From Hymenobacter mellowenesis (GTDB taxonomy: Bacteria > Bacteroidota > Bacteroidia > Cytophagales > Hymenobacteraceae), in NCBI RefSeq assembly GCF_030581005.1, contig NZ_JAUQSX010000008.1, positions 186,001-250,000 on the forward strand: a stretch of 64,000 nt of DNA, read 5' to 3'. Position 1 is the stretch's first letter. Each line of letters opens with the position of its first letter. The notes below the pieces were generated by a model. The model did not search any database. It was not told the origin of the DNA and saw only the letters and a program-made list of their open reading frames with translations. Of this stretch, positions 1 to 64,000 are shown piece by piece. The translations under genes were made by a program, and so were the position numbers.

Positions 1-261
1 TATAGTCGTTGGGAAGCACCGGCCGGCATCGGTGACTTTACAATAGCGGTGGGGGAAAAACCTGCCCGCGGCAACAATGCCATTATTACGCTGACGGTCA
101 ACGACGAGCAGCTGCTGGAGTTCCCTTTGCAAGGCAAGGAGGAAATGATTTCGGATGCTTCCCAGCAAGCCATTGAAATTGCTGCCAATTCTCTGCAGCA
201 AGCCTTCAACCTCAGCCAGCAGCTGGAGCGCGGCAATAAACAGGCACTGGAAACATATTAG
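1..261 (+). CDS. csgE: Curli assembly factor CsgE, C-terminal part (5' end outside window)
   Basis: Eighty-six codons are open from the left edge to TAG at 261. The visible segment runs through GDFTIAVGEKPARGNNAIIT and a helical tail rich in Ala, Gln and Leu. It has the same pattern as the C-terminal half of proteobacterial CsgE (a strand with GxLTIxExPxxRxGxxI, then a helix). CsgE is the periplasmic factor that caps the CsgG secretion channel and delivers curlin subunits to it. csgF starts 32 nt downstream and csgG follows, which is the usual E-F-G order and supports the call. The start codon and signal peptide lie outside the window, so only the C-terminus can be judged. Confidence 0.85.
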   Translation, partial: YSRWEAPAGIGDFTIAVGEKPARGNNAIITLTVNDEQLLEFPLQGKEEMISDASQQAIEIAANSLQQAFNLSQQLERGNKQALETY

Positions 262-293
262 ACTTTCTACTCCCACCATTCTTTTCCTTCACC

Positions 294-719
294 ATGAAAC
301 CATTATTTACGCTTGTGGGTCTGCTGGCCCTCCTACTATCCGGCCACAGGGTTTGCGCGCAGGACTTTGTGTACGAGCCCAAAAACCCGGCTTTTGGTGG
401 TGGCAACACCTTTAACTACTCGTGGCTTCTGAGTTCGGCCCAGGCCCAGAGCACCATCGTGGACCCGGCCACTAAAACGGCCGCGGCCACTCAGGACCCG
501 CTGGCCAATTTTGCGGCCAACCTCAACCAGCAGGTGCTGGCCCAGTTGAGCAGCCGTCTCATTGCCAATCAGTTCGGGCAGGGCGCTATCAAACCTGGCA
601 ACTACACTGTCGGCACCTACCAGATTCAGATAACGCCCGGCGCAACGGGCATCGGCGTGCAGGTCACCGACACCTCCACCGGCAACCAGACCACCATCAC
701 CATTCCCAACGGGTTTTAA
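294..719 (+). CDS. csgF: Curli assembly protein CsgF
   Basis: This 141-residue secreted protein starts with a clear signal peptide (MKPLFTLVGLLALLLSGHRVCA, cut near residue 22). The mature N-terminus QDFVYEPKNPAFGGG matches the family hallmark, the short segment that inserts into the CsgG pore (xxLVYxPxNPxFGGxP, followed by NxSWLL-like NYSWLLSSAQAQ). The length equals typical CsgF. In the known system CsgF sits at the outer face of CsgG and couples secretion to nucleation by CsgB. It lies between csgE and csgG on the same strand with short gaps, so an E-F-G transcript is likely. Confidence 0.93.
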   Translation: MKPLFTLVGLLALLLSGHRVCAQDFVYEPKNPAFGGGNTFNYSWLLSSAQAQSTIVDPATKTAAATQDPLANFAANLNQQVLAQLSSRLIANQFGQGAIKPGNYTVGTYQIQITPGATGIGVQVTDTSTGNQTTITIPNGF

Positions 720-774
720 TTCGCGGCGGCTGAACCCTACCGAAAACCTTATTTCACCCCATTTTTCTGCTTCC

Positions 775-2193
775 ATGCTCCTGCGTCGCTTGCTGACTGC
801 CGTAGTGCTCCTGCTATTGGCAGGGCTCGGCGGCTGCGCCTCCTATTTTCATCAAACATTTATGAACCCCGACCGCGCCCGGCTCGGGGCCGAGGTCAAC
901 GGCAACGAGGTATGGCGCCACCTGCCGCCCGCCCGGCAGCGGGTGGTGGTGGCGGTATATAAATTCCGGGACCAGACGGGACAGTACAAGCCCCAGGCCA
1001 ACGGTTCCAGCTTCTCGACAGCCGTGACGCAGGGGGCCACCACCGTGCTGCTGCGGGCCCTGGAAGAGTCGCAATGGTTTGACCCCATTGAGCGCGAAAA
1101 CCTGGGCAACTTGCTGAACGAGCGCAAAATCATCCGCTCAACGCGCGATGAATATGCCCAGCAAACCGGCCAGCGCCAGCCCAATCTGCCGCCGCTGTTG
1201 TTTGCCGGCATCATTCTGGAGGGCGGTATCATCTCCTACGATTCCAACATTCTGACCGGTGGGGCCGGCCTGCGCTATTTCGGAGCTGGGGCCTCGGGCC
1301 AGTACCGCCAGGACCGGGTGACGGTGTACTTGCGCGCCATCAGCACCAACACGGGCAAAATTCTTAAGACGGTTTACACGTCCAAAACCATTTTGTCGCA
1401 ACAGGTCGACGCCAGCCTCTTTCAATTCGTGGCCTTCAAGCGCCTGCTCGAAACCGAAACCGGCTTTACCTACAACGAACCGAGCGAGATGGCTGTGAAA
1501 GAAGCCATCGAGAAATCGGTGCAGGCGCTCATCTACGAAGGCCTGCTTTCCCGCATTTGGACGTCGACCGATACGGCTGCCACCCGGGGCCTGCCCATGC
1601 AGGCATATCTGCGTGAGAAAGACGAAAACCTGGCTTACGACCCTCTGGGCCGCCAAACCAACTATCGCCGGCGCCCCCTTGGCGTGGGCTTTAATGGGGC
1701 CGTACAGCTATACCAAGGCGACTTTGCCCTGCCCCAATACCGGGCTGCCGGTGAGGCGACACTGCGCTACCGCTTGGGCGATGGCTATTTCAGCACCTTC
1801 TTGAACGCAGGACGGGGCACGCTGGCAGCAGGGCCACAGGGGCAGTACTTTACCCAGCACTTCAACTACGCGGAAGCCGGGCTGCTAGCCTGTCTCTTTC
1901 CTTATGACCGGTTTTCGCCCTACCTGTGGGTTGGCGCAGGGGCCTCAGCCAAAGGTTTTTCCAACTTTAGCGACGCCAATAATCTAGTTCCGCACGCCGT
2001 AGCAGGCATAGGAGGGGAATTTTTAGTTACACCCAGACTGGGTATCAATGTCGGTATCGATAACCATTTCTACTTATCTGACCGGATTGACCAAGTGGTG
2101 CAAGGGAGGTACAATGACTACTATTGGGGTGGCCGGCTAGGTGTTATCTTCTATTTGGGCAAAGGCAATTCAGAAAATTTTTATAAAAAATAA
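775..2193 (+). CDS. csgG: Curli secretion channel lipoprotein CsgG with a long C-terminal extension
   Basis: This outer-membrane lipoprotein channel exports curlin. The lipobox LGGC places the acylated Cys at residue 21. Residues of about 40-260 carry the CsgG core, including VVVAVYKFRDQTGQYK, WFDPIEREN.LGNLLNERKIIR and a later GGIISYDSN.TGGAGLRYFG stretch. CsgG proteins usually have about 260-280 residues and this one has 472. The additional 190 or so residues (about 280-472) alternate aromatic and polar residues (YDRFSPYLWVGAGASAKGF) and end in LGVIFYLGKG, which resembles a small outer-membrane beta-barrel or OmpA-like beta domain. Extended CsgG proteins occur in other Bacteroidota as far as I know; the barrel assignment is inference. 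The gene begins 55 nt after csgF. Confidence 0.9.
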   Translation: MLLRRLLTAVVLLLLAGLGGCASYFHQTFMNPDRARLGAEVNGNEVWRHLPPARQRVVVAVYKFRDQTGQYKPQANGSSFSTAVTQGATTVLLRALEESQWFDPIERENLGNLLNERKIIRSTRDEYAQQTGQRQPNLPPLLFAGIILEGGIISYDSNILTGGAGLRYFGAGASGQYRQDRVTVYLRAISTNTGKILKTVYTSKTILSQQVDASLFQFVAFKRLLETETGFTYNEPSEMAVKEAIEKSVQALIYEGLLSRIWTSTDTAATRGLPMQAYLREKDENLAYDPLGRQTNYRRRPLGVGFNGAVQLYQGDFALPQYRAAGEATLRYRLGDGYFSTFLNAGRGTLAAGPQGQYFTQHFNYAEAGLLACLFPYDRFSPYLWVGAGASAKGFSNFSDANNLVPHAVAGIGGEFLVTPRLGINVGIDNHFYLSDRIDQVVQGRYNDYYWGGRLGVIFYLGKGNSENFYKK

Positions 2194-2335
2194 ACTTTTT
2201 TTTATAAAACACTAAATTGCTGAAATTCAGCAATTTTTAAAATAGTTGCGTCATATATTAAATAGGGAAAATTATATCAAAATTGAAAATGTATAACTTT
2301 TAGAACTATTATTAAAATTATTTTTATGAAGAGGA

Positions 2336-2367
2336 TTTGGATTTGGTAGAATGTCAATATACATTTG
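2336..2367 (+). promoter_or_regulatory. Probable Bacteroidota-type promoter for csgA
   Basis: TTTG at 2336-2339 and TACATTTG at 2360-2367 fit the Bacteroidota -33/-7 pattern (TTTG and TAnnTTTG) with a 20-nt spacer. The expected transcript would have a leader of about 75 nt before the csgA ATG at 2448. The surrounding 254-nt gap (2194-2447) is very AT-rich compared with the flanking genes, which suits a regulated promoter. Seen by eye only. Confidence 0.5.
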
Positions 2368-2447
2368 TCATGTCCTCTGAAAAAGGCAATTGATTCTTGA
2401 CTGAAAAACAAACCCAATTCCCAACCCAAACCCAATCCAACACTCTC

Positions 2448-3431
2448 ATGAAAAAAATTACCATCCTCGTTGCCACTTTGATGGCTTTCGGCTTCGCCGC
2501 CAACGCTCAGTCGTCGCAGGTTTCGACCGCAGCAAGCACCTACCGTAATCCTGCTTTCACGCCTCTGGCTCCTTTCGCTCCGGGTGGGGTTACCCACAAC
2601 GCCGCGGTGACGGGCGCTGCCGCCGGCACTCCCGCCACTTCCTATGGTTCCTATAATCAGGATTCGCGGGTAGACCAGTCGGGCACGCACAACGAAGCCG
2701 CCATCGACCAGGTTGACGCCCGCTCGGGTGCCAATGCCGGTAGCACGGCCAACCTCGTGCAGAGCGGTGACTACAACACGGCTACCCAGAACCAGGCAAG
2801 CGCTGGCAACACGGGCTCAGGCCGCAACACCATGTATGCCACCCAGGCTGGTACGTATAGCCAATCTAACCAGTCGCAATACAACGTTGCCGATGCTCAC
2901 GCTCAGGTAACCCAGGCTGCCGGTTCGTCGGCCAACCTCGCCAGCCAGACGCAGAGCGGCGGCTCGGATTTGAGCGCCTTCATCAGCCAGACGGGTGCTT
3001 CCAGCGGCAACCACGCCGACCAAACCCAGAGCAACGCTACCTTCACGACGGCCGTTGCCATTCAGAACGGCTCGAACAGCCACTCCACGCAGAGCCAGAG
3101 CGGCTACGGCAACGACGCTGGTGTGCACCAAGGCGTTGGCAGCGGCAACACGGCCATGCAGTCGCAGTCGGGTAGCTACCTCAACGCCAGCATCAACCAA
3201 ACCGGTGCACTTGCCAGCGGCAACTATGCCAAGCAAGACCAGACGGGCTACAGCAACAACGCTTCGATTGAGCAGCACAGCGCCAACAACTACGCTCAGC
3301 AGGCTCAGGGCAACAACACCGGCACCTACCAGAACAACACGTCGGTTATCATGCAGAACAACGTGTCGTCGGCAGCCTTCACCAGCCAGACCGGTGGTGC
3401 TTACAACACGGTGGTTGTTAACCAGCACTAA
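2448..3431 (+). CDS. csgA: Major curlin-like amyloid subunit (CsgA family)
   Basis: This 327-residue secreted repeat protein is very rich in Gln, Asn, Ser, Ala and Gly. The ATG at 2448 gives a classic signal peptide (MKKITILVATLMAFGFAANA, cut after residue 20); an upstream in-frame TTG would spoil it. From about residue 75 to the end the chain is built of curlin-like units of roughly 20-25 residues with the pattern Q-x-G-x-x-N-x-A-x-x-x-Q (NQTGALASGNYAKQDQTG, then the next unit). I count about eleven units, about twice the five of E. coli CsgA. In the known system such units stack into an extracellular amyloid fibre. The position between csgEFG and csgB fits. The repeats are degenerate at DNA level. 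Confidence 0.88.
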   Translation: MKKITILVATLMAFGFAANAQSSQVSTAASTYRNPAFTPLAPFAPGGVTHNAAVTGAAAGTPATSYGSYNQDSRVDQSGTHNEAAIDQVDARSGANAGSTANLVQSGDYNTATQNQASAGNTGSGRNTMYATQAGTYSQSNQSQYNVADAHAQVTQAAGSSANLASQTQSGGSDLSAFISQTGASSGNHADQTQSNATFTTAVAIQNGSNSHSTQSQSGYGNDAGVHQGVGSGNTAMQSQSGSYLNASINQTGALASGNYAKQDQTGYSNNASIEQHSANNYAQQAQGNNTGTYQNNTSVIMQNNVSSAAFTSQTGGAYNTVVVNQH

Positions 3432-3473
3432 TCGTTTGGCGGCTTAGTAAATCAAGCCTGCGAACTAAAATGC

Positions 3474-3513
3474 GCCAAGTCTTGAGTACCTTCAGGGGTA
3501 CCCGGGGCTTGGC
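3474..3513 (+). promoter_or_regulatory. Stem-loop between csgA and csgB
   Basis: GCCAAG (3474-3479) pairs with CTTGGC (3508-3513), and an inner GTACC pairs with GGTAC. The hairpin lies 43 nt after the csgA stop. It is not followed by a T run, so it looks less like an intrinsic terminator than like an RNA-stabilising or attenuating hairpin that would let csgA mRNA exceed csgB mRNA. The role is inferred. Confidence 0.45.
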
Positions 3514-3559
3514 CCATTTGGTATTATCTTTCCTGCCTTTCTAATCCATCTTTTGCTCC

Positions 3560-4234
3560 ATGAAACAGCTCTCTATTTGCACACTCGCGGGTATGTTAGC
3601 CTTGGTTGCCTATTCGGCGCAGGCCCAGCAGCGCATGCCCAGCGAGGCGGCTACATCGGAGCAACGCTTGGTTGAGGACATTGGTTTGGACCAGTTGCCT
3701 ACAACATCAGGCAGCACGCGCAACAACTCCGTGCTCATTCAAACCGGCACGGGCAACGTGTCCAGACTTGACCAGCAAAGCCTTGCTTCGCCGGAAAACC
3801 AAGCTTATCTGGAACAGGTAGGCCTCACCAACACCGCAGGCATGAGCCAGATTGGCGGAGGGAACCGCGTTTATCTCTTGCAAAATGGCGCCAGCAACAC
3901 GGCGGGATTTACTCAAAGAGGACAGGGCAACACCACGACCATTTCGCAGCAGGGAACTGGCAATAAGATTACCGGCGCCTCCGGAAACAGTGAATTCATT
4001 CTGGAGGGCGAACGCAATACCCTCAAAATTTCCCAAACCGGCGTCAATAATACGGTAAAAGGAGAAGTTCGCGAAAGCGACCGGACCTATGACATCCGGC
4101 AATACGGAGTCAATAACACCCTCACCCAGATTGAAACTTCTTCGCAAACCCCCAAGGGTTACAGCGTCGAAATGCGCGGCCAAGGCATAAACCTCACCAT
4201 TGAGCAAAGCAAGGTGGTGCCCGGCGTTCGCTAG
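3560..4234 (+). CDS. csgB: Minor curlin / nucleator-like subunit (CsgB family)
   Basis: This 224-residue secreted protein has a signal peptide (MKQLSICTLAGMLALVAYSAQA, cut after residue 22) and a central array of curlin units, for example QIGGGNRVYLLQNGASNTAG and QRGQGNTTTISQQGTGNKI. The units are shorter in number and richer in charged residues than in the preceding gene. The tail after about residue 140 (SEFILEGERNTLKISQTG) continues the fold less regularly. CsgB nucleates CsgA polymerisation on the cell surface; assignment as CsgB rather than a second CsgA rests on order, charge and lower repeat regularity. A strong terminator follows directly. Confidence 0.75.
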   Translation: MKQLSICTLAGMLALVAYSAQAQQRMPSEAATSEQRLVEDIGLDQLPTTSGSTRNNSVLIQTGTGNVSRLDQQSLASPENQAYLEQVGLTNTAGMSQIGGGNRVYLLQNGASNTAGFTQRGQGNTTTISQQGTGNKITGASGNSEFILEGERNTLKISQTGVNNTVKGEVRESDRTYDIRQYGVNNTLTQIETSSQTPKGYSVEMRGQGINLTIEQSKVVPGVR

Positions 4235-4255
4235 GCCTTCCTTGTGCCTGGTACC

Positions 4256-4300
4256 AAAAGAGGCTTAGTGCGTTCGCGCAGGTAGCCTCTTTTTTATTTT
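4256..4300 (+). terminator. Rho-independent terminator after csgB
   Basis: AAGAGGCT (from 4258) pairs with AGCCTCTT (from 4284) around a short loop, followed by TTTTTATTTT. It closes the csgA-csgB transcript. Confidence 0.85.
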
Positions 4301-4392
4301 CCGCCATTCGACTTGCTAAATTAACAGGCTCCATTTACTTGGCAAGCCTTCATCTCAACACGGGTTGTTCTAACTCCTCACTTATTATTCCC

Positions 4393-4752
4393 ATGCTGCA
4401 ACTACTCCTTTTTCTAATGAGCGGGCAAAACCCCGCTGTCCCGCCCTGTCAGGCCCGGCTGGAACTGCACCAACAAGAAGGGATGATGACCGTGACGGGA
4501 CATTGCCGCAACCTGTTGTCCACGGCCAGCCACTACCGCTACGAATTGCTGACGATACGCGAAGGCGCCAGCGGACGCTCACAGAACACGCAACGCGGCG
4601 AATTTGAAGTAGCTCCCCAACAAGAAATATCGTTGTCGCAAACACGGGTCAATGTTTCGGCGCAGGACAAGTACGAGATTCGCTTGCGGGTACTGGATAT
4701 GGCCGGGCATGCCGTGGCGCAGGATTCCGCTTTTCAAAACGCGGCTCGTTAA
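4393..4752 (+). CDS. CsgH-like curli chaperone/inhibitor-type protein
   Basis: This is a 119-residue protein when started at the ATG at 4393 (MLQLLLFLMSGQNPA), which gives a short hydrophobic leader. The rest is a compact beta-rich domain: CQARLELHQQEGMMTVTGHC, YRYELLTIREGASGRSQNTQ and RGEFEVAPQQEISLSQTRVN. The YRxELxxxREGASGxSxxxQxGxF run is the pattern I associate with CsgH of alphaproteobacteria, a periplasmic curlin-binding protein functionally equivalent to CsgC. It lies directly downstream of csgB behind a terminator and 4 nt before the next gene. The family call is from motif recall only, but context and fold pattern agree. Two Cys near residues 16 and 36 could form a disulfide. Confidence 0.62.
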   Translation: MLQLLLFLMSGQNPAVPPCQARLELHQQEGMMTVTGHCRNLLSTASHYRYELLTIREGASGRSQNTQRGEFEVAPQQEISLSQTRVNVSAQDKYEIRLRVLDMAGHAVAQDSAFQNAAR

Positions 4753-4756
4753 CTTT

Positions 4757-6313
4757 ATGATTCCATTGTTTGACGCTGTGACGAATACGAGCTTTTTATC
4801 TCATACCTGGCAACGGCTGGTATCTGCCTTTGGGTTGTTGTGCTGCCTGTGCGTACTCGGTGCCTGCCAGGAAGACCAAGTAGTGCCGGCTTACTACGGC
4901 ACCGTGACGGGCACGGTTCTGGACGGGCGCACAAACCTGCCAGTGGCCAATGCCTCGGTGACAACCAATCCGGCCACCAGTTCTTACCTAACCAACGCGC
5001 AGGGCAAGTTTCAAATCGACAACGTGCCAGCCGGCCGCTTAGCCATCACCGTTACCAAGACCGATTACCAACAGGTATCGGCCAACGTTACGGTATATGA
5101 TACGCAGGTAGCTGACGTTTCGCTGGTGCTGACAAAAAGTAGTTCGGCAATTCCGACGGCCCCCACTCGGCCTTCGCCTGCCAACCAAGCCACTGGGCAG
5201 CCTACCACGGTAGTATTGGCATGGCATCCCGTTAATGCCACGGCAAGTGACTCGTTGCGCTACGACGTGTTGCTTTTCGAGAGCAACAATGTTAACGCCA
5301 CGGCTTTGCTCACAAATTCAAAAGACACTACCGTGACGGCCGCTAATCTGAAATATGGCACCACTTATTACTGGCAGGTGACGGTGCGCAACCCGGCCGG
5401 CGGCTCCGCCCGTGGCCCAGTATGGAACTTCCAGACGGCCAGCCTGCCCAACAACCGCTACCTGTATGCTCGCACCGTGGCCGGCAACACGGACATTTAT
5501 TCGTCTGACGCCGCGGGCAACAATTTGCTCCGTCTTACCAGTGCGGCGACGGCCGAAACAGCTCCTCAATTGAGCCCAAATCGTGATTTGATAGCCTACG
5601 CGTCCAACGCCAGCGGCCAATACCAATTGTATACCATGAACCGGGACGGGTCGAACCCGCGCCAGATTACTACTCTTTCGGTGGAAGGGTACAATAATTC
5701 CGGCATCGGGTACCGCTGGTCGCCGGATGGGGCCCAGCTGGTATATGCGCATTACGACCAACTCTACCGCATCAACCGCGATGGCACGGGTCTGACGCTG
5801 TTGGCCACCGCTCCAACGGGACGCCACTTCCGCGAGTGCGACTGGACGGTGCAAAACGGCGGCCGTTTAGTGGTGCAAACCGTGGGGCAGAATGTATACG
5901 ACGCCGAACTATATCTCTACAACGTAGATGGCAGCAACCCTACCCTGTTGGTGAGCAACCTACCGGGGCGGCTCGATTCGCCGAGCTTTAGCTTAGATGG
6001 TCTGTCTGTGCTTTATTCCCGCGACGTGGCCGGATTCAACGACCCCGGTGGACGGCAGCTGGATGCCCATATTTTCACGAGGCGCATCGACGGCACTTCG
6101 ACCCTTGACATAACTGCCAACACAACCGGCACTCTGGGGAAGGTATTGGGCACCAACGATATTCAATGCCGTTTTTCGCCCGATGGCTTCCGCGTCATTT
6201 TTGTCAACCGCGTGAACGATGACCTTACCCCTCCGGAGATATGGACCATGGACATCGACGGGCGCAACCGCAGCAAGCTCTTCTCCAACGCTTTCTGGCC
6301 GGACTGGAAATAA
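4757..6313 (+). CDS. Lipoprotein with regulatory-like, FnIII-like and TolB-type beta-propeller domains
   Basis: The ATG at 4757, 4 nt after the CsgH-like stop, gives a long leader ending in lipobox VLGAC with Cys37, so the 518-residue product should be an outer-membrane or surface lipoprotein. Residues of about 45-105 form a carboxypeptidase-regulatory-like Ig domain (GTVTGTVLDGRTNLPVANAS). About 115-215 resemble a fibronectin III domain (TPTRPSPANQATG, then TTYYWQVTVRNPAGG). About 225-518 hold WD40/TolB-like propeller blades (NRDGSNPRQITTLS, SPDGFRVIFVN, IWTMDIDGRNRSKL). Tight coupling to the CsgH-like gene suggests a role at the curli site, perhaps surface anchoring or partner binding. No enzymatic motif is visible. 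Confidence 0.75.
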   Translation: MIPLFDAVTNTSFLSHTWQRLVSAFGLLCCLCVLGACQEDQVVPAYYGTVTGTVLDGRTNLPVANASVTTNPATSSYLTNAQGKFQIDNVPAGRLAITVTKTDYQQVSANVTVYDTQVADVSLVLTKSSSAIPTAPTRPSPANQATGQPTTVVLAWHPVNATASDSLRYDVLLFESNNVNATALLTNSKDTTVTAANLKYGTTYYWQVTVRNPAGGSARGPVWNFQTASLPNNRYLYARTVAGNTDIYSSDAAGNNLLRLTSAATAETAPQLSPNRDLIAYASNASGQYQLYTMNRDGSNPRQITTLSVEGYNNSGIGYRWSPDGAQLVYAHYDQLYRINRDGTGLTLLATAPTGRHFRECDWTVQNGGRLVVQTVGQNVYDAELYLYNVDGSNPTLLVSNLPGRLDSPSFSLDGLSVLYSRDVAGFNDPGGRQLDAHIFTRRIDGTSTLDITANTTGTLGKVLGTNDIQCRFSPDGFRVIFVNRVNDDLTPPEIWTMDIDGRNRSKLFSNAFWPDWK

Positions 6314-6532
6314 CAGGCTCGTAGCGTAGCCGGTTGAGCGAGGCGAAGGCTTGAACAATATTGGCCAGATGCCCCTTACTGAAGGTGCCTGCCGGAAAAT
6401 GCAATTGGTTGCATGCGTTGGCTAAGCGCAGACAAAGGAACGGGCTCCGTCTCACGAAAAAGGTCTTACTTTACAAGAAATGGGAATTTTGCTTCCTCTT
6501 TTCTCGTGTTGTTGACGTCCGAGCTGCTGCGT

Positions 6533-8509
6533 ATGAAGGCCTTTTTGGCGCTGGTGCTGGTTATGTTTCCCTGCTGGCTGCGTGCGCAGCCGGAAAAAAC
6601 CGCGCCTACCAGCCTGTACACCGACGCCCAGGGCCGTTACCAGTTGAGCTACCCCCGCGCCTGGCAGCTGCGCCGCGACGTGGGAGATGCCGAAGCGGCC
6701 TTTTACGCGCCGGCTACCGGGCAGCCGGTGCCGGCCGTCGTCACGCTCATCGCCCGCCCGCTCCCCGATGCGTTGCAGGACCGCAAGCTAACCGCGCCCG
6801 GCGCGCAGGACTCGCTCTGGCGCAGCATCCGGCGCCTATCCAAGGTCCAGGTGGTGCGTTTGGAGCAAAAGGACTACGGGCGCTACGAAGAGGTGCGCTA
6901 CGAATACACCTACGCCCCGAACCCGGCTCAGCCGGCCCGCACGCGCGTGGCGGGCCGACGCATCTGGCGCGTGGGCTACGAGTTTCAGGTTGAATACCGG
7001 GCTGAAACCTCCCAAGATGCGCGATACCTGAGCGAGGGCCAGCAGCTGCTCGATTCCTTCACCTTCACCGACAAATCCATCAGCAGCCGGCGTTACGCTG
7101 ACCAAGTGTGCGACAGCAAAATGTACGGCATTGCAGCCGTGAGCCGGCGCACCGGCCAGTGGGAAGACGACTGCCGGACCATTCACGAGTTTTCGACCGA
7201 TGACATATCCGAGGCGCCTACGGTGCACCGGGAGGTGCTGCCGTTTCAATCCTACGCGCTGGCCAAGGGGTTCGATAACTGCCTGTATTCAGTAACCAAA
7301 GCGCCGACCGACCGGCCGGAGCTGGTGTATCGCTACGACCCCGCCGCCCGGCGCGGTGCCTACACCACCTGGCAGTTGCCGGCCCAAGGCCTGAACAACA
7401 TCTGGATTTCGGCCGCGACCGACGAGCGCGGCGACCTGTATTTCCTCACCTCCGACGCCAAGCGGCTGGTGAAAGTGAGCCCCAGCGAAGGCGGCGCCGT
7501 GACGGTGGTGTGGACCAAAGACCCCACGCAACTGACGGCCTATTACCCCGATATCGCCTTTCCCGGGGCGGGCACGCATGGCAACTTCTGCCTCGACGCC
7601 ACCAATACCATGTACCTTGTGTACAGCACCGACGGCTCGCTGCTGAAAGTGGACGTGAAAACCCAGCGCCCCTTCCCCGAGCTGCTGCCGCTAACGGGCC
7701 TGCCCAAGCGCGGCGGCTACAGCGACCTGCTGCTGCAAAACGACGAATCCGGCCGGCGGCGCTTGTATCTGGCCGGCCCGCACAGCCTCTACAAGGTGGA
7801 CCTGGCCCGGCAAAAAGCCCATTTTGTGCGGCGCGGCACTTACACCGATTTGGCGGGCTGCAACGTTTTCCACGTCGTCTACCGGTCGCCCCCGCCCCTG
7901 CCCAGCGCCAGTGCGCCGTGGCGCGGCCGCGTGCTGAATGCTGCCACCTACCAGCCGCTGCCAGCCACCGAGCTGCACATTGGCAGCGAGCGGGCCAGCG
8001 CGGTGGTGCCGCTCTCCGCCGAGGGCAGTTTTTCGTACGGCGCCGCGTTGGGCAAGCCGTATTATTATCGGGCGCAGCTCCCCGGTTTTGTCGATGCCGA
8101 TAGTAGCTGGACCATGGGCCCCGGCGCGGCGGTGCATGATATCCTGCTGCGGCCGCTGGCCGTAGGCACCACCCTGCCGCTGGCCAACGTGCAGTTTGAG
8201 CAGGGCCAAGCCGTGCTGCTGCCCACTTCCTTCACCGCCCTGAACCAACTGGTGGAGCTGATGACCACCAACCCGGGCCTCACCATCGAGGTGCGAGGCC
8301 ACACCGATAACGTGGGCGAAGCCGCCAAAAACGTAGCCCTCAGCGAAGAACGGGTGGCCGCCGTGAAAACCTACCTCACGGCCCACGGCGTGGCCGCCGC
8401 GCGTATTACGGGCATCGGTTTCGGCGGGGCCAAACCAGCTGCCAGCAACGCCCAGGAAATTACCCGCAAGCTCAACCGACGGGTAGAGTTTCGGGTGACG
8501 GGAGTTTGA
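6533..8509 (+). CDS. OmpA-family C-terminal domain protein with N-terminal propeller-like region
   Basis: Starting at the ATG at 6533 gives a signal peptide (MKAFLALVLVMFPCWLRA) and a 658-residue product. Residues of about 20-190 contain a PsbP-like segment (YQLSYPRAWQLRRD). About 190-470 look like a repetitive beta structure with DERGDLYFLTSDAKRLVKV-type strands. About 475-550 resemble a regulatory-like Ig domain (RGRVLNAATYQPLPATEL). The C-terminal 105 residues are an OmpA/MotB peptidoglycan-binding domain: NVQFEQGQAVLL, RGHTDNVGEAAKN, LNRRVEFRV, with the expected Asp and Arg for diaminopimelate binding. It probably links the outer membrane to the cell wall. In-frame codons upstream of 6533 lack a signal peptide and were dropped. 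Confidence 0.8.
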   Translation: MKAFLALVLVMFPCWLRAQPEKTAPTSLYTDAQGRYQLSYPRAWQLRRDVGDAEAAFYAPATGQPVPAVVTLIARPLPDALQDRKLTAPGAQDSLWRSIRRLSKVQVVRLEQKDYGRYEEVRYEYTYAPNPAQPARTRVAGRRIWRVGYEFQVEYRAETSQDARYLSEGQQLLDSFTFTDKSISSRRYADQVCDSKMYGIAAVSRRTGQWEDDCRTIHEFSTDDISEAPTVHREVLPFQSYALAKGFDNCLYSVTKAPTDRPELVYRYDPAARRGAYTTWQLPAQGLNNIWISAATDERGDLYFLTSDAKRLVKVSPSEGGAVTVVWTKDPTQLTAYYPDIAFPGAGTHGNFCLDATNTMYLVYSTDGSLLKVDVKTQRPFPELLPLTGLPKRGGYSDLLLQNDESGRRRLYLAGPHSLYKVDLARQKAHFVRRGTYTDLAGCNVFHVVYRSPPPLPSASAPWRGRVLNAATYQPLPATELHIGSERASAVVPLSAEGSFSYGAALGKPYYYRAQLPGFVDADSSWTMGPGAAVHDILLRPLAVGTTLPLANVQFEQGQAVLLPTSFTALNQLVELMTTNPGLTIEVRGHTDNVGEAAKNVALSEERVAAVKTYLTAHGVAAARITGIGFGGAKPAASNAQEITRKLNRRVEFRVTGV

Positions 8510-8530
8510 TTTAGCGGTTGAAGAAAGGCT

Positions 8531-8636
8531 GTCATGCAGAGCGCAGCGAAGCATCTCGCGTGCCGCCACTAATCCTTTTCATTGAATGATGGGTTTACTG
8601 CCTGCGGGCAAGATGCTTCGCTGCGCTTTGCATGAC
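8531..8636. repeat. Palindromic intergenic element, family A (GCAGAGCG subtype)
   Basis: Arms 8531-8556 and 8611-8636 are inverted copies (GTCATGCAGAGCGCAGCGAA and complement, one mismatch) around a loop of about 54 nt. It lies between the OmpA-domain gene and the SRPBCC gene, both on +. Confidence 0.9.
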
Positions 8637-8657
8637 GTTCCGTTATCACCTTTAACG

Positions 8658-9098
8658 ATGTTTCTCACTCTCAAAACCGCCGTGCCGAAGTCGCCGGCCC
8701 AGGTAATGGCCGGCTTCACGCGGGCGCTGTTTGAGGCGCTGGCGCCGCCGTTTCCCAAGCTGCTGGTGCTGCGCTTTGACGGCTGCCGCACCGGCGACGA
8801 GGTTGAAATCGAGCTGAATACGATAGTGAAGAAATTACGCTGGACTTCACTGATTGTGGACGACGGCGTGCTGCCCGACGGCACCCATTTCTTCGTTGAT
8901 GAAGGCCAGATTCTGCCGCCGCCGCTGCGCTACTGGCGCCACCGCCACCTGCTGCAGCCGGGGCCGGGCGGCACTTGCATCATCGTCGATGCGCTGGAAT
9001 ACCGCACCGCCTCGCCCCTGCTCGACCGGCTGATTTACCCGGCCATGTGGGCGCAGTTTGCCTGGCGCCGGCCCATCTACCGGCGCTGGTTTAAATAG
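8658..9098 (+). CDS. SRPBCC-fold ligand-binding protein
   Basis: A protein of 146 residues starting at the ATG at 8658; the earlier in-frame ATGs fall in the palindromic element and were rejected. The sequence MFLTLKTAVPKSPAQVMAGF, KLLVLRFDGCRTGDEVEIEL, WTSLIVDDGVLPDGTHFFVD, LRYWRHRHLLQP and the tail MWAQFAWRRPIYRRWFK shows alternating beta strands with a C-terminal helix, as in the START/SRPBCC polyketide-cyclase-like family that binds hydrophobic ligands. Ligand and pathway are unknown. A perfect 30-bp inverted repeat follows its stop codon and separates it from the converging acetyltransferase gene. Confidence 0.7.
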   Translation: MFLTLKTAVPKSPAQVMAGFTRALFEALAPPFPKLLVLRFDGCRTGDEVEIELNTIVKKLRWTSLIVDDGVLPDGTHFFVDEGQILPPPLRYWRHRHLLQPGPGGTCIIVDALEYRTASPLLDRLIYPAMWAQFAWRRPIYRRWFK

Positions 9099-9198
9099 CA
9101 CTTGTAGCGCGGACTTTGTAGTCCGCGACCCCGCGCTGTGTAGCTGACGTTCGGGTTTCCGGCGGAGGCGCGGACTACAAAGTCCGCGCTACAAGTGC
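9098..9198. repeat. Palindromic intergenic element, family F (TTGTAGCGCGGAC)
   Basis: Perfect 30-bp arms at 9098-9127 and 9169-9198 flank a 41-nt loop. Each arm also contains a short internal palindrome (GCGGACTttgtAGTCCGC). It occupies the whole gap between two converging genes, so it may also terminate both transcripts. Confidence 0.92.
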
Positions 9199-9208
9199 AC
9201 TTCAAGCG

Positions 9209-9679
9209 CTACAAATCCAGCACCATGCGCACGTCACCGGGTTGCTCGGGCATCAGCGAAGCGGCCCGGAAACCCAGTTTATCATAAAGTTTGAGGGCTG
9301 GCAGTAGCGTTGAAATTGTCAATACTTCGACGCGGCGCGCGCCCAGCTGCCGGGCTTTGCCTAGCATGCCCTGCCCCAGCGCCCAGCCAATGCCGCGGCG
9401 TTGCGCGGTGGGAGCCACGGCCAGCCGGGCCAACTCGTACACGCCGTCGTGCTCTTTTACCAGTGCGCAGGTGCCCACGATTTCACCGCCGCACACGGCC
9501 ATCAGGATGTGGCCGCCGCGCTCCACGATGTACTGTTGCGGGTTGTCAACCGGTTTTTGGTCAGAGCCTTCGATGTAGAAGTAGCGAGTAATCCATTCGG
9601 GGTTCAGCTCGTGGTTGAGCGCTTCAAAGGCCGCCCGGTGCGCGGGCTCAAAATCGATAATGGCAACATCGGTGGGCAT
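9209..9679 (-). CDS. GNAT-family N-acetyltransferase
   Basis: A protein of 156 residues. GNAT core: motif A with the acetyl-CoA pyrophosphate loop APTAQRRGIGWALGQGML preceded by strand VYELARLAV, and motif B at VLTISTLLPALKLYDKLGF. The N-terminal part (FEPAHRAAFEALNHELNPEW) is the variable acceptor-side region. Substrate cannot be told from sequence; single-domain enzymes of this kind acetylate small amines or protein N-termini. It converges with the SRPBCC gene and diverges from the RlmI-like gene, leaving 79 nt for both promoters. Confidence 0.85.
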   Translation of the reverse strand: MPTDVAIIDFEPAHRAAFEALNHELNPEWITRYFYIEGSDQKPVDNPQQYIVERGGHILMAVCGGEIVGTCALVKEHDGVYELARLAVAPTAQRRGIGWALGQGMLGKARQLGARRVEVLTISTLLPALKLYDKLGFRAASLMPEQPGDVRMVLDL

Positions 9680-9758
9680 GGGTGGGATTGGGAAAACGGA
9701 GGGCGGGGAGAACGGGGCTGCAAAGTTCGCACACAGCAGGCCGTACCTTTACGGGCCT

Positions 9759-10958
9759 ATGCTGAATCCTGCCACCATCGTCCTCAAAAACGGAAAAGAC
9801 CACTCCCTGCGCCGCCGCCACCCGTGGGTGTTTTCGGGCGCCATTGCCCGCGTGAAGGGCGACGCCCACGAGGGCGACCCCGTGCGCGTGGAAGCCATCG
9901 ACGGCGAGCTGCTGGGCGTGGGTCATTTCTCGGGGGGCGGTTCCATCGCCGTGCGAATGCTGGATTTTGGCGTAAATGCCATGCTGCCTACCGCCGAGTA
10001 TTGGGAAGCCAAGCTCGGCAACGCCTACGCCCTGCGCCAGCGCCTGGGCCTGACGGGCACGGCCGACACCAACGTATTCCGCCTCGTGCACGCCGAGGGC
10101 GACGGCCTGCCCGGCCTCATCATCGACGTGTATGGCGACGTGGCCGTGGTGCAGGCCCACAGCATCGGCATGTACCGCGCCCGGCCCGAAATCGCGGCTG
10201 CCCTGCGCGTGGTGTTTGGCGATAAGCTGCGCGCTATTTATGACAAAAGCGCCGAAACCATCCCCGGCAACGCCGTGCCCGATGTGAAGAATGGTTACCT
10301 CTTCGGCGAGAGCGACGGCCAGGAGCATGTGGTGAGCGAAAACGGCCACTGGTTTGCCGTGGACTGGGAAACCGGCCAGAAAACCGGCTTCTTCATCGAC
10401 CAGCGCGATAACCGCGCCCTGCTGGCCCGCTACTCGCCCGGCCGCAAGGTGCTGAATACGTTCTGCTACACCGGCGGCTTCTCGGTGTATGCCCTGGAGG
10501 CCGGCGCCGAGCTGGTGCACTCCGTGGATAGCAGCAAGAAAGCCATTGCCCTCACCGAGCGCAACGCCGAGCTTAGCCACCACGCCGACCGCCACGCCGC
10601 CTACCCCGACGACGTGCTGGGCTTCCTCAAAAACCACTCGGCCGAGTACGACCTGCTCGTGCTCGACCCACCCGCCTTTGCCAAGCACATGGGCGCCCGC
10701 CACGCCGCCCTCATGGGCTACAAGCGCCTGAATGCCGCTGGTATTGCGCATCTGGCGCCCGGCGGGCTGCTGTTCACATTCTCCTGCTCCCAGGTGGTTA
10801 GCCCCGAATTATTTGAGGGCGCAGTGCTGGCGGCAGCCATCGAGGCGGGCCGGCCGGCTCGCATCCTGCACCGCCTCACCCAGCCCGCCGACCACCCGGT
10901 GAGCCTCTTTCACCCCGAAGGCGCTTACCTGAAAGGGCTAGTGCTGGCGGTGGAATAG
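9759..10958 (+). CDS. Class I SAM-dependent rRNA methyltransferase (RlmI/RlmK-like)
   Basis: A protein of 399 residues from the ATG at 9759 (MLNPATIVLKNGKDHSLRRR). Residues 1-75 form a PUA-like RNA-binding domain (HPWVFSGAIARVKGDAHEGD), followed by an EEHEE-type linker (YDKSAETIPG) and a Rossmann methyltransferase: SAM motif VLNTFCYTGGFSVYALEAGA, acidic residue in HSVDSSKKAI, and the DLLVLDPPAFAK motif IV. This is the domain order of E. coli RlmI, which makes 23S rRNA m5C1962; the equivalent target here is inference. A TACCTTTA box 15 nt upstream of the ATG suggests a very short leader. Upstream in-frame starts overlap the divergent gene. Confidence 0.88.
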   Translation: MLNPATIVLKNGKDHSLRRRHPWVFSGAIARVKGDAHEGDPVRVEAIDGELLGVGHFSGGGSIAVRMLDFGVNAMLPTAEYWEAKLGNAYALRQRLGLTGTADTNVFRLVHAEGDGLPGLIIDVYGDVAVVQAHSIGMYRARPEIAAALRVVFGDKLRAIYDKSAETIPGNAVPDVKNGYLFGESDGQEHVVSENGHWFAVDWETGQKTGFFIDQRDNRALLARYSPGRKVLNTFCYTGGFSVYALEAGAELVHSVDSSKKAIALTERNAELSHHADRHAAYPDDVLGFLKNHSAEYDLLVLDPPAFAKHMGARHAALMGYKRLNAAGIAHLAPGGLLFTFSCSQVVSPELFEGAVLAAAIEAGRPARILHRLTQPADHPVSLFHPEGAYLKGLVLAVE

Positions 10959-10993
10959 GGCGGCATTAGCTAGGTACAGACCAGAATATTAGC

Positions 10994-11104
10994 ACGTCAT
11001 GCTGAGCGCAGCCGAAGCATCTCGCGTGTGGTAGTAAATCAATCGTGAAAACGGTCTTGATTACTTCTGCACGCGAGATGCTTCGGCTGCGCTCAGCATG
11101 ACGT
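10994..11104. repeat. Palindromic intergenic element, family A (CTGAGCGCAGCCGAAG subtype)
   Basis: Perfect 35-bp arms at 10994-11028 and 11070-11104 with a 41-nt loop containing TAGTAAATCAATCG-like sequence. It lies between two converging genes. Confidence 0.95.
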
Positions 11105-11154
11105 TCTTTTTTGCTGCTTCACTTAACTGTCATTCATCCTCAAGAAGCCCGCCG

Positions 11155-12600
11155 CTACTTCTGGCGGCTCGCCTCGGCATTGCCGGGAGCGGTGATGGCC
11201 ACGCGCTCCACTTCCAGCGTGCGCCGGCCGGCGTCTTGTTGGTAAAGCAGCATAAAGTCACTGCCCACGTGCCATACGTCGACATCGCCCACCACTGGTT
11301 TCTGGCGTACGCTGGTGAGCTGCTGGGTGACCAGATTGAGGGTTTGCACCTGCTGCGGGCTGCGCAGCACCAGCATGTTTTTGCTCGATGAGTTCACGCC
11401 CCGGTAGCGGAATGCCCCATACTGAAACGCCAAATCGGCCAGAATGCGGCCCTGCAGATAGGTGGGCCACACGAATGAGCCCCGCTCCTGTCGCAGGTCG
11501 ACCACGCGCACGTCGTGCACGACGCCGGCCGGGTCCAGCTTCAGGCTGATGAGGTCGCGCGGGCGCAACACGCTGTAGCCTAGTATGCCGATGGAAAACA
11601 TCGAGCGCAACAGGCAGGCGCTGTAGGGCGAGCTTTGGAAGGTTTCGCCCACGAGGCGCACGTCGCCATCGGCTTCGGGCTGCACCAGCGTCCAGTGCAC
11701 TTTGCCGCCGCGGGCGGCCTTCAGCTCGGCGGTGCGGGCCAGGGCGGTGCGGCGCTCGGCCACGGGCTTGCCCTCGGGGCTCAGGCGCAGGTAGAACAAG
11801 TCGCCGGTGCGGGCGCGGCTGGCGGCGTGCTCGAAGGCGTAGCCGGCTAGCAGCAGCTCGTGGCCGGCGCCCACCTCCATCACGGCGGGCACCCAGGCAC
11901 TGGCGGTGGGGCCAATGTTGGCCCGGCCCAGCTCCTTGCCCGTACGCAAATCCAGGCACACGGCCTGGCTGCTAGGGTGGCGGCTGAGGGCATTGGCGGT
12001 GACCATTACCCAGAGATGGCTGCTATCGGCGGCACTGGCCACGATTTCGGTGCTGGCCCCGAAGGTGGTTTCCCAGGCCAGGCGCATGTCGGGCGTGCGG
12101 TACTCCAGGCGGTAGCGGCGCTCCTCGGCGGGCACCGTGGAGGCGAAGCCGGGGGCATTGGGCAGGTCGAGGCTGGTGTATTGGGGGCCGCGGGCGGCGG
12201 GGTTGAGGCGGCGCGTGCGGTGCACGGCCACGGTGCGGCCCAGCGTATCGGCCACCACGCTGATGAGGCTGTCGGAGCTGCGCCGCCGGAACTGGTAGAG
12301 CACGTGCGCGCGGCTGCGCAACAGGCCCTGCAGCAGGTAGGGGCCGCGCAGCACCAGCGGCCGGGCGTAGCGCAGCTTCATCTGCTCATCGAGCCAGTAT
12401 TGGCGCAGGATGGTGCTGTCGCGGTGGGCTTTCTCGGCGTAGAAGAGCAGGGCGCGCCGGGCACCGGGCACAGCCAGGCCGCCCACACGGGTCGACTTCA
12501 CATCCGTCAGCGTAAACTTCTGAGCCGAAGCCTGCTGGCTTAAAACCGCGTACAGCAACGCAACAATGACCCCTACTCGATGGATAGTAGTACAACGCAT
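11155..12600 (-). CDS. Secreted protein of unknown function
   Basis: The ATG at 12600 gives a signal peptide (MRCTTIHRVGVIVALLYAVLSQQASA, cut near residue 26) and a 481-residue protein. The mature part is built of regularly spaced beta strands (FYLRLSPEGKPVAERRTAL, LWVMVTANALSRH, MLVLRSPQQVQTLNLVTQQL), which looks like a beta-propeller without a recognisable blade consensus. No catalytic motif, sorting domain or lipobox is seen. The gene stands alone between converging and diverging neighbours. A TAAGTTTG box on the minus strand at 12659-12666 may be its promoter. Confidence 0.6.
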   Translation of the reverse strand: MRCTTIHRVGVIVALLYAVLSQQASAQKFTLTDVKSTRVGGLAVPGARRALLFYAEKAHRDSTILRQYWLDEQMKLRYARPLVLRGPYLLQGLLRSRAHVLYQFRRRSSDSLISVVADTLGRTVAVHRTRRLNPAARGPQYTSLDLPNAPGFASTVPAEERRYRLEYRTPDMRLAWETTFGASTEIVASAADSSHLWVMVTANALSRHPSSQAVCLDLRTGKELGRANIGPTASAWVPAVMEVGAGHELLLAGYAFEHAASRARTGDLFYLRLSPEGKPVAERRTALARTAELKAARGGKVHWTLVQPEADGDVRLVGETFQSSPYSACLLRSMFSIGILGYSVLRPRDLISLKLDPAGVVHDVRVVDLRQERGSFVWPTYLQGRILADLAFQYGAFRYRGVNSSSKNMLVLRSPQQVQTLNLVTQQLTSVRQKPVVGDVDVWHVGSDFMLLYQQDAGRRTLEVERVAITAPGNAEASRQK

Positions 12601-12658
12601 AACGGCAAACCGAAGGGTAGAAAAACGATTGGCGCCCCATGCGGACGCTGGCAACCGT

Positions 12659-12666
12659 CAAACTTA
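12659..12666 (-). promoter_or_regulatory. TAnnTTTG -7 box for the secreted-protein gene
   Basis: TAAGTTTG on the minus strand, about 59 nt upstream of the ATG at 12600. No clear -33 partner was found. A similar TACTTTTA at 12688-12695 faces crtD on the plus strand, so this 118-nt gap probably carries divergent promoters. Confidence 0.4.
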
Positions 12667-12718
12667 CTGCGCGGGTACGTTAGCCGCTACTTTTACTCGC
12701 TGATAATTCTCTGTGCCT

Positions 12719-14221
12719 ATGGCCCGTCGCGCCCGCGCTTCTGCTCCTCGTCAACCCGTCGCCGTCATCGGTGCGGGCATTGCCGGCATTGCGGCGGCAG
12801 CGCGGCTGGCCGTTGCCGGGCACCCGGTCACGGTGTTTGAGGCGGGCCCCACGTTTGGCGGCAAAATGCACCAGTTTGCGTTGCCCGGCGGCTACCGTTT
12901 CGATGCCGGGCCCTCGCTTTTCACCCTGCCGCAGCTGGTGGACGATATTTTTCGGCTGGCCGGCCGCAACCCGTCGGATTATTTCCGCTACGAGCGGCTC
13001 GACCCCATCACCCACTACTTTTTTGCCGATGGCACCCGCCTGCACGCCTGGGCTGATGCGGCAAAATTTGGCGCCGAAGTGGAGGCGAAGCTGGGTACCC
13101 CGGCTACTGAAGTAACCAAGTTTCTGCAGCGGGCGGGCCAGGCCTACGAGGCCACGGCGGGCACGTTTCTGCACAAGTCGCTGCACAAGGCCGGCACCTA
13201 CTTCAGCCCCGAAACGCTACGCGCCGTGGGCGCCCTGCCGCAGCTGGGCCTGCTGGGCACTATGCACCAGCGCCACGAAAAGGCGTTTGGGACTGACCCG
13301 CGCCTCGTGCAGCTTTTCGACCGCTACGCCACCTACAACGGCTCGGACCCCTACCAGGCGCCCGCCACGCTGAGCATGATTCCGCACCTGGAGCACGGCA
13401 TTGGCGCGTTTTACCCCGAGGGCGGCATCTACGCCATTGCCGAAAGCCTGGTGCGGCTGGCCGAGGAGTTCGGCGTGAAATTCCGCTACAACGAGCCGGT
13501 GGAGGAAATCATCACCGCCGAAAAGCGCGTGACGGGCCTGCGCACCGCGCTGGATGTGTACGATTTCGGCCGGGTGGTGAGCAACATGGACGTGGTGCCC
13601 ACCTACCGCCGCCTGTTGCCCCGCCAGCCCGCGCCGGAGCGCACGCTCAGCCAGCCCCGCTCCTCCTCGGCGCTGATTTTTTACTGGGGTATCACCCGCG
13701 AATTTCCCGAGCTGGATTTGCACAACATCTTCTTTTCGGCCGACTACAAAGCGGAGTTCGACGCCATCTTCCAGCAAAAAACGGTGGCCGACGACGTGAC
13801 GGTGTACGTGAACATCACCTCCAAAAAAACGCCCACCGATGCCCCGCCCGGCCACGAAAACTGGTTTGTGATGGTGAACGTGCCCCACGACCAGGGCCAG
13901 GATTGGCCCGCCCTCACCACGCAAACCCGCGCCGCCGTGCTCCGTAAGCTGCGCCAGGCGCTGGGCACCGACATTGCGCCGCTCATTGCCACCGAAAAAG
14001 TGTGGACGCCGCCGGGCATTGCCGCCGATACCTCGTCGTTTGGCGGCGCGCTCTACGGCAGCTCTTCCAACAACGCGCTGGCGGCCTTCCTGCGCCACCC
14101 CAATTTTTCGGGGCGGCTGGAGGGGCTGTACTTTTGCGGCGGCTCGGTGCATCCCGGCGGCGGCATTCCGCTCTGCCTGCTGTCGGCCAAAATCGTTTCG
14201 TCCTTAATTAATGAGGGATAA
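12719..14221 (+). CDS. crtD: Carotenoid desaturase, probably 1-hydroxycarotenoid 3,4-desaturase CrtD
   Basis: A 500-residue flavoprotein of the phytoene-desaturase family. The dinucleotide-binding motif is VAVIGAGIAGIAAAARLA followed by VTVFEAGPTFGGKMH. The substrate-side motif YRFDAGPSLFTLPQ is typical of CrtD, whereas Bacteroidota CrtI usually reads FDMGPSWYWMPD. The C-terminal family signature is GLYFCGGSVHPGGGIPLCLLSAK. With the downstream hydratase CruF it would introduce the 3,4 double bond into a hydroxylated carotenoid end group, on the route to flexixanthin- or myxol-type pigments. ATG at 12719 is preferred over an overlapping GTG at 12713. CrtI cannot be fully excluded. Confidence 0.8.
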   Translation: MARRARASAPRQPVAVIGAGIAGIAAAARLAVAGHPVTVFEAGPTFGGKMHQFALPGGYRFDAGPSLFTLPQLVDDIFRLAGRNPSDYFRYERLDPITHYFFADGTRLHAWADAAKFGAEVEAKLGTPATEVTKFLQRAGQAYEATAGTFLHKSLHKAGTYFSPETLRAVGALPQLGLLGTMHQRHEKAFGTDPRLVQLFDRYATYNGSDPYQAPATLSMIPHLEHGIGAFYPEGGIYAIAESLVRLAEEFGVKFRYNEPVEEIITAEKRVTGLRTALDVYDFGRVVSNMDVVPTYRRLLPRQPAPERTLSQPRSSSALIFYWGITREFPELDLHNIFFSADYKAEFDAIFQQKTVADDVTVYVNITSKKTPTDAPPGHENWFVMVNVPHDQGQDWPALTTQTRAAVLRKLRQALGTDIAPLIATEKVWTPPGIAADTSSFGGALYGSSSNNALAAFLRHPNFSGRLEGLYFCGGSVHPGGGIPLCLLSAKIVSSLINEG

Positions 14222-14312
14222 GGAATAGGGAATAAGAAATACTGCACAGGACTTCCAATAGCCCTTTGCTTTTCAAATTCTTACCGCCCACTTATCCCCT
14301 ATTCCCTATCCC
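14215..14312. repeat. Imperfect palindromic element, family E (between crtD and cruF)
   Basis: Arms 14215-14236 (GGGATAAGGAATAGGGAATA...) and 14291-14312 are inverted with two mismatches, loop 54 nt. The left arm includes the crtD stop codon, so the element lies within the probable crtD-cruF transcript. Confidence 0.75.
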
Positions 14313-14323
14313 GTTTTCCCTCC

Positions 14324-15022
14324 ATGGTTGACCACACCGAGCCGCTTGCGGCCGCTCACACCCGCCGGCTCCGCATCGCGCAGGGCCTGGTGCTGCTGTT
14401 TCACGTCACGGGCTTTCTGGGGCTGGCTTTTTCCAAAAATCCGGGTTTCTATCTGCAGTTCACGCCGCTCACGCTGGGCCTTTCGGCGCTGCTGCTGCTG
14501 GGGTTTCAGCGGGAGCGGAATGCCAGTTTCTGGGGGTTCTGCATTACGGTGGCGCTGCTGGGGTTTGCAGTCGAACTCATTGGAGTGAACAGCGAAGGGC
14601 GGCTATTTGGGCACTACACGTATGGTGACACGCTGGGCTTTAAACTCTTTGAGAAGGCATCATTTGGCAGCACTTACCTTAACGGTGTGCCGCCGCTCAT
14701 CGGCCTCAACTGGCTGGTGATGACCTACGTGTGCGGCATGCTGGCCGGCTACCTACCGCTGCCCGAGCTGCCCCGCACCCTGCTGGCGGCCGTGCTCATG
14801 GTGGGCTTCGATGCCTGCGTGGAACCGGTGGCCGGCACCTACGACTTTTGGCACTGGACGGCGAACGTGATTCCGCTGCAAAACTTCCGCGACTGGTTTA
14901 TCGTGGCCTGCATCCTGCAAATGCTGTTCAACCGGGCCGAGTTTCCGAAGCACAACGCGCTGGCGCCGTTGGTGTACCTCACCCAGCTGCTGTTCTTTTT
15001 TCTGCTGGGCGCGGTGCAGTAG
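14324..15022 (+). CDS. cruF: Carotenoid hydratase-type membrane protein CruF (DUF422 family)
   Basis: A 232-residue integral membrane protein with about seven hydrophobic segments (LVLLFHVTGFLGLAF, LTLGLSALLLLGF, FCITVALLGFAVELIGV, LNWLVMTYVCGMLAGYL, LLAAVLMVGFDACVEPVAG, FIVACILQML, LVYLTQLLFFFLLGAV). Conserved family residues are visible in ELIGV.SEGRLFGHYTYGDTLG and DACVEPVAGTYDFWHW. CruF hydrates the 1,2 double bond of carotenoid psi ends. It is co-directional with crtD and 102 nt downstream, and the pair makes biochemical sense as hydratase followed by 3,4-desaturase. Confidence 0.85.
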   Translation: MVDHTEPLAAAHTRRLRIAQGLVLLFHVTGFLGLAFSKNPGFYLQFTPLTLGLSALLLLGFQRERNASFWGFCITVALLGFAVELIGVNSEGRLFGHYTYGDTLGFKLFEKASFGSTYLNGVPPLIGLNWLVMTYVCGMLAGYLPLPELPRTLLAAVLMVGFDACVEPVAGTYDFWHWTANVIPLQNFRDWFIVACILQMLFNRAEFPKHNALAPLVYLTQLLFFFLLGAVQ

Positions 15023-15127
15023 GCAAAGGCACGGAGGAGCTAATTCCGGCATTTGGGTATTGCGGGGAATTAATCTGCGCGTTGGTGGGGTTTTCGGGCC
15101 TTAATTCGCATTCCTTTCCCCTTGCCC

Positions 15128-15742
15128 ATGCCCGATTTTACGCTTAACGCCGCTTCGCTTGAGGCAGCGATGCCCGTTTTTTACGCCCACGGCCTGCGCA
15201 CCGCGTCTGATGCCACCCTGGCCAAAGCCCTGCACACCAGCGAGGCCGACCTTGCGGCCCAGTTTCCGAGCCGCGAACTACTGGTGTACCACACCATGCT
15301 GGCCGACCTGGAACGGCAGAAACGCGACCATACCAAGCTCTACGCCGAATTTCCGACGGCGGTGGAACGCCTTTATGGCCTACTCGACCTCGGCCTGCGC
15401 GACCTGACCAAGATTCCGGGCACCTTCTACGGCGAGCTGCAAACCGGCTTCCCCCAATCCTGGGACGCGGTGATGGACCACCTCAATACTTACTCGGCGC
15501 CCCAGCTCCAGCAGCTGCTCAATGACGGCATTCGCAGCAAGCTCTTCCGGTCCGACATCAACATTCAGCTGGTTACCAAGATATTGATTGAACAGCTGAA
15601 CATGCTGCTCAACCCGCTGGTGTTCCCGCCCGACCGCTACAACATGCGCGAAGTTTTCCGCAGCATCTTCCTGTACTACATTCGCGGCATCTGCACCGAC
15701 GACGGCGCGCGGATTGCGGCCGAGCATTTTGCCCGGCTGTAG
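15128..15742 (+). CDS. TetR/AcrR-type transcriptional regulator
   Basis: A protein of 204 residues from the ATG at 15128. The N-terminal helix-turn-helix region is AAMPVFYAHGLRTASDATLAKALHTSEADLAAQFPSRELL in overall pattern (helix 2 TLAKALHTS, recognition helix EADLAAQF), then the all-helical ligand domain (FPTAVERLYGLLDLGLRDL...). A C-terminal segment (REVFRSIFLYYIRGICTDDG) is common in Bacteroidota TetR proteins. It follows cruF by 105 nt and precedes an M28 peptidase gene. Control of the pigment genes is a reasonable guess only. Confidence 0.78.
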   Translation: MPDFTLNAASLEAAMPVFYAHGLRTASDATLAKALHTSEADLAAQFPSRELLVYHTMLADLERQKRDHTKLYAEFPTAVERLYGLLDLGLRDLTKIPGTFYGELQTGFPQSWDAVMDHLNTYSAPQLQQLLNDGIRSKLFRSDINIQLVTKILIEQLNMLLNPLVFPPDRYNMREVFRSIFLYYIRGICTDDGARIAAEHFARL

Positions 15743-15779
15743 GCAGCCCGGCCCCGGCCGGGCCTAACTACTTGTAGGG

Positions 15780-17501
15780 ATGCGTTTATCATCATTGCGC
15801 GGCTGGCTGGTGCCGGCTGCGGCGGGCCTGCTGTTAGCCGGCTGCCAGGGCAAAACCTCGTCGGATTCGGAAACGGCCTCCCAAACGGTCATCCGCGACG
15901 AAACCGTGTCGACCGACACCGCCAGCGTGCCCACGCCGAAAGACGGCATCACGGCGGCGCTGCTGGCCCGGCACATCAAGGTGCTGGCGTCGGACGAGTT
16001 TCAGGGCCGGCGGCCCTTCACGGTGGGCGAGGAGAAAACCACCGCTTACCTGGCTTCGGAATTCAAGAAGTTGGGGCTCAAACCTGGCGCCAACGGCAGC
16101 TATTTCCAGGCCGTGCCGCTGGTGGAAATCGTGGGCACGCCCGACTCGGTGGCCACCGTGACGGGCAACGGCAAGAGCCTGACGCTGAAGTACCGCGACG
16201 ACTTCATGTTCCTCACCGAGCACGAGCAGCCCACGGTAGCTATCAGGAACTCGCCGCTGGTGTTTGCCGGCTACGGCGTGACGGCGCCCGAGTACGGCTG
16301 GGACGACTACGCCGGCCTCGACGTGAAGGGCAAAACCGTGGTGGTGCTCATCAACGACCCCGGCAACGCGGGCAACGACAGCACGATGTTCAAGGGCAAG
16401 GCCATGACCTACTACGGCCGCTGGGGCTACAAGTACGAGGAGGCCGCCCGCCACGGCGCCACCGGCCTGCTCATCATCCACGACACCAAGCCCGCCGCCT
16501 ACCCCTGGACGGTGGTGCAAAGCAGCAACGGCGGCGCGAAGCTGCGCCCCCAAACGGCCGACAAAGGTGCCAGCAAAGTGAGTCTGGAAGGCTGGATAAC
16601 GCTGGATGCCGCCAAGCGCCTCTTCATGGCCGCCGGCCAGAACTACGACGAAGCCTATGCCGCCGCTAATAAGAAAGGCTTCAAAGGCACGGCGCTGGGG
16701 CTGAATCTGACCACGACCATCCACAACAAAATCACGCGCAAAACCTCGAAAAACGTGGTGGCGGTGGTGCCCGGCACTACCCGGCCCAACGAGTACATCA
16801 TCTACTCGGCGCACTGGGACCACCTCGGCATCGGCAAGGCCATCAACGGCGACTCCATCCACAACGGCGCCCTGGATAACGCCAGCGGCTGCGCGGCCCT
16901 GCTGGCCATTGCCAACGGCTTTATGCAAGCCAAAGAAAAGCCCGGCCGCAGCATTGTGTTCCTGGCCGTGACGGGCGAGGAGCAGGGCCTGCTGGGCTCG
17001 GCCTACTACGCCGCGCACCCGCTGTTTCCGGTGGCCAACACGGTGGCCGACATCAACATGGACGAGCTACTGGCCTTTGGGCCGATGCGCGACGTGACCA
17101 TTACGGGCTACGGCCAGTCGGAGCTTGACGACTACGCCCGCGCCGCCGCCCGGGAGCAAAACCGCTACGTCATCCCCTACCAGCACCCCGAAACCGGCAG
17201 CTTCTACCGCTCCGACCATTTCAGCTTCGCCAAAGTGGGCATTCCGGCCCTCTACGCCAGTGGGCAATTTGAGAGCCGCCTGCACGGCAAGGCTTTCGCC
17301 GAGCAGCAGCGCAAGGATTTCGAGGAGAAAAACTACCACCAGCCCTCCGACGAGTACGACCCCAGCTGGGACTTGCGCGGCGCCGAGCAGGATGCCCGCC
17401 TGCTTTTCCGCGTAGGCCAGAAGCTGGCTGCTGAAACGACCTTTCCGAAGTGGAAAGAAGGGTCGGAGTTCAAGGCGACGCGGGAGAGGAGCGGGCGGTA
17501 A
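15780..17501 (+). CDS. Secreted M28-family metallopeptidase lipoprotein
   Basis: A 573-residue protein with lipobox LLAGC at Cys22. The zinc-site motifs of the M28 aminopeptidases are present in order: SAHWDHLGIG (His and Asp ligand), ALDNASGCAALLAIA (bridging Asp), GEEQGLLGSAYYA (catalytic Glu and ligand Glu), DINMDEL, and a late RSDHFSFAKVGIPA (His ligand). An inserted PA domain lies around residues 130-270 (LVFAGYGVTAPEYGWDDY, KTVVVLINDPG). It should release N-terminal amino acids from peptides outside the cytoplasm. The start is ATG at 15780, just 37 nt after the TetR gene, and the stop abuts a long palindrome. Confidence 0.92.
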   Translation: MRLSSLRGWLVPAAAGLLLAGCQGKTSSDSETASQTVIRDETVSTDTASVPTPKDGITAALLARHIKVLASDEFQGRRPFTVGEEKTTAYLASEFKKLGLKPGANGSYFQAVPLVEIVGTPDSVATVTGNGKSLTLKYRDDFMFLTEHEQPTVAIRNSPLVFAGYGVTAPEYGWDDYAGLDVKGKTVVVLINDPGNAGNDSTMFKGKAMTYYGRWGYKYEEAARHGATGLLIIHDTKPAAYPWTVVQSSNGGAKLRPQTADKGASKVSLEGWITLDAAKRLFMAAGQNYDEAYAAANKKGFKGTALGLNLTTTIHNKITRKTSKNVVAVVPGTTRPNEYIIYSAHWDHLGIGKAINGDSIHNGALDNASGCAALLAIANGFMQAKEKPGRSIVFLAVTGEEQGLLGSAYYAAHPLFPVANTVADINMDELLAFGPMRDVTITGYGQSELDDYARAAAREQNRYVIPYQHPETGSFYRSDHFSFAKVGIPALYASGQFESRLHGKAFAEQQRKDFEEKNYHQPSDEYDPSWDLRGAEQDARLLFRVGQKLAAETTFPKWKEGSEFKATRERSGR

Positions 17502-17668
17502 ACCTCACCCCCTGCCCCCCTCTCCTGCGGAGAGGGGGCACCGGTTCGGTTACAACGACTTTCAAAATTCAGAAAGCCTGCTTGTTAGCGAGCTTTTTAT
17601 TCATCCGGTTATCCTCCTTCACGAGCCGGTGCCCCCTCTCCGCAGGAGAGGGGGTCAGGGGGTGAGGT
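17502..17668. repeat. Palindromic intergenic element, family B (CCTCACCCCCT)
   Basis: Arms 17502-17544 and 17626-17668 are near-perfect inverted copies (43 nt), each holding its own small hairpin (CTCTCCTGCGGAGAG). The loop is about 81 nt. The left arm starts right after the M28 stop and the right arm encodes the last codons of the converging gene. Confidence 0.93.
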
Positions 17669-19160
17669 GAACCAGCGGCGCCTTTAGGTCCAGATGTCCC
17701 TGCGCCTCCAGCAGCTTGGCGGCGGCGGTGAGCTGGGCTGCATCGTGGGCATTGACGAGGATGAGCGGGCCGCTGGGGCCGGTGGTACTCAGCACGAAGC
17801 TTTGCTCGGGGCGTAGGCGCTGCTTGCGCAGGGCGGGCAGGTTGTCGCGCAGGTATTTAAGGGTGGCGGCGTGCTCGCGGGTGATGAGAATGACGGGCAG
17901 CACCTCGCCGCTCTGGGCACGGGCCAGGCCCCTAGCCGAGTTTAGGATGGGTATGGCGGAGTAGGTGAAGTTGCTACGAAACCGGTCGCTAAAGGGCTGC
18001 ACGGCGGCCTGGAAGTCGTCGGCATTGGTCCAGTAGAGCACGTTGCGAAACAGGTTCACGTAGCTGGTGGCGGCCTGCGGAAACGTCTGGTCGAAGAGGC
18101 CAACGGCTTGGTTGACGAAGGCGCTGTCGATGGTGCGGCCGCGTTCCACGTAGCTCGTCATTAAAGGATAAATCACCTTAGCGTAGCGGTTGATGTAGTC
18201 GTCGAAGTACCACTCCCCGCTTTCGGGGCGGCCCTTTTGCTGGGCGTAAATCCACTCGCCGGCCACCGTGGCCAGGGCTTCTTCCATGAGATTATAGGCG
18301 TAGCGGCCGTTGGGCGAGGGGTGGTGCAGGTACCAGCCTTCGAGCTGCTGCTGCAGGTCCAGCCGCTGCTGCGCCGAGAGCGTATGGCTCATTTCGTGAA
18401 ACACCACGCCCGCGCCGTCCACGAACATGCGCGAAGTGGGGCGGCAGTCGAGCAGCACTAGGTTGCCCACGGCCGTGGCGTGGTTGGTGAACACCAGGTC
18501 ACCCATGCCCGGCTTGGAGTCGAGTTGTGGCGTGAGCAGCACGCGGTACGGCAGCGCATCGGGCCACACGCTGCCGTAGAAAGTGCGCAGCTGCCCGAAC
18601 TTCTGCATGAGTTGGCTTTTGGCCAGAAACTCGGTGTAGGCGGGGCGCAGGCGGGCCAGCTCGGCGGCGTAGGGCTGCCAGGCCAGGGTGTCGAAGGCGG
18701 GCGTGAAGTAGCGGTACACGCTGTCGAGGCTTACCAGTACCTCGTTGGGCAGCAGGCCAGCCGTGCGGCGCTGCAGGTCGGGCAGGTCCTGGGCGTCGGC
18801 GCTGGCGGCCAGGTACGTGGGCACGATGGAACCCACGCTGCCCAGGCGCCCGGCCGGGTAGCCGTCGCGGTCGAACCCGGGGTCGCGGTCGAGGCTTTGG
18901 TAGCGGCGCAGCCAGCGCCGGGCGGCGGGCGTATTGAAGCGACTGGCTTCGAACGCCTTGCGGCTGCCCCTGTAGGTATTGTTATCGCCAGCCAGCGTTT
19001 CCACGAAGCGCGCCAAGGAGTGCGTGCGGCTGACTTCCACGCTGACGGCCGGGCCGGGGTCGTACCCGGCAGGGCTGGGGGCAGTGGGATTGGTAGACGA
19101 CGTTTGGGCTCTAATTGGGGCGTTGCCCAGCAGAAACAATAGCAACAACAGGCGCTTCAT
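17655..19160 (-). CDS. Secreted HExxH-motif metalloprotease-like protein
   Basis: The ATG at 19160 gives a signal peptide (MKRLLLLLFLLGNAPIRA) and 501 residues. A zinc-binding HExxH motif occurs as GVVFHEMSHTLS (His255-His259), followed about 30 residues later by NLMEEALATVAGEWIYA, which could supply the third ligand Glu as in gluzincins. The C-terminal third (PVILITREHAATLKYLRDNL...) resembles an alpha/beta domain. I recognise no named family; similar uncharacterised proteins with one HExxH site are common in Bacteroidota. Its 3' end is written inside the right arm of a palindromic element. Confidence 0.65.
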   Translation of the reverse strand: MKRLLLLLFLLGNAPIRAQTSSTNPTAPSPAGYDPGPAVSVEVSRTHSLARFVETLAGDNNTYRGSRKAFEASRFNTPAARRWLRRYQSLDRDPGFDRDGYPAGRLGSVGSIVPTYLAASADAQDLPDLQRRTAGLLPNEVLVSLDSVYRYFTPAFDTLAWQPYAAELARLRPAYTEFLAKSQLMQKFGQLRTFYGSVWPDALPYRVLLTPQLDSKPGMGDLVFTNHATAVGNLVLLDCRPTSRMFVDGAGVVFHEMSHTLSAQQRLDLQQQLEGWYLHHPSPNGRYAYNLMEEALATVAGEWIYAQQKGRPESGEWYFDDYINRYAKVIYPLMTSYVERGRTIDSAFVNQAVGLFDQTFPQAATSYVNLFRNVLYWTNADDFQAAVQPFSDRFRSNFTYSAIPILNSARGLARAQSGEVLPVILITREHAATLKYLRDNLPALRKQRLRPEQSFVLSTTGPSGPLILVNAHDAAQLTAAAKLLEAQGHLDLKAPLVHLTP

Positions 19161-19221
19161 GCGGCTAAAAATACTGGCCTTTTGTGAACGGCTGCCGGAC
19201 GAATGCCTCTGGCCGAAATTA

Positions 19222-19779
19222 TCAGTAAGGAGATTGGGCCGTTGCGTAAGTGATGCTGGCCCCAAGGTATGCGTTGGCAATGGCTGCCAGTAGGTCGAAG
19301 GCAATCTGTGGCAATTGGCCTCGCTGGGCGGTGTTGGTCCCCTCTTCGCCGGGGTAGTGCACCTTGCGGCCATACGGGCGGGCGGCCGTGGGCCCGGCCA
19401 GCCGGTGCAGCTTCCTCAGATTGGGGATGCCGGTGCTGCTCAGCACCAGAACACCCGGGAATTTCGCGTCCGTAACGGCCGTCACGCGCACGCCGGCGCC
19501 CCCCTTCAGCCGTAATGAGTCGGGCAGTGTGCGCCCGGCACTCAGGTTGTTAGACGCCGGAAATTCAACTGAGAAGCCCCTTTTTTGCAAGAGACCAGCC
19601 AAGGTTTGCAACGCAACGCGGGCACTATCGGCCGTGTGCATTATCACCCGGTTATTTCCCATCTTCGGGACGGCACTGGGAGTTGTCCAACTCTCCGGCA
19701 ACCACGCTTCGCGGGTTTGCGCAGCTGCCTTTCCGTTCAGCAACGCGACGAGTATGAGGATGGTAAAAAGTACCTTCAT
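19222..19779 (-). CDS. Small secreted protein of unknown function
   Basis: 185 residues with a clean signal peptide (MKVLFTILILVALLNGKAAA, cut near residue 20). The mature part (SARVALQTLAGLLQKRGFSV, GVRVTAVTDAKFPGVLVLSS) suggests one alpha/beta unit. It lies 61 nt upstream of the HExxH gene on the same strand, so the two may be cotranscribed. No motif tells its role. Confidence 0.65.
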   Translation of the reverse strand: MKVLFTILILVALLNGKAAAQTREAWLPESWTTPSAVPKMGNNRVIMHTADSARVALQTLAGLLQKRGFSVEFPASNNLSAGRTLPDSLRLKGGAGVRVTAVTDAKFPGVLVLSSTGIPNLRKLHRLAGPTAARPYGRKVHYPGEEGTNTAQRGQLPQIAFDLLAAIANAYLGASITYATAQSPY

Positions 19780-19823
19780 ATAAAAGCCATAACCGTCTGC
19801 ATTGAGCTTCTATTGTGCACCAG

Positions 19824-20252
19824 CTACAGCAGCAGCCAGCCTAGTAACGCGGCCCGGGCCGTCCAGGCCAGCGTGCGCAGCCAGTTGGTGCGCGTCAAGC
19901 CATCGATGGCGATGTAGTCGAACCCGTGTTCCAGCCGGTTGTGGAAAGGCACGGCGATGAAAAAGGTAGCCGCCCAAATTACTAAAGCCAACGCCAGGCT
20001 CCACCAGCCCGCCCCGCCGGGCAGCGCCGCACGCCCGGCCCAGGCCAGCCAGATGGCGAGGGCCAGCTCCACCACCATCGGGGCCATCACCACGAAGCCC
20101 ATGCGGCGCGTGTGAGCCGCGTGGAAGGCCGGCCACGCCGCTTTCGGGACCAGCCCGAAGCTAGGGTAGTGCACCACCTGCACCGTCCAGATGAGGCCGG
20201 TGAGGTAGGCGGCAAAGGCGAAATTGAGCAAAAGCAGGAGGTGAAGCGACAT
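19824..20252 (-). CDS. Four-helix integral membrane protein of unknown function
   Basis: The true start is ATG at 20252, giving 142 residues; the open frame continues far upstream only as antisense of the dehydrogenase gene. Four membrane segments are evident: LLLLLNFAFAAYLTGLIWTV, MGFVVMAPMVVELALAIWLA, WWSLALALVIWAATFFIAV and LRTLAWTARAALLGWLLL. Conserved-looking polar residues HYPSFGLVP and HNRLEHGFD sit in loops. It resembles small uncharacterised DUF-type membrane proteins of Bacteroidota. Divergent from the GapN-like gene, with 171 nt between starts. Confidence 0.72.
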   Translation of the reverse strand: MSLHLLLLLNFAFAAYLTGLIWTVQVVHYPSFGLVPKAAWPAFHAAHTRRMGFVVMAPMVVELALAIWLAWAGRAALPGGAGWWSLALALVIWAATFFIAVPFHNRLEHGFDYIAIDGLTRTNWLRTLAWTARAALLGWLLL

Positions 20253-20423
20253 GAGCGGAAAAATAATTTCGACGGCAACATAGCGGTTTTTACGGGCCTG
20301 CGCGGTACGCAAACGTTCCCGTGAAAACGCCCTGAAACCACCGCTAACGGCCAACATTTCGGTACCCATACGCTGTTGCGTAGGTTCGCACCGCACTTTT
20401 CCCTGTCGGTACCCAATCCAGCC

Positions 20424-22058
20424 ATGTCTGTTACCACCGAAACCCTGACCCAACTCTTCCCGCCCGACGCGGCGGCCATTCCCGAAGCCTGGCGCCTGCC
20501 CGAGCCCCTGCACCAGCGCGAGTACCTGCTCGACGGCGAGCTGCGCGAATGGGCCGGCCCCACCCAGGAAGTCATCTCGCCCATGTTCGAGCGCCAGCCC
20601 GACGGCACGCTGAAGCCCCGCGTCATCGGCTCCTACCCGCTGCTCGACGAGGCCGAAGCCCTTAAAGCCCTCGATGCCGCCGTGCGCGCCTACGACCACG
20701 GCCGCGGCGAGTGGCCCACCATGAGCGTGGCCGACCGCATTGCGGCCGTGGAGAAATTCACCCGCCTCATCGTGGCCCGCAAAAGCGAAATCGTGAAGCT
20801 GCTGCTCTGGGAAATCGGTAAATCGACGGCCGATTCTGAGAAGGAGTTCGACCGTACCGTTGACTACATCCGCAACACGATTGACGCCCTCAAGGACATG
20901 GACCGCGACTCGTCGCGCTTCACCATCACCGAGGGCATCATCGGCCAGATTCGGCGCTCGCCGCTGGGCGTGGTGCTGTGCATGGGCCCCTTCAACTACC
21001 CGCTGAACGAGACGTTCTGCATGCTCATCCCAGCCCTCATCATGGGCAACACCGTCCTCTTCAAGCCTCCGAAACACGGCGCCCTGCTGCACTACCCGCT
21101 GCTGCAGGCCTTCACCGAAGCCTTTCCCAAGGGCGTGGTGAACACCGTGTACGGCCGCGGCAACACCGTGGTGCCGGCCCTCATGGCCTCGGGCAAGATT
21201 GACGCGCTGGGCCTCATCGGCAGCAGCCGCGTGGCCGATTCGCTCAAGAAAATGCACCCCAAGAGCAACCGCCTGCGCGCCATTCTGGGCCTCGACGCCA
21301 AGAACGCCGCCATCATCATGCCCGACGCCGACCTGGAAGTGGCCGTGAAGGAAGCCGTGCTGGGCGCCCTGAGCTTCAACGGGCAGCGCTGCACGGCGCT
21401 GAAAATGTTCCTGGTCCACGAGAGCATTGCCGACGACTTCGTGGCGCGCCTCGCCACCGAAATCAACAAGCTGAAGCCCGGCATGCCCTGGGATGCAGGC
21501 GTGAACATCACGCCCCTGCCCGAGCCCCAAAAGCCGGCCTACCTGGCCGAAGTCATTGCCGATGCCGAGGCCCAGGGCGCCCGTGTGATGAACGAAGGCG
21601 GCGGCACCGCCAGCGGCCCGCTGGTGTACCCCGCCCTGCTCTACCCCGTTAAAGAGGGCATGAAGGTGTGGCGCGAAGAGCAGTTCGGCCCGGTGGTGCC
21701 GGTGGCCCGCTTCGCCAGCACCGACGAGGCCATCCAGTATATCATCGACTCCGACCACGGCCAGCAGGTGAGCATTTTCGGCTCCGAATCGGAGGAAGTG
21801 GCCAGCCTCGTCGACCAGCTGGTGAACCAGGTGAGCCGCGTCAACATCAACGCCCAGTGCCAGCGCGGGCCCGACACCTTCCCCTTCACCGGCCGCAAAG
21901 ACTCGGCCGAGGGCACCCTCTCGGTGTACGACGCCCTGCGCTCGTTCAGCATCCGCACGGTGGTGGCCACCAAGATGACCGACGCCAACAAGCACCTGCT
22001 CAATGAAATAGTGGACGGGCAGGAAAGCAGCTTTCTCAGCACCCGCTTTATTCTGTAG
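20424..22058 (+). CDS. NADP-dependent glyceraldehyde-3-phosphate dehydrogenase-type aldehyde dehydrogenase (GapN-like)
   Basis: A 544-residue aldehyde dehydrogenase. Family marks: oxyanion/cofactor region VVLCMGPFNYPLNETFCMLI (the FNYPLNET form is typical of GapN), glycine motif GLIGSSRVADSL, general base region AILGLDAKNAAIIM (the usual GLELGG is modified to GLDAKN), and catalytic Cys323 in FNGQRCTALKMF. GapN oxidises glyceraldehyde-3-phosphate straight to 3-phosphoglycerate while making NADPH. The substitution of the usual Glu general-base motif (Glu to Asp in GLDAKN) is family-typical or unusual; I cannot decide without alignment. Start is ATG at 20424. Confidence 0.8.
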   Translation: MSVTTETLTQLFPPDAAAIPEAWRLPEPLHQREYLLDGELREWAGPTQEVISPMFERQPDGTLKPRVIGSYPLLDEAEALKALDAAVRAYDHGRGEWPTMSVADRIAAVEKFTRLIVARKSEIVKLLLWEIGKSTADSEKEFDRTVDYIRNTIDALKDMDRDSSRFTITEGIIGQIRRSPLGVVLCMGPFNYPLNETFCMLIPALIMGNTVLFKPPKHGALLHYPLLQAFTEAFPKGVVNTVYGRGNTVVPALMASGKIDALGLIGSSRVADSLKKMHPKSNRLRAILGLDAKNAAIIMPDADLEVAVKEAVLGALSFNGQRCTALKMFLVHESIADDFVARLATEINKLKPGMPWDAGVNITPLPEPQKPAYLAEVIADAEAQGARVMNEGGGTASGPLVYPALLYPVKEGMKVWREEQFGPVVPVARFASTDEAIQYIIDSDHGQQVSIFGSESEEVASLVDQLVNQVSRVNINAQCQRGPDTFPFTGRKDSAEGTLSVYDALRSFSIRTVVATKMTDANKHLLNEIVDGQESSFLSTRFIL

Positions 22059-22183
22059 AGCACGCCGCGCCAATCCGGCTCTTCATACGAGCCCATCTGA
22101 TGTCCGAAGCAAGCAACTTTATGCTGGTTTCGGGCATCTTGGCGTTTCTGGGCCATCTTTTCTCATTTTAACCGCTGATTTCT

Positions 22184-23419
22184 ATGTTTCGCTTGTTGCC
22201 GCTGCTGGTTGCATTGCTGCTTTTTAACTCGGTATCGCGGGCCCAGTCGGCCCAAAGCAAAGAACAGTTTGAAGCTTACTGCACAACGTTTTTCCCCAAA
22301 GTGCAAGCCCTATCGGCCGCCAAGGAATACCGCCAGATTTTGGACCGCTACGCCGAATGGGAGCAGCAGTACAATGCCCTGGCGCCGGCCACAAAGCAGC
22401 CGTTTCGCGGCACCCTGGCCAACGTGGAGTACAACCGCGCCTGCTACTACGCCCTGTTGCAGGACCGGCCCAACGCGCTACGCAGCTTCCAGCGCGCCGT
22501 GGCGAGCGGCTACCACGACTACGCCAACGCCAAAGTGGACAGCGACCTGGACCTGATGCGCGGCGACAAAGGCTTCCAGCAGCAGCTGGCGTCCATTCGG
22601 GAGTTCGGCGACTACGTGTATGTGTTGCAGCAAGCCAAAGGCTACGCCCCGAGCGAGGCCCGGCCGCTGCCGGCCTTTACCTATCAAAGCGCCGAAGACG
22701 CGCACCTGGTGGCCTTGCGCAAGACTCATAAGCTCGATTCCATCGCGGGAGCGGGCAATGAGGTATCGCGCTTCATCAACCTGCTGCACTGGGTGCACGA
22801 GCAGGTGCCCCACGACGGCAACCGCGAAAACCCCGCCGTGCGCAACGCCCAGGATTTGCTGCGCGTGTGCCGCGCCGAAAAGCGTGGCTTGAACTGCCGC
22901 GGCCTGGCCACCATCCTCAACGAAGCCTACCTGGCCATGGGCTACCGGGCCCGCTTCGTGGGCTGCCTGCCCAAAGACAGCACCGACCAGGACAGCCACG
23001 TCATCAACGCGGTGTACTCGAACACCCTGCAAAAGTGGCTGTGGATGGACCCCACCAACGACGCCTACGTGATGAACGAGCAGGGCCAGCTGCTCAGCAT
23101 CGAGGAAGTGCGCGCCCGCCTCATCGACGGCCGGCCCCTGCTGCTGAACCCCACCGCCAACTGGAACCACCGGGTTTCCAAAACAAAAGAGGATTACCTG
23201 TACCGGTACATGGCCAAAAACCTCTACAAGCTGCAATGCCCCGTGAGCAGCCAGTACGACCTGGAAACCCGCACCCCGGGCAAGGCCCTGCAATACGTGA
23301 CGCTTCTGCCCGCCGCTGTGAGCGCCACCAGGCCGGCGGTGAGGAACACGCAGGATGGCACCACCAGCTTCACACTCTACAACACCAGCAACGCAGCGGC
23401 CTTCTGGCAAAAGCCCTGA
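22184..23419 (+). CDS. Secreted transglutaminase-like protein with TPR-like N-terminus
   Basis: 411 residues with a signal peptide (MFRLLPLLVALLLFNSVSRA). Residues of about 60-125 look like a TPR unit (RACYYALLQDRPNALRSFQRAVASGY). The second half carries a papain-like transglutaminase core: catalytic Cys in RGLNCRGLATILNEAYLAMG, His in QDSHVINAVYS and Asp in WLWMDPTNDAYV, in the expected order and spacing. Such domains act as peptidases or amidases as often as cross-linkers. It stands between the GapN-like gene and the M13 peptidase gene on the same strand. Confidence 0.82.
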   Translation: MFRLLPLLVALLLFNSVSRAQSAQSKEQFEAYCTTFFPKVQALSAAKEYRQILDRYAEWEQQYNALAPATKQPFRGTLANVEYNRACYYALLQDRPNALRSFQRAVASGYHDYANAKVDSDLDLMRGDKGFQQQLASIREFGDYVYVLQQAKGYAPSEARPLPAFTYQSAEDAHLVALRKTHKLDSIAGAGNEVSRFINLLHWVHEQVPHDGNRENPAVRNAQDLLRVCRAEKRGLNCRGLATILNEAYLAMGYRARFVGCLPKDSTDQDSHVINAVYSNTLQKWLWMDPTNDAYVMNEQGQLLSIEEVRARLIDGRPLLLNPTANWNHRVSKTKEDYLYRYMAKNLYKLQCPVSSQYDLETRTPGKALQYVTLLPAAVSATRPAVRNTQDGTTSFTLYNTSNAAAFWQKP

Positions 23420-23567
23420 GCCAACCGGCGCGAGCCAAGCCGCAGGGCCGTGTGCCCGAAACCCGGTGAATGCAACCGCTATGGCCTAACATTGTCGTTG
23501 CTAGCCCGCTGGCAAAACGCTGGCTGGCCCGTCGTTCCTCAACCAAACCGACCCTGTGCGCTTCCGC

Positions 23568-25616
23568 ATGAAAAAAACCTTGTTCCTGCTGCCCCTGCTG
23601 GCCGCTTTCGTCACGGGCTGCCCGTCGAACTCCCTGAAAACGGCCGACTCCGAAGCCAAGCCCGACCTGCTCTACGCCGCTCTGGACACGACCGTGGCCC
23701 CCGGCGACGATTTTTTCTCCTACGCCAACGGCACTTGGATTAAGAACAATCCCATTCCGGCCTCGGAAAGCAACATGGGTATTGGCCGCAAGGTGCAGGA
23801 TGAGGTGTACGCCCGCCTGCGCCAGACCAGCGAGGAAGCTGCCAAGGCCAACGCCGCAGCCGGCAGCAACCAGCAGAAAATCGGTGATTTCTGGGCCGTA
23901 GGCATGGATTCGGTGAAGGCCGACCAGCTGGGGGCCGCCCCCATTCAGCCGGAGCTCGACCGCATTGCGGCCCTGAAATCCGTGGCCGAGGTACCGGGCG
24001 TCATCGCCCACGAAATTCCGCTGGGCGTGCGCGCGCTCATTGGCCCGCGCGTGGGCCAGGACGATAAGAACAGCGACAAGATGGTGCTCTACCTGCGCCA
24101 GTCGGGCCTGGGCCTGCCCAACCGTGACTACTACTTCAACACCGATACCCGTACCAAGAATATTCGGGCCGAATACCTGAAGCACGTCGCCAACACCTTC
24201 AAGCTGCTGGGCCAGGACTCGACCACCGCGAAGGCCAACGCGGCCCGCGTGATGGCGCTGGAAACCAGCCTGGCCAAGTCCTCGCGCAAGCTCGAAGCCC
24301 TGCGTGACCCGTATGCCAACTACCACAAGATGAGCATTGCGCAGCTTGATAAGCTGACACCGGGCCTCGACTGGAAAACCTGGTTTGGTCAGATGGGCGT
24401 GCCCAATGCCGATACCGTCATCGTGGGCCAGCCAGAGTTTTATCAGACCGCGGGCCAGCTGCTGAAAACCAAGCCGCTGGAGGACTGGAAAGCCTACCTC
24501 ACCTGGCAGCTCACGGCCACCTTCGCGGCCCAGCTCAGCCAGCCGTTTGTGCAGGAAAACTTCCATTTCTACGGCACGGTGCTGCGCGGCGCCAAGGAAA
24601 TCCGGCCCCGCTGGAAGCGCGTGCTCGACATGCAGGAAGACGCCTTGGGCGACGCGCTGGGCCAGCTTTTCGTGAAGGAATACTTCAAGCCCGAAGCCAA
24701 AGCCCGCTACGACACGCTGGTGAAAAACGTGGTGGCGGCCTTCGCCGAGCACATTCAGAAAGTGGATTGGATGAGCGCGCCCACCAAAGTAGTGGCCCTC
24801 GACAAGCTCCACAAAATCACCCCCAAAGTGGGCTACCCCAACAAGTGGAAAGATTATTCGAGCCTGAAAATTGACCGCAGCTCGCTGGCTGCCAACGTGA
24901 TGCGCGCCAACCAGTGGCAGTGGCAATACCAGCTCAACAAGCTGGGCAAGCCCGTGGACCGCACCGAGTGGGAAATGACCCCGCAAACCTACAACGCCTA
25001 CTACAACGGCTCGAATAACGAGATTGTGCTGCCCGCCGCCGCCTTCGCCGTGCCCGGCCTGCTCGACGCCGACGCCGACGACGCCTTGGTGTACGGCTAC
25101 GCGGGCGCTAGCACCATCGGCCACGAGCTTACCCACGGCTTCGACGACGAGGGCAGCCAGTACGACGCCCACGGCAACCTGCACGAGTGGTGGAGCAAGG
25201 ACGACCGTAAGCGCTTCAACCAGCGCGTGGCCGGCATCGTGAAGCAATTCAACGGCTACACCCTGCTCGATTCGCTGCACATCAACGGCCGCGCCACCGC
25301 CGGCGAAAACATCGCCGACCTCGGCGGCATCGTCATCGGCCTTGATGCCTTCAAAAAGACCAAACAGTACAAGGAAGGCAAGAAAATCAAAGGCCTCACG
25401 CCTACGCAGCGCTATTTCCTGGGCTACGCGCTGGGCTGGCAGATGCATGTGCGCGACGAAAGCCTGGCCTCGCAACTGCTCACCGACGTGCATTCGCCCG
25501 CCCAGTACCGCGTAAACGGCCCCATGGCCGACGTACCCGCTTTCTACGAAGCCTTCGGCGTGAAGCCGGGCCAGAAGCTCTACCGGCCGGACTCGACGCG
25601 GGTGGTTATCTGGTAA
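23568..25616 (+). CDS. M13-family zinc endopeptidase lipoprotein (PepO/neprilysin-like)
   Basis: 682 residues; ATG at 23568 gives lipobox FVTGC with Cys18. The zinc site is GHELTHGFDDEGSQYD (His519 and His523 ligands, Glu520 catalytic) with the third ligand in GENIADLGGIVIGLDAF, both diagnostic for M13. Other family blocks are FFSYANGTWIKNNPIP near the N-terminus, the substrate-binding NAYYNGSNNEIVLPAAA, and the C-terminal YRVNGPMADVPAFYEAFGVKPG and RVVIW end. The length is standard. It should degrade short peptides in the periplasm or at the surface. A palindromic element starts 2 nt after its stop. Confidence 0.95.
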   Translation: MKKTLFLLPLLAAFVTGCPSNSLKTADSEAKPDLLYAALDTTVAPGDDFFSYANGTWIKNNPIPASESNMGIGRKVQDEVYARLRQTSEEAAKANAAAGSNQQKIGDFWAVGMDSVKADQLGAAPIQPELDRIAALKSVAEVPGVIAHEIPLGVRALIGPRVGQDDKNSDKMVLYLRQSGLGLPNRDYYFNTDTRTKNIRAEYLKHVANTFKLLGQDSTTAKANAARVMALETSLAKSSRKLEALRDPYANYHKMSIAQLDKLTPGLDWKTWFGQMGVPNADTVIVGQPEFYQTAGQLLKTKPLEDWKAYLTWQLTATFAAQLSQPFVQENFHFYGTVLRGAKEIRPRWKRVLDMQEDALGDALGQLFVKEYFKPEAKARYDTLVKNVVAAFAEHIQKVDWMSAPTKVVALDKLHKITPKVGYPNKWKDYSSLKIDRSSLAANVMRANQWQWQYQLNKLGKPVDRTEWEMTPQTYNAYYNGSNNEIVLPAAAFAVPGLLDADADDALVYGYAGASTIGHELTHGFDDEGSQYDAHGNLHEWWSKDDRKRFNQRVAGIVKQFNGYTLLDSLHINGRATAGENIADLGGIVIGLDAFKKTKQYKEGKKIKGLTPTQRYFLGYALGWQMHVRDESLASQLLTDVHSPAQYRVNGPMADVPAFYEAFGVKPGQKLYRPDSTRVVIW

Positions 25617-25617
25617 G

Positions 25618-25706
25618 GTTTAGGGCAGAAGGGTAAGAGAGTGTGGGGGTAAAAATCAGTTTTTCAAACTCCTACCCCCACACCCTCTTACCCTCCTGCC
25701 CTAAAC
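25618..25706. repeat. Palindromic intergenic element, family C (TTTAGGGCAG)
   Basis: Arms 25618-25651 and 25673-25706 are inverted copies (34 nt, two mismatches) with a 21-nt loop. It fills the gap between two converging genes and overlaps the last codons of the histidine kinase gene. A related copy lies at 54861-54948. Confidence 0.92.
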
Positions 25707-27644
25707 TTTTGCCGCCGGCAGGCTTACCGTGACGTTGGTGCCGGCACCGGGACGGCTCTGGATGACGAGGGTGCCGCCGTGGCGGTGCACGAAGGCGCGG
25801 CATAGCGCCAGGCCCAGGCCTAGGCCGGTGGCGCGGGGCGTGGGGCTGGGCGTGGGCTCGGGCAGGGCAGGGCCGCTCATCAGCGACGATACGGTGGCGG
25901 CGGTCATGCCCGGGCCCGTGTCGGTGCAGCTAATGAGCACCATTTGCGGGTCGTCGGGGTCGGGGGCGGCTTCGAGGTGCACGTGCCCGCCCGAAGGCAT
26001 GAATTTGAGGGCATTGCCCACCAAGTTGCGCAGAATGGTGCGCGTCATGTTGCGGTCGGCCAGCAGGCGCAGACCGATGGGGGCGGCCATGGTGATGTGC
26101 TGCCAGCTGGCGGCCGCCGTGGTTTGGTACAGGGCCTGGCACTCGGCAAACAGCTCCGACACCAGAATGGGCGTGGGCCGGCATTCGAGCTCGCCGGTTT
26201 GGCTCACAGCCCAGTTCAACACGTTGTCGAGCAAGTGGTTGAGACTGTCAGCAGCCTGGCGCACCATGGCGGGCAGACGGGCCAGGCCGGCCTGGTCGTT
26301 TTGGGCGATGTAGGAGTCAATCAGGCTCGTAACGCCGGCGAAGGCCGTGACCGGGCCGCGCAAATCGTGCGCCACAATGGCGTAAAGCTTGTCTTTGAAC
26401 GAAGCCACACTGCGCAGCTCGACCGATACTTTCTCCAAAGCGCGGTTGTTGGCGGCCAGCTCGGAGCGGCTGCGGCGCAGGTTGCGGTAGAAATACGCGG
26501 CCACCAGCAGCGCCAGCGTGAGCACTGCCACCGCCCCAATCAGCACCTGGCTGTGCCACACCTGCTCGTCGTGCTGCTGCGTGAGCAGGCGCAGGCGCCG
26601 GGCCCGCTCCTGCGACTCGGAGCTGACCTGCGCCGCGGCCAGCGTTTGCATGGTCTGGCGGTTGTTGAGCGTGTCATTCAGTTCCACGTAGCGCTGGTTC
26701 CACTCGTAGGCCTGCTTGTAGTTGTTGCGGTCGGCCGCCTCGGCCGACAGGATGCTGTAGGCATCGAGCACGCGCTCCAGGTAGTTGCTCTGGCGGGCCA
26801 GCGCCAGGGCTTCGCGCGCGGCGGCATCGGTGCGCTCGGGCTCGTCCATCTGGATGTAGTACATCGCAAACATGATGAGCTGGTTGGCCTGGCTGCGAAT
26901 GGCGTGCTGCCGCCGGCTGATGGCCAGCGCCTGGGTCAGCAGGCGCTTCACGCGGCCCATGTTACCGGCCCGCATCTGGTAGTTGGCCAGGCTTGAGAGG
27001 TAGTTGGCCTCGGCCGTAGAATCGGCCTGCCGACGGGCCAGCGCCAGCGCCAGCGAGTCGTAGTGCATGGCCTGCGGCAGCTGCTGCCGGAAATAGAACA
27101 AGCCCCCCACATTGCCCAGCAGGTGCATGCGCGTGCCCGGCGACACGCCCGGCTGGTTGGCCAGACGCAGAGCCTTGCGGTAGTGGCGCCAGGCGGTAGT
27201 CGAGTCGCGCCGCTCGTGGTAAATGCTGCCTTGCGCCGTGTAGGTCCGGGCCAGGCCGTCCACGTCTTTGAGGCGGCGCGCCAGGCTTTGGGCTTCTGTA
27301 AGCAGGCTCAGCGCCTCGGGGCCGTTCGAGAGGTTGGCGTAGCAGCTGGCCAGCACCAGCAGGCTACGCAACAGGGCCGGGCCCTGCTCGTCGGCGGGCA
27401 GGGTGCGGGCCAGGGTCACGGCGGCTTCGCCGTAGGGCAGGGCGCGGGCGGGCTGCTCGTTGTGCAGCGCGTAGCACAGGGCGTTCAGCAGGCGCAGGCG
27501 CGTGGTATCGGGCAGCGAGGTAGCCAGTTTTTGCCGCATTGCCTCGGTGCCCAGGGGTGCTGGCTGGCTGGCCTGCACACGGGCAGGCAGCGCCAGCCAC
27601 CCAAAGGTGAGCAGCCAAAACAGCAAAAATCCGGGCCGGGTCAT
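25701..27644 (-). CDS. TPR-containing membrane histidine kinase
   Basis: 647 residues from the ATG at 27644 (signal peptide MTRPGFLLFWLLTFGWLALPARVQA; an ATG 12 nt upstream is also possible). The periplasmic half has about six TPR-like repeats (AEANYLSSLANYQMRAGNMGR type). One membrane segment (VLIGAVAVLTLALLVAAYF) is followed by a coiled coil. HisKA: AIVAHDLRGPVTAFAGV with His426. HATPase: N box NLVGNALKFM, G1 DTGPGMTAATV, G2 GLGLGLALCRAFV. No receiver or response regulator gene is adjacent, so the partner is unknown. This architecture is common among Bacteroidota orphan kinases. Confidence 0.9.
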   Translation of the reverse strand: MTRPGFLLFWLLTFGWLALPARVQASQPAPLGTEAMRQKLATSLPDTTRLRLLNALCYALHNEQPARALPYGEAAVTLARTLPADEQGPALLRSLLVLASCYANLSNGPEALSLLTEAQSLARRLKDVDGLARTYTAQGSIYHERRDSTTAWRHYRKALRLANQPGVSPGTRMHLLGNVGGLFYFRQQLPQAMHYDSLALALARRQADSTAEANYLSSLANYQMRAGNMGRVKRLLTQALAISRRQHAIRSQANQLIMFAMYYIQMDEPERTDAAAREALALARQSNYLERVLDAYSILSAEAADRNNYKQAYEWNQRYVELNDTLNNRQTMQTLAAAQVSSESQERARRLRLLTQQHDEQVWHSQVLIGAVAVLTLALLVAAYFYRNLRRSRSELAANNRALEKVSVELRSVASFKDKLYAIVAHDLRGPVTAFAGVTSLIDSYIAQNDQAGLARLPAMVRQAADSLNHLLDNVLNWAVSQTGELECRPTPILVSELFAECQALYQTTAAASWQHITMAAPIGLRLLADRNMTRTILRNLVGNALKFMPSGGHVHLEAAPDPDDPQMVLISCTDTGPGMTAATVSSLMSGPALPEPTPSPTPRATGLGLGLALCRAFVHRHGGTLVIQSRPGAGTNVTVSLPAAKV

Positions 27645-27665
27645 AGAAGGCTGCATAATGCTAGC

Positions 27666-27673
27666 CAAAGATA
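27666..27673 (-). promoter_or_regulatory. TAnnTTTG -7 box of the TPR kinase gene
   Basis: TATCTTTG on the minus strand, 22 nt before the chosen ATG at 27644. The nearest TTG is only 13 nt upstream, so the -33 element is unclear. The short distance favours the 27644 start over 27656. Confidence 0.45.
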
Positions 27674-27774
27674 AGCACAAGCCGGCCAACTTTCACGCTT
27701 TAATGCTATTTCGATGTATTGCAGGGCACTGATTTTTCAGACCCCCTATTTTGCAAAAGCGCGCCGAATCAACC

Positions 27775-28203
27775 TCAGCAGTTGATTTTTGCCACCCGCA
27801 GCTGGTGGCGCCCGCCTTCAAAATTTGTTTCCAGGAAAGTTGATACAATTTCGCGGGTTAGCTTTTCGTCCACGTAGCGGGCCGGGATGCACAGCACGTT
27901 GGCGTCGTTGTGCTGCCGGGCCAGGGCCGCCAGTTCGGGCAGCCAGGCAATAGCGGCGCGCACGCCGGCGTGCTTATTGGCCGTGATGCACACCCCATTG
28001 GCCGAGCCACAGAGGAGAAGGCCCAGGTCGAATATGCCCGCCTCCACGGCCGCCGACAGCGGGTGCGCCACGTCGGGGTAGTCCATCGAATCGGCGGAGT
28101 GCGTGCCGAAGTCCTGCACGTCGTGGCCTTGCGCGCGCAGCCAGTCGCGGAGCATTTCCTTGTGCGCAAAGCCGGCGTGGTCGGAGCCGAGGGCAAGTTT
28201 CAT
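27775..28203 (-). CDS. rpiB: Ribose-5-phosphate isomerase B
   Basis: 142 residues from the ATG at 28203. The RpiB/LacAB pattern is complete: MKLALGSDHAGFAHKE, DFGTHSADSMDYPDVAHPL, catalytic Cys in LLLCGSANGVCITANKHAGVRAA, and HNDANVLCIPARYVD. The CGSANG loop differs slightly from the usual CGSGNG or CGTGNG. It interconverts ribose-5-phosphate and ribulose-5-phosphate in the pentose phosphate pathway. Upstream in-frame starts fall in the adjacent palindrome and were rejected. Confidence 0.93.
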   Translation of the reverse strand: MKLALGSDHAGFAHKEMLRDWLRAQGHDVQDFGTHSADSMDYPDVAHPLSAAVEAGIFDLGLLLCGSANGVCITANKHAGVRAAIAWLPELAALARQHNDANVLCIPARYVDEKLTREIVSTFLETNFEGGRHQLRVAKINC

Positions 28204-28238
28204 AGCTTGGTTAATGAATGGGGGAAAGCGCGGAAGAA

Positions 28239-28343
28239 CGTCGTGCAGAGCGTAGCGAAGCATCTTGCCCGCCACCACTATTCTTTATTCTGGCAATAGA
28301 TTACTTACTGCGGGCAAGATGCTTCGTTGCGCTCTGCATGACG
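28239..28343. repeat. Palindromic intergenic element, family A (GCAGAGCG subtype)
   Basis: Arms 28239-28272 and 28310-28343 are inverted with a few mismatches (CGTCGTGCAGAGCGTAGCG versus complement of GTTGCGCTCTGCATGACG). Loop about 37 nt. Located between rpiB and tatC; closest relative is the copy at 8531-8636. Confidence 0.9.
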
Positions 28344-28350
28344 GCCAAAT

Positions 28351-29232
28351 TTACCCGTTCTGCGGTTGCGCGGCGTCGCGCGCGGCCTGCCGGGCCAGCT
28401 TGGCGTTCAGTCGGGCGGCGTCGCCGCGCCGCACCACGCGGGCAATGTGAATGCTGAGCTCGTAGAGCAGCAGAATGGGAATGGTGACGATAATCTGGGC
28501 CGAGATGTCGGGCGGGGTGATGATGGCCGCGATGATGAGGATGACCACAATGGCGTGCTTGCGGTACATCTGCATGATTTCGGGCGACACCACGCCGGCC
28601 TTGGCCAAGAAGAACACAATCATGGGCAGCTCAAACACGAAGGCGCACGAGAGGCTCATGGTGGTGAGCGTGCTCAGGTAGCTCTGCATGTCAATCTGGT
28701 TTTCGATGGTAGCATCTACCACGTAGCCGGCCAGGAAGTTGATGCTCAGCGGCGCGGCGATGTAGTAGCCGAACAGCAGCCCCAACCCAAACAGCACCGA
28801 CACAAAAAACACCGCGCCCTGCGAGTTCTGCCGTTCGTGCGGGTAGAGGCCGGGCTTCACGAAGCGCCAGATTTCCCAGAACAAATACGGAAACGCCAGG
28901 CAGATGCCCGCCATAAACGAGGTGCTGATGTGCATGGTGAGCTGCCCGCTCATCTGCCGGTTCTGAATCACGAAGCCGATTTTATCGATGCACAAATCCG
29001 GCGCGTGCACCCACGCCCCAAACTTGCAGAACATGCGGTACGTCCAGAAATCGGGCCGCGAGGGGCCCAGCAGCACGTCGTGAAACAGGAATTCCTTGGC
29101 AAAAAACGCGACGGTGGTGAACACCACCACCGCAATGGCCGCCCGGATGATGTGCCAGCGCAACGCCTCCAGATGGTCGATGAAGGACATTTCGTGCGGT
29201 TCGGCCGAAGGGGTTGGTTGTTGAGGTTGCAC
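28351..29232 (-). CDS. tatC: Twin-arginine translocase subunit TatC
   Basis: A polytopic protein of 293 residues when started at GTG 29232, or 279 from ATG 29190 (MSFIDHLEALRWHIIRA). TatC marks are the N-terminal FIDHLEALRWHIIR signal-peptide-binding face, the segment FWEIWRFVKPGLYPHERQ, six membrane helices, and the SLSCAFVFELPMIVFFL / ITPPDISAQIIVTIPILLLYELS pair. TatC forms the receptor of the Tat system for folded, cofactor-loaded proteins. I prefer the GTG because the preceding AEPHEM residues look conserved, but this is not certain. tatA/tatB are not in the window. Confidence 0.93.
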   Translation of the reverse strand: MQPQQPTPSAEPHEMSFIDHLEALRWHIIRAAIAVVVFTTVAFFAKEFLFHDVLLGPSRPDFWTYRMFCKFGAWVHAPDLCIDKIGFVIQNRQMSGQLTMHISTSFMAGICLAFPYLFWEIWRFVKPGLYPHERQNSQGAVFFVSVLFGLGLLFGYYIAAPLSINFLAGYVVDATIENQIDMQSYLSTLTTMSLSCAFVFELPMIVFFLAKAGVVSPEIMQMYRKHAIVVILIIAAIITPPDISAQIIVTIPILLLYELSIHIARVVRRGDAARLNAKLARQAARDAAQPQNG

Positions 29233-29263
29233 GGAGGGAAAGAGGAATTTAGGGTTTAGAGAG

Positions 29264-29396
29264 CTGAATAGGCAGAACGTCATGTCGAGCGTAGCCGAGA
29301 CATCTCGCGTGTGGCAGCAACCCTTTTCTTGTGATTGGATTACTTCCCCGAGCGAGATGTCTCGGCTGCGCTCGACATGACGTTCTGCCTATTCAG
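29264..29396. repeat. Palindromic intergenic element, family A (TCGAGCGTAGCCGAGAC subtype), extended arms
   Basis: Arms 29264-29308 and 29352-29396 (45 nt) are inverted with one mismatch; the outermost CTGAATAGGCAG is not shared with other copies, so the palindrome extends into unique flanking sequence. Loop 43 nt. Between tatC and glyA. Confidence 0.94.
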
Positions 29397-29414
29397 CCCT
29401 ACCTACGTAAAAAC

Positions 29415-30707
29415 TTACGCAAACAGCGGGTAGTCCTGCAGCCAGGCATTCACGCGCTGGCGCACCTGCCCGATGCGGGTGTCGTTGTCGTGGTTGGTCA
29501 GGGTTTCGTCAATCAGCTCCACGATGCGGTGCATGTCCGACTCGCCCAGACCGCGGGTAGTTACGGCGGCCGAGCCAATGCGGATGCCGCTGGTCACGAA
29601 CGGCGACTTGTCGTCGAAGGGCACCATGTTTTTGTTGATGGTGATGTCGGCGCGCACCAGCGTGTTTTCGGCCAGCTTGCCGCTGATGCCTTTCGAGCGC
29701 AGGTCAATCAGCATGAGGTGGTTGTCGGTGCCGCCCGAGATGATGTCGTAGCCCAGGCCCACGAAGGCTTTGGCCAGCGCCTGCGCGTTGCGCGCCACCT
29801 GCTGGGTGTAGGTTTTGAAATCATCGGTCAGCGCCTCGCCGAAGGCCACGGCCTTGGCCGCAATGACGTGCTCCAGGGGTCCGCCCTGGGTGCCGGGGAA
29901 TACGGCGCCATCAAGCACGGCCGACATCGGGCGGATTTCGCCTTTCGGGGTTTTCAGGCCGAAGGGGTTTTCGAAGTCTTTGCCCAGCATGATGAGGCCG
30001 CCGCGCGGGCCGCGCAGGGTTTTGTGCGTCGTCGTCGTCACGATGTGGCAGTGGTCGAAGGGCGAGTTCAGCAGGCCTTTGGCGATGAGTGCCGAGGGGT
30101 GCGAAATGTCGGCCAGCAGTAGGGCGCCCACTTCGTCGGCGGCTTCGCGCAGGGCTTTGTAGTCCCAATCGCGCGAATAGGCCGAGGCGCCGCAGATGAT
30201 GAGCTTGGGCTGCTCGCGGCGAGCTATTTCTTTGATTTTGCTCCAGTCGATGAGGCCGGTTTCGCGCTCCACGCCGTAGAAGCTGGGCTGGTAGAGCTTG
30301 CCCGAGAAGTTGACGGCCGAGCCGTGGGTGAGGTGGCCGCCGTGGCTCAGGTCGAAGCCGAGGATTTTGTCGCCGGGGCTCAGGCAGGCCAGCATCACGG
30401 CGGCGTTGGCCTGGGCGCCGGAGTGGGGCTGCACGTTGGCCCACTGTACGCCAAAGAGCTCCTTCACACGGTCGATGGCCAGCTGCTCCACTTGGTCCAC
30501 GATTTCGCAGCCGCCGTAGTAGCGCTTGCCGGGCAGGCCCTCGGCGTACTTGTTGGTGAGCACGGAGCCCTGGGCGGCCATCACCTGTTCCGAAACGTAG
30601 TTTTCGGAGGCAATGAGCTCCAGGCCGTGGGTTTGGCGGGTTTTCTCCTGGGCAATGAGGTCGAAAACGGCGGTGTCGAGAAGGCGAGCGGGGGCGGCTG
30701 TTTGCAT
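29415..30707 (-). CDS. glyA: Serine hydroxymethyltransferase
   Basis: 430 residues, full length. PLP lysine Lys229 lies in [15 protein letters not shown]. Other family blocks: [71 protein letters not shown], and [15 protein letters not shown]. It makes glycine and 5,10-methylene-tetrahydrofolate from serine. The ATG at 30707 follows a TACCTTTA box (30713-30720, minus strand) by only 5 nt, so the transcript may be nearly leaderless or start a little further up. Confidence 0.97.
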
Positions 30708-30780
30708 GGGCGTAAAGGTAAGGGGGGAGGGGGGAAGATGGGAAATGGGGGAGAGAGAGAGATGGGGAGGCGGGAAGGAA

Positions 30781-30895
30781 GAACGTCATGTCGAGCGCAG
30801 CCGAGACATCTCGCGTGTGGTAGTAATTCAATCGTTGAATCGGTTTTGATTACTTCGGCACGCGAGATGTCTCGGCTGCGCTCGACATGACGTTC
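30781..30895. repeat. Palindromic intergenic element, family A (TCGAGCGCAGCCGAGAC subtype)
   Basis: Perfect 37-bp arms at 30781-30817 and 30859-30895, loop 41 nt (TAGTAATTCAATCGTTG...). It lies between the divergent glyA and sigma-factor-like genes and is flanked by G-rich and C-rich tracts that extend the complementarity. Confidence 0.95.
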
Positions 30896-30978
30896 CCATT
30901 CTCTCTCCCATTTCCCACCTTCCCCCTCCCCCAATTCCCCGTTTCCGTCGTTACTTGCTACTGCCTTTGCTCCCTGCC

Positions 30979-31467
30979 ATGTCTGCGCCTCTTGCCGAAA
31001 CCCTTACCCAGCTGCGCGTCGGCAACCAGAAGTTCCTGGTTGACTTTTACCAGCGCAGCCGGCACCTGTTTGCCCGCTGGGCCCAGCGCCAGTACCAACT
31101 TGATGCGCCCCAGGCCCACGGCCTGCTTCAGGATACGCTGCTCGATTTCTACGACCAGGTGGCCGACGGCCGCATCACCAAAATGCCCGACGACCTGCGC
31201 GCCTTCCTCTACGGCATGGCCCAGCAGCGCCTCGAAGCCAACGTGCCCGCCCACGTGCCCCTGCCCGCCGCCGAAGCCGGCCGCCGCCAGCGCCTGCTGG
31301 CCCAGTTCAACCAGCTCGGGGCCGATTGCCAGCGAGTGCTCACCTTCTTTTATTTCCGCGGCTACCACTTCGAGAAGATGGGCGGCAAAATGGGCTTTCC
31401 CAACGCCACTGTGGCCCGCCTCCAGAAAAGCGCCTGCCTGCGGAAGCTGTATGATTTGCTGCGGTAG
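30979..31467 (+). CDS. RNA polymerase sigma-70-like (ECF-type) factor
   Basis: 162 residues from ATG 30979. The N-terminal half fits sigma region 2 (NQKFLVDFYQRSRHLFARWA, HGLLQDTLLDFYDQVADGRI, DLRAFLYGMAQQRLEAN) and the C-terminal half a region 4 helix-turn-helix (LLAQFNQLGADCQRVLTFFYFRGYHFEKMGGKMGFPNATVARLQKSACL in pattern). The factor is short and divergent, as in many Bacteroidota ECF factors. The next gene encodes a membrane protein of the kind that often sequesters such factors, separated only by a palindromic element. Confidence 0.75.
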   Translation: MSAPLAETLTQLRVGNQKFLVDFYQRSRHLFARWAQRQYQLDAPQAHGLLQDTLLDFYDQVADGRITKMPDDLRAFLYGMAQQRLEANVPAHVPLPAAEAGRRQRLLAQFNQLGADCQRVLTFFYFRGYHFEKMGGKMGFPNATVARLQKSACLRKLYDLLR

Positions 31468-31495
31468 GCTAGCGAATATGAAAGAGGAAAAAGGC

Positions 31496-31596
31496 CGTCA
31501 TGCTGAGCGCAGTCGAAGCATCTATACCGCAAGAGTAAATCCAATGGTTGGGATTAGTTGCGCGGTAGAGATGCTTCGACTGCGCTCAGCATGACG
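31496..31596. repeat. Palindromic intergenic element, family A (CTGAGCGCAGTCGAAG subtype)
   Basis: Perfect 28-bp arms at 31496-31523 and 31569-31596; loop 45 nt. It lies between the sigma-like gene and its probable partner, co-directional. Confidence 0.94.
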
Positions 31597-31656
31597 TTCC
31601 TCTATCTTCCTGCCCGCCTCCCCTCCTACCCCACTTCCCTCCTCCCCTAAAACCCC

Positions 31657-32451
31657 ATGGACCTCCGCCCTTACTTCGACGAGCTGGAACGCTTTGCCGA
31701 CGGCCAGATGGCCCCGGCCGAGCAGGAGGCCTTCGAGCTGCGCCTGGAAGAAGACGAGGCCCTGGCCGAAGCCCACGCCGCCTACGAGCAGCTCACCGCC
31801 GACCTGCGCTGGGCCGCCGGGCACGACACCCTGCGCCTGCGCCTGCAAGCCCTCGATGAACGCATGAACGAGCGCGGCACCGCCCTGGCCCGCACCGAGC
31901 GCCTCACCAAGCTGCGCCAGCGCCGCTGGACCATTCTGGGCACGCTGGGCGCGTTTGTGCTGCTGGCCGCCGGGGTGGCGGCCTGGTACTTCAGCCGCCC
32001 CAGCCCCGCCCGGCCCGCCCGCAGCTGGGAAGCCTACTACCAGCCCGACCCGGGCCCCGTCGTCACGCCGGCGCTGCTGCACAGCCGCCCGCTGCTCTCC
32101 GAAGCGCTCGACCAGTACCAGTCGGGCCACTACCCGGCGGCGCTGCACTCGCTGGGCCGCATCTCGCCCGCCAGCGTGGGCGCCGATACCCTGCAGTACC
32201 TGCGCGGCCTCATTTTGCTGCGCCAGGGGCAGGGCAGTGCCGCCCAGCTCTACCTGCGCCGCGTGAGCGAGGAAGACGGCGCCTCCGCGCTGGCCCGCCG
32301 CGCCCGCTACCACCTGGGCATGGCCTATTGGCAGGCCAAGGAGCTGGCCCCGGCCCTCACCGAGTTGCGCGCCGTGGCCGCCGACTCGCTCAACCCCTTC
32401 CGCGCCCCGGCCCGGCGGGCCGTGGCGGCGGGGGTACTGGAGGGGCAGTAG
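31657..32451 (+). CDS. Single-pass membrane protein with TPR-like C-terminus, probable anti-sigma partner
   Basis: 264 residues. The cytosolic N-terminus (MDLRPYFDELERFADGQMAP, then EQEAFELRLEEDEALAEA) matches the helical zinc-finger-less anti-sigma region of Bacteroidota, one membrane helix follows (ILGTLGAFVLLAAGVAAWYF), and the periplasmic part has two or three TPR-like repeats (ALDQYQSGHYPAALHSLGRI, LRGLILLRQGQGSAAQLYL, HLGMAYWQAKELAPALTEL). Order after the sigma-like gene supports an anti-sigma or sensing role; this is inference. Confidence 0.65.
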   Translation: MDLRPYFDELERFADGQMAPAEQEAFELRLEEDEALAEAHAAYEQLTADLRWAAGHDTLRLRLQALDERMNERGTALARTERLTKLRQRRWTILGTLGAFVLLAAGVAAWYFSRPSPARPARSWEAYYQPDPGPVVTPALLHSRPLLSEALDQYQSGHYPAALHSLGRISPASVGADTLQYLRGLILLRQGQGSAAQLYLRRVSEEDGASALARRARYHLGMAYWQAKELAPALTELRAVAADSLNPFRAPARRAVAAGVLEGQ

Positions 32452-32455
32452 CGGC

Positions 32456-32995
32456 TTAAAACCGGCAGTCAAAGCGGCCATTGGTGGCCGTTATTTTGCC
32501 GCAATTCGGCGTTTCAAGCGTGAAGGCAAAGCGCCCCGATACGATGCGCGCAACCGGGTCCAGACGTGTGATTTCCACTGTAGCCGGATGCGTTTTATCA
32601 GTGTAGTATGTACATGCAGTCACTAAATCAACAATATTTACAAATCTCTTTGTTGAATCAGTAAGTGTATAGGTTCCTATTGAATTTATTTTGTCGATGT
32701 TTATTTGAATACCTTGTACTGTTCTTACTCCGTCCACCGTGGTGCTTCTGTTTGCCGACACGGTCAATTGTTGGCTGAAGTATTGAGCAGATAGCAGCGG
32801 CCCGCCGAGCGGGCTACCGGCCTGAGTCCACGCCTGGCCGTTGACCAAACAGCCGAAGGTGCGCTGGCCGGTCTGGGTTTCGGCCGGCAGCTGGCTCAGC
32901 GGGTCTTTCGGCGGGTCGGGCGTGGGGTCTTTGGTTTTGCATTGGCTCAGGCCTAGCAGAGCCGCCAGCATTAAGGCAGGGAGTTGTGTTTTCAT
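32456..32995 (-). CDS. DUF6252-like lipoprotein
   Basis: 179 residues with lipobox GLSQC (Cys19). The segment TFGCLVNGQAWTQAGSPLGG and the repeated beta strands up to GRFAFTLETPNCGKITATNGRFD are the pattern of a Bacteroidota-only family of small lipoproteins (DUF6252). Function unknown. The middle third (about 32590-32760) is much richer in A and T than the ends and than neighbouring genes, which hints at recombination or recent acquisition of that part. It converges with the preceding gene with only 4 nt between stops. Confidence 0.7.
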   Translation of the reverse strand: MKTQLPALMLAALLGLSQCKTKDPTPDPPKDPLSQLPAETQTGQRTFGCLVNGQAWTQAGSPLGGPLLSAQYFSQQLTVSANRSTTVDGVRTVQGIQINIDKINSIGTYTLTDSTKRFVNIVDLVTACTYYTDKTHPATVEITRLDPVARIVSGRFAFTLETPNCGKITATNGRFDCRF

Positions 32996-33520
32996 GACGA
33001 GAAACGGTTTACAAGCTTAAAAACGAAAAGCTGCTGGAACTGCCGGGCAACAGGTGCCGGCCATGAATAGCCAACGCCTCATGGCGGCTGCACGCAAACG
33101 GCAACGAGTTTCAGGGCGCGGCAAGCGCCCCGCATAGGGGCACGGCCGGCGGGACAAGGCCCCGGTATCGGGGCGCTGGTGCTGCGCAAAGCAGGCGATT
33201 GGTTCATGGCGAAAGGATGGGTAGAATCCGGAGTGCCGCAGGTGCCGGGCAGTGGAGGCCGGGCACTTCTCAAACGTAGGAGACTCCAGCGCCAAACGCA
33301 AATAAATAATTATGACAATCAGAGATTTACGAGTGTCACAGCAGCACCTTTTCGGCTATGGATTCGTCCATGCGACGGGCGTGGCGGGGTTTTACCAGCG
33401 CGAAAAAAGGACTTTAGAGCAGCCGTGCGCAAATGATTTAATAACGCAAAAAGCCCCGGCCGCTCATGCAGCCGGGGCTTCTCAACAAGGCGGGACGGCG
33501 CAGGCGCGCGGCCCTCGGCC
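32996..33520. other. 525-bp intergenic region without a convincing gene
   Basis: The part 33100-33185 is strongly GC-rich with several small complementary blocks (GGGCGCGGCAAGCGCCC, GGCCCCGGTATCGGGGC), so it could fold as RNA. The part 33290-33345 is AT-rich. Open frames here have no start or codon pattern I trust. The left end should hold the promoter of the DUF6252-like gene and the right end the terminator of the large surface-protein gene. Confidence 0.6.
33447..33480 (-). terminator. Rho-independent terminator of the large surface-protein gene
   Basis: Perfect 10-bp stem AAGCCCCGGC (33451-33460) with GCCGGGGCTT (33471-33480). On the minus strand it is followed by a run of T, and it lies 41 nt after the stop codon at 33521. 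Confidence 0.88.
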
Positions 33521-36070
33521 TCAGTCTTTCACCACGCGCTGGCGCAGCACCTGGCCGGCCACCGTGGCGGTGAGGGTGTAGGCGCCGGCGGGCGCCGCGG
33601 GCTGCACGTGCAGCGGGGTGGCGCCGGGCACCACCTCCTGGCGCCACACCTCGCGGCCCAGGCCGTCGAGCAGGCGCAGGGTGGCGGTGGTGGCGCTGGG
33701 GTGCGTGAGGGCCACGGTCAGGTCCGGCCCGAACTGCGTGGGGTAGGCGGCGAAGGACGCAGTGGGCGCCTCAAAGACCAGCTGGCGGGGGCCGAAGTAG
33801 CGGGGCTCGCCGGGGGTGCGGTCGTCCTGGCGCAGGCGGTAGTAGCGCACGCCGGCCTTGCCCGCGCTGGCATCCACGAAGCGGTAGTGGCGGGCGGTGC
33901 TGCTGTTGGCCGCCTCGGCCGCCACGAAGCCGATTTCCTTGAACGTCTTCCCATCCGTGGAGACTTCGATGCCGAAACCGCGGTTGTCCTGCTCGGTGGC
34001 CGTGGCCCAGGTCAGCACGGCGTTGTGACCCTCGCGCGCGGCCTCGAAGGCGGTGAGGCTCACCGGCAGCGGGGCGTTGAGGTCGCCCAGCGTCCAGCGC
34101 GAAAAGCCGTCCACGGCGTTCAGCACGGCGTAGCCGGTGCCGGCGGGGCTACCCGCGCCGGCGCTGCTCACGCCCTTGTTCACCCAGGTAGCGCCCAGGT
34201 TCGAGGACTTGAAGAAGCGCAGGTTGCCGCGCGTGATGCCGTTGAGCTCGTGGTCGAGGTAGCGCAGCGTCATCGTCAGGTCGAGGCCGGTGAGCACGTC
34301 GGCGTCGATGTCGAAGTAGCGCAGAATGCCCTGGCGGCCGGCGGCGCCCACCGGGGCCGTGCCCGTGATGCGCGTCACGAAGGTGCTGCCGGGCAGCGTT
34401 GAGTTGCTGGCGGACAGCATTTCCAGGCCCACGCCGCCGAAGTCTTCGAGCGCGCCGGCCGTGGGCGTGCGGTTCACTTCCACGCGGCCCAGCACGTAGC
34501 TGGCGTCGGTTTCGCTCAGGTTGGCCAGGCGGTCGAGGGTGAGGCCGTAGCGGCCGGTGGCCAGCACGCCGGCCAGCATTTGCACGCCGTTGTAGATGGT
34601 GGCGTTGCCGGTGAGGGTTTTGGTGCCCGCGCCGTTCACTTCCAGGTTGAAGTAGAGGCCGCCGCTCACGGTCTGGGGGCCGGTGCCGGTGAGCTTCACC
34701 TTGCCCGTGGAGCAGGTGAACTGGCCCGTGTTGGTCATGTTGCCCTTTATTTCGAGGTCGCCCAGCGTTTGGGCAAAGGTGCCCGAGTTGATGAAGTTGC
34801 CGGTCACGAGCATGTCGCCGCCGGTGTGATTGAGGATGCCCGCGTTGGTGAGGTTGCCCAGCACCACGGTCAGGCCGTTTTCCACCACCATCAGCTGGCC
34901 GCTGCTCACCGCGAAGTTGCCCAGCACGGTGGTGGCGCGGCTCACCAGGCTGTTCACGCCGCTGGTGCCGGTGTTGCTCACGCCCGACACAGCATTGCCC
35001 GACAGCTCGTTGCGGCCAGCATCGACGCCGAAGGCCGTGAGGGCCGCCGAGCTCGTGCCCGTCAGACTCACGTTGCTCACCGTGTTGCCCATCACCTCGT
35101 TGGTGAGGCTGGTGCTGCTGCCGCAGCTCATCACAATGCCGCGGAAGCTCTGCGTGCCGGCGTTCACCCAGGTGCCGCCCGTGGCGCCGGCCGCCTGCCC
35201 GCCGATGACGTTGTTGGCCACCAGCACATCGTTGGCGGCACTGCCCGGGGCGAAATCGATGCCCGACTGGGCCGACGTCGGCACCGCCGCGGCGTTGTAG
35301 TAGATGCTGTTGTGGCTGATGGTCCACTCGTCGCCGTTGCCGGTGGTCACCAGCACGCCGGTGCGGGTGAAGTTCGACAGCTCGTTGCGCGTGAGGGTGA
35401 AGCCGTCGTTGGTGCCGCCGCCGGCGTTGGCCGCATACACCAGGTTGGCGGGCAGCTGCGCGGGGTTGGCGTTGCTCACCAGGCTTTGGGTCAGCGTATT
35501 GTAGTCGTTGCCCGTCGCGTCGCCGTCGCCGATGACCACCACGCCGCTGGTCCAGGACGACGCGGCGCCGCGCACCAGGGTTTCGCTCACGGTGTTGTGC
35601 GAGGCGTCGGCGCTGAACACCAGCGTGGGGGCCAGCTGGCTGGTTTGGCGCAGGGTGAGGGCGCGCGGGCCGCCGTTGTTGCCGCTGAGCGTGACGTAGG
35701 CACTGCCCGCCCCAAACGTGAACGTGCCGTTGATAACCGGCGCCACGCCCTGCCCGGGCCTGATGGTGAGCGTGTTGGTGGCCGTGCCGGTTTGGGTCAC
35801 CAGCACGTTCTCGCTGTACGAGCCGCTGAGCAGCTCCAGCTCGTAGGGCTGCGTGAGCGGCGAGGGTACCGCCGCCAGCGCCTGCGCAATGGTGGCGAAA
35901 TCGGCCGGGGCGGGGCCCACGGTGATGACGACCGTGGCCTGCGCGCGGCTGCCCAGCAGCAGGAGTCCGGTCAGGAGCAGGGCCACCAGCTGCCAGCGGC
36001 GGCGCTCCCACCAGGGCTGGGCCGGCAGCGGCCCAAATGAATGAATGGCGGAGGGTAAGGAGTGTTTCAT
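33521..36070 (-). CDS. Large T9SS-sorted surface protein with beta-helix region
   Basis: 849 residues from the ATG at 36070, with a long signal region ending VALLLTGLLLLGSRAQA. Residues of about 55-330 look like a right-handed parallel beta-helix (repeats such as NDGFTLTRNELSNFTRTGV, GDEWTISHNSIYYNAAAV). About 330-490 hold N/G-rich short repeats (NLTNAGILNHTGGDMLVTGN, then FINSGTFAQTLGDLEIKGN). A segment LPVSLTAFEAAREGHNAVLTWATATEQDNRGF precedes a C-terminal type A sorting domain (about 770-849) ending in ATVAGQVLRQRVVKD. It should pass the outer membrane by type IX secretion and stay on the cell surface. No enzyme site is visible. Confidence 0.82.
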   Translation of the reverse strand: MKHSLPSAIHSFGPLPAQPWWERRRWQLVALLLTGLLLLGSRAQATVVITVGPAPADFATIAQALAAVPSPLTQPYELELLSGSYSENVLVTQTGTATNTLTIRPGQGVAPVINGTFTFGAGSAYVTLSGNNGGPRALTLRQTSQLAPTLVFSADASHNTVSETLVRGAASSWTSGVVVIGDGDATGNDYNTLTQSLVSNANPAQLPANLVYAANAGGGTNDGFTLTRNELSNFTRTGVLVTTGNGDEWTISHNSIYYNAAAVPTSAQSGIDFAPGSAANDVLVANNVIGGQAAGATGGTWVNAGTQSFRGIVMSCGSSTSLTNEVMGNTVSNVSLTGTSSAALTAFGVDAGRNELSGNAVSGVSNTGTSGVNSLVSRATTVLGNFAVSSGQLMVVENGLTVVLGNLTNAGILNHTGGDMLVTGNFINSGTFAQTLGDLEIKGNMTNTGQFTCSTGKVKLTGTGPQTVSGGLYFNLEVNGAGTKTLTGNATIYNGVQMLAGVLATGRYGLTLDRLANLSETDASYVLGRVEVNRTPTAGALEDFGGVGLEMLSASNSTLPGSTFVTRITGTAPVGAAGRQGILRYFDIDADVLTGLDLTMTLRYLDHELNGITRGNLRFFKSSNLGATWVNKGVSSAGAGSPAGTGYAVLNAVDGFSRWTLGDLNAPLPVSLTAFEAAREGHNAVLTWATATEQDNRGFGIEVSTDGKTFKEIGFVAAEAANSSTARHYRFVDASAGKAGVRYYRLRQDDRTPGEPRYFGPRQLVFEAPTASFAAYPTQFGPDLTVALTHPSATTATLRLLDGLGREVWRQEVVPGATPLHVQPAAPAGAYTLTATVAGQVLRQRVVKD

Positions 36071-36606
36071 GACAGTTGTTGAAAAGAAGGATGATGGTGG
36101 CAACCGGCCAGTCCGGTGAGGACGGGCATTGCTATCAGCCATCAGGCACTCACACAACCAGCCATAGTTCAATCAAGGCGTTGGGCCAGCTACAGGACTG
36201 GCGTTGGTGGTGCAAGTGGTCAGACAGTGCTAAATAGCATTTATCAAACCTATTCTCCTCTCCATCAAAACGCAATAGCCACGTCAACGTCAAAAAGGCA
36301 TAATCCTATTTATCGGCAATATTGTTTCCAGCATTCTATTGATTTCCAATTATTTTCCAATTATATTTTTTATTACCAAACAAAATAACCCATTTCATTA
36401 AAAATATTTCAATTCATCATCTTCCCATCCAAAAGCCTTCACAATGATTCCGAAAAATATAATTTTTCTGTCCGGCCGTTTATTATAAATATAAACCTTG
36501 CTTAAACAAATCTATAATAGCCAAGAACACCTATTCATATAATGCAAAAATCTGCTTCAGCCCTTGCGCGACCGAAGCGGACTCTGAGGAAAGCAAACCG
36601 GATGGC
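36071..36606. other. 536-bp AT-rich intergenic region
   Basis: No credible gene. Base composition drops sharply below that of both neighbours, most of all in 36290-36500 where A/T runs dominate. It must hold the promoter and leader of the surface-protein gene on the left and the 3' end of the phosphoesterase gene on the right; a weak hairpin plus T run (GCTTC near 36577 with GAAGC near 36556, minus strand) may be that gene's terminator. Confidence 0.6.
36245..36275 (-). promoter_or_regulatory. Possible promoter of the large surface-protein gene
   Basis: On the minus strand TTG (36275-36273), a 20-nt spacer and TAGGTTTG (36252-36245) match the Bacteroidota -33/-7 pattern. The leader would be about 170 nt to the ATG at 36070. 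Confidence 0.4.
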
Positions 36607-37305
36607 CTACCGCTTGCCGATGGCGTAGGCGGGCTCGCAGTTGGGCACCAGCGTCAGCTCCCAGCTATCCAGGTTCAGGGCAGCGAGGTGGGCCAGGTCG
36701 GCGTTGTGCCGGTACACGCAGCCGGTGTCCAGGCCCAGGGCGCCGGGGCGGGTGGCGGCCTTGCCGCGCACCTGGGCCGTGGGGGTGGGCACGTGGCCGT
36801 GCAGCAGGCGCCGCCCGCCCAGCCGCGAAGCGTCGTACACGAACTTCTTGACGTTCATCATCGTGGCGTGGTCCTGGCGCATCTCGGCCGGGGGCAGGGC
36901 GAAGTTGTAGCCGGCGTGGACGAGCAGAAAATCGGGCAGCTCAATCTCAAAGGGCAGCGCGGCCAGCCAATTGAGGTAGGGCGCCGGAATGTCGGCCATG
37001 CGCCGCACGCCGAAGCTGCGCAGGGTGGGCTGCCGGCCGCGCGGCCCCAGCCAGTCCCAGCGCCAGCGGTGGCGCGCGGCGTCGAGCAGGGCCTGGTCGT
37101 GGTTGCCGCGCAGGCAGTGTACCTGGTAGCCGCCGGCCTGCAGCTGCATGAGGTAGTCGAGCACGCCGCGGCTGTCGGGGCCTTTGTTCACGTAGTCGCC
37201 CAGCAGGTAAAGCTCGTCCGAATGGGTGAGCTGCAACTCTTCTTCTACCAGCTTGCGAAAGGTGTGCAGGCAGCCGTGCAGGTCGGTGGTGGCAAAACGG
37301 CGCAT
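36607..37305 (-). CDS. Calcineurin-like metallophosphoesterase (PP2A/ApaH-type)
   Basis: 232 residues. The metal-site motifs are in order: TTDLHGCLHTF (DxH), YLLGDYVNKGPDSRGVLDYL (GDxxxKGP), CLRGNHDQALLD (GNHD), LLVHAGYNF and RLLHGHVPTPTAQ (late His ligands). The usual GDY(I/V)D(K/R)GP has Asp; here the second position reads Asn (GDYVNKGP). That Asp is normally not a metal ligand but is highly conserved. Likely a serine/threonine protein phosphatase or diadenosine-tetraphosphatase-like enzyme; substrate undetermined. Confidence 0.86.
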   Translation of the reverse strand: MRRFATTDLHGCLHTFRKLVEEELQLTHSDELYLLGDYVNKGPDSRGVLDYLMQLQAGGYQVHCLRGNHDQALLDAARHRWRWDWLGPRGRQPTLRSFGVRRMADIPAPYLNWLAALPFEIELPDFLLVHAGYNFALPPAEMRQDHATMMNVKKFVYDASRLGGRRLLHGHVPTPTAQVRGKAATRPGALGLDTGCVYRHNADLAHLAALNLDSWELTLVPNCEPAYAIGKR

Positions 37306-37340
37306 TGAGTAGGAAGAATTGAACCAAGAAGCTTAAAACG

Positions 37341-37437
37341 GAACGTCATGCTGAGCGCAGCCGAAGCATCTCAACCGCAATAGTAAATGAATTACTACCA
37401 CACGCGAGATGCTTCGGCTGCGCTCAGCATGACGTTC
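37341..37437. repeat. Palindromic intergenic element, family A, hybrid loop edges
   Basis: Perfect 32-bp arms at 37341-37372 and 37406-37437. The left arm passes into AACCGCAATAGTAAATG (as in the CTGAGCGCAGTCGAAG subtype) while the right arm begins CCACACGCGAG (as in the GCCGAAG subtype), so the copy looks recombinant. Confidence 0.93.
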
Positions 37438-37465
37438 TAAGGCTGCGTTTTGCTACAACACTGGC

Positions 37466-37681
37466 CTAATGCCCGCCGCCGTAAGCCGGCTTGTCGAGGT
37501 CGGCCTTGTCGTAGCTGCGGTTGGGGTGGCGCAGGCCGGCGTCGAGGGCATCCTGTTCGAGCTGGTCTTCGGTTTGCTCGGTGGCGTCACCGGCGGGCAG
37601 GGCGTCGGCTTTGGGCGTGCCCTCGGCTTTGCGCTCGTTGGGGTGCTCGCCGGTTTTCTGGTCGTTGTGGTGCGTGGACAT
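37466..37681 (-). CDS. Small hydrophilic protein, probably disordered
   Basis: 71 residues, almost no hydrophobic residues (MSTHHNDQKTGEHPNERKAE, DATEQTEDQLEQDALDAG, ending PAYGGGH). The composition matches small stress-type or disordered proteins. The next gene upstream encodes a second protein of like composition 49 nt away, so they probably form a unit. No homology is recognised. Confidence 0.65.
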   Translation of the reverse strand: MSTHHNDQKTGEHPNERKAEGTPKADALPAGDATEQTEDQLEQDALDAGLRHPNRSYDKADLDKPAYGGGH

Positions 37682-37730
37682 GGCGGAAAGGAATTGAAAT
37701 GTGGAAAGGAAGGAATGAAGAAGCCGGGGG

Positions 37731-38234
37731 CTATTGGTCGATGGCCGTGTCGGTGGCGTTCGGGTCGTTCAGCTCGGCGTTGGTGTCGGTGCCGGTGATG
37801 GGCTGGATGGGGCGGGGCTCCATCTGGCCCATGCCCACGCGGGAGTTGGGGTTCTGCATCTCGTCGAGGCCGGGGCGGCGGTCGTGCGCGTCGAGCTCAT
37901 CGACGGCGCGGCCGCTGGGCTCGATGGTTTGGGTGAGTTCGTCGTCGGCGGGCATGTCCTGGTTGGGGCGGTCGGGGCGGCCCTCGTCGGTCGAGCGCAT
38001 GTTGTCGCGGGGCGGGGCCATGTCGTCGGCGGTTTCGTTCACGCCCACGGCCGTTTCGCCGCCCGAGGTATCGGAGCCGAAGCCTTCCTTGCCGTCGCGG
38101 TTGCCGAAACCGCCGCGTGCGGCGTCGTTCTTGGGCGGGTCGGCGTTGGGGATGTGGTGGCCGGCCTCCATTTCTTCGTTGGTGGTGTCGTCGTTGATGA
38201 CGCGAATGGGGCGGTTGTTGGGGTCGATGGCCAT
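37731..38234 (-). CDS. Acidic, Asn/Asp/Pro-rich disordered protein
   Basis: 167 residues without signal peptide or membrane segment; nearly every stretch is polar (MAIDPNNRPIRVINDDTTNE, EGFGSDTSGGETAVGVNETA, DMAPPRDNMRSTDEGRPDRP). It is expected to be unfolded and soluble. Together with the following small gene on the same strand it may belong to a stress or desiccation response, a guess from composition only. The reverse strand has an equally long open frame, but the composition there is Val/Gly-rich and lacks structure. Confidence 0.62.
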   Translation of the reverse strand: MAIDPNNRPIRVINDDTTNEEMEAGHHIPNADPPKNDAARGGFGNRDGKEGFGSDTSGGETAVGVNETADDMAPPRDNMRSTDEGRPDRPNQDMPADDELTQTIEPSGRAVDELDAHDRRPGLDEMQNPNSRVGMGQMEPRPIQPITGTDTNAELNDPNATDTAIDQ

Positions 38235-38376
38235 TGAATTAGGAAATGAGGTTTAGAAGGGATGGGGCAGGAAGTGTGGATGAAAGGTGTACTTTGGTTT
38301 GGCCGTTTGGGTTTACGCGCCCAGCCGTAGCGGCGGCAAAAGCCACAATGTTTCCCCCTTTTTCCGCATCCAACCT

Positions 38377-38628
38377 ATGTGGACCGAAACCGATAACAGC
38401 CTGCGCCGCAGCTTCCGCTTCGCCGATTTCAAAACCGCCTTCGCCTTCCTCACCGAAGTAGCGGTCGAAGCCGAGCGGCTCGACCATCATCCCTGGCTCA
38501 GCAACGAGTACAACGTGGTGGAATTCCGCCTGCGCACCCACGACGCCGGCAATACCGTGACCCGGCGCGACCACCGGCTGGCCGAAGCCATTGATGCGGT
38601 AGCGGCACGGTTTCAACCCCAGAAATAG
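38377..38628 (+). CDS. 4a-hydroxytetrahydrobiopterin dehydratase-like protein
   Basis: 83 residues from ATG 38377 (MWTETDNSLRRSFRFADF). The dehydratase signature is visible: AVEAERLDHHPWLSNEYNVV with the active-site His pair, and THDAGNTVTRRDHRLAEAID. The enzyme recycles pterin cofactor after aromatic amino acid hydroxylation; in bacteria lacking such hydroxylases the family may have other roles. It is short but close to the family's 90-110 residues. A short membrane peptide gene follows 9 nt later. Confidence 0.85.
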   Translation: MWTETDNSLRRSFRFADFKTAFAFLTEVAVEAERLDHHPWLSNEYNVVEFRLRTHDAGNTVTRRDHRLAEAIDAVAARFQPQK

Positions 38629-38637
38629 CCCCATCCC

Positions 38638-38739
38638 ATGAGCAAAATCAAAAGCTTTACCCTTGGCTTCGGCGCCGGCTTCCTCACCTTGCTGGTGCTG
38701 GGGGCTCTTGTCTTCGCGTTCGCATTCGAGCGGCACTAG
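38638..38739 (+). CDS. 33-residue single-pass membrane peptide
   Basis: ATG at 38638 to TAG at 38739 encodes MSKIKSFTLGFGAGFLTLLV and on through a hydrophobic helix to a basic end FERH. Charged N-terminus, about 22 apolar residues, then a short polar tail form a classic small membrane protein. It lies 9 nt after the dehydratase stop and 33 nt before the TlpA-like start, on the same strand, and the region is otherwise unexplained. Below the length of usual gene finders. Confidence 0.55.
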   Translation: MSKIKSFTLGFGAGFLTLLVLGALVFAFAFERH

Positions 38740-38772
38740 CCCGCCCCGTTTCCACTCCTGCCATCTGGCTCC

Positions 38773-39264
38773 ATGATGCACAAACCTTCTTTTTGGCGCG
38801 GCTACCTGCTGGGCCTAATGCTGCCGCTGGCCCTGGGCCTGGGCGCCATTTACTACCTGTTTCTGCGGCAGCCCGACATTGCTCTGGCCGACATGGGCTT
38901 GCTGGATTTGAACGGGCAACCCGTGTCCGTGCGGGAGTTTGCAGGCCAGCGCGTGGTGGTCGACTACTGGGCCACCTGGTGCGGCCCGTGCATTGAGGAG
39001 TTTGCCGTGTTTGAAAAAATAAAAAAAGACCTGCCGCCGGGCGTGGTTTTGCTGATGGTGTCGGACGAGCCGGCCCCAAAAATTCAGGCTTTTTTGCGCA
39101 AGCGCCCGTTCAGCTTCCGGTTCTTGCGGGTGCGCCGGCCGCTGCCGGGCGTCAATTCCCGGCCCGTTACCTACGTCTACGACGCTAGCGGTGCCCTCGT
39201 GGCCAAAGATGCGGGGGCCATTGAGGCGCCAGCCCGGTTGCGGGCGCTGGTGCTGGCGCAATAA
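38773..39264 (+). CDS. Membrane-anchored thioredoxin-like protein (TlpA/ResA type)
   Basis: 163 residues. An N-terminal membrane anchor (YLLGLMLPLALGLGAIYYLFL) is followed by a thioredoxin domain with the redox motif WATWCGPCIEEF and cis-Pro in NSRPVTYVYDASGAL. ATG at 38773 and at 38776 are both possible. It should face the periplasm and reduce disulfides, for example during cytochrome or envelope-protein maturation. rsmI starts 22 nt downstream with its own TACCTTTG box. Confidence 0.88.
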   Translation: MMHKPSFWRGYLLGLMLPLALGLGAIYYLFLRQPDIALADMGLLDLNGQPVSVREFAGQRVVVDYWATWCGPCIEEFAVFEKIKKDLPPGVVLLMVSDEPAPKIQAFLRKRPFSFRFLRVRRPLPGVNSRPVTYVYDASGALVAKDAGAIEAPARLRALVLAQ

Positions 39265-39273
39265 CCCACCTGC

Positions 39274-39281
39274 TACCTTTG
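39274..39281 (+). promoter_or_regulatory. TAnnTTTG -7 box of rsmI
   Basis: TACCTTTG lies only 5 nt before the rsmI ATG at 39286, so the transcript would begin at or next to the start codon. No -33 TTTG is obvious. Confidence 0.45.
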
Positions 39282-39285
39282 CCCC

Positions 39286-40065
39286 ATGCCCAACACGGTT
39301 CTGTACCTCGTGCCCACGCCCATCGGCAATCTGGAAGATATTACCCTGCGGGCCATCCGCGTGCTGGGCGAAGTGGGCACCGTGCTCTGCGAAGACACCC
39401 GCACCAGCGGCCGCCTGATGCAGCACCTGGGCCTGAAAAAGCCGCTCCTCTCCTACCACCTGCACAACGAGCACCAGCAAGTGCCCCGCCTGCTGGAACG
39501 ACTCGAAAAGGGCGAAACCATGGCCCTGATTTCCGACGCCGGCACGCCCGGAATTTCCGACCCCGGGTTTCTGTTGGTGCGCGAGTGCCTGGCCCGGGGC
39601 CTGGGCGTGGAGTGCCTGCCCGGCGCCACGGCCTTCGTGCCGGCCTTGCTGAAATCGGGCTTCGGGGCCGAGCGGTTCACCTTCGAAGGCTTTTTGCCGG
39701 TGAAGAAGGGTCGGCAGACGCGCCTGGCGCAATTAGCTTCCGAAACGCGGACCATGATTTTCTACGAGTCGCCGCACCGCATCGTGAAAACCCTGGGCCA
39801 GCTGGCCGAAGTGCTGGGCCCGACGCGCCCGGCTTCGGTGAGCCGGGAGTTGACTAAATTATTTGAAGAAACCGTGACCGGCACGCTGGCCAGCCTGGAG
39901 GCTGACTTCGCGGCCCGGCCCGCTATTAAAGGAGAAATTGTCGTTGTCGTCGAAGGAAACCTTGCCCCGCCCGCCCGCGAGCCCCGCCCCGGCCGCGAAG
40001 ACCGAAACCGCCGCCCCGCCGATGACACCGACGACGCCGATGACGACTTCGACGGCCAGGACTAG
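39286..40065 (+). CDS. rsmI: 16S rRNA (cytidine-1402 2'-O)-methyltransferase RsmI
   Basis: 259 residues. Tetrapyrrole-methylase fold with the family blocks LYLVPTPIGNLEDITLRAI, VLCEDTRTSGRLMQHL, MALISDAGTPGISDPGFLLV and the SAM-site YESPHRIVKTLGQL; PATAFVPALLKSGF precedes. It methylates the ribose of C1402 in the decoding centre. The C-terminus (GREDRNRRPADDTDDADDDF) is an acidic tail that overlaps the start of the next gene by about 44 nt. Confidence 0.95.
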   Translation: MPNTVLYLVPTPIGNLEDITLRAIRVLGEVGTVLCEDTRTSGRLMQHLGLKKPLLSYHLHNEHQQVPRLLERLEKGETMALISDAGTPGISDPGFLLVRECLARGLGVECLPGATAFVPALLKSGFGAERFTFEGFLPVKKGRQTRLAQLASETRTMIFYESPHRIVKTLGQLAEVLGPTRPASVSRELTKLFEETVTGTLASLEADFAARPAIKGEIVVVVEGNLAPPAREPRPGREDRNRRPADDTDDADDDFDGQD

Positions 40066-41731
40066 CCTGCTGCGCCTGCGCACGCCCGTGCTGGCCGGGC
40101 TGGGTGCCCTGCTGCTGAGCGGCGGCTGGGCGCCGTGGCCCACGGCCTGGCTGGTGCCGCTGCTGTTCATCGGCTGGCTGCCCTACCTCGCCATGGAGCG
40201 CAAGCTCACGCTGGAAGGCGCGCGCAAAGGCCGCGTCTTTGCCGGCACCTACCTGATGCTGGTGCTCTGGAACGCCCTCACCACCTGGTGGGTGAGCTAC
40301 GCCGAGCTGGCCGCCGGCATCGCCGCCGTGGTGCTGAACGCGCTGCTGATGTGCCTGCCGCTCATGGCCTTCCGCCAGACTAAAAAGCGCCTGGGCAGCC
40401 GCTGGGGCTACCTCTCGCTGCCCATCTACTGGATTGCCTTCGAGCAGCTGCACCTGCACTGGGACATCACCTGGCCCTGGCTCACGCTGGGCAACGGCTT
40501 CGCGGCCGCGCCCGGCTGGGTGCAGTGGTACGAGTACACGGGCTTCCTAGGCGGGAGCGTGTGGGTGTGGGTGGTGAATTTGATGCTGTTCCAGTTCCTG
40601 TTGCATTGGCAGGATATAAAGCCCAACAATTCCGATAAGTCATTCGCAGCCAGCCCTTTTCACCTTGGCCAACGCCTTCGCCCGCTTTACCGCGCCTTAT
40701 TCGCGCTGTTTCTGCCGCTTGCCATATCCTTTTCCATCGGAAAGCATTATGAGGAAAAAGGCCCGACGGCCGAAGTCATCGTGGTGCAACCCAACCTCGA
40801 CCCCTACGTGGAGAAGTTCGAGGGCGGCGCGCAGTTCGTGCCCTACGAAGAGCAGCTGACGCGCCTGCTGAACCTTTCGGAGCAGAAGCTCACGCCCGAA
40901 ACCCGCCTCATCATTTGGCCCGAAACAGCCTTGGAAGAGCCGTACTGGGAAAATACGATTGAAAGCCACCCCAAAATCCGCCGGGTGCGGGCGTGGCTGG
41001 CGCGCCACCCCGGCGTGGCCCTGCTCACAGGCATCACCACGCTGGGCTCCTACCCCAACAAGGAGGCGGCCAGCGAATCGGCCCGCTACCGCGACGACCT
41101 CGGCTACTACGATTTCTTCAACACGGCCGCTTACTTCGCCGATGCCACCACGCCCGTGGCCTTCTACCACAAATCGCGCCTCGTGCCCGGCGTGGAAAAG
41201 GTGCCGCCGGTGCTGGTTTCCATCGTCTCGCACATCGACTTGGGCGGCACGGTAGGCAGCGTAGGCACCCAGGCCGAGCGCACGGTATTTGCCGCGCCGG
41301 CCAACGCGCCCGCCATGCGCGTGGCCCCCATCATCTGCTACGAGTCCATTTACGGCGATTTTGTGGCCGAATACGCCCGCAACGGCGCCACGCTGCTGGG
41401 CCTGCCCACCAACGATGCTTGGTGGCACGACTCGCCTGGCTACCGCCAGCTGCTGAGCTACGGCCAGCTGCGCTGCATCGAAACGCGCCGCGACCTGGCC
41501 CGCTCGGCCAACACCGGCTTCACCGGCTTCATCAATCAGAAAGGCGAAATCACCCAGCGCGAAACGGCTTGGATTCCGACAAGCAGCCGCGCCACCGTGC
41601 ACCTCAATTCCGAGACGACGTTCTACGTCCGCTTCGGCGAGTTGATTGGGCGCGGGGCGCAGATTCTCGCGGTGCTGTTGCTGCTGGTGGCTATTGTGGT
41701 GGGCTGGCAGCGGAAGCGGCTGGCGGTGTAG
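40022..41731 (+). CDS. lnt: Apolipoprotein N-acyltransferase Lnt
   Basis: 569 residues from ATG 40022 (40040 is an alternative). N-terminal multi-pass membrane part (VLAGLGALLLSGGWAPWPTAW ...), then a nitrilase-type domain with the Glu-Lys-Cys triad: IIWPETALEEPYW, YHKSRLVPGVEKVPP and APIICYESIYGDF, with the usual ARNGATLLGLPTNDAWW after it. It adds the third acyl chain to lipoproteins in the inner membrane, relevant here because many lipoproteins are encoded nearby. It overlaps rsmI, so translation may be coupled. Confidence 0.93.
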   Translation: MTPTTPMTTSTARTSLLRLRTPVLAGLGALLLSGGWAPWPTAWLVPLLFIGWLPYLAMERKLTLEGARKGRVFAGTYLMLVLWNALTTWWVSYAELAAGIAAVVLNALLMCLPLMAFRQTKKRLGSRWGYLSLPIYWIAFEQLHLHWDITWPWLTLGNGFAAAPGWVQWYEYTGFLGGSVWVWVVNLMLFQFLLHWQDIKPNNSDKSFAASPFHLGQRLRPLYRALFALFLPLAISFSIGKHYEEKGPTAEVIVVQPNLDPYVEKFEGGAQFVPYEEQLTRLLNLSEQKLTPETRLIIWPETALEEPYWENTIESHPKIRRVRAWLARHPGVALLTGITTLGSYPNKEAASESARYRDDLGYYDFFNTAAYFADATTPVAFYHKSRLVPGVEKVPPVLVSIVSHIDLGGTVGSVGTQAERTVFAAPANAPAMRVAPIICYESIYGDFVAEYARNGATLLGLPTNDAWWHDSPGYRQLLSYGQLRCIETRRDLARSANTGFTGFINQKGEITQRETAWIPTSSRATVHLNSETTFYVRFGELIGRGAQILAVLLLLVAIVVGWQRKRLAV

Positions 41732-41831
41732 AGACGCATATTTGCGTCTCGTCATTGAACGACCGAGACTGCACCAAACCGCCATGATAAGCAATATCAG
41801 CAACGATTGAGACGCGAATACGCGTCTCTAC
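41728..41831. repeat. Palindromic element, family G (GTAGAGACGC)
   Basis: Two small hairpins (41728-41750, GAGACGCAtattTGCGTCTC, and 41809-41831, GAGACGCgaataCGCGTCTC) are also inverted copies of each other (GTAGAGACGC ... GCGTCTCTAC). The left one includes the lnt stop codon. Similar GAGACGC palindromes are frequent in several phyla. Confidence 0.8.
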
Positions 41832-41848
41832 GCCGTTCAACAACCCTT

Positions 41849-42667
41849 ATGATTCCTGACTTCACCCAACTCTCCCTCGACCTGGCCGCCCTGTGCCGTA
41901 ACACAGCCGGGTTCATCCACCAGGAAGCCGCCACATTCGACCGCGCCAGGGTTGAGCACAAAGGCCTGCACGACCTAGTGAGCTACGTGGACCAGGAAAC
42001 CGAGCGCCGCCTCGTGGCCGGGCTGCGCGAGCTGCTGCCTCAGGCCGGCTTCATCACCGAGGAAGGCACCGCCGGACCGGATTCCCAGACTGAGGAATTC
42101 ACCTGGATAATCGACCCGCTCGATGGCACCACCAACTTCGTGCACGGCTTGCCGGTGTATTCCATCAGCGTGGGGCTGATGCACGGGCAGGAGTTGGTGG
42201 TGGGCGTAGTGCACGAGGTGAGCCGCGACGAGAGCTTCCGTGCCGTGCGCGGTGGCGGTGCGTTCTGCAACGACCAGCCCATCCGCGTCACCGATACCGA
42301 CGACCTGCACGGCTCACTCATTGCCACTGGCTTCCCTTACAAGGACTTTGGTAAGCTCGATGCCTTCCTGCAAATTCTCGGCGCCTTCATGACGCGCACC
42401 CACGGCGTGCGCCGCCTCGGCTCCGCCGCCGTCGATTTGGCCTACGTGGCGGCCGGGCGCTACGAGGCATATTTCGAGTTCAACCTGAACTCCTATGATG
42501 TGGCGGCCGGCATCCTGCTGGTGCGCGAGGCCGGCGGCCACGTCACCCAGTTTCTGACGGATGGCGACCCGCTGTTTGGGCGCGAGGTGGTGGCCAGCAA
42601 CGGCGCGCTGCACACGCAGGTGCAGGGTGTCATCGGCGAGTTCTGGCGGCAGCATGATGTTAGTTGA
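41849..42667 (+). CDS. Inositol monophosphatase family protein (SuhB-like)
   Basis: 272 residues from ATG 41849. Metal-binding blocks of the IMPase family are complete: LVSYVDQETERRL, FITEEGTAG, WIIDPLDGTTNFVHGLPVYS, and the late AAGILLVREAGGH with RLGSAAVDLAYVAAGRYEAY. It dephosphorylates inositol-1-phosphate or related sugar phosphates; E. coli SuhB also acts in transcription. It is preceded by the family G repeat and followed by a nested family A composite. Confidence 0.93.
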   Translation: MIPDFTQLSLDLAALCRNTAGFIHQEAATFDRARVEHKGLHDLVSYVDQETERRLVAGLRELLPQAGFITEEGTAGPDSQTEEFTWIIDPLDGTTNFVHGLPVYSISVGLMHGQELVVGVVHEVSRDESFRAVRGGGAFCNDQPIRVTDTDDLHGSLIATGFPYKDFGKLDAFLQILGAFMTRTHGVRRLGSAAVDLAYVAAGRYEAYFEFNLNSYDVAAGILLVREAGGHVTQFLTDGDPLFGREVVASNGALHTQVQGVIGEFWRQHDVS

Positions 42668-42934
42668 ACGTCATGTCGAGCGCAGCCGGGACATCTCGCG
42701 TGCGCAATGCAATTCTGTCGATGGGTTTACTTCGAAGTTGTTTAGAAAGCCCATTGAACGTCATGCTGAGCGCAGTCGAAGCATCTCTACTGCGCAACTA
42801 ACTCAATCAAATGGATTACTTCTGCGGTAGAGATGCTTCGACTGCGCTCAGCATGACGTTCTCGTAAATTCCGACGACTTTCTAAACAACTTCTTCAGTA
42901 CGCGAGATGTCTCGGCAAGCTCGACATGACGTTC
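42666..42934. repeat. Outer palindromic element, family A (TCGAGCGCAGCCG subtype), interrupted
   Basis: Outer arms 42666-42700 and 42901-42934 match each other imperfectly (GCAGCC against GGCAAGC). The spacer contains a second inverted pair, GAAGTTGTTTAGAAAG (42734-42749) and its complement (42878-42893), that frames the inner element. Confidence 0.92.
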
Positions 42935-42974
42935 TAACCGCAAACTTTTCCGCCCGCCACACAGTTTTCCCGCC
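42668..42974. other. 307-bp gap filled by nested palindromic elements
   Basis: Nearly the whole gap is a nested inverted-repeat composite (see the two repeat entries). No coding sequence is visible. The last 35 nt (TAACCGCAAACTTTTCCGCC) lead to the next small gene. Confidence 0.85.
42756..42861. repeat. Inner palindromic element, family A (CTGAGCGCAGTCGAAG subtype)
   Basis: Perfect 35-bp arms at 42756-42790 and 42827-42861, loop 36 nt. It sits between the two GAAGTTGTTTAGAAAG arms inside the outer element. Confidence 0.94.
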
Positions 42975-43196
42975 ATGCTCCTGGCCATTACCTCCGTCGA
43001 AATCCAGTATTTCCTGATTGCCGCCGCCTTTGTAGCGGCGGCGTTCTACGTGGGCCGCATCCTCTGGCGGGCTTTTTTCAGCAAGACGGCGGCGGGCTGC
43101 GCCAAGGGCTGCGGCGGCGCCTGCGGGCAGCTCGATGTGGAGCGCCTGCAGGCCACTATTGAGGCGCGGGCGGCCCGCGAAAAGGCCACTGCCTGA
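42975..43196 (+). CDS. FeoB-associated-type Cys-rich membrane protein
   Basis: 73 residues: one N-terminal membrane helix (YFLIAAAFVAAAFYVGRILW) and a Cys-rich tail AAGCAKGCGGACGQL, as in the small proteins that accompany feoB in Bacteroidota. The four or so Cys could bind iron or zinc. No feoB or feoA is within the window, so this copy is either detached from iron uptake or serves another role. A very strong hairpin follows the stop. Confidence 0.65.
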   Translation: MLLAITSVEIQYFLIAAAFVAAAFYVGRILWRAFFSKTAAGCAKGCGGACGQLDVERLQATIEARAAREKATA

Positions 43197-43229
43197 GCCG
43201 CCGCACTTTCTTCTGAGCGCAGAATAACC

Positions 43230-43271
43230 CGCCCCCGCCCCGGCTCCGTATAGCCGGGGCGGGGGCGCCTG
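43230..43271 (+). terminator. Strong GC-rich hairpin, probable terminator
   Basis: Arms 43230-43245 and 43252-43267 form a 16-bp perfect stem (CGCCCCCGCCCCGGCT and complement) with a 6-nt loop, followed by CCTGTTTT. It lies 34 nt after the preceding gene. Confidence 0.8.
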
Positions 43272-43319
43272 TTTTGGCCCCTTTCGCACTTCCTTTCTAT
43301 TACCCAAACACCCCACGCC

Positions 43320-43661
43320 ATGCAGGACAAAGAAGAAGAACGGTCGCTTGTAAACGTTGAGAACCGGCTGACCAAGGACGGCTTCACCCAGGATTTTAAA
43401 GTGACCGATGGCCGCCTCCATACCCTAGACCCCGCCTCGCCGAAAAGCTACGCGCCCGATGAAGTCACCATCGTGGACTTCTACCGCTTCGAGGGCGAAA
43501 GCAACCCCGACGACACGTCCATCCTCTATGCCATCGAAGCCACCGACGGCGTGAAAGGCACCATCGCCTCGGCCTACGGCGTGTACGCCGACTCCGATAC
43601 CGACGACTTCCTCAAGCAGGTGGAAGACCTCGGCAAGAACCTGGATAAGAAGGACAAGTAG
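43320..43661 (+). CDS. Conserved small protein of unknown function
   Basis: 113 residues, soluble, mixed alpha/beta. The sequence NVENRLTKDGFTQDFKVTDG, IVDFYRFEGESNPDDTSILY and VKGTIASAYGVYADSDTDDF is shared, by memory, with a widespread Bacteroidota family sometimes labelled phosphoribosylpyrophosphate synthetase by mistake; there is no PRPP site. Function unknown. It is followed at once by a perfect AT-rich inverted repeat. Confidence 0.7.
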   Translation: MQDKEEERSLVNVENRLTKDGFTQDFKVTDGRLHTLDPASPKSYAPDEVTIVDFYRFEGESNPDDTSILYAIEATDGVKGTIASAYGVYADSDTDDFLKQVEDLGKNLDKKDK

Positions 43662-43663
43662 GG

Positions 43664-43763
43664 TCATTTAACAGTTATCAATTAACATTTAACAGCCGTT
43701 CTGCCGAACCAATTAGAGTCCGGCAGAACGGCTGTTAAATGTTAATTGATAACTGTTAAATGA
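43664..43763. repeat. Perfect palindromic element, family D (TTTAACAGTTATCAATTAAC)
   Basis: Arms 43664-43706 and 43721-43763 are perfect 43-bp inverted copies with a 14-nt loop. The left arm begins next to the stop of the + gene, and the right end meets the stop of the converging radical SAM gene. The sequence is AT-rich and differs from the other families. Confidence 0.95.
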
Positions 43764-43766
43764 AAA

Positions 43767-44786
43767 TCACCCCCACACTTTCGTGCCCTCGGAGCAGTTG
43801 CGGCACATCTCAATCTGGTCGCGGCCTTTGAGGAGGCTGCTGCGGAAGCGCTGGTACTTGGGGCCGCGCCAGAGTTGGCGGAAGGTTTCGGTTTTGAGGT
43901 CGCCCTGACGGTATTCGGCGTCTTTGTCGAAGCAGCAGGGCACCACTAAGCCGTCCCAAGTGATGACGCAGGAGTGCCACATCTTCCAGCAGTGGTCCAC
44001 CAGCTTGTTTTTCAGGCTCCAGGTGCCGTTGGCGTTGTTCTGGTAGCGCGAGTAGTAGTCGATGGTGGGGATGAGGGGCGAGCCGTGCTGGTGGTCGTAA
44101 ATCTGGGCAGTTTTGAACCACACGTCGTCCACGCCCAGGGCTTCGGCCAGCTGCTTGGCGTCGTCAATCTGGTGCTCATTGGGCCGCACCACCAGAAACT
44201 GGAAGATGATGCGCGGCGTGGCCGACTTCAGTTCCTGGCGCCATTTCACCACGTTGCGGGTGCCCTCCAATACCTTTTCCAGCTTGCCGCCCACGCGGTA
44301 CTGCTGGTACACGTCCTGGGTGGTGCCGTCGAGGGAGATGATGAGGCGGTCAAGGCCGCTTTCCACGGTTTTGCGGGCGTTCTGGTCGTTGAGGTAGTGG
44401 GCGTTGGTGCTGGTGGCGGTGTAGATGCCCTTGTCGGCCGCGTACTTCACCAGTTCCAGAAACTGCGGGTGCAGGTAGGGCTCGCCCTGAAAGTAAAAAA
44501 TCAAATACCACAGCCGGCTGGCCACCTCGTCGATGGTGCGCTTGAACAAATCGCCCTGCAGCATGCCGGTGGGCCGCGTGAAGGAGCGCAGGCCGCTGGG
44601 ACACTCGGGGCAGCGCAGGTTGCAGCTCGTGGTCGGCTCAAAGCTCAGGGCCATGGGCAGGCCGCGCATCCGGGCCTTACCGGTGAACTTGCTCAGGATA
44701 TAGGAGCCCACCACCTGCACAGTATTCCACACGCGCAGGGGCGTGGCCTTGGAGAGGAGGTTGAGGGTATCGGTGAGCGTGGACAT
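43767..44786 (-). CDS. Radical SAM protein with SPASM-like C-terminus
   Basis: 339 residues from ATG 44786. The radical SAM 4Fe-4S motif CNLRCPEC is at Cys55, Cys59 and Cys62 (CX3CX2C). The barrel follows with YLIFYFQGEPYLHPQFLEL and RLIISLDGTTQDVYQQYR. The C-terminal region has additional Cys (HCWKMWHSCVITWDGLVVPCC, then EMCRNC), the SPASM/twitch pattern for extra clusters. No precursor peptide or transporter gene is next to it, so the substrate is unknown; related enzymes modify peptides, sugars or cofactors. Confidence 0.88.
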   Translation of the reverse strand: MSTLTDTLNLLSKATPLRVWNTVQVVGSYILSKFTGKARMRGLPMALSFEPTTSCNLRCPECPSGLRSFTRPTGMLQGDLFKRTIDEVASRLWYLIFYFQGEPYLHPQFLELVKYAADKGIYTATSTNAHYLNDQNARKTVESGLDRLIISLDGTTQDVYQQYRVGGKLEKVLEGTRNVVKWRQELKSATPRIIFQFLVVRPNEHQIDDAKQLAEALGVDDVWFKTAQIYDHQHGSPLIPTIDYYSRYQNNANGTWSLKNKLVDHCWKMWHSCVITWDGLVVPCCFDKDAEYRQGDLKTETFRQLWRGPKYQRFRSSLLKGRDQIEMCRNCSEGTKVWG

Positions 44787-44813
44787 GAGCGAGTGCGGAA
44801 GCCCCAAAAATAC

Positions 44814-44921
44814 GTCATCCTGAACGCAGTGAAGGACCTTGTCACGGGAGAACAGCTAGCGCCAAGATTGTTCTAGCGGTTGTTCTCCCGTGATAAGGTC
44901 CTTCACTGCGTTCAGGATGAC
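44814..44921. repeat. Palindromic intergenic element, family A (CCTGAACGCAGTGAAGG subtype)
   Basis: Arms 44814-44854 and 44881-44921 (41 nt) are inverted with one mismatch, loop 26 nt. It is between the radical SAM gene and the upstream TlpA-like gene, both on minus. Confidence 0.94.
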
Positions 44922-44938
44922 AAACGGTTGGTTTACCG

Positions 44939-46561
44939 TTACTTCTTCGTGGCCGGGAAATCGATGGCACTGGTGTAGGTGCTGGCCTTGCCAAACGACT
45001 GGTTGATTTCGTCGATGGCGGCGCGGCTGCTCAGGCGCTTGGGCTTGGTGTTGAGGAAGGTACCGTCTTCGCCCACCAGCATGTATGTGGGCACTTCCTG
45101 CAGGGCATATTCTTTGGCCAACGTGGAGCGGAGGCCGCCGCCGGGCACGCGGGCCTGTACGCCGGGCAGCTTTTTCACCGTCACGAGCGACTTCCAGGCC
45201 TGCTCGTTTTCATCGAGGGCGATGTTGATGAAGGCGATGTTTTTGCCCTCAAACTTGCGCATCATCTCCTGGGCGTAGGCCAGGTCGCGCAGGCAGAGGC
45301 CGTTGGTGGTTTTCCAGAAGTTAAGGTACACCAGCTTGCCGGCGAAGTCGTGCAGGTGCACCGTGTCGCCGGTGGCGGTGGGCAGCTTGAAGTCGGGTGC
45401 GGGCGCGCCAATGGCGAAGTCCTTGTGCTGGTCGAAATCGTTCTGCAGAATGGGATAGTACTGATTTTTGGGGTCGTAGTTCCGGAAATCAGCCAGCATG
45501 GCGGCCGACTGCTTCACGTGGCCGAAGCGGAATGACTCCTGCAGGATGCGGCCCAGGATAATGGCGCGCGTGGGGCCGGTCAGTTTTTTGCTCGCCAGGG
45601 CGTAGGAGGCCGGATAGAAGTCTGGGTCGGTGCGCTGGTGGTGGTCCTGGGCCACGGCGAAGTGCACGTAGTTGAGCAGAAACTCATGGTACAGCTCGCT
45701 CTGGGCGGCGTTGGGGTCGTTCAGCAGGCCGGGCTCGCGCAGGAAATTGTAGTAGTCGGGGGCCATTTTCAGGCGGCCTTCAGTGTTTACTACTTGCTCG
45801 CGCAGGTCCTGGAAGGTCAGCTTATCGTTGGCGTAGGCGTACACCACTTCGGCGTGGGCGTAGTTGTAGAAGTCCTGCGTGAATGACTGCTTGGCGGCGT
45901 GGTCTTCCAGAAATTCGTACTCGTGCTTGCGGCGGTACTCCAGGAACGACAGAAACGGCGCCTCGTAGAGCTGAATGTTGTCGGGCAGTACCTGGAAGCC
46001 GTCGTTTTCCACAAACTGGGCGTCGGCTTCCACCAAGTAGTTGTTGGCGTTGGCGCCTTGCTGGCGGTGGCGCTGCTCGTCGGTCAGGTTGTTACCGTTG
46101 CGGAGCTTGGTGGCCAGGCCGGTGGGCACGTCGTTGGCCTTGAAGCGCAGCGTGCCCGACATGTCGTTGCCCTTGAAGCGCACGTCGATGTCGGTGCCGG
46201 GGTCGAGGTAGAGCGGGGCCACGTCGTCGCCGTACACGAAATCGGCCTTGGTGGGGCCGCTCACGGGCACGCTCAGCCGGAACTCGCCTTTGTCGCCGAT
46301 TTTGGCACGGAACAGCTTCTCCTTAGGCTCCAGCGGGTTTTCGCGTAGCGAGATGGCCACCGAGTCGGTGGTGGGGCCGCTGATGCGGCCGGTGAGCGTG
46401 GCCGTGCCGCCGGTGGTCGCCGCGTCGGCGGCCGGGGCTTTGCGGGCAGCAGCGCCCACTACAGTGGTAGTCATGCGCCCTTGCCCATGGCCCAGCAGCG
46501 GCCCCAGCAACAGGGCCGCGCCCAGCAAGCGGCGCGCATACATAGTGAGAATGGACGTCAT
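44939..46561 (-). CDS. TlpA-like thioredoxin-fold protein lacking the CxxC motif
   Basis: 540 residues; ATG 46561 (or 46543) with a signal peptide (YARRLLGAALLLGPLLGHGQG). N-terminal beta domain (TLTGRISGPTTDSVAISLRE) is DUF4369-like, then a helical middle. The C-terminal about 150 residues are a TlpA/AhpC-TSA-type thioredoxin domain (APDFKLPTATGDTVHLHDFA, KLVYLNFWKTTNGLCLRDLA, LQEVPTYMLVGEDGTFL). The usual WCxxC is replaced by WKTTNGLC, so only one Cys remains near the active site. It may be a redox-dead or single-Cys thioredoxin-like protein. Confidence 0.8.
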   Translation of the reverse strand: MTSILTMYARRLLGAALLLGPLLGHGQGRMTTTVVGAAARKAPAADAATTGGTATLTGRISGPTTDSVAISLRENPLEPKEKLFRAKIGDKGEFRLSVPVSGPTKADFVYGDDVAPLYLDPGTDIDVRFKGNDMSGTLRFKANDVPTGLATKLRNGNNLTDEQRHRQQGANANNYLVEADAQFVENDGFQVLPDNIQLYEAPFLSFLEYRRKHEYEFLEDHAAKQSFTQDFYNYAHAEVVYAYANDKLTFQDLREQVVNTEGRLKMAPDYYNFLREPGLLNDPNAAQSELYHEFLLNYVHFAVAQDHHQRTDPDFYPASYALASKKLTGPTRAIILGRILQESFRFGHVKQSAAMLADFRNYDPKNQYYPILQNDFDQHKDFAIGAPAPDFKLPTATGDTVHLHDFAGKLVYLNFWKTTNGLCLRDLAYAQEMMRKFEGKNIAFINIALDENEQAWKSLVTVKKLPGVQARVPGGGLRSTLAKEYALQEVPTYMLVGEDGTFLNTKPKRLSSRAAIDEINQSFGKASTYTSAIDFPATKK

Positions 46562-46973
46562 ATTACGTAATAACCTACCGCCGACGACCGCCGGCAATTG
46601 CTAAAATCGACTAAACCAGCAGGAGCTTTCGGGCTGCCTTACCCGGTAATTCGCGGTAAAAGCCTATCAGCACTCCGAAGATACGGCTTTTTGATTTATA
46701 AAATCCAAATCTTAACGCAGATTTATTACGCCCCCAGGCGGGACGGTATTCGACGGAGCGGGTTGGGAACTCGGTGGGCGGGTTGATTATCAGGTTGGTT
46801 TTTGGGCGGGAGTGTTGACGGAGCCGCAAAGAACCGTTCTACCGTGGCGCCTCACCCCCAGCCCCTCTCCCAAAGGAGAGGGGAGCCGGACGATTCCTAT
46901 CAGGAGCATTTCCGGTGCCCCCTCTCCTTTGGGAAAGGGGGTAAGGGGGTGAGGCGCCACGGCAGAATAACGC
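46562..46973. other. 412-bp intergenic region
   Basis: 46600-46770 is relatively AT-rich and should hold the promoter of the TlpA-like gene; no TAnnTTTG with a clear partner was found. 46842-46962 is a family B palindrome. No credible open frame is seen in either strand. Confidence 0.6.
46842..46962. repeat. Palindromic intergenic element, family B (GCGCCTCACCCCCAG)
   Basis: Arms 46842-46883 and 46918-46962 are inverted copies with one gap and a few mismatches (CTCTCCCAAAGGAGAGG and complement), loop 34 nt. It lies just 3' of radA. Confidence 0.92.
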
Positions 46974-48371
46974 CTACCCAAACAGCCCGTTCAGCACCTC
47001 ATCGAGCCGGCTCACGGCTTGCACCTTGAGGCCGAAGCGGGCCAGGTCGAGGCCCTTGCCGTTGAACTGCGACACGTACATCTCGCGGAAGCCCAGCTTC
47101 TCGGCTTCTGCCAGGCGCTGGTCGAGGCGCGAGACGGCGCGGATTTCGCCGCTCAGGCCCACCTCGGCGGCCAGGCACACGTGGCCGGGAATGGGCACGT
47201 CATTCAGGGAGGACACCACGGCGGCGCACACGGCCATGTCGAGGGCGGGGTCGTCGAGGCGCAGGCCGCCGGCGATGTTCAGGAACACGTCGTGCTGGCC
47301 CAGGCGCAGGCCGGCGCGCTTTTCGAGCACGGCCAGCAGCATTTGCAGGCGCTTGGCGTCGAAGCCGGTGCTGCTGCGCTGCGGCGTGCCGTAGGACGTA
47401 GGCGAGACGAGGGCCTGCACTTCGACCAGCAGGGGGCGGTTGCCTTCGAGGGTGGCGCCGATGGCCATGCCGCTCAGGCTTTCGCCGCGTTGCGAGAGCA
47501 GAATTTCGCTCGGGTTGCTCACCTGGCGCAGGCCGTCGCCCTGCATCTCGTAGATGCCCAGCTCGGAGGTGCTGCCGAAACGGTTTTTGGTGGTGCGCAG
47601 GATGCGGTAGCTCAGGTGTCGGTCGCCCTCAAACTGCAGCACCGTGTCGACCATGTGCTCGAGGATTTTGGGGCCGGCAATGCTGCCGTCCTTCGTGATG
47701 TGGCCGATGAGCAGGACGGGCGTACTGGTTTCCTTGGCAAATTTCAGGAACTCGGCGGTGCACTCGCGCACCTGGCTCACGCTGCCGGCGCCGCTTTCCA
47801 CCAGCGTGGAGTGCATGGTCTGGATGGAGTCGATGACGAGGATGTTGGGCTGCACCTGGTCAATCTGGCGGAAGATGTTCTGGGTGTTCGTTTCGGTGAG
47901 GATGTAGCAGCCTGACTGCTGGCCCTCGGCCATGCGCTCGGCGCGCATCTTGATTTGGGCTTCGCTTTCCTCGCCGCTCACATACAGCACCTTCATGTTG
48001 CGCAGGCTGAGGGCGATTTGCAGCATGAGCGTGCTCTTGCCGATGCCCGGCTCGCCGCCGATGAGCACCATGGAGCCCGGCACCAACCCGCCGCCGAGCA
48101 CGCGGTTGAGCTCGCCGTCGGGGGTGACGATGCGGGGCTCGTCTTCCACTAGAATGTTGTTGAGCTGGACCGGCTTGGCGGCTTTGGCCAGGTTGCCGCC
48201 GGGCACGGTGCTGGCGGGCTTCCACTGGCCGGTGGTGGTGGCCACGGTTTCTTTCTGGACGACTTCTTCGACGTAGGTGTTCCACTCGCCGCACACGGGG
48301 CAGCGGCCTATCCACTTCGCGGATTGGGCGCCGCAGGACTGGCAGAAAAAGACGGTTCTGGCTTTGGCCAT
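46974..48371 (-). CDS. radA: DNA repair protein RadA
   Basis: 465 residues. N-terminal zinc finger FFCQSCGAQSAKWIGRCPVC, Walker A GGEPGIGKSTLML, the RadA-specific KNRFG motif (TTKNRFGSTSELG), and a C-terminal Lon-protease-like domain (VFLNIAGGLRLDDPALDMAV). RadA is a RecA-like helicase that drives branch migration during recombination. It starts at ATG 48371 and its 3' side abuts a family B palindrome. Confidence 0.97.
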   Translation of the reverse strand: MAKARTVFFCQSCGAQSAKWIGRCPVCGEWNTYVEEVVQKETVATTTGQWKPASTVPGGNLAKAAKPVQLNNILVEDEPRIVTPDGELNRVLGGGLVPGSMVLIGGEPGIGKSTLMLQIALSLRNMKVLYVSGEESEAQIKMRAERMAEGQQSGCYILTETNTQNIFRQIDQVQPNILVIDSIQTMHSTLVESGAGSVSQVRECTAEFLKFAKETSTPVLLIGHITKDGSIAGPKILEHMVDTVLQFEGDRHLSYRILRTTKNRFGSTSELGIYEMQGDGLRQVSNPSEILLSQRGESLSGMAIGATLEGNRPLLVEVQALVSPTSYGTPQRSSTGFDAKRLQMLLAVLEKRAGLRLGQHDVFLNIAGGLRLDDPALDMAVCAAVVSSLNDVPIPGHVCLAAEVGLSGEIRAVSRLDQRLAEAEKLGFREMYVSQFNGKGLDLARFGLKVQAVSRLDEVLNGLFG

Positions 48372-48861
48372 GCTGGTTGTTTAGGAAGGATTGGGGGAGG
48401 GTTTTATAAGGCGTGCAGGAGCAAAAAAGTTGCCTCGGAAACGGGGGCGGCAAGGTACGGCAGCGCTAGCGGCGCGGGCGGACGCCTCACCCCCCGGCCC
48501 CCTCTCCGAAAAGGAGAGGGGGTGCGTTCAACGACTTCAAACCGCGCAACCGTGCATAGCTGTGCAGAACCGGTGCCCCCTCTCCTCTTCGGAGAGGGGG
48601 CCGGGGGGTGAGGCGCCCGCCTCGCGCCGCCCGAACGCCCCCAAAGACCAAAACCCGCCCCCGCCGAGGCGGGAACGGGTTTCGGAGGTGCCGCAACCGC
48701 ATCCCGCCAAGACGGGATGCCCTTCCCCATGTACCAAAAGCCCATCCCGCCGAGGCGGGATGCCCTTCCTTATATACCGGAAGCCTGCCCCGCCAAGGCG
48801 GGACGCGGTTCCCAATCTACCGGAAGCCTACCCCGCCGAGGCGGAGGGCACTTCCGGTAGT
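48372..48861. other. 490-bp intergenic region built from repeats
   Basis: Two repeat systems fill most of it: a family B palindrome (48484-48614) and a tandem array of small palindromes (from 48655). 48372-48480 holds the radA promoter region, where GGAGGGTTTTATAAGG is the most AT-rich part. No gene is supported. Confidence 0.7.
48484..48614. repeat. Palindromic intergenic element, family B (GCCTCACCCCCCGG)
   Basis: Arms 48484-48525 and 48573-48614 are inverted copies (GCCTCACCCCCCGGCCCCCT and complement) with a few mismatches, loop 47 nt. Confidence 0.93.
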
Positions 48862-48893
48862 TTAGGCAGCGGGGCCCGCCTCGGCGGGGGCGG
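48655..48893. repeat. Tandem array of small palindromes, about 43-bp period
   Basis: The palindrome CCCGCC(G/A)AGGCGGG recurs at centres near 48667, 48711, 48753, 48797, 48840 and 48885, spaced about 43 nt. Spacers share GATGCCCTTCC and TACCGGAAGCC. The last copy lies inside the 3' end of the minus-strand gene and encodes its PAEAGPAA tail. Confidence 0.85.
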
Positions 48894-49593
48894 CAGTGAC
48901 TTTGGCAGCGGCCTTGGCGGCTTTCTTAGCGCTCTTGCGGGCGCTTTCGGCCGCCGAGAAATCGAAGAAGCTGTACACTTTCTCGGGTTCCTCGAAGGTG
49001 AGCTCCAGCTGGGCCTTGAGGCGGCGCTGGGCGCGGGCAATGGCCTGGCGGTCGGCGGTAAGGTCGAGGCGGGCGTCGGTGATGGTGGCGTCCTGGGTGT
49101 CGCGGGTTTCGTCGGCGGCGGCCAGGGTTTGGTAGAGGGCGTCGGCCTCGGCGCCGAGGGTGGGGTACTTGAGGGCGGCCTGCTGGGCGTGGTAGAGCTG
49201 GAGCAGGGTTTTGGACTGGGTGAGCAGGGCGGGCTGGTCGAGGGCTTTGAGCTTGCTCTTGCCAAACTTCTTGAAGTCGGCAAACACAGGCAGCTTGCGC
49301 AGCTTGGGCGTCACGTAGTCGAGCATGGTGTCGCCCACGAATTCCAGCCACTTGGTGCGGGCTTCGTGGTAGGCGCCGGTGCCGCCGGCCGTGGACTGGC
49401 CACCGTCGGTCAGGTTCTCATCGAAGCCCTCGATGGCCGTTTCCAGCGCGGCCAGCAGCGGCGTGAAGGCGGCACCGAGCTTGGCCTCGCGGCCGGCCCG
49501 CAAGCTGTATTCGGCCTGGGCCTTGTAGGCGGGCCGCGCCATGCGCAGCGTCAGGAACAGGTTTTCGAAGTAGGTAGAATTGGGGCCTTGCAT
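48862..49593 (-). CDS. Helical protein of unknown function
   Basis: 243 residues, no signal peptide, very Ala- and Lys-rich with long predicted helices (ARPAYKAQAEYSLRAGREAK, LYQTLAAADETRDTQDAT, ARAQRRLKAQLELTFEEPEK). The tail ESARKSAKKAAKAAAKVTAA is a basic Ala/Lys run like those of nucleoid-binding proteins, ending in residues encoded by the palindrome array. The family is not recognised. Confidence 0.62.
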   Translation of the reverse strand: MQGPNSTYFENLFLTLRMARPAYKAQAEYSLRAGREAKLGAAFTPLLAALETAIEGFDENLTDGGQSTAGGTGAYHEARTKWLEFVGDTMLDYVTPKLRKLPVFADFKKFGKSKLKALDQPALLTQSKTLLQLYHAQQAALKYPTLGAEADALYQTLAAADETRDTQDATITDARLDLTADRQAIARAQRRLKAQLELTFEEPEKVYSFFDFSAAESARKSAKKAAKAAAKVTAAPAEAGPAA

Positions 49594-49724
49594 AAATGGG
49601 AAGAAGGGAGTGAAAAGGCACCGCCGAAACTTCGGCGGCTAGCTGACCATCAGCCGATAAGTAAGAGTACCACTTATTGGGGAGATTGCCAATTTCTAAT
49701 TTCTCGAACCCGGTTGTGAATGGC

Positions 49725-51485
49725 TCATTCCACCACCAGCCGCTGGGCCAGGGTACCGGCTCGCACGAGGTAGAGGCCCGGGGGCAATGCAGCCGGCAGG
49801 GCCAGTTGCAGAGCACCCTGCGCAGATAAGGCGCCTTTCAACACTATCCGGCCCAGCGCGTCCAGCACCTGCACGGCCTGCCCAGGTGGCAGACCTTCCA
49901 CCGTGACGACCGAGCGGGCCGGGTTGGGGTACAGGGCAAAGGGCGCCTGACCCGCCGAGGGCCGGGCCGCCAGCGGACCGCCGGACAGCCGGGCCAGATA
50001 ACCACCGCTCGTTACTGTGAATGTGCCAAATTGCGCGCTACCACCATAAGAACTTGTTCCGGCAAAGTGTAAGCGGTTGCCTGCGTCCAAGGCCAAAGTC
50101 GTTACGTCGTCTTGGTCCGGCCCACCAGCACGCAAGGCCCATTGCCATCCACCAACAGTATCAAGCGCCGCAACCACAATATCATATTTGCCGGCACTGA
50201 CCAAGGCTGTGGTGCCAAAACGACTGCCACCGGCACTGGGCGTGCCGGGGTCTAGCTGCGAACCCCGGCCGAAGATGCCGGCTGCGTATACCCGGCTACC
50301 ACGCACAGCAATGCGATTTAATTCTTCGCCATCCACGCTACCGCCGCGCACAGCCCATTGCCAAGCACCGGTGGCCGCGTTAAGCCGGGCCACGAAGGCG
50401 TCATCGTTTTGAATGGAGCCCAACGCGGGACCTTGGTAGGTGCCGCTGGTGTTGGTGAGGGTGGTGGCGCCAAATCTGGCCGTGGCCCCGCTGAAGTTGC
50501 CGCACGCATACAAGTGCCCGCGGTCGTCGGTCGCCAAGCCCCTGCAGACGGTGCCACCAAAGCCGCCTGGAAATGTACCGGTACCAGAGGTGCCGGGCAG
50601 GGCCTGCGCCCACTGCCAGACGCCGAGGCGGTTGATTTTGGCGATGTAGCTGCCGCGCTGCTGGGTGAGGGGAAACAAGGAAGAGAAGGCGATGCCCGAG
50701 CCAAAATCGCCGGTGAGGTAAGCGTTGCCTTGCGCGTCGGCGGCCAGGTCGGCCACGGTGCCGTGGCCGGTGCTCACGGCCCAGCCCCAGGCGCCGGTGG
50801 CCGCGTCGAGGCGGGCGACGAAGAGGTCGGTGCCGCGGCCCACGTTTTGCAGCACGGTGGCGCCCACGGGCAGAGAGGGCCCGTCGAAGGTGCCGGCCAC
50901 GAGCACGCCGCCGGCCCCGTCGGGGGCCACGGCCCGGCCAGAATCCCGGCCGGTGTTGGCGTTGCCAAAGCCGGCCTGCTGCACCCACAGCCAGGCCCCG
51001 GTGGTGCCGTCGAGCTTGGCCATAAGCACGTCGGAGTAGCCGGCCGAGGTGAGGGTGGTATTCCCGAAGGTGGCCGGCACACTGCCCGAACTCTGCGCGA
51101 ACGAGCCCACGGCGTACACCTGCCCCTGCGCGTCGAGGGCCACGTCGGCGAATTGGTCGCCCTCGGCACTGCCGCCGCCGCTGGCCCAGAGCCAGGCCCC
51201 GGCGGCGTCGCGCTTGGCAACGAAGGCGTCGTAGGAACCCGTTCCCGTCAGGGTGGTGCCGCCGAATCGCACCGAGCCGCTGAATAGGCCCACCACGTAA
51301 GTGTTACCCAGCGCGTCGGCCCGCACCCGGTTGACACTGGCGTAGCTGCCGGGCGCCAGGCCCACGCCGCACTCGCCCGCTTGGTCGAACGTGGGCGCTT
51401 GGCCGCGGGCCGAGTTAATCAGGCCGAGCAGCAGGCCCATGCCCAGCATGAGCACCGACGGAGAGAACCGGAAGCATCTTTCCAT
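49725..51485 (-). CDS. T9SS-sorted surface protein with repeated beta-propeller-like units
   Basis: 586 residues from ATG 51485 (signal peptide ...VLMLGMGLLLGLINSARG). The body is made of about seven units of roughly 55-65 residues with the pattern DAFVAxxDAATGAWxWA ... DAQGNxYVxGxFxGSxxFG (for example DALGNTYVVGLFSGSVRFGG, DAFVAKRDAAGAWLWASGGG), the SBBP-like repeat of Bacteroidota. The C-terminal about 80 residues are a type A sorting domain (FALYPNPARSVVTVEGLPPG, LPPGLYLVRAGTLAQRLVVE). It should be exported by type IX secretion to the surface. No catalytic residues seen. Confidence 0.85.
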   Translation of the reverse strand: MERCFRFSPSVLMLGMGLLLGLINSARGQAPTFDQAGECGVGLAPGSYASVNRVRADALGNTYVVGLFSGSVRFGGTTLTGTGSYDAFVAKRDAAGAWLWASGGGSAEGDQFADVALDAQGQVYAVGSFAQSSGSVPATFGNTTLTSAGYSDVLMAKLDGTTGAWLWVQQAGFGNANTGRDSGRAVAPDGAGGVLVAGTFDGPSLPVGATVLQNVGRGTDLFVARLDAATGAWGWAVSTGHGTVADLAADAQGNAYLTGDFGSGIAFSSLFPLTQQRGSYIAKINRLGVWQWAQALPGTSGTGTFPGGFGGTVCRGLATDDRGHLYACGNFSGATARFGATTLTNTSGTYQGPALGSIQNDDAFVARLNAATGAWQWAVRGGSVDGEELNRIAVRGSRVYAAGIFGRGSQLDPGTPSAGGSRFGTTALVSAGKYDIVVAALDTVGGWQWALRAGGPDQDDVTTLALDAGNRLHFAGTSSYGGSAQFGTFTVTSGGYLARLSGGPLAARPSAGQAPFALYPNPARSVVTVEGLPPGQAVQVLDALGRIVLKGALSAQGALQLALPAALPPGLYLVRAGTLAQRLVVE

Positions 51486-51538
51486 AGCAAAGGGGGCAAC
51501 CAGCGGTTTAAGCAGAAGTTCCTTGATGGCCAACTTGC

Positions 51539-51568
51539 TAAATGTAGCAGGAATGCATCTATTTGCAA
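51539..51568 (-). promoter_or_regulatory. Probable promoter of the SBBP-like surface-protein gene
   Basis: On the minus strand TTG (51568-51566), a 19-nt spacer and TACATTTA (51546-51539) fit the Bacteroidota -33/-7 pattern, about 54 nt upstream of the ATG at 51485. Confidence 0.5.
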
Positions 51569-51635
51569 GCGCCCCTTCTCTGGATGCCCCATTGTGCTAC
51601 CCTCAACATTTCGCCCCGCGCGGGGTTGCTACGCC

Positions 51636-53042
51636 ATGCCCGAAACCGCTCCCCTCACCCCCGCCGACCTCGCCCCCGTCACCGCCTTCGCCGGCCTGCC
51701 CGCCGAAACGCTGGCCTGGCTGCTCGCCCACGGCGAGGGCCGGGCCTATGCCCCCGGCGAAGTCCTGTTCGAGCCCGGCGCCCCGGCCGAGCTGATGACG
51801 GCCATCATCCGGGGCGGCATCCAGTTCTACGCTGTGAAGGGCGCCCAGCGCGACCCCATTTTCCGGGCCGAGGCCGGGCAGGTGACGGGCGTGCTGCCCT
51901 ACTCGCGGCTGCGCGTCATTGCGGGCCAGGGCGTGGCCGTGGGCGACACCCTGCTCTACACCCTGCACCGCGACCAGTTCCCCGCCCTGGAGCAGGCCAG
52001 CCCCGAGCTCACCCAGCGCCTGGTGGCCGTGATGAACGACCGCAGCCGCGACCAGGTGCGCGCCCAGGAGCGCGACGACAAGCTGCGCGCCCTGGGCAAG
52101 CTCTCGGCCGGCCTGGCCCACGAGCTCAACAACCCCGCCGCCGCCATCGCGCGCGCCGCCCAGGCCCTGGCCCAGCGCGCCGCGGCCAAACCGGCGTTGT
52201 TTGTGGAGCTGGTGGGCCACTGCCCCACGCCCGAGGCCATGCGCGCCCTCACGGCGCTGGCCGTGCCCGGCGCGGCCCCCGCGCCCACCTCGGCCCTGGA
52301 GCGGGCCAACCGCGAAGACGAGTTGGCCGACTGGCTCACCGAGCAGGGGGCGCCCGACGGCTACCACCTGGCCCCCGCCCTGCTCGAAGCCGGCGTGACC
52401 GTAGAAACCCTGGCGCCCGTGGCGGCGCTGCTGCCGCCCGCCGCCCGCCCGGCCGCCTTCGCCTGGCTCGAAGGCCAGCTCACCACCATGCAGCTGGTGC
52501 GCGACGTGCAGGAGGCCGGCGGGCGCATCAGCAAGCTGGTGGCCGACGTGAAAACCTACTCGCACATGGACCGCGCCGGCGGCGTCGAGCGGCTCGACGT
52601 CACGGCCGGCCTCGAAAGCACCCTCAACATGCTGGGCTTCCAACTGCGCCAGAAAAACGTGCGCCTCACCCGCGACTACGCGGCGGAGCTGCCCCCGATT
52701 CGCGGCCAGGTCAGCAGCCTCAACCAGGTGTGGACCAACCTGCTCGACAACGCCATTGACGCCCTGCCCGCGCAGGGCGGCGAAATCACGCTCCGCACCC
52801 GGCGCGAGGGTGATTTCGTGCGCGTGTTTCTGATTGACAACGGCAGCGGCATCCCGGCCGAGGTTTTGCCGCACATCTTTGAGCCCTTCTACACCACCAA
52901 GCAAGCCGGCGACGGCTCCGGCCTGGGGCTCGATATTGCGCAGCGCATCATTCATCAGCACGATGGCCGGCTAGAGGTTGATTCCCGGCCGGGCCATACC
53001 GAGTTTTGCGCCTGGCTGCCGGTAGCGGGGGCGCAGGCGTAG
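51636..53042 (+). CDS. Histidine kinase with N-terminal cyclic-nucleotide-binding-like domain
   Basis: 468 residues, no membrane segment, so cytosolic. Residues of about 10-135 resemble a cNMP-binding/CRP-like beta-roll (LTPADLAPVTAFAGLPAETL, GRAYAPGEVLFEPGAPAELM). HisKA motif LGKLSAGLAHELNNPAAAIA with phospho-acceptor His162. A long helical insert (about 185-310) separates it from the catalytic domain: N box NQVWTNLLDNAIDALPAQ, G1 DNGSGIPAEVLP, F box HIFEPFYTTKQAGDGSGLGL. Start ATG 51636 is preceded by a divergent promoter region. The receiver-oxidoreductase gene lies 157 nt downstream on the same strand and is the obvious phosphorylation target. Confidence 0.87.
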   Translation: MPETAPLTPADLAPVTAFAGLPAETLAWLLAHGEGRAYAPGEVLFEPGAPAELMTAIIRGGIQFYAVKGAQRDPIFRAEAGQVTGVLPYSRLRVIAGQGVAVGDTLLYTLHRDQFPALEQASPELTQRLVAVMNDRSRDQVRAQERDDKLRALGKLSAGLAHELNNPAAAIARAAQALAQRAAAKPALFVELVGHCPTPEAMRALTALAVPGAAPAPTSALERANREDELADWLTEQGAPDGYHLAPALLEAGVTVETLAPVAALLPPAARPAAFAWLEGQLTTMQLVRDVQEAGGRISKLVADVKTYSHMDRAGGVERLDVTAGLESTLNMLGFQLRQKNVRLTRDYAAELPPIRGQVSSLNQVWTNLLDNAIDALPAQGGEITLRTRREGDFVRVFLIDNGSGIPAEVLPHIFEPFYTTKQAGDGSGLGLDIAQRIIHQHDGRLEVDSRPGHTEFCAWLPVAGAQA

Positions 53043-53054
53043 GCGGCGCAGGCC

Positions 53055-53171
53055 GGGGCGCCTCACCCCCGGCCCCTCTCCCAAGGGAGAGGGGAGCCTG
53101 ATGTTATTTGTCAGAAATAAGTCCGGTTCCCCCTCTCCCTTGGGAGAGGGGGTCAGGGGGTGAGGCGCCCC
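53055..53171. repeat. Palindromic intergenic element, family B (GCGCCTCACCCCCGG)
   Basis: Arms 53055-53094 and 53129-53171 are inverted (GGGGCGCCTCACCCCCGG and complement, few mismatches) with a 34-nt loop. It fills most of the gap between the kinase gene and the receiver-oxidoreductase gene. Confidence 0.94.
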
Positions 53172-53199
53172 GTCAGAACATTCTAAAACATCATCCCCC

Positions 53200-54858
53200 A
53201 TGGCCACCCCCAAACCCATTATTCTCGCCGTCGATGACGACCCGCAGGTGCTGGCCGCCATCGCGCGCGACCTGCGCCAGGAGTTCGCCCAGAACTACCG
53301 CATCCTGCGCGTGGGCTCCGGCCCCGAAGCCCTCGAAACCATCCAGGAGCTGCACGCCAAGGAAGAGCCGCTGGCCCTCATTCTGGCCGACCAGCGCATG
53401 CCCGAACTCGAAGGCGTGGAGCTGCTCACGGCCTCGCGTGAGTTTTTCCCCGACGCCAAGCGCGTGCTGCTCACGGCCTACGCCGACACCGAAGCGGCCG
53501 TGCGCGCCATCAACTCGGCCCGGCTCGACCACTACCTGATGAAGCCCTGGGACCCGCCCGAAACCCTGCTCTACCCCACCCTGCACGACCTGCTGGCCGC
53601 CTGGCAGGCCAGCAACAAGCCGCGCTACGATGGCATCCGGCTCATCGGGTTTCAATGGTCGCCGCTCTCGCACGAGCTCAAGGACTTCCTCAGCGGCTAC
53701 ATGGTGGGCTACCAGTGGCTCGACTACGAAACCAGTCCCGAAGCCCAGGCCCTGGTCAAAGCCAAAGGCTTCGACTCGACGGATTTGCCGCTCATCATCT
53801 GCGCCGACGGCAAGGCCGTGGCCAACCCCAGCAAGGCCGACCTGGCCAACCACCTCAACATCGCCAACCAGCCGCTGCAGGACATGTACGACGTGGTGGT
53901 GGTGGGCGCCGGCCCCAGCGGCCTGGCCGCGGCCGTGTACGGCGCCAGCGAGGGCCTGCGCACGCTCATCATCGAGCGGCAGACGCCCGGCGGGCAGGCC
54001 GGCACCAGCTCGCGCATCGAAAACTACCTGGGCTTCCCCACCGGCCTGAGCGGCGCCGAGCTGGCCCACCGCGCCTGGACCCAGGCCGTGCGCCTCGGTG
54101 CCGAGTTCCTGGCCCCGCAGGAAGTCACCAACCTCTGCATTCAGGACGGCTACAAGGTCCTCACCCTCGGCGACGGCCGCGAGGTGAAAACCAAGGCCGT
54201 GGTGCTCACCACCGGCGTCAGCTACCGCACCCTCGACGTACCGGGCATGGACCGCCTCAGCGGCGCGGGCGTGTACTACGGCGCCGCCCGCACCGAGGCC
54301 CGCAGCTGCGACGAGCAGGACGTGTACATCGTGGGCGGCGGCAACTCGGCCGGGCAGGCGGCCATGTACCTGGCCACCTACGCCCGCAACGTTTACATCG
54401 TCATTCGCGGGGCCAACCTAGCCGCCAGCATGTCGGCGTATTTGATTGAGCAGATTCGCACCACGCCCAACATCGTGCTCATGCCCTTCTCCCAAATCAA
54501 GGAAGTGTGCGGCCAGGACCACCTCGAAGCCGTGATGGTGGACGTGAACGGCACCGTGGAAAAGCGCGAGGCCCGGGCCCTGTTCGTCTTCATCGGCGCC
54601 AAGCCCAGCACCGAATGGGTGTGCGACCAGGTGGTGTGCGACGGCAAAGGCTTCGTCCTCACCGGCCGCGACCTGGTGACGGACCCGCGCTATCCCCAAA
54701 TCTGGCACAAGGAGCGGGAGCCCTACCTGCTCGAAACCTGCGTGCCCGGCATCTTCTCGGCCGGCGACAGCCGCGCCGGCGCCATGGCCCGCGTGGCCTC
54801 GGCCGTGGGCGAGGGCAGCATGGCCATCAAGTTCGTGCACCAGTACCTGGATGAGTAA
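53200..54858 (+). CDS. Response-regulator receiver / glutaredoxin-like / thioredoxin-reductase-like fusion
   Basis: 552 residues, cytosolic. Residues 1-125 are a receiver domain with acidic pocket Asp12-Asp14, phospho-acceptor Asp64 (ILADQRMPEL), Thr92 (LTAYADTE) and Lys115 (LMKPWDPP). About 145-222 resemble a glutaredoxin-like fold (RLIGFQWSPLSHELKDFL, LPLIICADGKAVANPSKADL) but lack the CxxC pair. About 229-552 are a thioredoxin-reductase-like flavoprotein: FAD motif YDVVVVGAGPSGLAAAVYGA, NAD(P) motif VYIVGGGNSAGQAAMYLA and C-terminal GIFSAGDSRAGAMARVASAV. The usual CxxC of thioredoxin reductase is replaced by a lone Cys370 (TEARSCDEQD). Genome annotations have similar fusions under the name response regulator/thioredoxin-disulfide reductase; function is untested as far as I know. 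Confidence 0.88.
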   Translation: MATPKPIILAVDDDPQVLAAIARDLRQEFAQNYRILRVGSGPEALETIQELHAKEEPLALILADQRMPELEGVELLTASREFFPDAKRVLLTAYADTEAAVRAINSARLDHYLMKPWDPPETLLYPTLHDLLAAWQASNKPRYDGIRLIGFQWSPLSHELKDFLSGYMVGYQWLDYETSPEAQALVKAKGFDSTDLPLIICADGKAVANPSKADLANHLNIANQPLQDMYDVVVVGAGPSGLAAAVYGASEGLRTLIIERQTPGGQAGTSSRIENYLGFPTGLSGAELAHRAWTQAVRLGAEFLAPQEVTNLCIQDGYKVLTLGDGREVKTKAVVLTTGVSYRTLDVPGMDRLSGAGVYYGAARTEARSCDEQDVYIVGGGNSAGQAAMYLATYARNVYIVIRGANLAASMSAYLIEQIRTTPNIVLMPFSQIKEVCGQDHLEAVMVDVNGTVEKREARALFVFIGAKPSTEWVCDQVVCDGKGFVLTGRDLVTDPRYPQIWHKEREPYLLETCVPGIFSAGDSRAGAMARVASAVGEGSMAIKFVHQYLDE

Positions 54859-54860
54859 AA

Positions 54861-54948
54861 TTAGGGCAGGAGGGTAAGAGGGTAAGGGGGTAGGAGTTTG
54901 AATAGCACACAACTCCTCCCCCCCTACCCTCTTACCCTCCTGCCCTAA
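54861..54948. repeat. Palindromic intergenic element, family C (TTAGGGCAGGAGGG)
   Basis: Arms 54861-54898 and 54911-54948 are inverted copies (38 nt, few mismatches), loop 12 nt. It fills the gap between the fusion gene and the converging rfbA. The other copy is at 25618-25706. Confidence 0.93.
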
Positions 54949-54953
54949 AAACC

Positions 54954-55832
54954 CTACTCCTCCAGCATCAGCTGCTCGGGCAGGTTCATCAGGTAGTCGC
55001 CGTAGCCGCTTTTGCGGAGCGGGGCGGCTATGGCCCGGAGCTGGTCGGCATCGATAAAGCCCTGGCGGTAGGCGGCTTCCTCGATGGAGCCCACTTTCAG
55101 GCCCTGGCGCTGCTCGATGACTTTTACGAACTCGCCGGCCTGCATCAGGCTCTCGAAGGTGCCGGTATCGAGCCAGGCGGTGCCGCGGCCCAGGATGCCC
55201 ACTTTGAGCGTGCCGCGGCGCAGGTACTCACGGTTCACGTCGGTGATTTCGTATTCGCCGCGCGGGCTCATTTCCAGGTTTTTGGCGATTTCCACCACGT
55301 CGTTGTCGTAGAAATACAGGCCCGGCACGGCGTAGTTGCTCTTGGGCTGGGCCGGCTTTTCCTCGATGCTGAGGGCCTTCTTGTTCTCGTCGAATTCCAC
55401 CACGCCGTAGCGCTCAGGGTCGTGCACGTGGTAGGCAAACACCACCCCGCCCTGCGGGTCGTTGTTGGCCTTGAGCAATTCCGAGAGGCCGGCGCCATAG
55501 AAAATGTTGTCGCCGAGCACCAGCGCCACCTTGTCCTGGCCGATGAAATCAGCGCCCAGCACGAAGGCTTGCGCGAGGCCGTTGGGCACCTCCTGCACCA
55601 CGTACTGGAAATCGCAGCCCAGGCTTTTGCCATCACCGAGCAGCTTTTTAAACTGCGCCTGGTCGTGGGGCGTGGTGATAATCAATACTTCCCGGATGCC
55701 GGCCGACAGCAGAATCGACAGCGGGTAGTAAATCATCGGCTTGTCGTACACGGGCATGAGTTGCTTCGAGACGGCCAGCGTGAGCGGGTGCAGGCGGGTG
55801 CCGGAGCCGCCGGCGAGGATAATACCTTTCAT
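54954..55832 (-). CDS. rfbA: Glucose-1-phosphate thymidylyltransferase RfbA
   Basis: 292 residues. Nucleotidyltransferase signature [20 protein letters not shown] at the N-terminus, then [38 protein letters not shown] and a C-terminal [27 protein letters not shown]. It makes dTDP-glucose, the first step of dTDP-sugar synthesis. rfbB is two genes upstream; rfbC and rfbD (needed for dTDP-rhamnose) are not in the window. Confidence 0.96.
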
Positions 55833-55841
55833 AGTACTTCT

Positions 55842-55944
55842 GTCATCCTGAGCGTAGCGAAGGACCTTATCACGTCTGCGCTACAGTGAGTAAGTAAACC
55901 TGACGAAGGCAGCCGTGATAAGATGCTTCCTTCGTCAGCATGAC
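55842..55944. repeat. Hybrid palindromic element, family A
   Basis: The left arm (GTCATCCTGAGCGTAGCGAA, 55842-55874, ending in CCTTATCACG) belongs to the CCTGA/GGACC subtype. The right arm (55914-55944, CGTGATAAGATGCTTCCTTC, then CAGCATGAC) combines the GTGATAAG of that subtype with GATGCTTC of others, so the pairing is only partial. Confidence 0.8.
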
Positions 55945-55950
55945 AACGAT

Positions 55951-56958
55951 TTAGTTGCGTTCCTGAATAAACGCTTGGTTGGCCTTAAACCACGCCAGCG
56001 TCTGCCGCAAGCCCTCGCGGATGCGCACCTGCGGCTGGTAGCCCAGCAGGCGGTTGGCCTTCGAGATGTCGGCCAACGAGTCGCGGATGTCGCCGGCTCG
56101 GTCGGGGCCAAACTTCGGCGCCAAATCGGAGCCCGCTTCCTCGCGCAGGATGTCGTACATCTGCACCAGCGAGGTGCGGTCGCCCACGGCGATGTTGTAG
56201 ACCTGGCCCAAGGCCTCGGGGTTCTCCACCAGCGCGGCGCGGATGTTGGCCTCCACGCAGTTTTCCACGAAGGTGAAGTCGCGGGTCTGGCCGCCGTCGC
56301 CGTTCAGCGTAGGCGCCTCGTTGCGCAGAATGGCGTCGATGAACAGCGGAATCACGGCCGCGTAGGCCCCGCCCGGGTCCTGGCGCGGGCCGAAGATGTT
56401 GAAGTAGCGCAAACCCACGATTTCCATGCCGTAGGTGCGGGCAAAGACGTCGGCGTACAGCTCGTTGGCGTACTTGGTCACGGCATAGGGCGAGAGCGGC
56501 TTGCCGATGCGGTCTTCCACCTTGGGCAGGCCGGGGTGGTCGCCGTAGGTCGAGCTGCTGGCCGCGTACACGAAGCGCTTCACGCCCGCGTTTTTGGCGG
56601 CGGTCAGCATCTGCACGAAGCCGCCCACGTTCACGTCATTGGTCAGCACCGGGTCTTTGATGGAGCGCGGCACCGAGCCGAGGGCGGCCTCGTGCAGCAC
56701 CACGTCCACGCCCGCGCAGGCATTGGCGCAGGTGGCCGCGTCGCGGATGTCGCCGTCCAGGATTTCGAGGCGCGAATCGCCGGCGAACAGCGCCAGGTTT
56801 TTACGGAAGCCGTTGGAGTAGTTGTCCAGCGTCCGCACCTTCTTTACGCCGTATTTCAGCAGATACTCCACGATGTTGGAGCCAATGAAGCCCGCGCCGC
56901 CGGTAACGAGAAAGGTCAGATTATCGAGCGGCCGCTCGTGGAAAGGGTTTTCGTACAC
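55951..56958 (-). CDS. UDP-N-acetylglucosamine 4-epimerase-like SDR protein (WbpP type)
   Basis: 335 residues, GTG start at 56958 (an in-frame TAA lies 12 nt further up). Extended SDR: cofactor motif LVTGGAGFIGSNIVEYLLKY, catalytic YAVTKYANELYA (YxxxK) with Ser in YAASSSTYGDH, and the VPRSIKDPVLTNDVN segment typical of WbpP/group 3 epimerases. The enzyme interconverts UDP-GlcNAc and UDP-GalNAc. With the WbpO-like dehydrogenase it would lead to UDP-GalNAcA. Confidence 0.85.
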   Translation of the reverse strand: MYENPFHERPLDNLTFLVTGGAGFIGSNIVEYLLKYGVKKVRTLDNYSNGFRKNLALFAGDSRLEILDGDIRDAATCANACAGVDVVLHEAALGSVPRSIKDPVLTNDVNVGGFVQMLTAAKNAGVKRFVYAASSSTYGDHPGLPKVEDRIGKPLSPYAVTKYANELYADVFARTYGMEIVGLRYFNIFGPRQDPGGAYAAVIPLFIDAILRNEAPTLNGDGGQTRDFTFVENCVEANIRAALVENPEALGQVYNIAVGDRTSLVQMYDILREEAGSDLAPKFGPDRAGDIRDSLADISKANRLLGYQPQVRIREGLRQTLAWFKANQAFIQERN

Positions 56959-56976
56959 TTCGTTGAGTTAAAAATT

Positions 56977-57090
56977 AATCAGCACGTCATGCTGAGCGTA
57001 GCCGAAGCATCTCTACTGCTTTACTATTCAATTATTTTGGCGACGAAGCAGTAGAGATGCTTCGGCTACGCTCAGCATGACGTGCTGATT
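56977..57090. repeat. Palindromic intergenic element, family A, perfect 45-bp arms
   Basis: Arms 56977-57021 and 57046-57090 are perfect inverted copies (CTGAGCGTAGCCGAAGC core), loop 24 nt. The longest perfect palindrome in the window. Between wbpP-like and rfbB genes. Confidence 0.96.
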
Positions 57091-57096
57091 AGCGCC

Positions 57097-58152
57097 TTAG
57101 CGCCCCGCGTACTGCTTCTGGTTGTAGTCCTGATAGGCGCCGCTGGTCACGCTGTTGAGCCATTCTTCGTTTTCGAGGTACCAATCCACGGTCTGGGCTA
57201 GGCCTTGCTCGAAGGTCACGGAAGGCTTCCAGCCCAGCTCATTCATGATTTTCGAGGAGTCGATAGCGTAGCGCATATCGTGGCCGGCGCGGTCGGTCAC
57301 GAACTTGATGAGCTTACGCGAGGTGCCTTGCTCCTGCCCGGTTTTTTCGTCCACCACGTCGCAGAGCAGCTCGATGAGCTTGAGGTTCTGCCACTCGTTC
57401 ACGCCGCCGATGTTGTAGGTATCGCCGTTTTTGCCCTTATGGAACACTGCATCGATGGCCGTGGCGTGGTCTTTCACGAACAGCCAGTCGCGCACGTTCT
57501 CGCCCTTGCCGTACACGGGCACCGGCTGGCCGGTGCGCAGGCGGTGAATGGCCAACGGAATCAGCTTCTCGGGGAAGTGGTTGGGGCCGTAGTTGTTGGA
57601 GCAGTTGCTCAGCTTGATGGGCAGGCCGTAGGTGTGGTGCCAGGCGCGCACAAAGTGGTCCGACGAAGCCTTCGAGGCCGAGTAGGGCGAGCGGGGGTCG
57701 TAGCTAGTTTCTTCGGTGAACATCTCGGGGCCGAAATCCAGCGACCCGTACACTTCGTCGGTGCTCACGTGGTAGAACACGTGGCCCTCGTAGCCCTTGG
57801 GCTGCCACAGGTGGCGCGCCGCATTCAGCAGGTTCACCGTGCCGATAACGTTAGTTTTCACAAACGCCATAGGGTCGGTAATGCTGCGGTCGACGTGCGA
57901 CTCGGCCGCGAGGTGAATCACGGCGTCGGGCTCCTCGTTGGCAAACAGCTGGTCGATGAAGTTCTGGTCGGCAATGTCGCCTTTGATGAATTTGTAGTTC
58001 GACGCGTTTTCCACGTCGCGCAGGTTCTCCAGGTTGCCGGCGTACGTCAGCGCGTCAAGGTTGAGAATCTGGTACTCGGGGTACTTCGTCACGAACAGAC
58101 GAACAACGTGGGACCCAATGAAGCCGGCGCCGCCGGTGATGAGGATTTTCAT
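57097..58152 (-). CDS. rfbB: dTDP-glucose 4,6-dehydratase RfbB
   Basis: 351 residues from ATG 58152 (MKILITGGAGFIGSHVVRLF). Dehydratase marks: HLAAESHVDRSITDPMAFVK, STDEVYGSLDFGPEMF and YSASKASSDHFVRAWHHTYG (YxxxK). It converts dTDP-glucose to dTDP-4-keto-6-deoxyglucose using tightly bound NAD. Upstream in-frame ATGs lie in the repeat and the next gene and were rejected. Confidence 0.96.
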   Translation of the reverse strand: MKILITGGAGFIGSHVVRLFVTKYPEYQILNLDALTYAGNLENLRDVENASNYKFIKGDIADQNFIDQLFANEEPDAVIHLAAESHVDRSITDPMAFVKTNVIGTVNLLNAARHLWQPKGYEGHVFYHVSTDEVYGSLDFGPEMFTEETSYDPRSPYSASKASSDHFVRAWHHTYGLPIKLSNCSNNYGPNHFPEKLIPLAIHRLRTGQPVPVYGKGENVRDWLFVKDHATAIDAVFHKGKNGDTYNIGGVNEWQNLKLIELLCDVVDEKTGQEQGTSRKLIKFVTDRAGHDMRYAIDSSKIMNELGWKPSVTFEQGLAQTVDWYLENEEWLNSVTSGAYQDYNQKQYAGR

Positions 58153-58167
58153 AGGTTTGGGTGATTT

Positions 58168-58199
58168 GTCATGCTGAGCGCAGTCGAAGCATGACGTGC
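58168..58199. repeat. Truncated family A element (arms fused, loop lost)
   Basis: GTCATGCTGAGCGCAGTCGA runs directly into GCATGACGTGC: a left arm and only the last bases of the right arm, with the loop and most of the right arm absent. It looks like a collapsed copy between rfbB and galE. Confidence 0.8.
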
Positions 58200-58210
58200 T
58201 TTTTGATTTT

Positions 58211-59233
58211 TTATTTCGCCAGCGTTTGCTGCCACTTCCACGAGCTGGCGAGCGAGTCGGCCAGGGAGGTTTCGGTTTTGAAGCCCAGCACCTGCTCGGC
58301 TTTGGTCGCGTCGGCATAGATGGCGGGCACGTCGCCGGGGCGGCGCGGGCCGAGTTCCACGTTCAGCTTCTGGCCCGATACTTCCTCGAAAGTGTGCACC
58401 ACTTCGAGCACGGTATTGCCGTGGCCGGTGCCCACGTTGAAGGTTTCCACGGTGTCGCTGGCCTTATGGTCGAGCAGGCGCTGCACAGCCACCACGTGGG
58501 CCTTGGCCAAATCCACAACGTGGATGTAGTCGCGGATGCACGAGCCGTCGGGCGTATCGTAGTCGGTACCGTACACCGTCAGCTTCTCGCGGATACCGGC
58601 GGCCGTTTGGGTGATGAAAGGCACCAGGTTGTTGGGCACGCCCAGCGGCAATTCGCCGATTTTAGCCGACTCGTGCGCGCCAATCGGGTTGAAGTAGCGC
58701 AGCAGAATGGTGCGAATCTGGTTGTCGGGCGCGCCCGATACATCGTGCACGATGTCTTCGCACATCTGCTTGGTGCGGCCATAGGGCGAGGAAGCCGGCT
58801 TGGTGGGCGTGGCCTCGGTCACGGGCAGCGCGTCGGGCACGCCGTACACGGTGCAGGAGGAAGAAAACACCAGGTTTTCCACGCCAGCCTCCTTCATCAC
58901 CTCCAGCAGCGTGAGCAGCGAGCCCACGTTGTTCTGAAAGTAAGCCAGCGGCTTCGCCACCGATTCGCCCACCGCCTTGTAGGCCGCAAAGTGAATGACG
59001 CCCTTGATGTCTTTCTCCGTCTCAAACACCTGGCGCAGGGCCGCCGCGTCGCCGCAGTCGATGCGGTGCAACGGCACGGCCGTGCCCAAAATGGCCTCAA
59101 TGCCCGCCACGGCCGACTCCTGCGAGTTGCTGAAATTGTCGATGATGACGGGCTGAAAGCCGGCCTGCGCCAGCTCCACCACCGCGTGGGAACCGATATA
59201 GCCGGCGCCGCCGGTCACGAGAATTTTGGTCAT
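58211..59233 (-). CDS. galE: UDP-glucose 4-epimerase GalE
   Basis: 340 residues from ATG 59233. Marks: LVTGGAGYIGSHAVVELAQA, FAAYKAVGESVAKPLAYFQN, SSSCTVYGVPDALPVTEATP, YGRTKQMCEDI (YxxxK) and the C-terminal YADATKAEQVLGFKTE. It supplies UDP-galactose for polysaccharide synthesis. Confidence 0.95.
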   Translation of the reverse strand: MTKILVTGGAGYIGSHAVVELAQAGFQPVIIDNFSNSQESAVAGIEAILGTAVPLHRIDCGDAAALRQVFETEKDIKGVIHFAAYKAVGESVAKPLAYFQNNVGSLLTLLEVMKEAGVENLVFSSSCTVYGVPDALPVTEATPTKPASSPYGRTKQMCEDIVHDVSGAPDNQIRTILLRYFNPIGAHESAKIGELPLGVPNNLVPFITQTAAGIREKLTVYGTDYDTPDGSCIRDYIHVVDLAKAHVVAVQRLLDHKASDTVETFNVGTGHGNTVLEVVHTFEEVSGQKLNVELGPRRPGDVPAIYADATKAEQVLGFKTETSLADSLASSWKWQQTLAK

Positions 59234-59239
59234 TGTTTT

Positions 59240-59325
59240 AGTTGTCAGTTGCTCGTTGTCAGTTGTTAATTCGGCCACCAGCGCCGGCAATAAGCCTGAC
59301 AACTGACAACGAGCAACTGACAACT
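59240..59325. repeat. Palindromic intergenic element, family D-like (GTTGTCAGTTGC)
   Basis: Perfect 27-bp arms at 59240-59266 and 59299-59325, loop 32 nt. Each arm also contains the direct repeat TTGTCAGTTG twice. It is between galE and the WbpO-like gene. Confidence 0.93.
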
Positions 59326-59328
59326 AGT

Positions 59329-60624
<1,296 letters not shown>

Positions 60625-60628
60625 GTAG

Positions 60629-61255
60629 TTAGATTTTCGAGGTTCGTTTGTCGGTTTTGGCGAGCGGACGCACCGACTGTTCGTCGGTGCTGAGCTCGTA
60701 TTGTTCGCCGCTTTCGGGGCAGGTGGCCCGGCGGTTAGCGTCGAAGGCGAGGCGATGGCCGTAGGCGCTCATCCAACCCTGGGGCCGGGCGGGCGCGCCG
60801 TATACGAGAGCATAGGCCGGCACGTCGTGCGTGACCACGCTGCCCGCGCCCACGAAGGCGTAGCGCCCCAGCCGCGTGCCGCACACAATGGTGGCGTTGG
60901 CCCCGACGGTGACGCCCTGCTCCAGATAAGTGGTTTGGTACTGGCCGGCGCCCTTGCGGGGCACGGCGCTGCGCGGATTCTTCACGTTGGTGAACACCAC
61001 CGAAGGGCCCAGAAACACGTCGTCTTCGCACACCACGCCGCCGTAGAGGCTCACGTTGTTTTGCACCTTCACGTTGCGGCCCAGCACCACGCCGTCGGCC
61101 ACGAATACGTTCTGGCCCAAGTTGCAATCTTCGCCAATGTCGGCCCCCGCCGAGACGTGGCAAAAGTGCCACACGCGGCTGCCCCGGCCTATCTGGCAGC
61201 CCTCGTCGAGGACGGCGGTGGGATGGGCGTAGTAATCGGGCGTAGCGTGGGGCAT
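60629..61255 (-). CDS. Left-handed beta-helix acyltransferase (WbpD-like)
   Basis: 208 residues from ATG 61255; the upstream ATG at 61384 has no promoter before it. Hexapeptide repeats are clear ([60 protein letters not shown]), with [12 protein letters not shown] and [20 protein letters not shown] typical of WbpD/WlbB N-acetyltransferases of 3-amino uronic acids. The C-terminal [10 protein letters not shown] is an additional segment not needed for catalysis. It is 4 nt from the dehydrogenase gene. Confidence 0.85.
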
Positions 61256-61280
61256 GCGGGCAGGCAAGGGATTGAAGCCG

Positions 61281-61288
61281 CAAAGGTA
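61281..61288 (-). promoter_or_regulatory. TAnnTTTG -7 box of the nucleotide-sugar operon
   Basis: TACCTTTG on the minus strand, 25 nt upstream of the ATG at 61255. It supports that start and would drive the wbpD-like gene and the dehydrogenase gene directly behind it. Confidence 0.5.
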
Positions 61289-61311
61289 AGACGGGGCGGG
61301 GGTTGGGTTCG

Positions 61312-61319
61312 TACTTTTG
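61312..61319 (+). promoter_or_regulatory. TAnnTTTG -7 box of the Uma2 gene
   Basis: TACTTTTG on the plus strand, 24 nt before ATG 61344. With 61281-61288 it makes a compact divergent promoter pair. Confidence 0.5.
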
Positions 61320-61343
61320 GGTAATTCCCTCACTGAGCACGTT

Positions 61344-61934
61344 ATGGGCCTTCCTGTTCGCCACACTGATAATCCTGATTTCATTTCGCCCGAAGACTAC
61401 CTGCGCTTGGAACGCGAGGCAGAATTCAGGCACGAGTACGTTGAAGGCAAAATCATCGCCATGGTTGGCGCCAGCTATTCACACAACCTCATTTGCATGA
61501 ATCTGGGCGGTGAAATGCGGAGCCAATTGCGCGGAAAAAACTACTCAGTAGTGGGCAGCGACCAGCGCCTACAAATTATGAGTGGCAGTGCCTTCGTGTA
61601 TCCTGACCTGACAGTAGTATGCGCCCCCCCGAAATTCAACGAGGAAAAAAAACCTGATACCTTACTAAATCCCACGCTATTGGTAGAAGTGCTGTCGCCT
61701 ACTACCAGTCAGTATGACCGTAGCGACAAATTCATGCTCTACCGACAAGTGCCGAGCCTGCGCCAGTATTTGGTATTAGACTCGCAATCAGCCTATGCCG
61801 AACTGCACACGCAGGATGAGCGGGGCCGCTGGGTACTCACCGAAACCCGCGACCTTGACGCCGTGCTGGACCTGAGCAGCATCGGCTGCCAAGTACCGCT
61901 GGCGGAGGTGTACGCGGGGGTGGAATTGGGCTAA
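61344..61934 (+). CDS. Uma2-family (DUF820) restriction-endonuclease-fold protein
   Basis: 196 residues from ATG 61344. The fold's core is visible: [48 protein letters not shown] (catalytic-type Asp), [20 protein letters not shown] (Glu/Val core) and the [14 protein letters not shown] helix. The family is most abundant in cyanobacteria and Bacteroidota; its DNA target and cellular role are unknown. The stop overlaps the converging gene by 4 nt. Confidence 0.88.
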
Positions 61935-62314
61935 CGACCAAAGGCAGCGTGCAGGAGGTCGCCTATTAAAGTAGCGTAGGCTGAAAATGCACCCACAATT
62001 GCACAAAGCCACGTCAGCCACAGGCTGCTTGTGATGAGTATGGCGACTACGGATTTTTGCTGCTGCCGGGCTGCCCGATTCAAGGCAATCAGGTGCAAGG
62101 TGATACCGACTACCCAACCAATTACCACCACCCAAACGCTTAACTCAATCGTCTCGCTGATGCCGTGGCCGTAAGCATAGGAAACAACGAGCGAGTTGAC
62201 GTACAACAGTCCCCATGCACCGAAGCAGTCGAGCAAACCCAGTGCAAGGACTAGCCCGGCTAAGCGCGGCCAAGCCGGCCACGGTTGCATTCGTGGATAG
62301 GTGGCGGTATTCAT
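61931..62314 (-). CDS. Small membrane protein of unknown function
   Basis: 127 residues with three to four hydrophobic segments (LAGLVLALGLLDCFGAWGLL, LSVWVVVIGWVVGITLHLIA, VVAILITSSLWLTWLCAIVG). No family recognised. ATG 62314 is used; 62290 is an alternative. It lies 13 nt from the aldehyde dehydrogenase stop, on the same strand. Confidence 0.6.
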   Translation of the reverse strand: MNTATYPRMQPWPAWPRLAGLVLALGLLDCFGAWGLLYVNSLVVSYAYGHGISETIELSVWVVVIGWVVGITLHLIALNRAARQQQKSVVAILITSSLWLTWLCAIVGAFSAYATLIGDLLHAAFGR

Positions 62315-62327
62315 AGCGACGAAGATA

Positions 62328-63770
62328 TTAGAGCTTCACGCACACGTTCTGCGCCTCGGTGAAAAACCGCAGGGCTTCCAAGCCACCTTCGCGGCCCACA
62401 CCGGAGTTTTTCATGCCGCCGAAGGGCGTGCGCAGGTCGCGGTGCAGCCAAGTATTTACCCACACAATGCCGGAGTGCAACTGGTGCGCCACGCGGTGGG
62501 CGCGTTGCAAATCGCGCGTCCAGAGGGTGGCGGAGAGGCCGTAGTCGGTGCTGTTGGCCATCATCAGAGCTTCCTCGTCGGTGTCGAAGGGCGTGAGGGT
62601 GACCACGGGGCCGAAGATTTCCTCCTGGTTGGTGCGGCAGTCGAAAGGCAGGTTTTCAAACACCGTGGGCTCCAGGAAGTAGCCGCTTTCGCAGCGGCCG
62701 GGCACGGTGGCGCGGTGGCCGCCGGCCAGCAGGGTGCCGCCTTCGTCATGGGCCAGTTGAATGTAGTCCAGCACTTTATTCAAATGCGCTTCGCTCACCA
62801 GCGCGCCTTGCTTAGTATCGGCTTCGAGCGGGTCGCCGATTTTTTGCAGCTCCAGCTGCTGGAGAAACTCGGTTTTGAAGGCTTCGTAAATGGGCCGCTC
62901 CACGAAGATGCGGGAGCCGCAGAGGCAAATTTGGCCCTGGTTGGCGAAGCTGCTGCGTACGCTGGTGGCCACGGCGGCGGCCAGGTCGCAGTCGGCGAAG
63001 ATGATGTTCGGGTTTTTGCCGCCCAGCTCCAGGCTGAGCTTTTTGAACAGCGGCGCGGCCGTGCGGGCCAGGTGCCGCCCCGTGGCCGTGCCGCCCGTGA
63101 AGCTGATGGCCTTGATGCCCGGATGCTCCACAATGGCCTGCCCGCAGTTCGGCCCGTTGCCGTGGATGATGTTGAGCACGCCGGCCGGCAAGCCCGCTTC
63201 GATGCACAGTTCGCTCAGCAGAAAGGCGGTAGCAGGGGTGATTTCCGAGGGCTTGGCCACCACGCAACAGCCCACGGCCAGCGCGGGCGCAATTTTCCAA
63301 GTAAAAAGGTAAAGCGGCAGGTTCCAGGGCGAGATGCAGCCCACCACGCCCACCGGGTGGCGCACGGTGTAGTTCACCGCCACGCCTTCCTGCACGTGCG
63401 CTTCGGTGGCGAAGTGGCCGGCGGCGGTGCCGAAAAAGTGGAAGTTGCTGGCCGCCCTCGGAATGTCCATCACGCGGGCCAGGCTGAGCGGCTTGCCGTT
63501 GTCCTGGCTTTCGGCGCGGGCCAGGCGGTCGAGGTTGGCGTCGATGAGGTCGGCTATTTTCACCAGCAGACGGCCCCGGTCCTCGGCCGGGAGGGCGCGC
63601 CAGGCGGGCAGGGCGGCTTCGGCGGCGGCCACGGCGGCGGCCACGTCTTCGGAGCCGGAGTCGGGAATCTGGCCGTAGACCTGGCCGGTGGCGGGCTCCA
63701 CGTTGTCGAGGTAGCGGCCGGCCTGGGGCGGCACCAGCTGGCCGTTGAGGTAATTCTGGATGCGCAGCAT
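62328..63770 (-). CDS. NAD(P)-dependent aldehyde dehydrogenase
   Basis: 480 residues. Catalytic Cys282 in NQGQICLCGSRIFVERPIYE (with Cys284 next to it), base Glu in LSLELGGKNPNIIFADCDL, cofactor motif AISFTGGTATGRHLA and oxyanion Asn in CISPWNLPLYLFTWK. C-terminal signature FGGMKNSGVGREGGLEAL. The sequence resembles 2-hydroxymuconic-semialdehyde and betaine-type dehydrogenases but the aldehyde is not clear. It lies at the end of the nucleotide-sugar region without an obvious link. Confidence 0.93.
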   Translation of the reverse strand: MLRIQNYLNGQLVPPQAGRYLDNVEPATGQVYGQIPDSGSEDVAAAVAAAEAALPAWRALPAEDRGRLLVKIADLIDANLDRLARAESQDNGKPLSLARVMDIPRAASNFHFFGTAAGHFATEAHVQEGVAVNYTVRHPVGVVGCISPWNLPLYLFTWKIAPALAVGCCVVAKPSEITPATAFLLSELCIEAGLPAGVLNIIHGNGPNCGQAIVEHPGIKAISFTGGTATGRHLARTAAPLFKKLSLELGGKNPNIIFADCDLAAAVATSVRSSFANQGQICLCGSRIFVERPIYEAFKTEFLQQLELQKIGDPLEADTKQGALVSEAHLNKVLDYIQLAHDEGGTLLAGGHRATVPGRCESGYFLEPTVFENLPFDCRTNQEEIFGPVVTLTPFDTDEEALMMANSTDYGLSATLWTRDLQRAHRVAHQLHSGIVWVNTWLHRDLRTPFGGMKNSGVGREGGLEALRFFTEAQNVCVKL

Positions 63771-63809
63771 AAGCGTAGGGAGTGGGTGAACAAAGCTAAC
63801 GCCCCGCTC

Positions 63810-64000
63810 CTACTTCCCCGGGCCGGCGTACGGCGGCAGGTTGGTATCCGAAATCAGGTACAGTGGGCGCTGGCGCACGTTGGCCGAGAGCCGGGCGATG
63901 TACTCGCCGATGATGCCCACCGAAATGAGCTGCACGCCGCCCAGAAACAGGATGCTCACCATGAGCGACGCCCAGCCCGGCTGGTAGTCGTGGGTGATGA
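63810..64000 (-). CDS. Family 2 glycosyltransferase (GtrB/DPM-like), C-terminal end
   Basis: The last 62 codons are in the window, stop at 63810-63812. The sequence [20 protein letters not shown], then [20 protein letters not shown], ends [17 protein letters not shown]. The GIIGEYI.R....RPLY motif after two membrane helices is the C-terminal hallmark of GtrB/dolichol-phosphate-mannose-synthase-like enzymes that load sugars onto polyprenyl phosphate. The 5' part lies beyond 64000. It continues the polysaccharide theme. Confidence 0.85.

Follow-up and report, generated by a model that had tools for sequence, protein, structure and literature searches.

The window, a stretch of 64,000 nucleotides of Hymenobacter mellowenesis DNA, contains two adjacent genes on the + strand. 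The first (51636..53042) was assigned from its open reading frame, profile matches, alignment and a model as a soluble sensor histidine kinase of 468 aa (P0001). It comprises an N-terminal cyclic-nucleotide-type beta-roll domain that has lost the canonical phosphate-binding cassette (51636..52010), a predicted phosphorylated histidine, His162, located by motif (AHELNNPAAA) and alignment (52119..52121), and a HATPase_c catalytic domain at residues 359-463 (52710..53024). The second gene (53200..54858) encodes a receiver / glutaredoxin-like / thioredoxin-reductase-like fusion of 552 aa (P0002). Its receiver domain spans residues 6-123 (53215..53568) with Asp64 as the predicted phosphoacceptor (53389..53391), and is followed by a degenerate glutaredoxin-like segment at residues 144-222 (53629..53865) and a thioredoxin reductase (TrxR)-like FAD/pyridine-nucleotide core at residues 228-552 (53881..54855).

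Profile searches of the kinase matched HATPase_c with E 2.6e-25. Matches to cNMP_binding (E 3.3e-5, 24.2 bits) and HisKA (E 6.1e-5, 23.4 bits) were below their cut-offs of 27.5 bits (Pfam) and 26.9 bits respectively. A profile generated from 20 kinase N-terminal segments retrieved CRP and the PKA/PKG cyclic-nucleotide domains from the PDB, one example being CRP/FNR 3e97 (E 5e-18), and supports a cyclic-nucleotide-binding fold at the N terminus. His162 is invariant across 41 aligned kinases, and both the H-box histidine and the HATPase motifs of a two-component system are present. A soluble kinase with a cNMP-binding-like domain and His162 had been proposed in the first-pass annotation, and the E values, the PDB profile matches and the invariance of His162 agree with it as far as the fold is concerned, with the ligand as a candidate. 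The cyclic-nucleotide phosphate-binding cassette carries Arg-Ser/Thr-Ala. This cassette was kept in none of the 15 kinase rows examined, and G-x-[LM]P[YF]SR stands in its place in many rows, that of the window included. A normal cyclic-nucleotide pocket was ruled out on the absence of the motif, and the label 'cNMP' on the kinase denotes its fold, any ligand being a candidate.

The fusion was matched by Response_reg with E 3.6e-15 and by Pyr_redox_2 with E 7.6e-32. In an alignment of 42 fusions (41 of 80 named loci plus the window; the kinase alignment used for structure comprised 40 plus the window), receiver residues D12, D13, D64, T92 and K115 do not vary and D14 is almost invariant, and the acidic pocket, Asp, Thr and Lys of a two-component receiver are all present in the fusion. 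The complete acceptor residues claimed at first pass are conserved beyond this one protein, and the FAD/NAD(P) reductase portion claimed with them was confirmed by the Pyr_redox_2 and TrxR fold matches. FAD GxGxxG and nucleotide GxGxxA motifs are present on the TrxR fold and, with an IENYLGFP loop, form invariant columns across fusions from several phyla. Profile search of the fusion revealed no DNA-binding domain. The AF2 model of the fusion has a pTM of 0.70 and its domain packing is unsure. Structure comparison of the modelled TrxR core with L. lactis TrxR gave a Z of 35.7 and 2.0 Å over 299 residues. The predicted secondary structure of residues 146-218 is, as secondary structure alone, compatible with a thioredoxin-like fold. 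Fold-search matches listed for the models (Foldseek, VIA) were to the kinase catalytic core and the TrxR core.

No CxxC occurs anywhere in the fusion chain, as the first-pass annotation had stated for both pairs, and a pair hidden elsewhere in the chain, which would have counted against the first-pass interpretation, was dismissed. Glutaredoxins carry Cys-x-x-Cys at the active site; the glutaredoxin-like segment has Ser-Pro-Leu-Ser at 154-157, neither CxxC nor CxxS. The place of the lost reductase active-site CxxC reads YYGAARTE (54274..54297). The ordinary TrxR of the same genome has CAVC at the aligned site and formed row 36 of an alignment in which the other 35 sequences, all of the reductase family, lack CxxC there; two of these 35 have a CxxC at another place. 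With both dithiols lost, the fusion itself was dismissed as a carrier of classical TrxR or glutaredoxin activity. The single cysteine reported at first pass, Cys370, proved to be one of seven (201, 313, 370, 437, 475, 480 and 514), none in an invariant or near-invariant column of the alignments of 21 and 42 rows. Some relatives have F, T or Y at position 370; a special role for Cys370 is not supported, and it was dismissed as a catalytic residue because it is not conserved.

A sample of 247 genomes of the window's phylum contained 32 with a full-length fusion, four reductase matches that lacked the receiver (G103, G122, G138 and G182) being excluded. A kinase of the family was detected in 31 of the 32 fusion genomes versus 0 of the 215 others; by genus the figures were 18/19 with the fusion and 0/102 without. 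All but one of the 31 detected kinases lay <4 kb from the fusion, the exception (G133) being on a different contig. If G086 is counted, whose PAS-type variant scored below the kinase detection cut, 31 of the 32 regions have a family kinase ≤4 kb from the fusion. The distance was ≤300 bp in 28 regions, ∼2 kb with a Kef-ZnF gene in between in two and 3.9 kb in one; the remaining kinase was that on another contig. Among the 80 named loci, a family kinase was located within the examined stretch in 68, on the same strand and ≤400 bp away in 57; none was located in 12, two of which have <2 kb of sequence on at least one side. The first-pass interpretation had been made to depend on conserved gene pairing, and pairing is conserved in the phylum sample and at the named loci. 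The evidence for it is strong.

The reductase family is widespread, with at least 592 relatives confirmed among 84,980 species genomes; the 80 of these that were retained span Bacteroidota, Cyanobacteriota, Actinomycetota, Acidobacteriota, Chloroflexota and Pseudomonadota. The nearest named relative among the matches listed was from Hymenobacter (82%). A scan of viral_contigs gave 16 relatives, none of which matched the receiver part of the query. Sister proteins have a cNMP-type domain fused directly onto the same core, beside a ZnF-UBP gene. Those annotated as 'Cyclic nucleotide-binding domain-containing thioredoxin-disulfide reductase' share the glutaredoxin-like and TrxR core with the fusion but have no receiver, the cNMP-type domain being directly on the core; the active-site CxxC is absent in three of them (L189, L190 and L195), and ZnF-UBP adjoins one of the three regions. 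Swaps of input domain forced at least two label changes on the reductase tree, from which six shorter rows (L115, L117-L121) were omitted. The core is retained beside ZnF-UBP in sisters whose input domain is of the cNMP type or missing altogether, and so would work without a kinase. A biochemical account of the family was not found in the literature searched.

A third component is ZnF-UBP, a small zinc-finger protein. Its gene in the window's genome (G000:C22:86925-87119) is on a different contig from the pair, and no ZnF match was found near the pair (window 43001-63000). In the sample from the window's phylum, ZnF-UBP occurred in 24 of 36 reductase-family genomes, leaving 12 in which it did not, versus 2 of 211 without the family; in Actinomycetota it occurred in 21/31 genomes with the family versus 10/118 without, the phylum of this second sample being taken from the genome at its centre, that of Streptomyces L109. 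PF02148 matches were obtained in 2 of 14 control genomes. Fisher P values were 1e-38 for the kinase and 3e-22 and 5e-11 for ZnF-UBP, figures that overstate independence because the sampled genomes are related; by genus they were 1e-20 and 1e-10 in the first phylum. The reductase was absent from two of 26 ZnF genomes (G042 and G085), and in each of these the ZnF either adjoins a Kef gene or is fused with one. No ZnF-UBP was detected in G072, a close relative with an 87% identical fusion. ZnF-UBP was located in the examined stretch of 23 of the 80 named loci, and annotated Streptomyces and Tsukamurella records have the order fusion, kinase, 'UBP-type zinc finger' with 4-bp overlaps. An apparent fusion of ZnF-UBP to a Streptomyces kinase (the long frame of L109) was rejected, as the kinase stretch is out of frame and the zinc finger has its own start; in the annotated Streptomyces record the two are separate overlapping genes. 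Of 72 distinct bacterial ZnF domains, 71 keep the second Cys of a vicinal Cys-Cys-Asp, and eukaryotic ZnF-UBPs have Cys-Gly-Arg at the same place in the alignments. A bacterial ZnF-UBP member has been solved (2ida).

Burroughs, Iyer and Aravind are said to have placed, by comparative genomics in 2011, bacterial ZF-UBP in a predicted cyclic-nucleotide/redox signalling system. Because of that placement, the kinase-fusion-ZnF set may be taken as a member of the predicted system, and its parts fit a cyclic-nucleotide/redox prediction.

Antiporters were labelled 'Kef-type' where PF00999 occurred with TrkA_N and 'NhaP-like' where it occurred without. Of 27 ZnF-UBP places in the phylum sample, 19 had it fused or adjacent to a Kef-type antiporter, a Kef-TrkA_N-ZnF fusion being observed; in Actinomycetota an NhaP-like antiporter was fused or adjacent to it at 7 of 40, with exchanger-ZnF fusions in three members and four divergent neighbours. 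The 39 Actinomycetota stretches include three (G247) of ∼1.5 kb each side and some that stop at contig ends, so that neighbours may be missed. PF00999 exchangers number only 2-4 per genome (12 genomes checked). Among the 32 fusion regions, 18 have a Kef-type gene running in the same direction, ZnF-UBP is present in 17 and the two are fused in three; for G175 the count was taken from L249, as the flank in L144 is too short to reach its Kef gene. The Kef-linked regions are not independent, since 15 of the 18 come from one family (f23). A Kef-type gene was located in the examined stretches of 2 of the 80 named loci. None was found near the pair in the window (43001-63000), and a Kef-type neighbour of the pair was dismissed on that ground; no exchanger was found in 18 kb around the ZnF-UBP gene on contig C22. 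Titles and abstract openings retrieved for zf-UBP with antiporters or receivers, and for NhaA-DsbA fusions, gave no description of the system, nor did the sections consulted of PMC6599016 and PMC9025218. The antiporter link would be an addition beyond the 2011 prediction and is weakest for the Hymenobacter-like genome of the window.

The core resembles low-Mr thioredoxin reductase (TrxB; TIGR01292) in having the TrxR fold over ∼300 residues at Z ∼35, a GAGPSG FAD motif and a GGGNSA nucleotide motif. It scores 212 bits against TIGR01292, under the 343-bit cut-off, and unlike TrxB it lacks CxxC and adds N-terminal receiver and glutaredoxin-like segments. The HRRxxxR stretch of thioredoxin reductase binds the NADPH phosphate, whereas the fusion reads IRGANLA, with only R403 and L407 invariant in that stretch. 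In metagenomic archaea, response regulators that likewise join a receiver to thioredoxin reductase have been recorded (PMC5847659); in the portion of that source consulted they are a census entry with no partner genes or function given. A functional precedent is KefC/KefF (and KefB/KefG), where a Kef antiporter that has a nucleotide-binding domain is regulated by a flavin reductase subunit. In the sections consulted of PMC10224563, KefF is FMN-bound, resembles QR1/QR2 and is the quinone reductase needed for full KefC activation; KefC is gated by glutathione adducts, and zinc was located at the interface of the crystallised KefC/KefF construct. Those sections describe no kinase, receiver or ZnF-UBP, and the fusion has a TrxR fold, unrelated to the FMN quinone-reductase-like fold of KefF.

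The interpretation draws on kinase and receiver motifs, pairing, FAD and nucleotide motifs, dithiol loss, ZnF-UBP co-occurrence and antiporter fusion or adjacency, all established at the level of sequence. From the first-pass interpretation a dedicated kinase/receiver pair with a CxxC-less flavin reductase as output was retained, and a special role for Cys370 was left unsupported. The preferred reading, given a probability of roughly 45%, is a phosphorylation-controlled flavoprotein without thiols of its own that serves as a KefF-like regulatory reductase via ZnF-UBP, with an antiporter as target. The module would consist of the histidine kinase, the receiver-glutaredoxin-like-TrxR-like flavoprotein and, in many genomes, ZnF-UBP. 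Binding of a ligand to the CRP-like domain would cause autophosphorylation on His162, and the phosphate would pass to Asp64 of the receiver. Phosphorylation may then reposition the flavoprotein, which would accept hydride from NAD(P)H with no thiol-disulfide exchange through itself. As it cannot carry out such exchange, its role would be that of a regulatory reductase, comparable to KefF acting on KefC, signalling through a ZnF-UBP adaptor to, in complete gene sets, a Kef- or NhaP-type antiporter. A vague 'redox output' is turned by the antiporter link into a testable question of K+ or Na+/H+ exchange, and the module suggests a way in which redox state could act on ion balance. If the reading is correct, flavoproteins of two unrelated folds were recruited to antiporter regulation and bacterial ZnF-UBP domains are used outside ubiquitin biology.

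A less probable account makes the flavoenzyme itself the output, as a phospho-gated NAD(P)H oxidase or quinone/electrophile reductase in detoxification, with ZnF-UBP as no more than a scaffold and the antiporters taking part in a shared stress response but not being directly controlled. The conserved flavin and nucleotide motifs suit it, as do a mycothiol-dependent dehydrogenase gene near the fusion in another lineage, DnaK-GrpE-DnaJ-ClpB-TrxA adjoining a cNMP-type relative and aldehyde-dehydrogenase-like genes at five acidobacterial loci (identified by eye), but it does not account for the ordered Kef-ZnF-kinase-fusion runs or for ZnF-UBP having been joined repeatedly to antiporters of two types. 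It is rather doubtful that signal flow is reversed, the flavoprotein sensing the NAD(P)H/FAD redox state and the receiver feeding back on the kinase so that the pair is a redox sensor. A dithiol-free flavoprotein with no detected DNA-binding domain would fit sensing; the kinase, however, owns a sensor-type domain, the receiver phosphoacceptor site is complete, and sister cores with a cNMP-type or no input domain stand beside ZnF-UBP.

An active site supplied in trans was judged improbable: the flavin would reduce or oxidise the extra ZnF-UBP Cys, beside a predicted zinc-binding Cys, and so move the joined antiporter domain. The near-universal extra Cys in bacterial domains, against Cys-Gly-Arg in eukaryotic ones, speaks for it, but both Cys of Cys-Cys-Asp could bind zinc. 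Equally improbable is the full chain built on it, a phosphorelay in which the thiol-less flavoprotein changes the redox state of this Cys and ZnF-UBP gates ion exchange by the Kef- or NhaP-type antiporter to which it is fused or docked; active-site chemistry in trans would, if real, place membrane antiport under a two-component system that acts through flavin chemistry, the active-site cysteine coming from a partner. Loss of the CxxC and glutaredoxin cysteines could also mark a dead remnant, with an inactive reductase part and a receiver that is merely a phosphate sink, but the invariance of the FAD and nucleotide motifs and of the IENYLGFP loop across phyla makes this very unlikely.

The ZnF-UBP partner, the antiporter link and the sister proteins with a directly fused cyclic-nucleotide-type domain had been missed at first pass. 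The 157-nt spacer between the kinase and fusion genes contains a dispersed palindromic repeat (53055..53170, no strand assigned) and has a folding energy of -111.8 kcal/mol (z -11.5). The 22-bp core of the repeat occurs in 39 copies in the window's genome at ≤1 mismatch, compared with 0 for the control.

The kinase (468 aa) and the fusion (552 aa) were both recovered as intact ORFs on the + strand, at 51636-53042 and 53200-54858 respectively, in agreement with the first-pass annotation. The closest named relative of the fusion, among the matches listed, was a Hymenobacter protein of 82% identity. The cyclic-nucleotide-type domain and His162 described earlier for the kinase were upheld: the N-terminal domain scored 24.2 bits with Pfam, slightly below the cut-off, its family profile matched PDB domains of CRP and of PKA/PKG, and the HisKA histidine was located at residue 162, with a HATPase_c domain also present. 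The usual phosphate-binding cassette was absent from the CRP-like domain in the alignment. In the fusion, residues 6-123 form the receiver, residues about 144-222 a glutaredoxin-like segment with the site SPLS, and residues 228-552 a TrxR-like core. All of the receiver acceptor residues previously named were correct and were conserved in the fusion alignment. The single cysteine first reported was an error; the fusion has seven, none of which is conserved in the alignments. The reported lack of CxxC held, the genome's own TrxR having CAVC at the site where the fusion has none. The active-site CxxC was missing at the aligned site in 35/35 sequences compared from the reductase family (the fusion and its receiver-less relatives), and it is highly probable that the fusion lacks classical disulfide reductase activity.

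AlphaFold2 models were generated from 42 aligned sequences for the fusion and 41 for the kinase, with mean pLDDT values of 89.8 and 91.0. The TrxR core of the fusion superposed on L. lactis TrxR (FR conformation) with a Z-score of 35.7 and an rmsd of 2.0 Å over 299 residues. There is little doubt that the fusion binds flavin. The pTM of the fusion model was 0.70, a score at which domain packing is not fixed. The only stretch with pLDDT < 50 was 273-280 (IENYLGFP), all eight residues of which are invariant in the fusion alignment; we infer that this loop needs flavin.

The reductase family was scored at E ≤ 1e-60 in 247 genomes of Bacteroidota and was present in 36, 32 of them with a full-length, receiver-containing fusion. 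The kinase (E ≤ 1e-60) was present in 31/247 genomes, every one among these 32; a PAS-type variant in G086 fell below the kinase cut. A conserved two-gene neighbourhood had been set beforehand as a test, and the kinase lay within 4 kb of the fusion in 31/32 regions: within 300 bp in 28, at ∼2 kb with a Kef-ZnF gene in between in two (G242, G183) and at 3.9 kb in one (G231). The kinase of G133 was on a different contig from the fusion. In the 31 regions with both genes, they were co-directional in all but one (G014). At 80 named loci from several phyla, kept from at least 592 confirmed relatives, the kinase was present in the sequence around the fusion at 68 and absent there at 12; at 57/80 both genes were on the same strand, separated by <400 bp, with the kinase either before or after the fusion. 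The pair is taken to be a dedicated two-component system (probability ∼0.95). Two or three same-family kinases lie beside one fusion at L064, L067, L073 and L084, suggesting that a single output can take several inputs.

In some relatives a cyclic-nucleotide-type domain is fused directly to the glutaredoxin-like/TrxR core and the receiver is absent; in others the cyclic-nucleotide-type domain is absent from the frame. On the core tree the former label requires three changes, two of them forced by well-supported branches. A CRP-like domain is thus connected to the core in one of two ways: in cis or, as seen in the window, via kinase and receiver. TrxR-like core relatives without a receiver match were encoded on 16 IMG/VR contigs (L113-L128). 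A 'Low temperature requirement protein A' gene lies downstream of the kinase on plasmids of Nostoc sp. C052 (L186 11343-12572, next gene) and Deinococcus aetherius (L192 9148-10323, two genes between). At five acidobacterial loci (L080, L086, L088, L094, L111) a gene named by eye as aldehyde-dehydrogenase-like lies upstream of the fusion, at a distance of a few kb.

Clustering of neighbours at the 80 named loci revealed a ∼90-aa protein adjoining the fusion, a ZnF-UBP (PF02148, representatives checked), found in the surrounding sequence at 23/80. Genome-wide, ZnF-UBP was present in 24/36 reductase-family genomes versus 2/211 others in Bacteroidota, and in 21/31 versus 10/118 among 149 Actinomycetota. 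Annotated records of Streptomyces and Tsukamurella have the order fusion-kinase-ZnF with 4-bp overlaps; no ZnF was seen among the genes of the other annotated receiver-type regions examined. Bacterial ZnF-UBP has Cys-Cys-Asp where eukaryotic domains have Cys-Gly-Arg, with the extra Cys in 71 and the Asp in 66 of 72 distinct bacterial domains. Receiver-less cyclic-nucleotide-type relatives adjoin ZnF-UBP in G182 and on the Rhodococcus sp. PD04 plasmid (L189); no adjoining ZnF was seen for those in G103, L190 and L195. In Hymenobacter wooponensis (L036) a ZnF-UBP frame is immediately upstream of the kinase, and the single ZnF-UBP of the window's genome is encoded on contig C22, remote from the pair. 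ZnF-UBP is very probably a functional partner of the pair. The L189 gene run (1-7239) is dnaK-grpE-J domain-cbpM-clpB-trxA-ZnF-UBP-cNMP-TrxR, placing a receiver-less relative among protein-disaggregation genes; the thioredoxin there retains WCAPC.

A co-directional Kef-type antiporter (PF00999 with TrkA_N) was present in 18/32 fusion regions, 15 of them from one family (f23, probably Balneolaceae). The order was Kef-ZnF-kinase-fusion in 13, Kef-kinase-fusion with no ZnF match in two (G127, G038), fusion-KefZnF-kinase in two (G242, G183) and KefZnF-kinase-fusion in one (G219). Kef and ZnF are a single protein in the last three genomes (PF00999-TrkA_N-PF02148 in G183), and a Kef-ZnF fusion adjoins the pair at acidobacterial L081. 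In 10/32 fusion regions, all with Kef, there is also a gene for a DsbA-like protein, whose motif, where printed, is CPYS or CPFS; the protein lies between Kef and ZnF-UBP at L243 11216-11740 (CPYS), L054 5743-6264 (CPFS) and L182 11819-12199 (CPFS). Nineteen of the 27 ZnF-UBP places in Bacteroidota were fused to or adjoined Kef, and in two of these cases (G042, G085) the genome lacks the reductase; only 2-4 PF00999 exchangers were present in each of 12 genomes checked.

Among 40 ZnF places in Actinomycetota, seven were joined to an NhaP-like exchanger (three fused, with no TrkA_N match; four divergent neighbours) and nine were within or next to a gene for the system's reductase or kinase. One of the nine is G247b, where the scanned sequence covered the kinase alone and coordinates place the fusion just outside it. 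The other 24 had neither within the stretch scanned. Na+/H+-exchanger-family proteins with a C-terminal ZnF-UBP are encoded at L214, L216 and L217 (genomes G341, G264 and G395), G264 and G395 being outside the reductase-positive set at E ≤ 1e-60. That a single kind of zinc finger is combined with two antiporter types is better explained by function than by inheritance alone. Outside the sampled set, an exchanger gene is directly upstream of ZnF-UBP in Micromonospora saelicesensis (L226 3098-5106).

In the proposed mechanism the kinase would transfer phosphate to the fusion, whose flavin would be reduced by NAD(P)H, and the fusion would control its partner through ZnF-UBP. Control of the antiporter is marginally favoured where the genes are linked and is doubtful in the window's Hymenobacter-like genome. 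The main points against the mechanism as a whole are that no ZnF-UBP was found in the close relative G072 and that the window's genome has no antiporter link. As a working precedent, KefF/KefC comes closest: KefF, a flavin quinone reductase, is required for KefC to be fully activated (PMC10224563).

Receivers with thioredoxin reductase are mentioned in an archaeal census (PMC5847659). RefSeq-derived annotation names the cyclic-nucleotide-type relatives 'cyclic nucleotide-binding domain-containing thioredoxin-disulfide reductase' and many receiver-type relatives 'FAD-dependent oxidoreductase'. In the abstract of their 2011 paper, Burroughs, Iyer and Aravind reportedly assign bacterial ZF-UBP domains to a cyclic-nucleotide-dependent redox signalling system. 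On these grounds the window pair belongs to a system predicted earlier, the function of which is still a prediction. Added here are co-occurrence measured in two phyla, a connection with antiporters of two types and the lack of thiol chemistry in all members compared, for which no published description was found by title or abstract start, in a coverage outside which most subscription journals lie.

A dispersed palindromic repeat was located between kinase and fusion (window 53055-53170), the folding energy of the spacer being -111.8 kcal/mol; co-transcription of the two genes in the window's genome is therefore not certain. The CCCCTCTCCC..GGGAGAGGGG palindrome is a dispersed repeat family, with 39 copies in the genome (≤1 mismatch; control 0), frequently in spaced pairs, and looser matches at window 48499 and 48577. 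Divergent from the kinase is a gene for a 602-aa repeat-rich protein (window 49725-51533, - strand), the C-terminal end of which resembles a sorting signal by eye.
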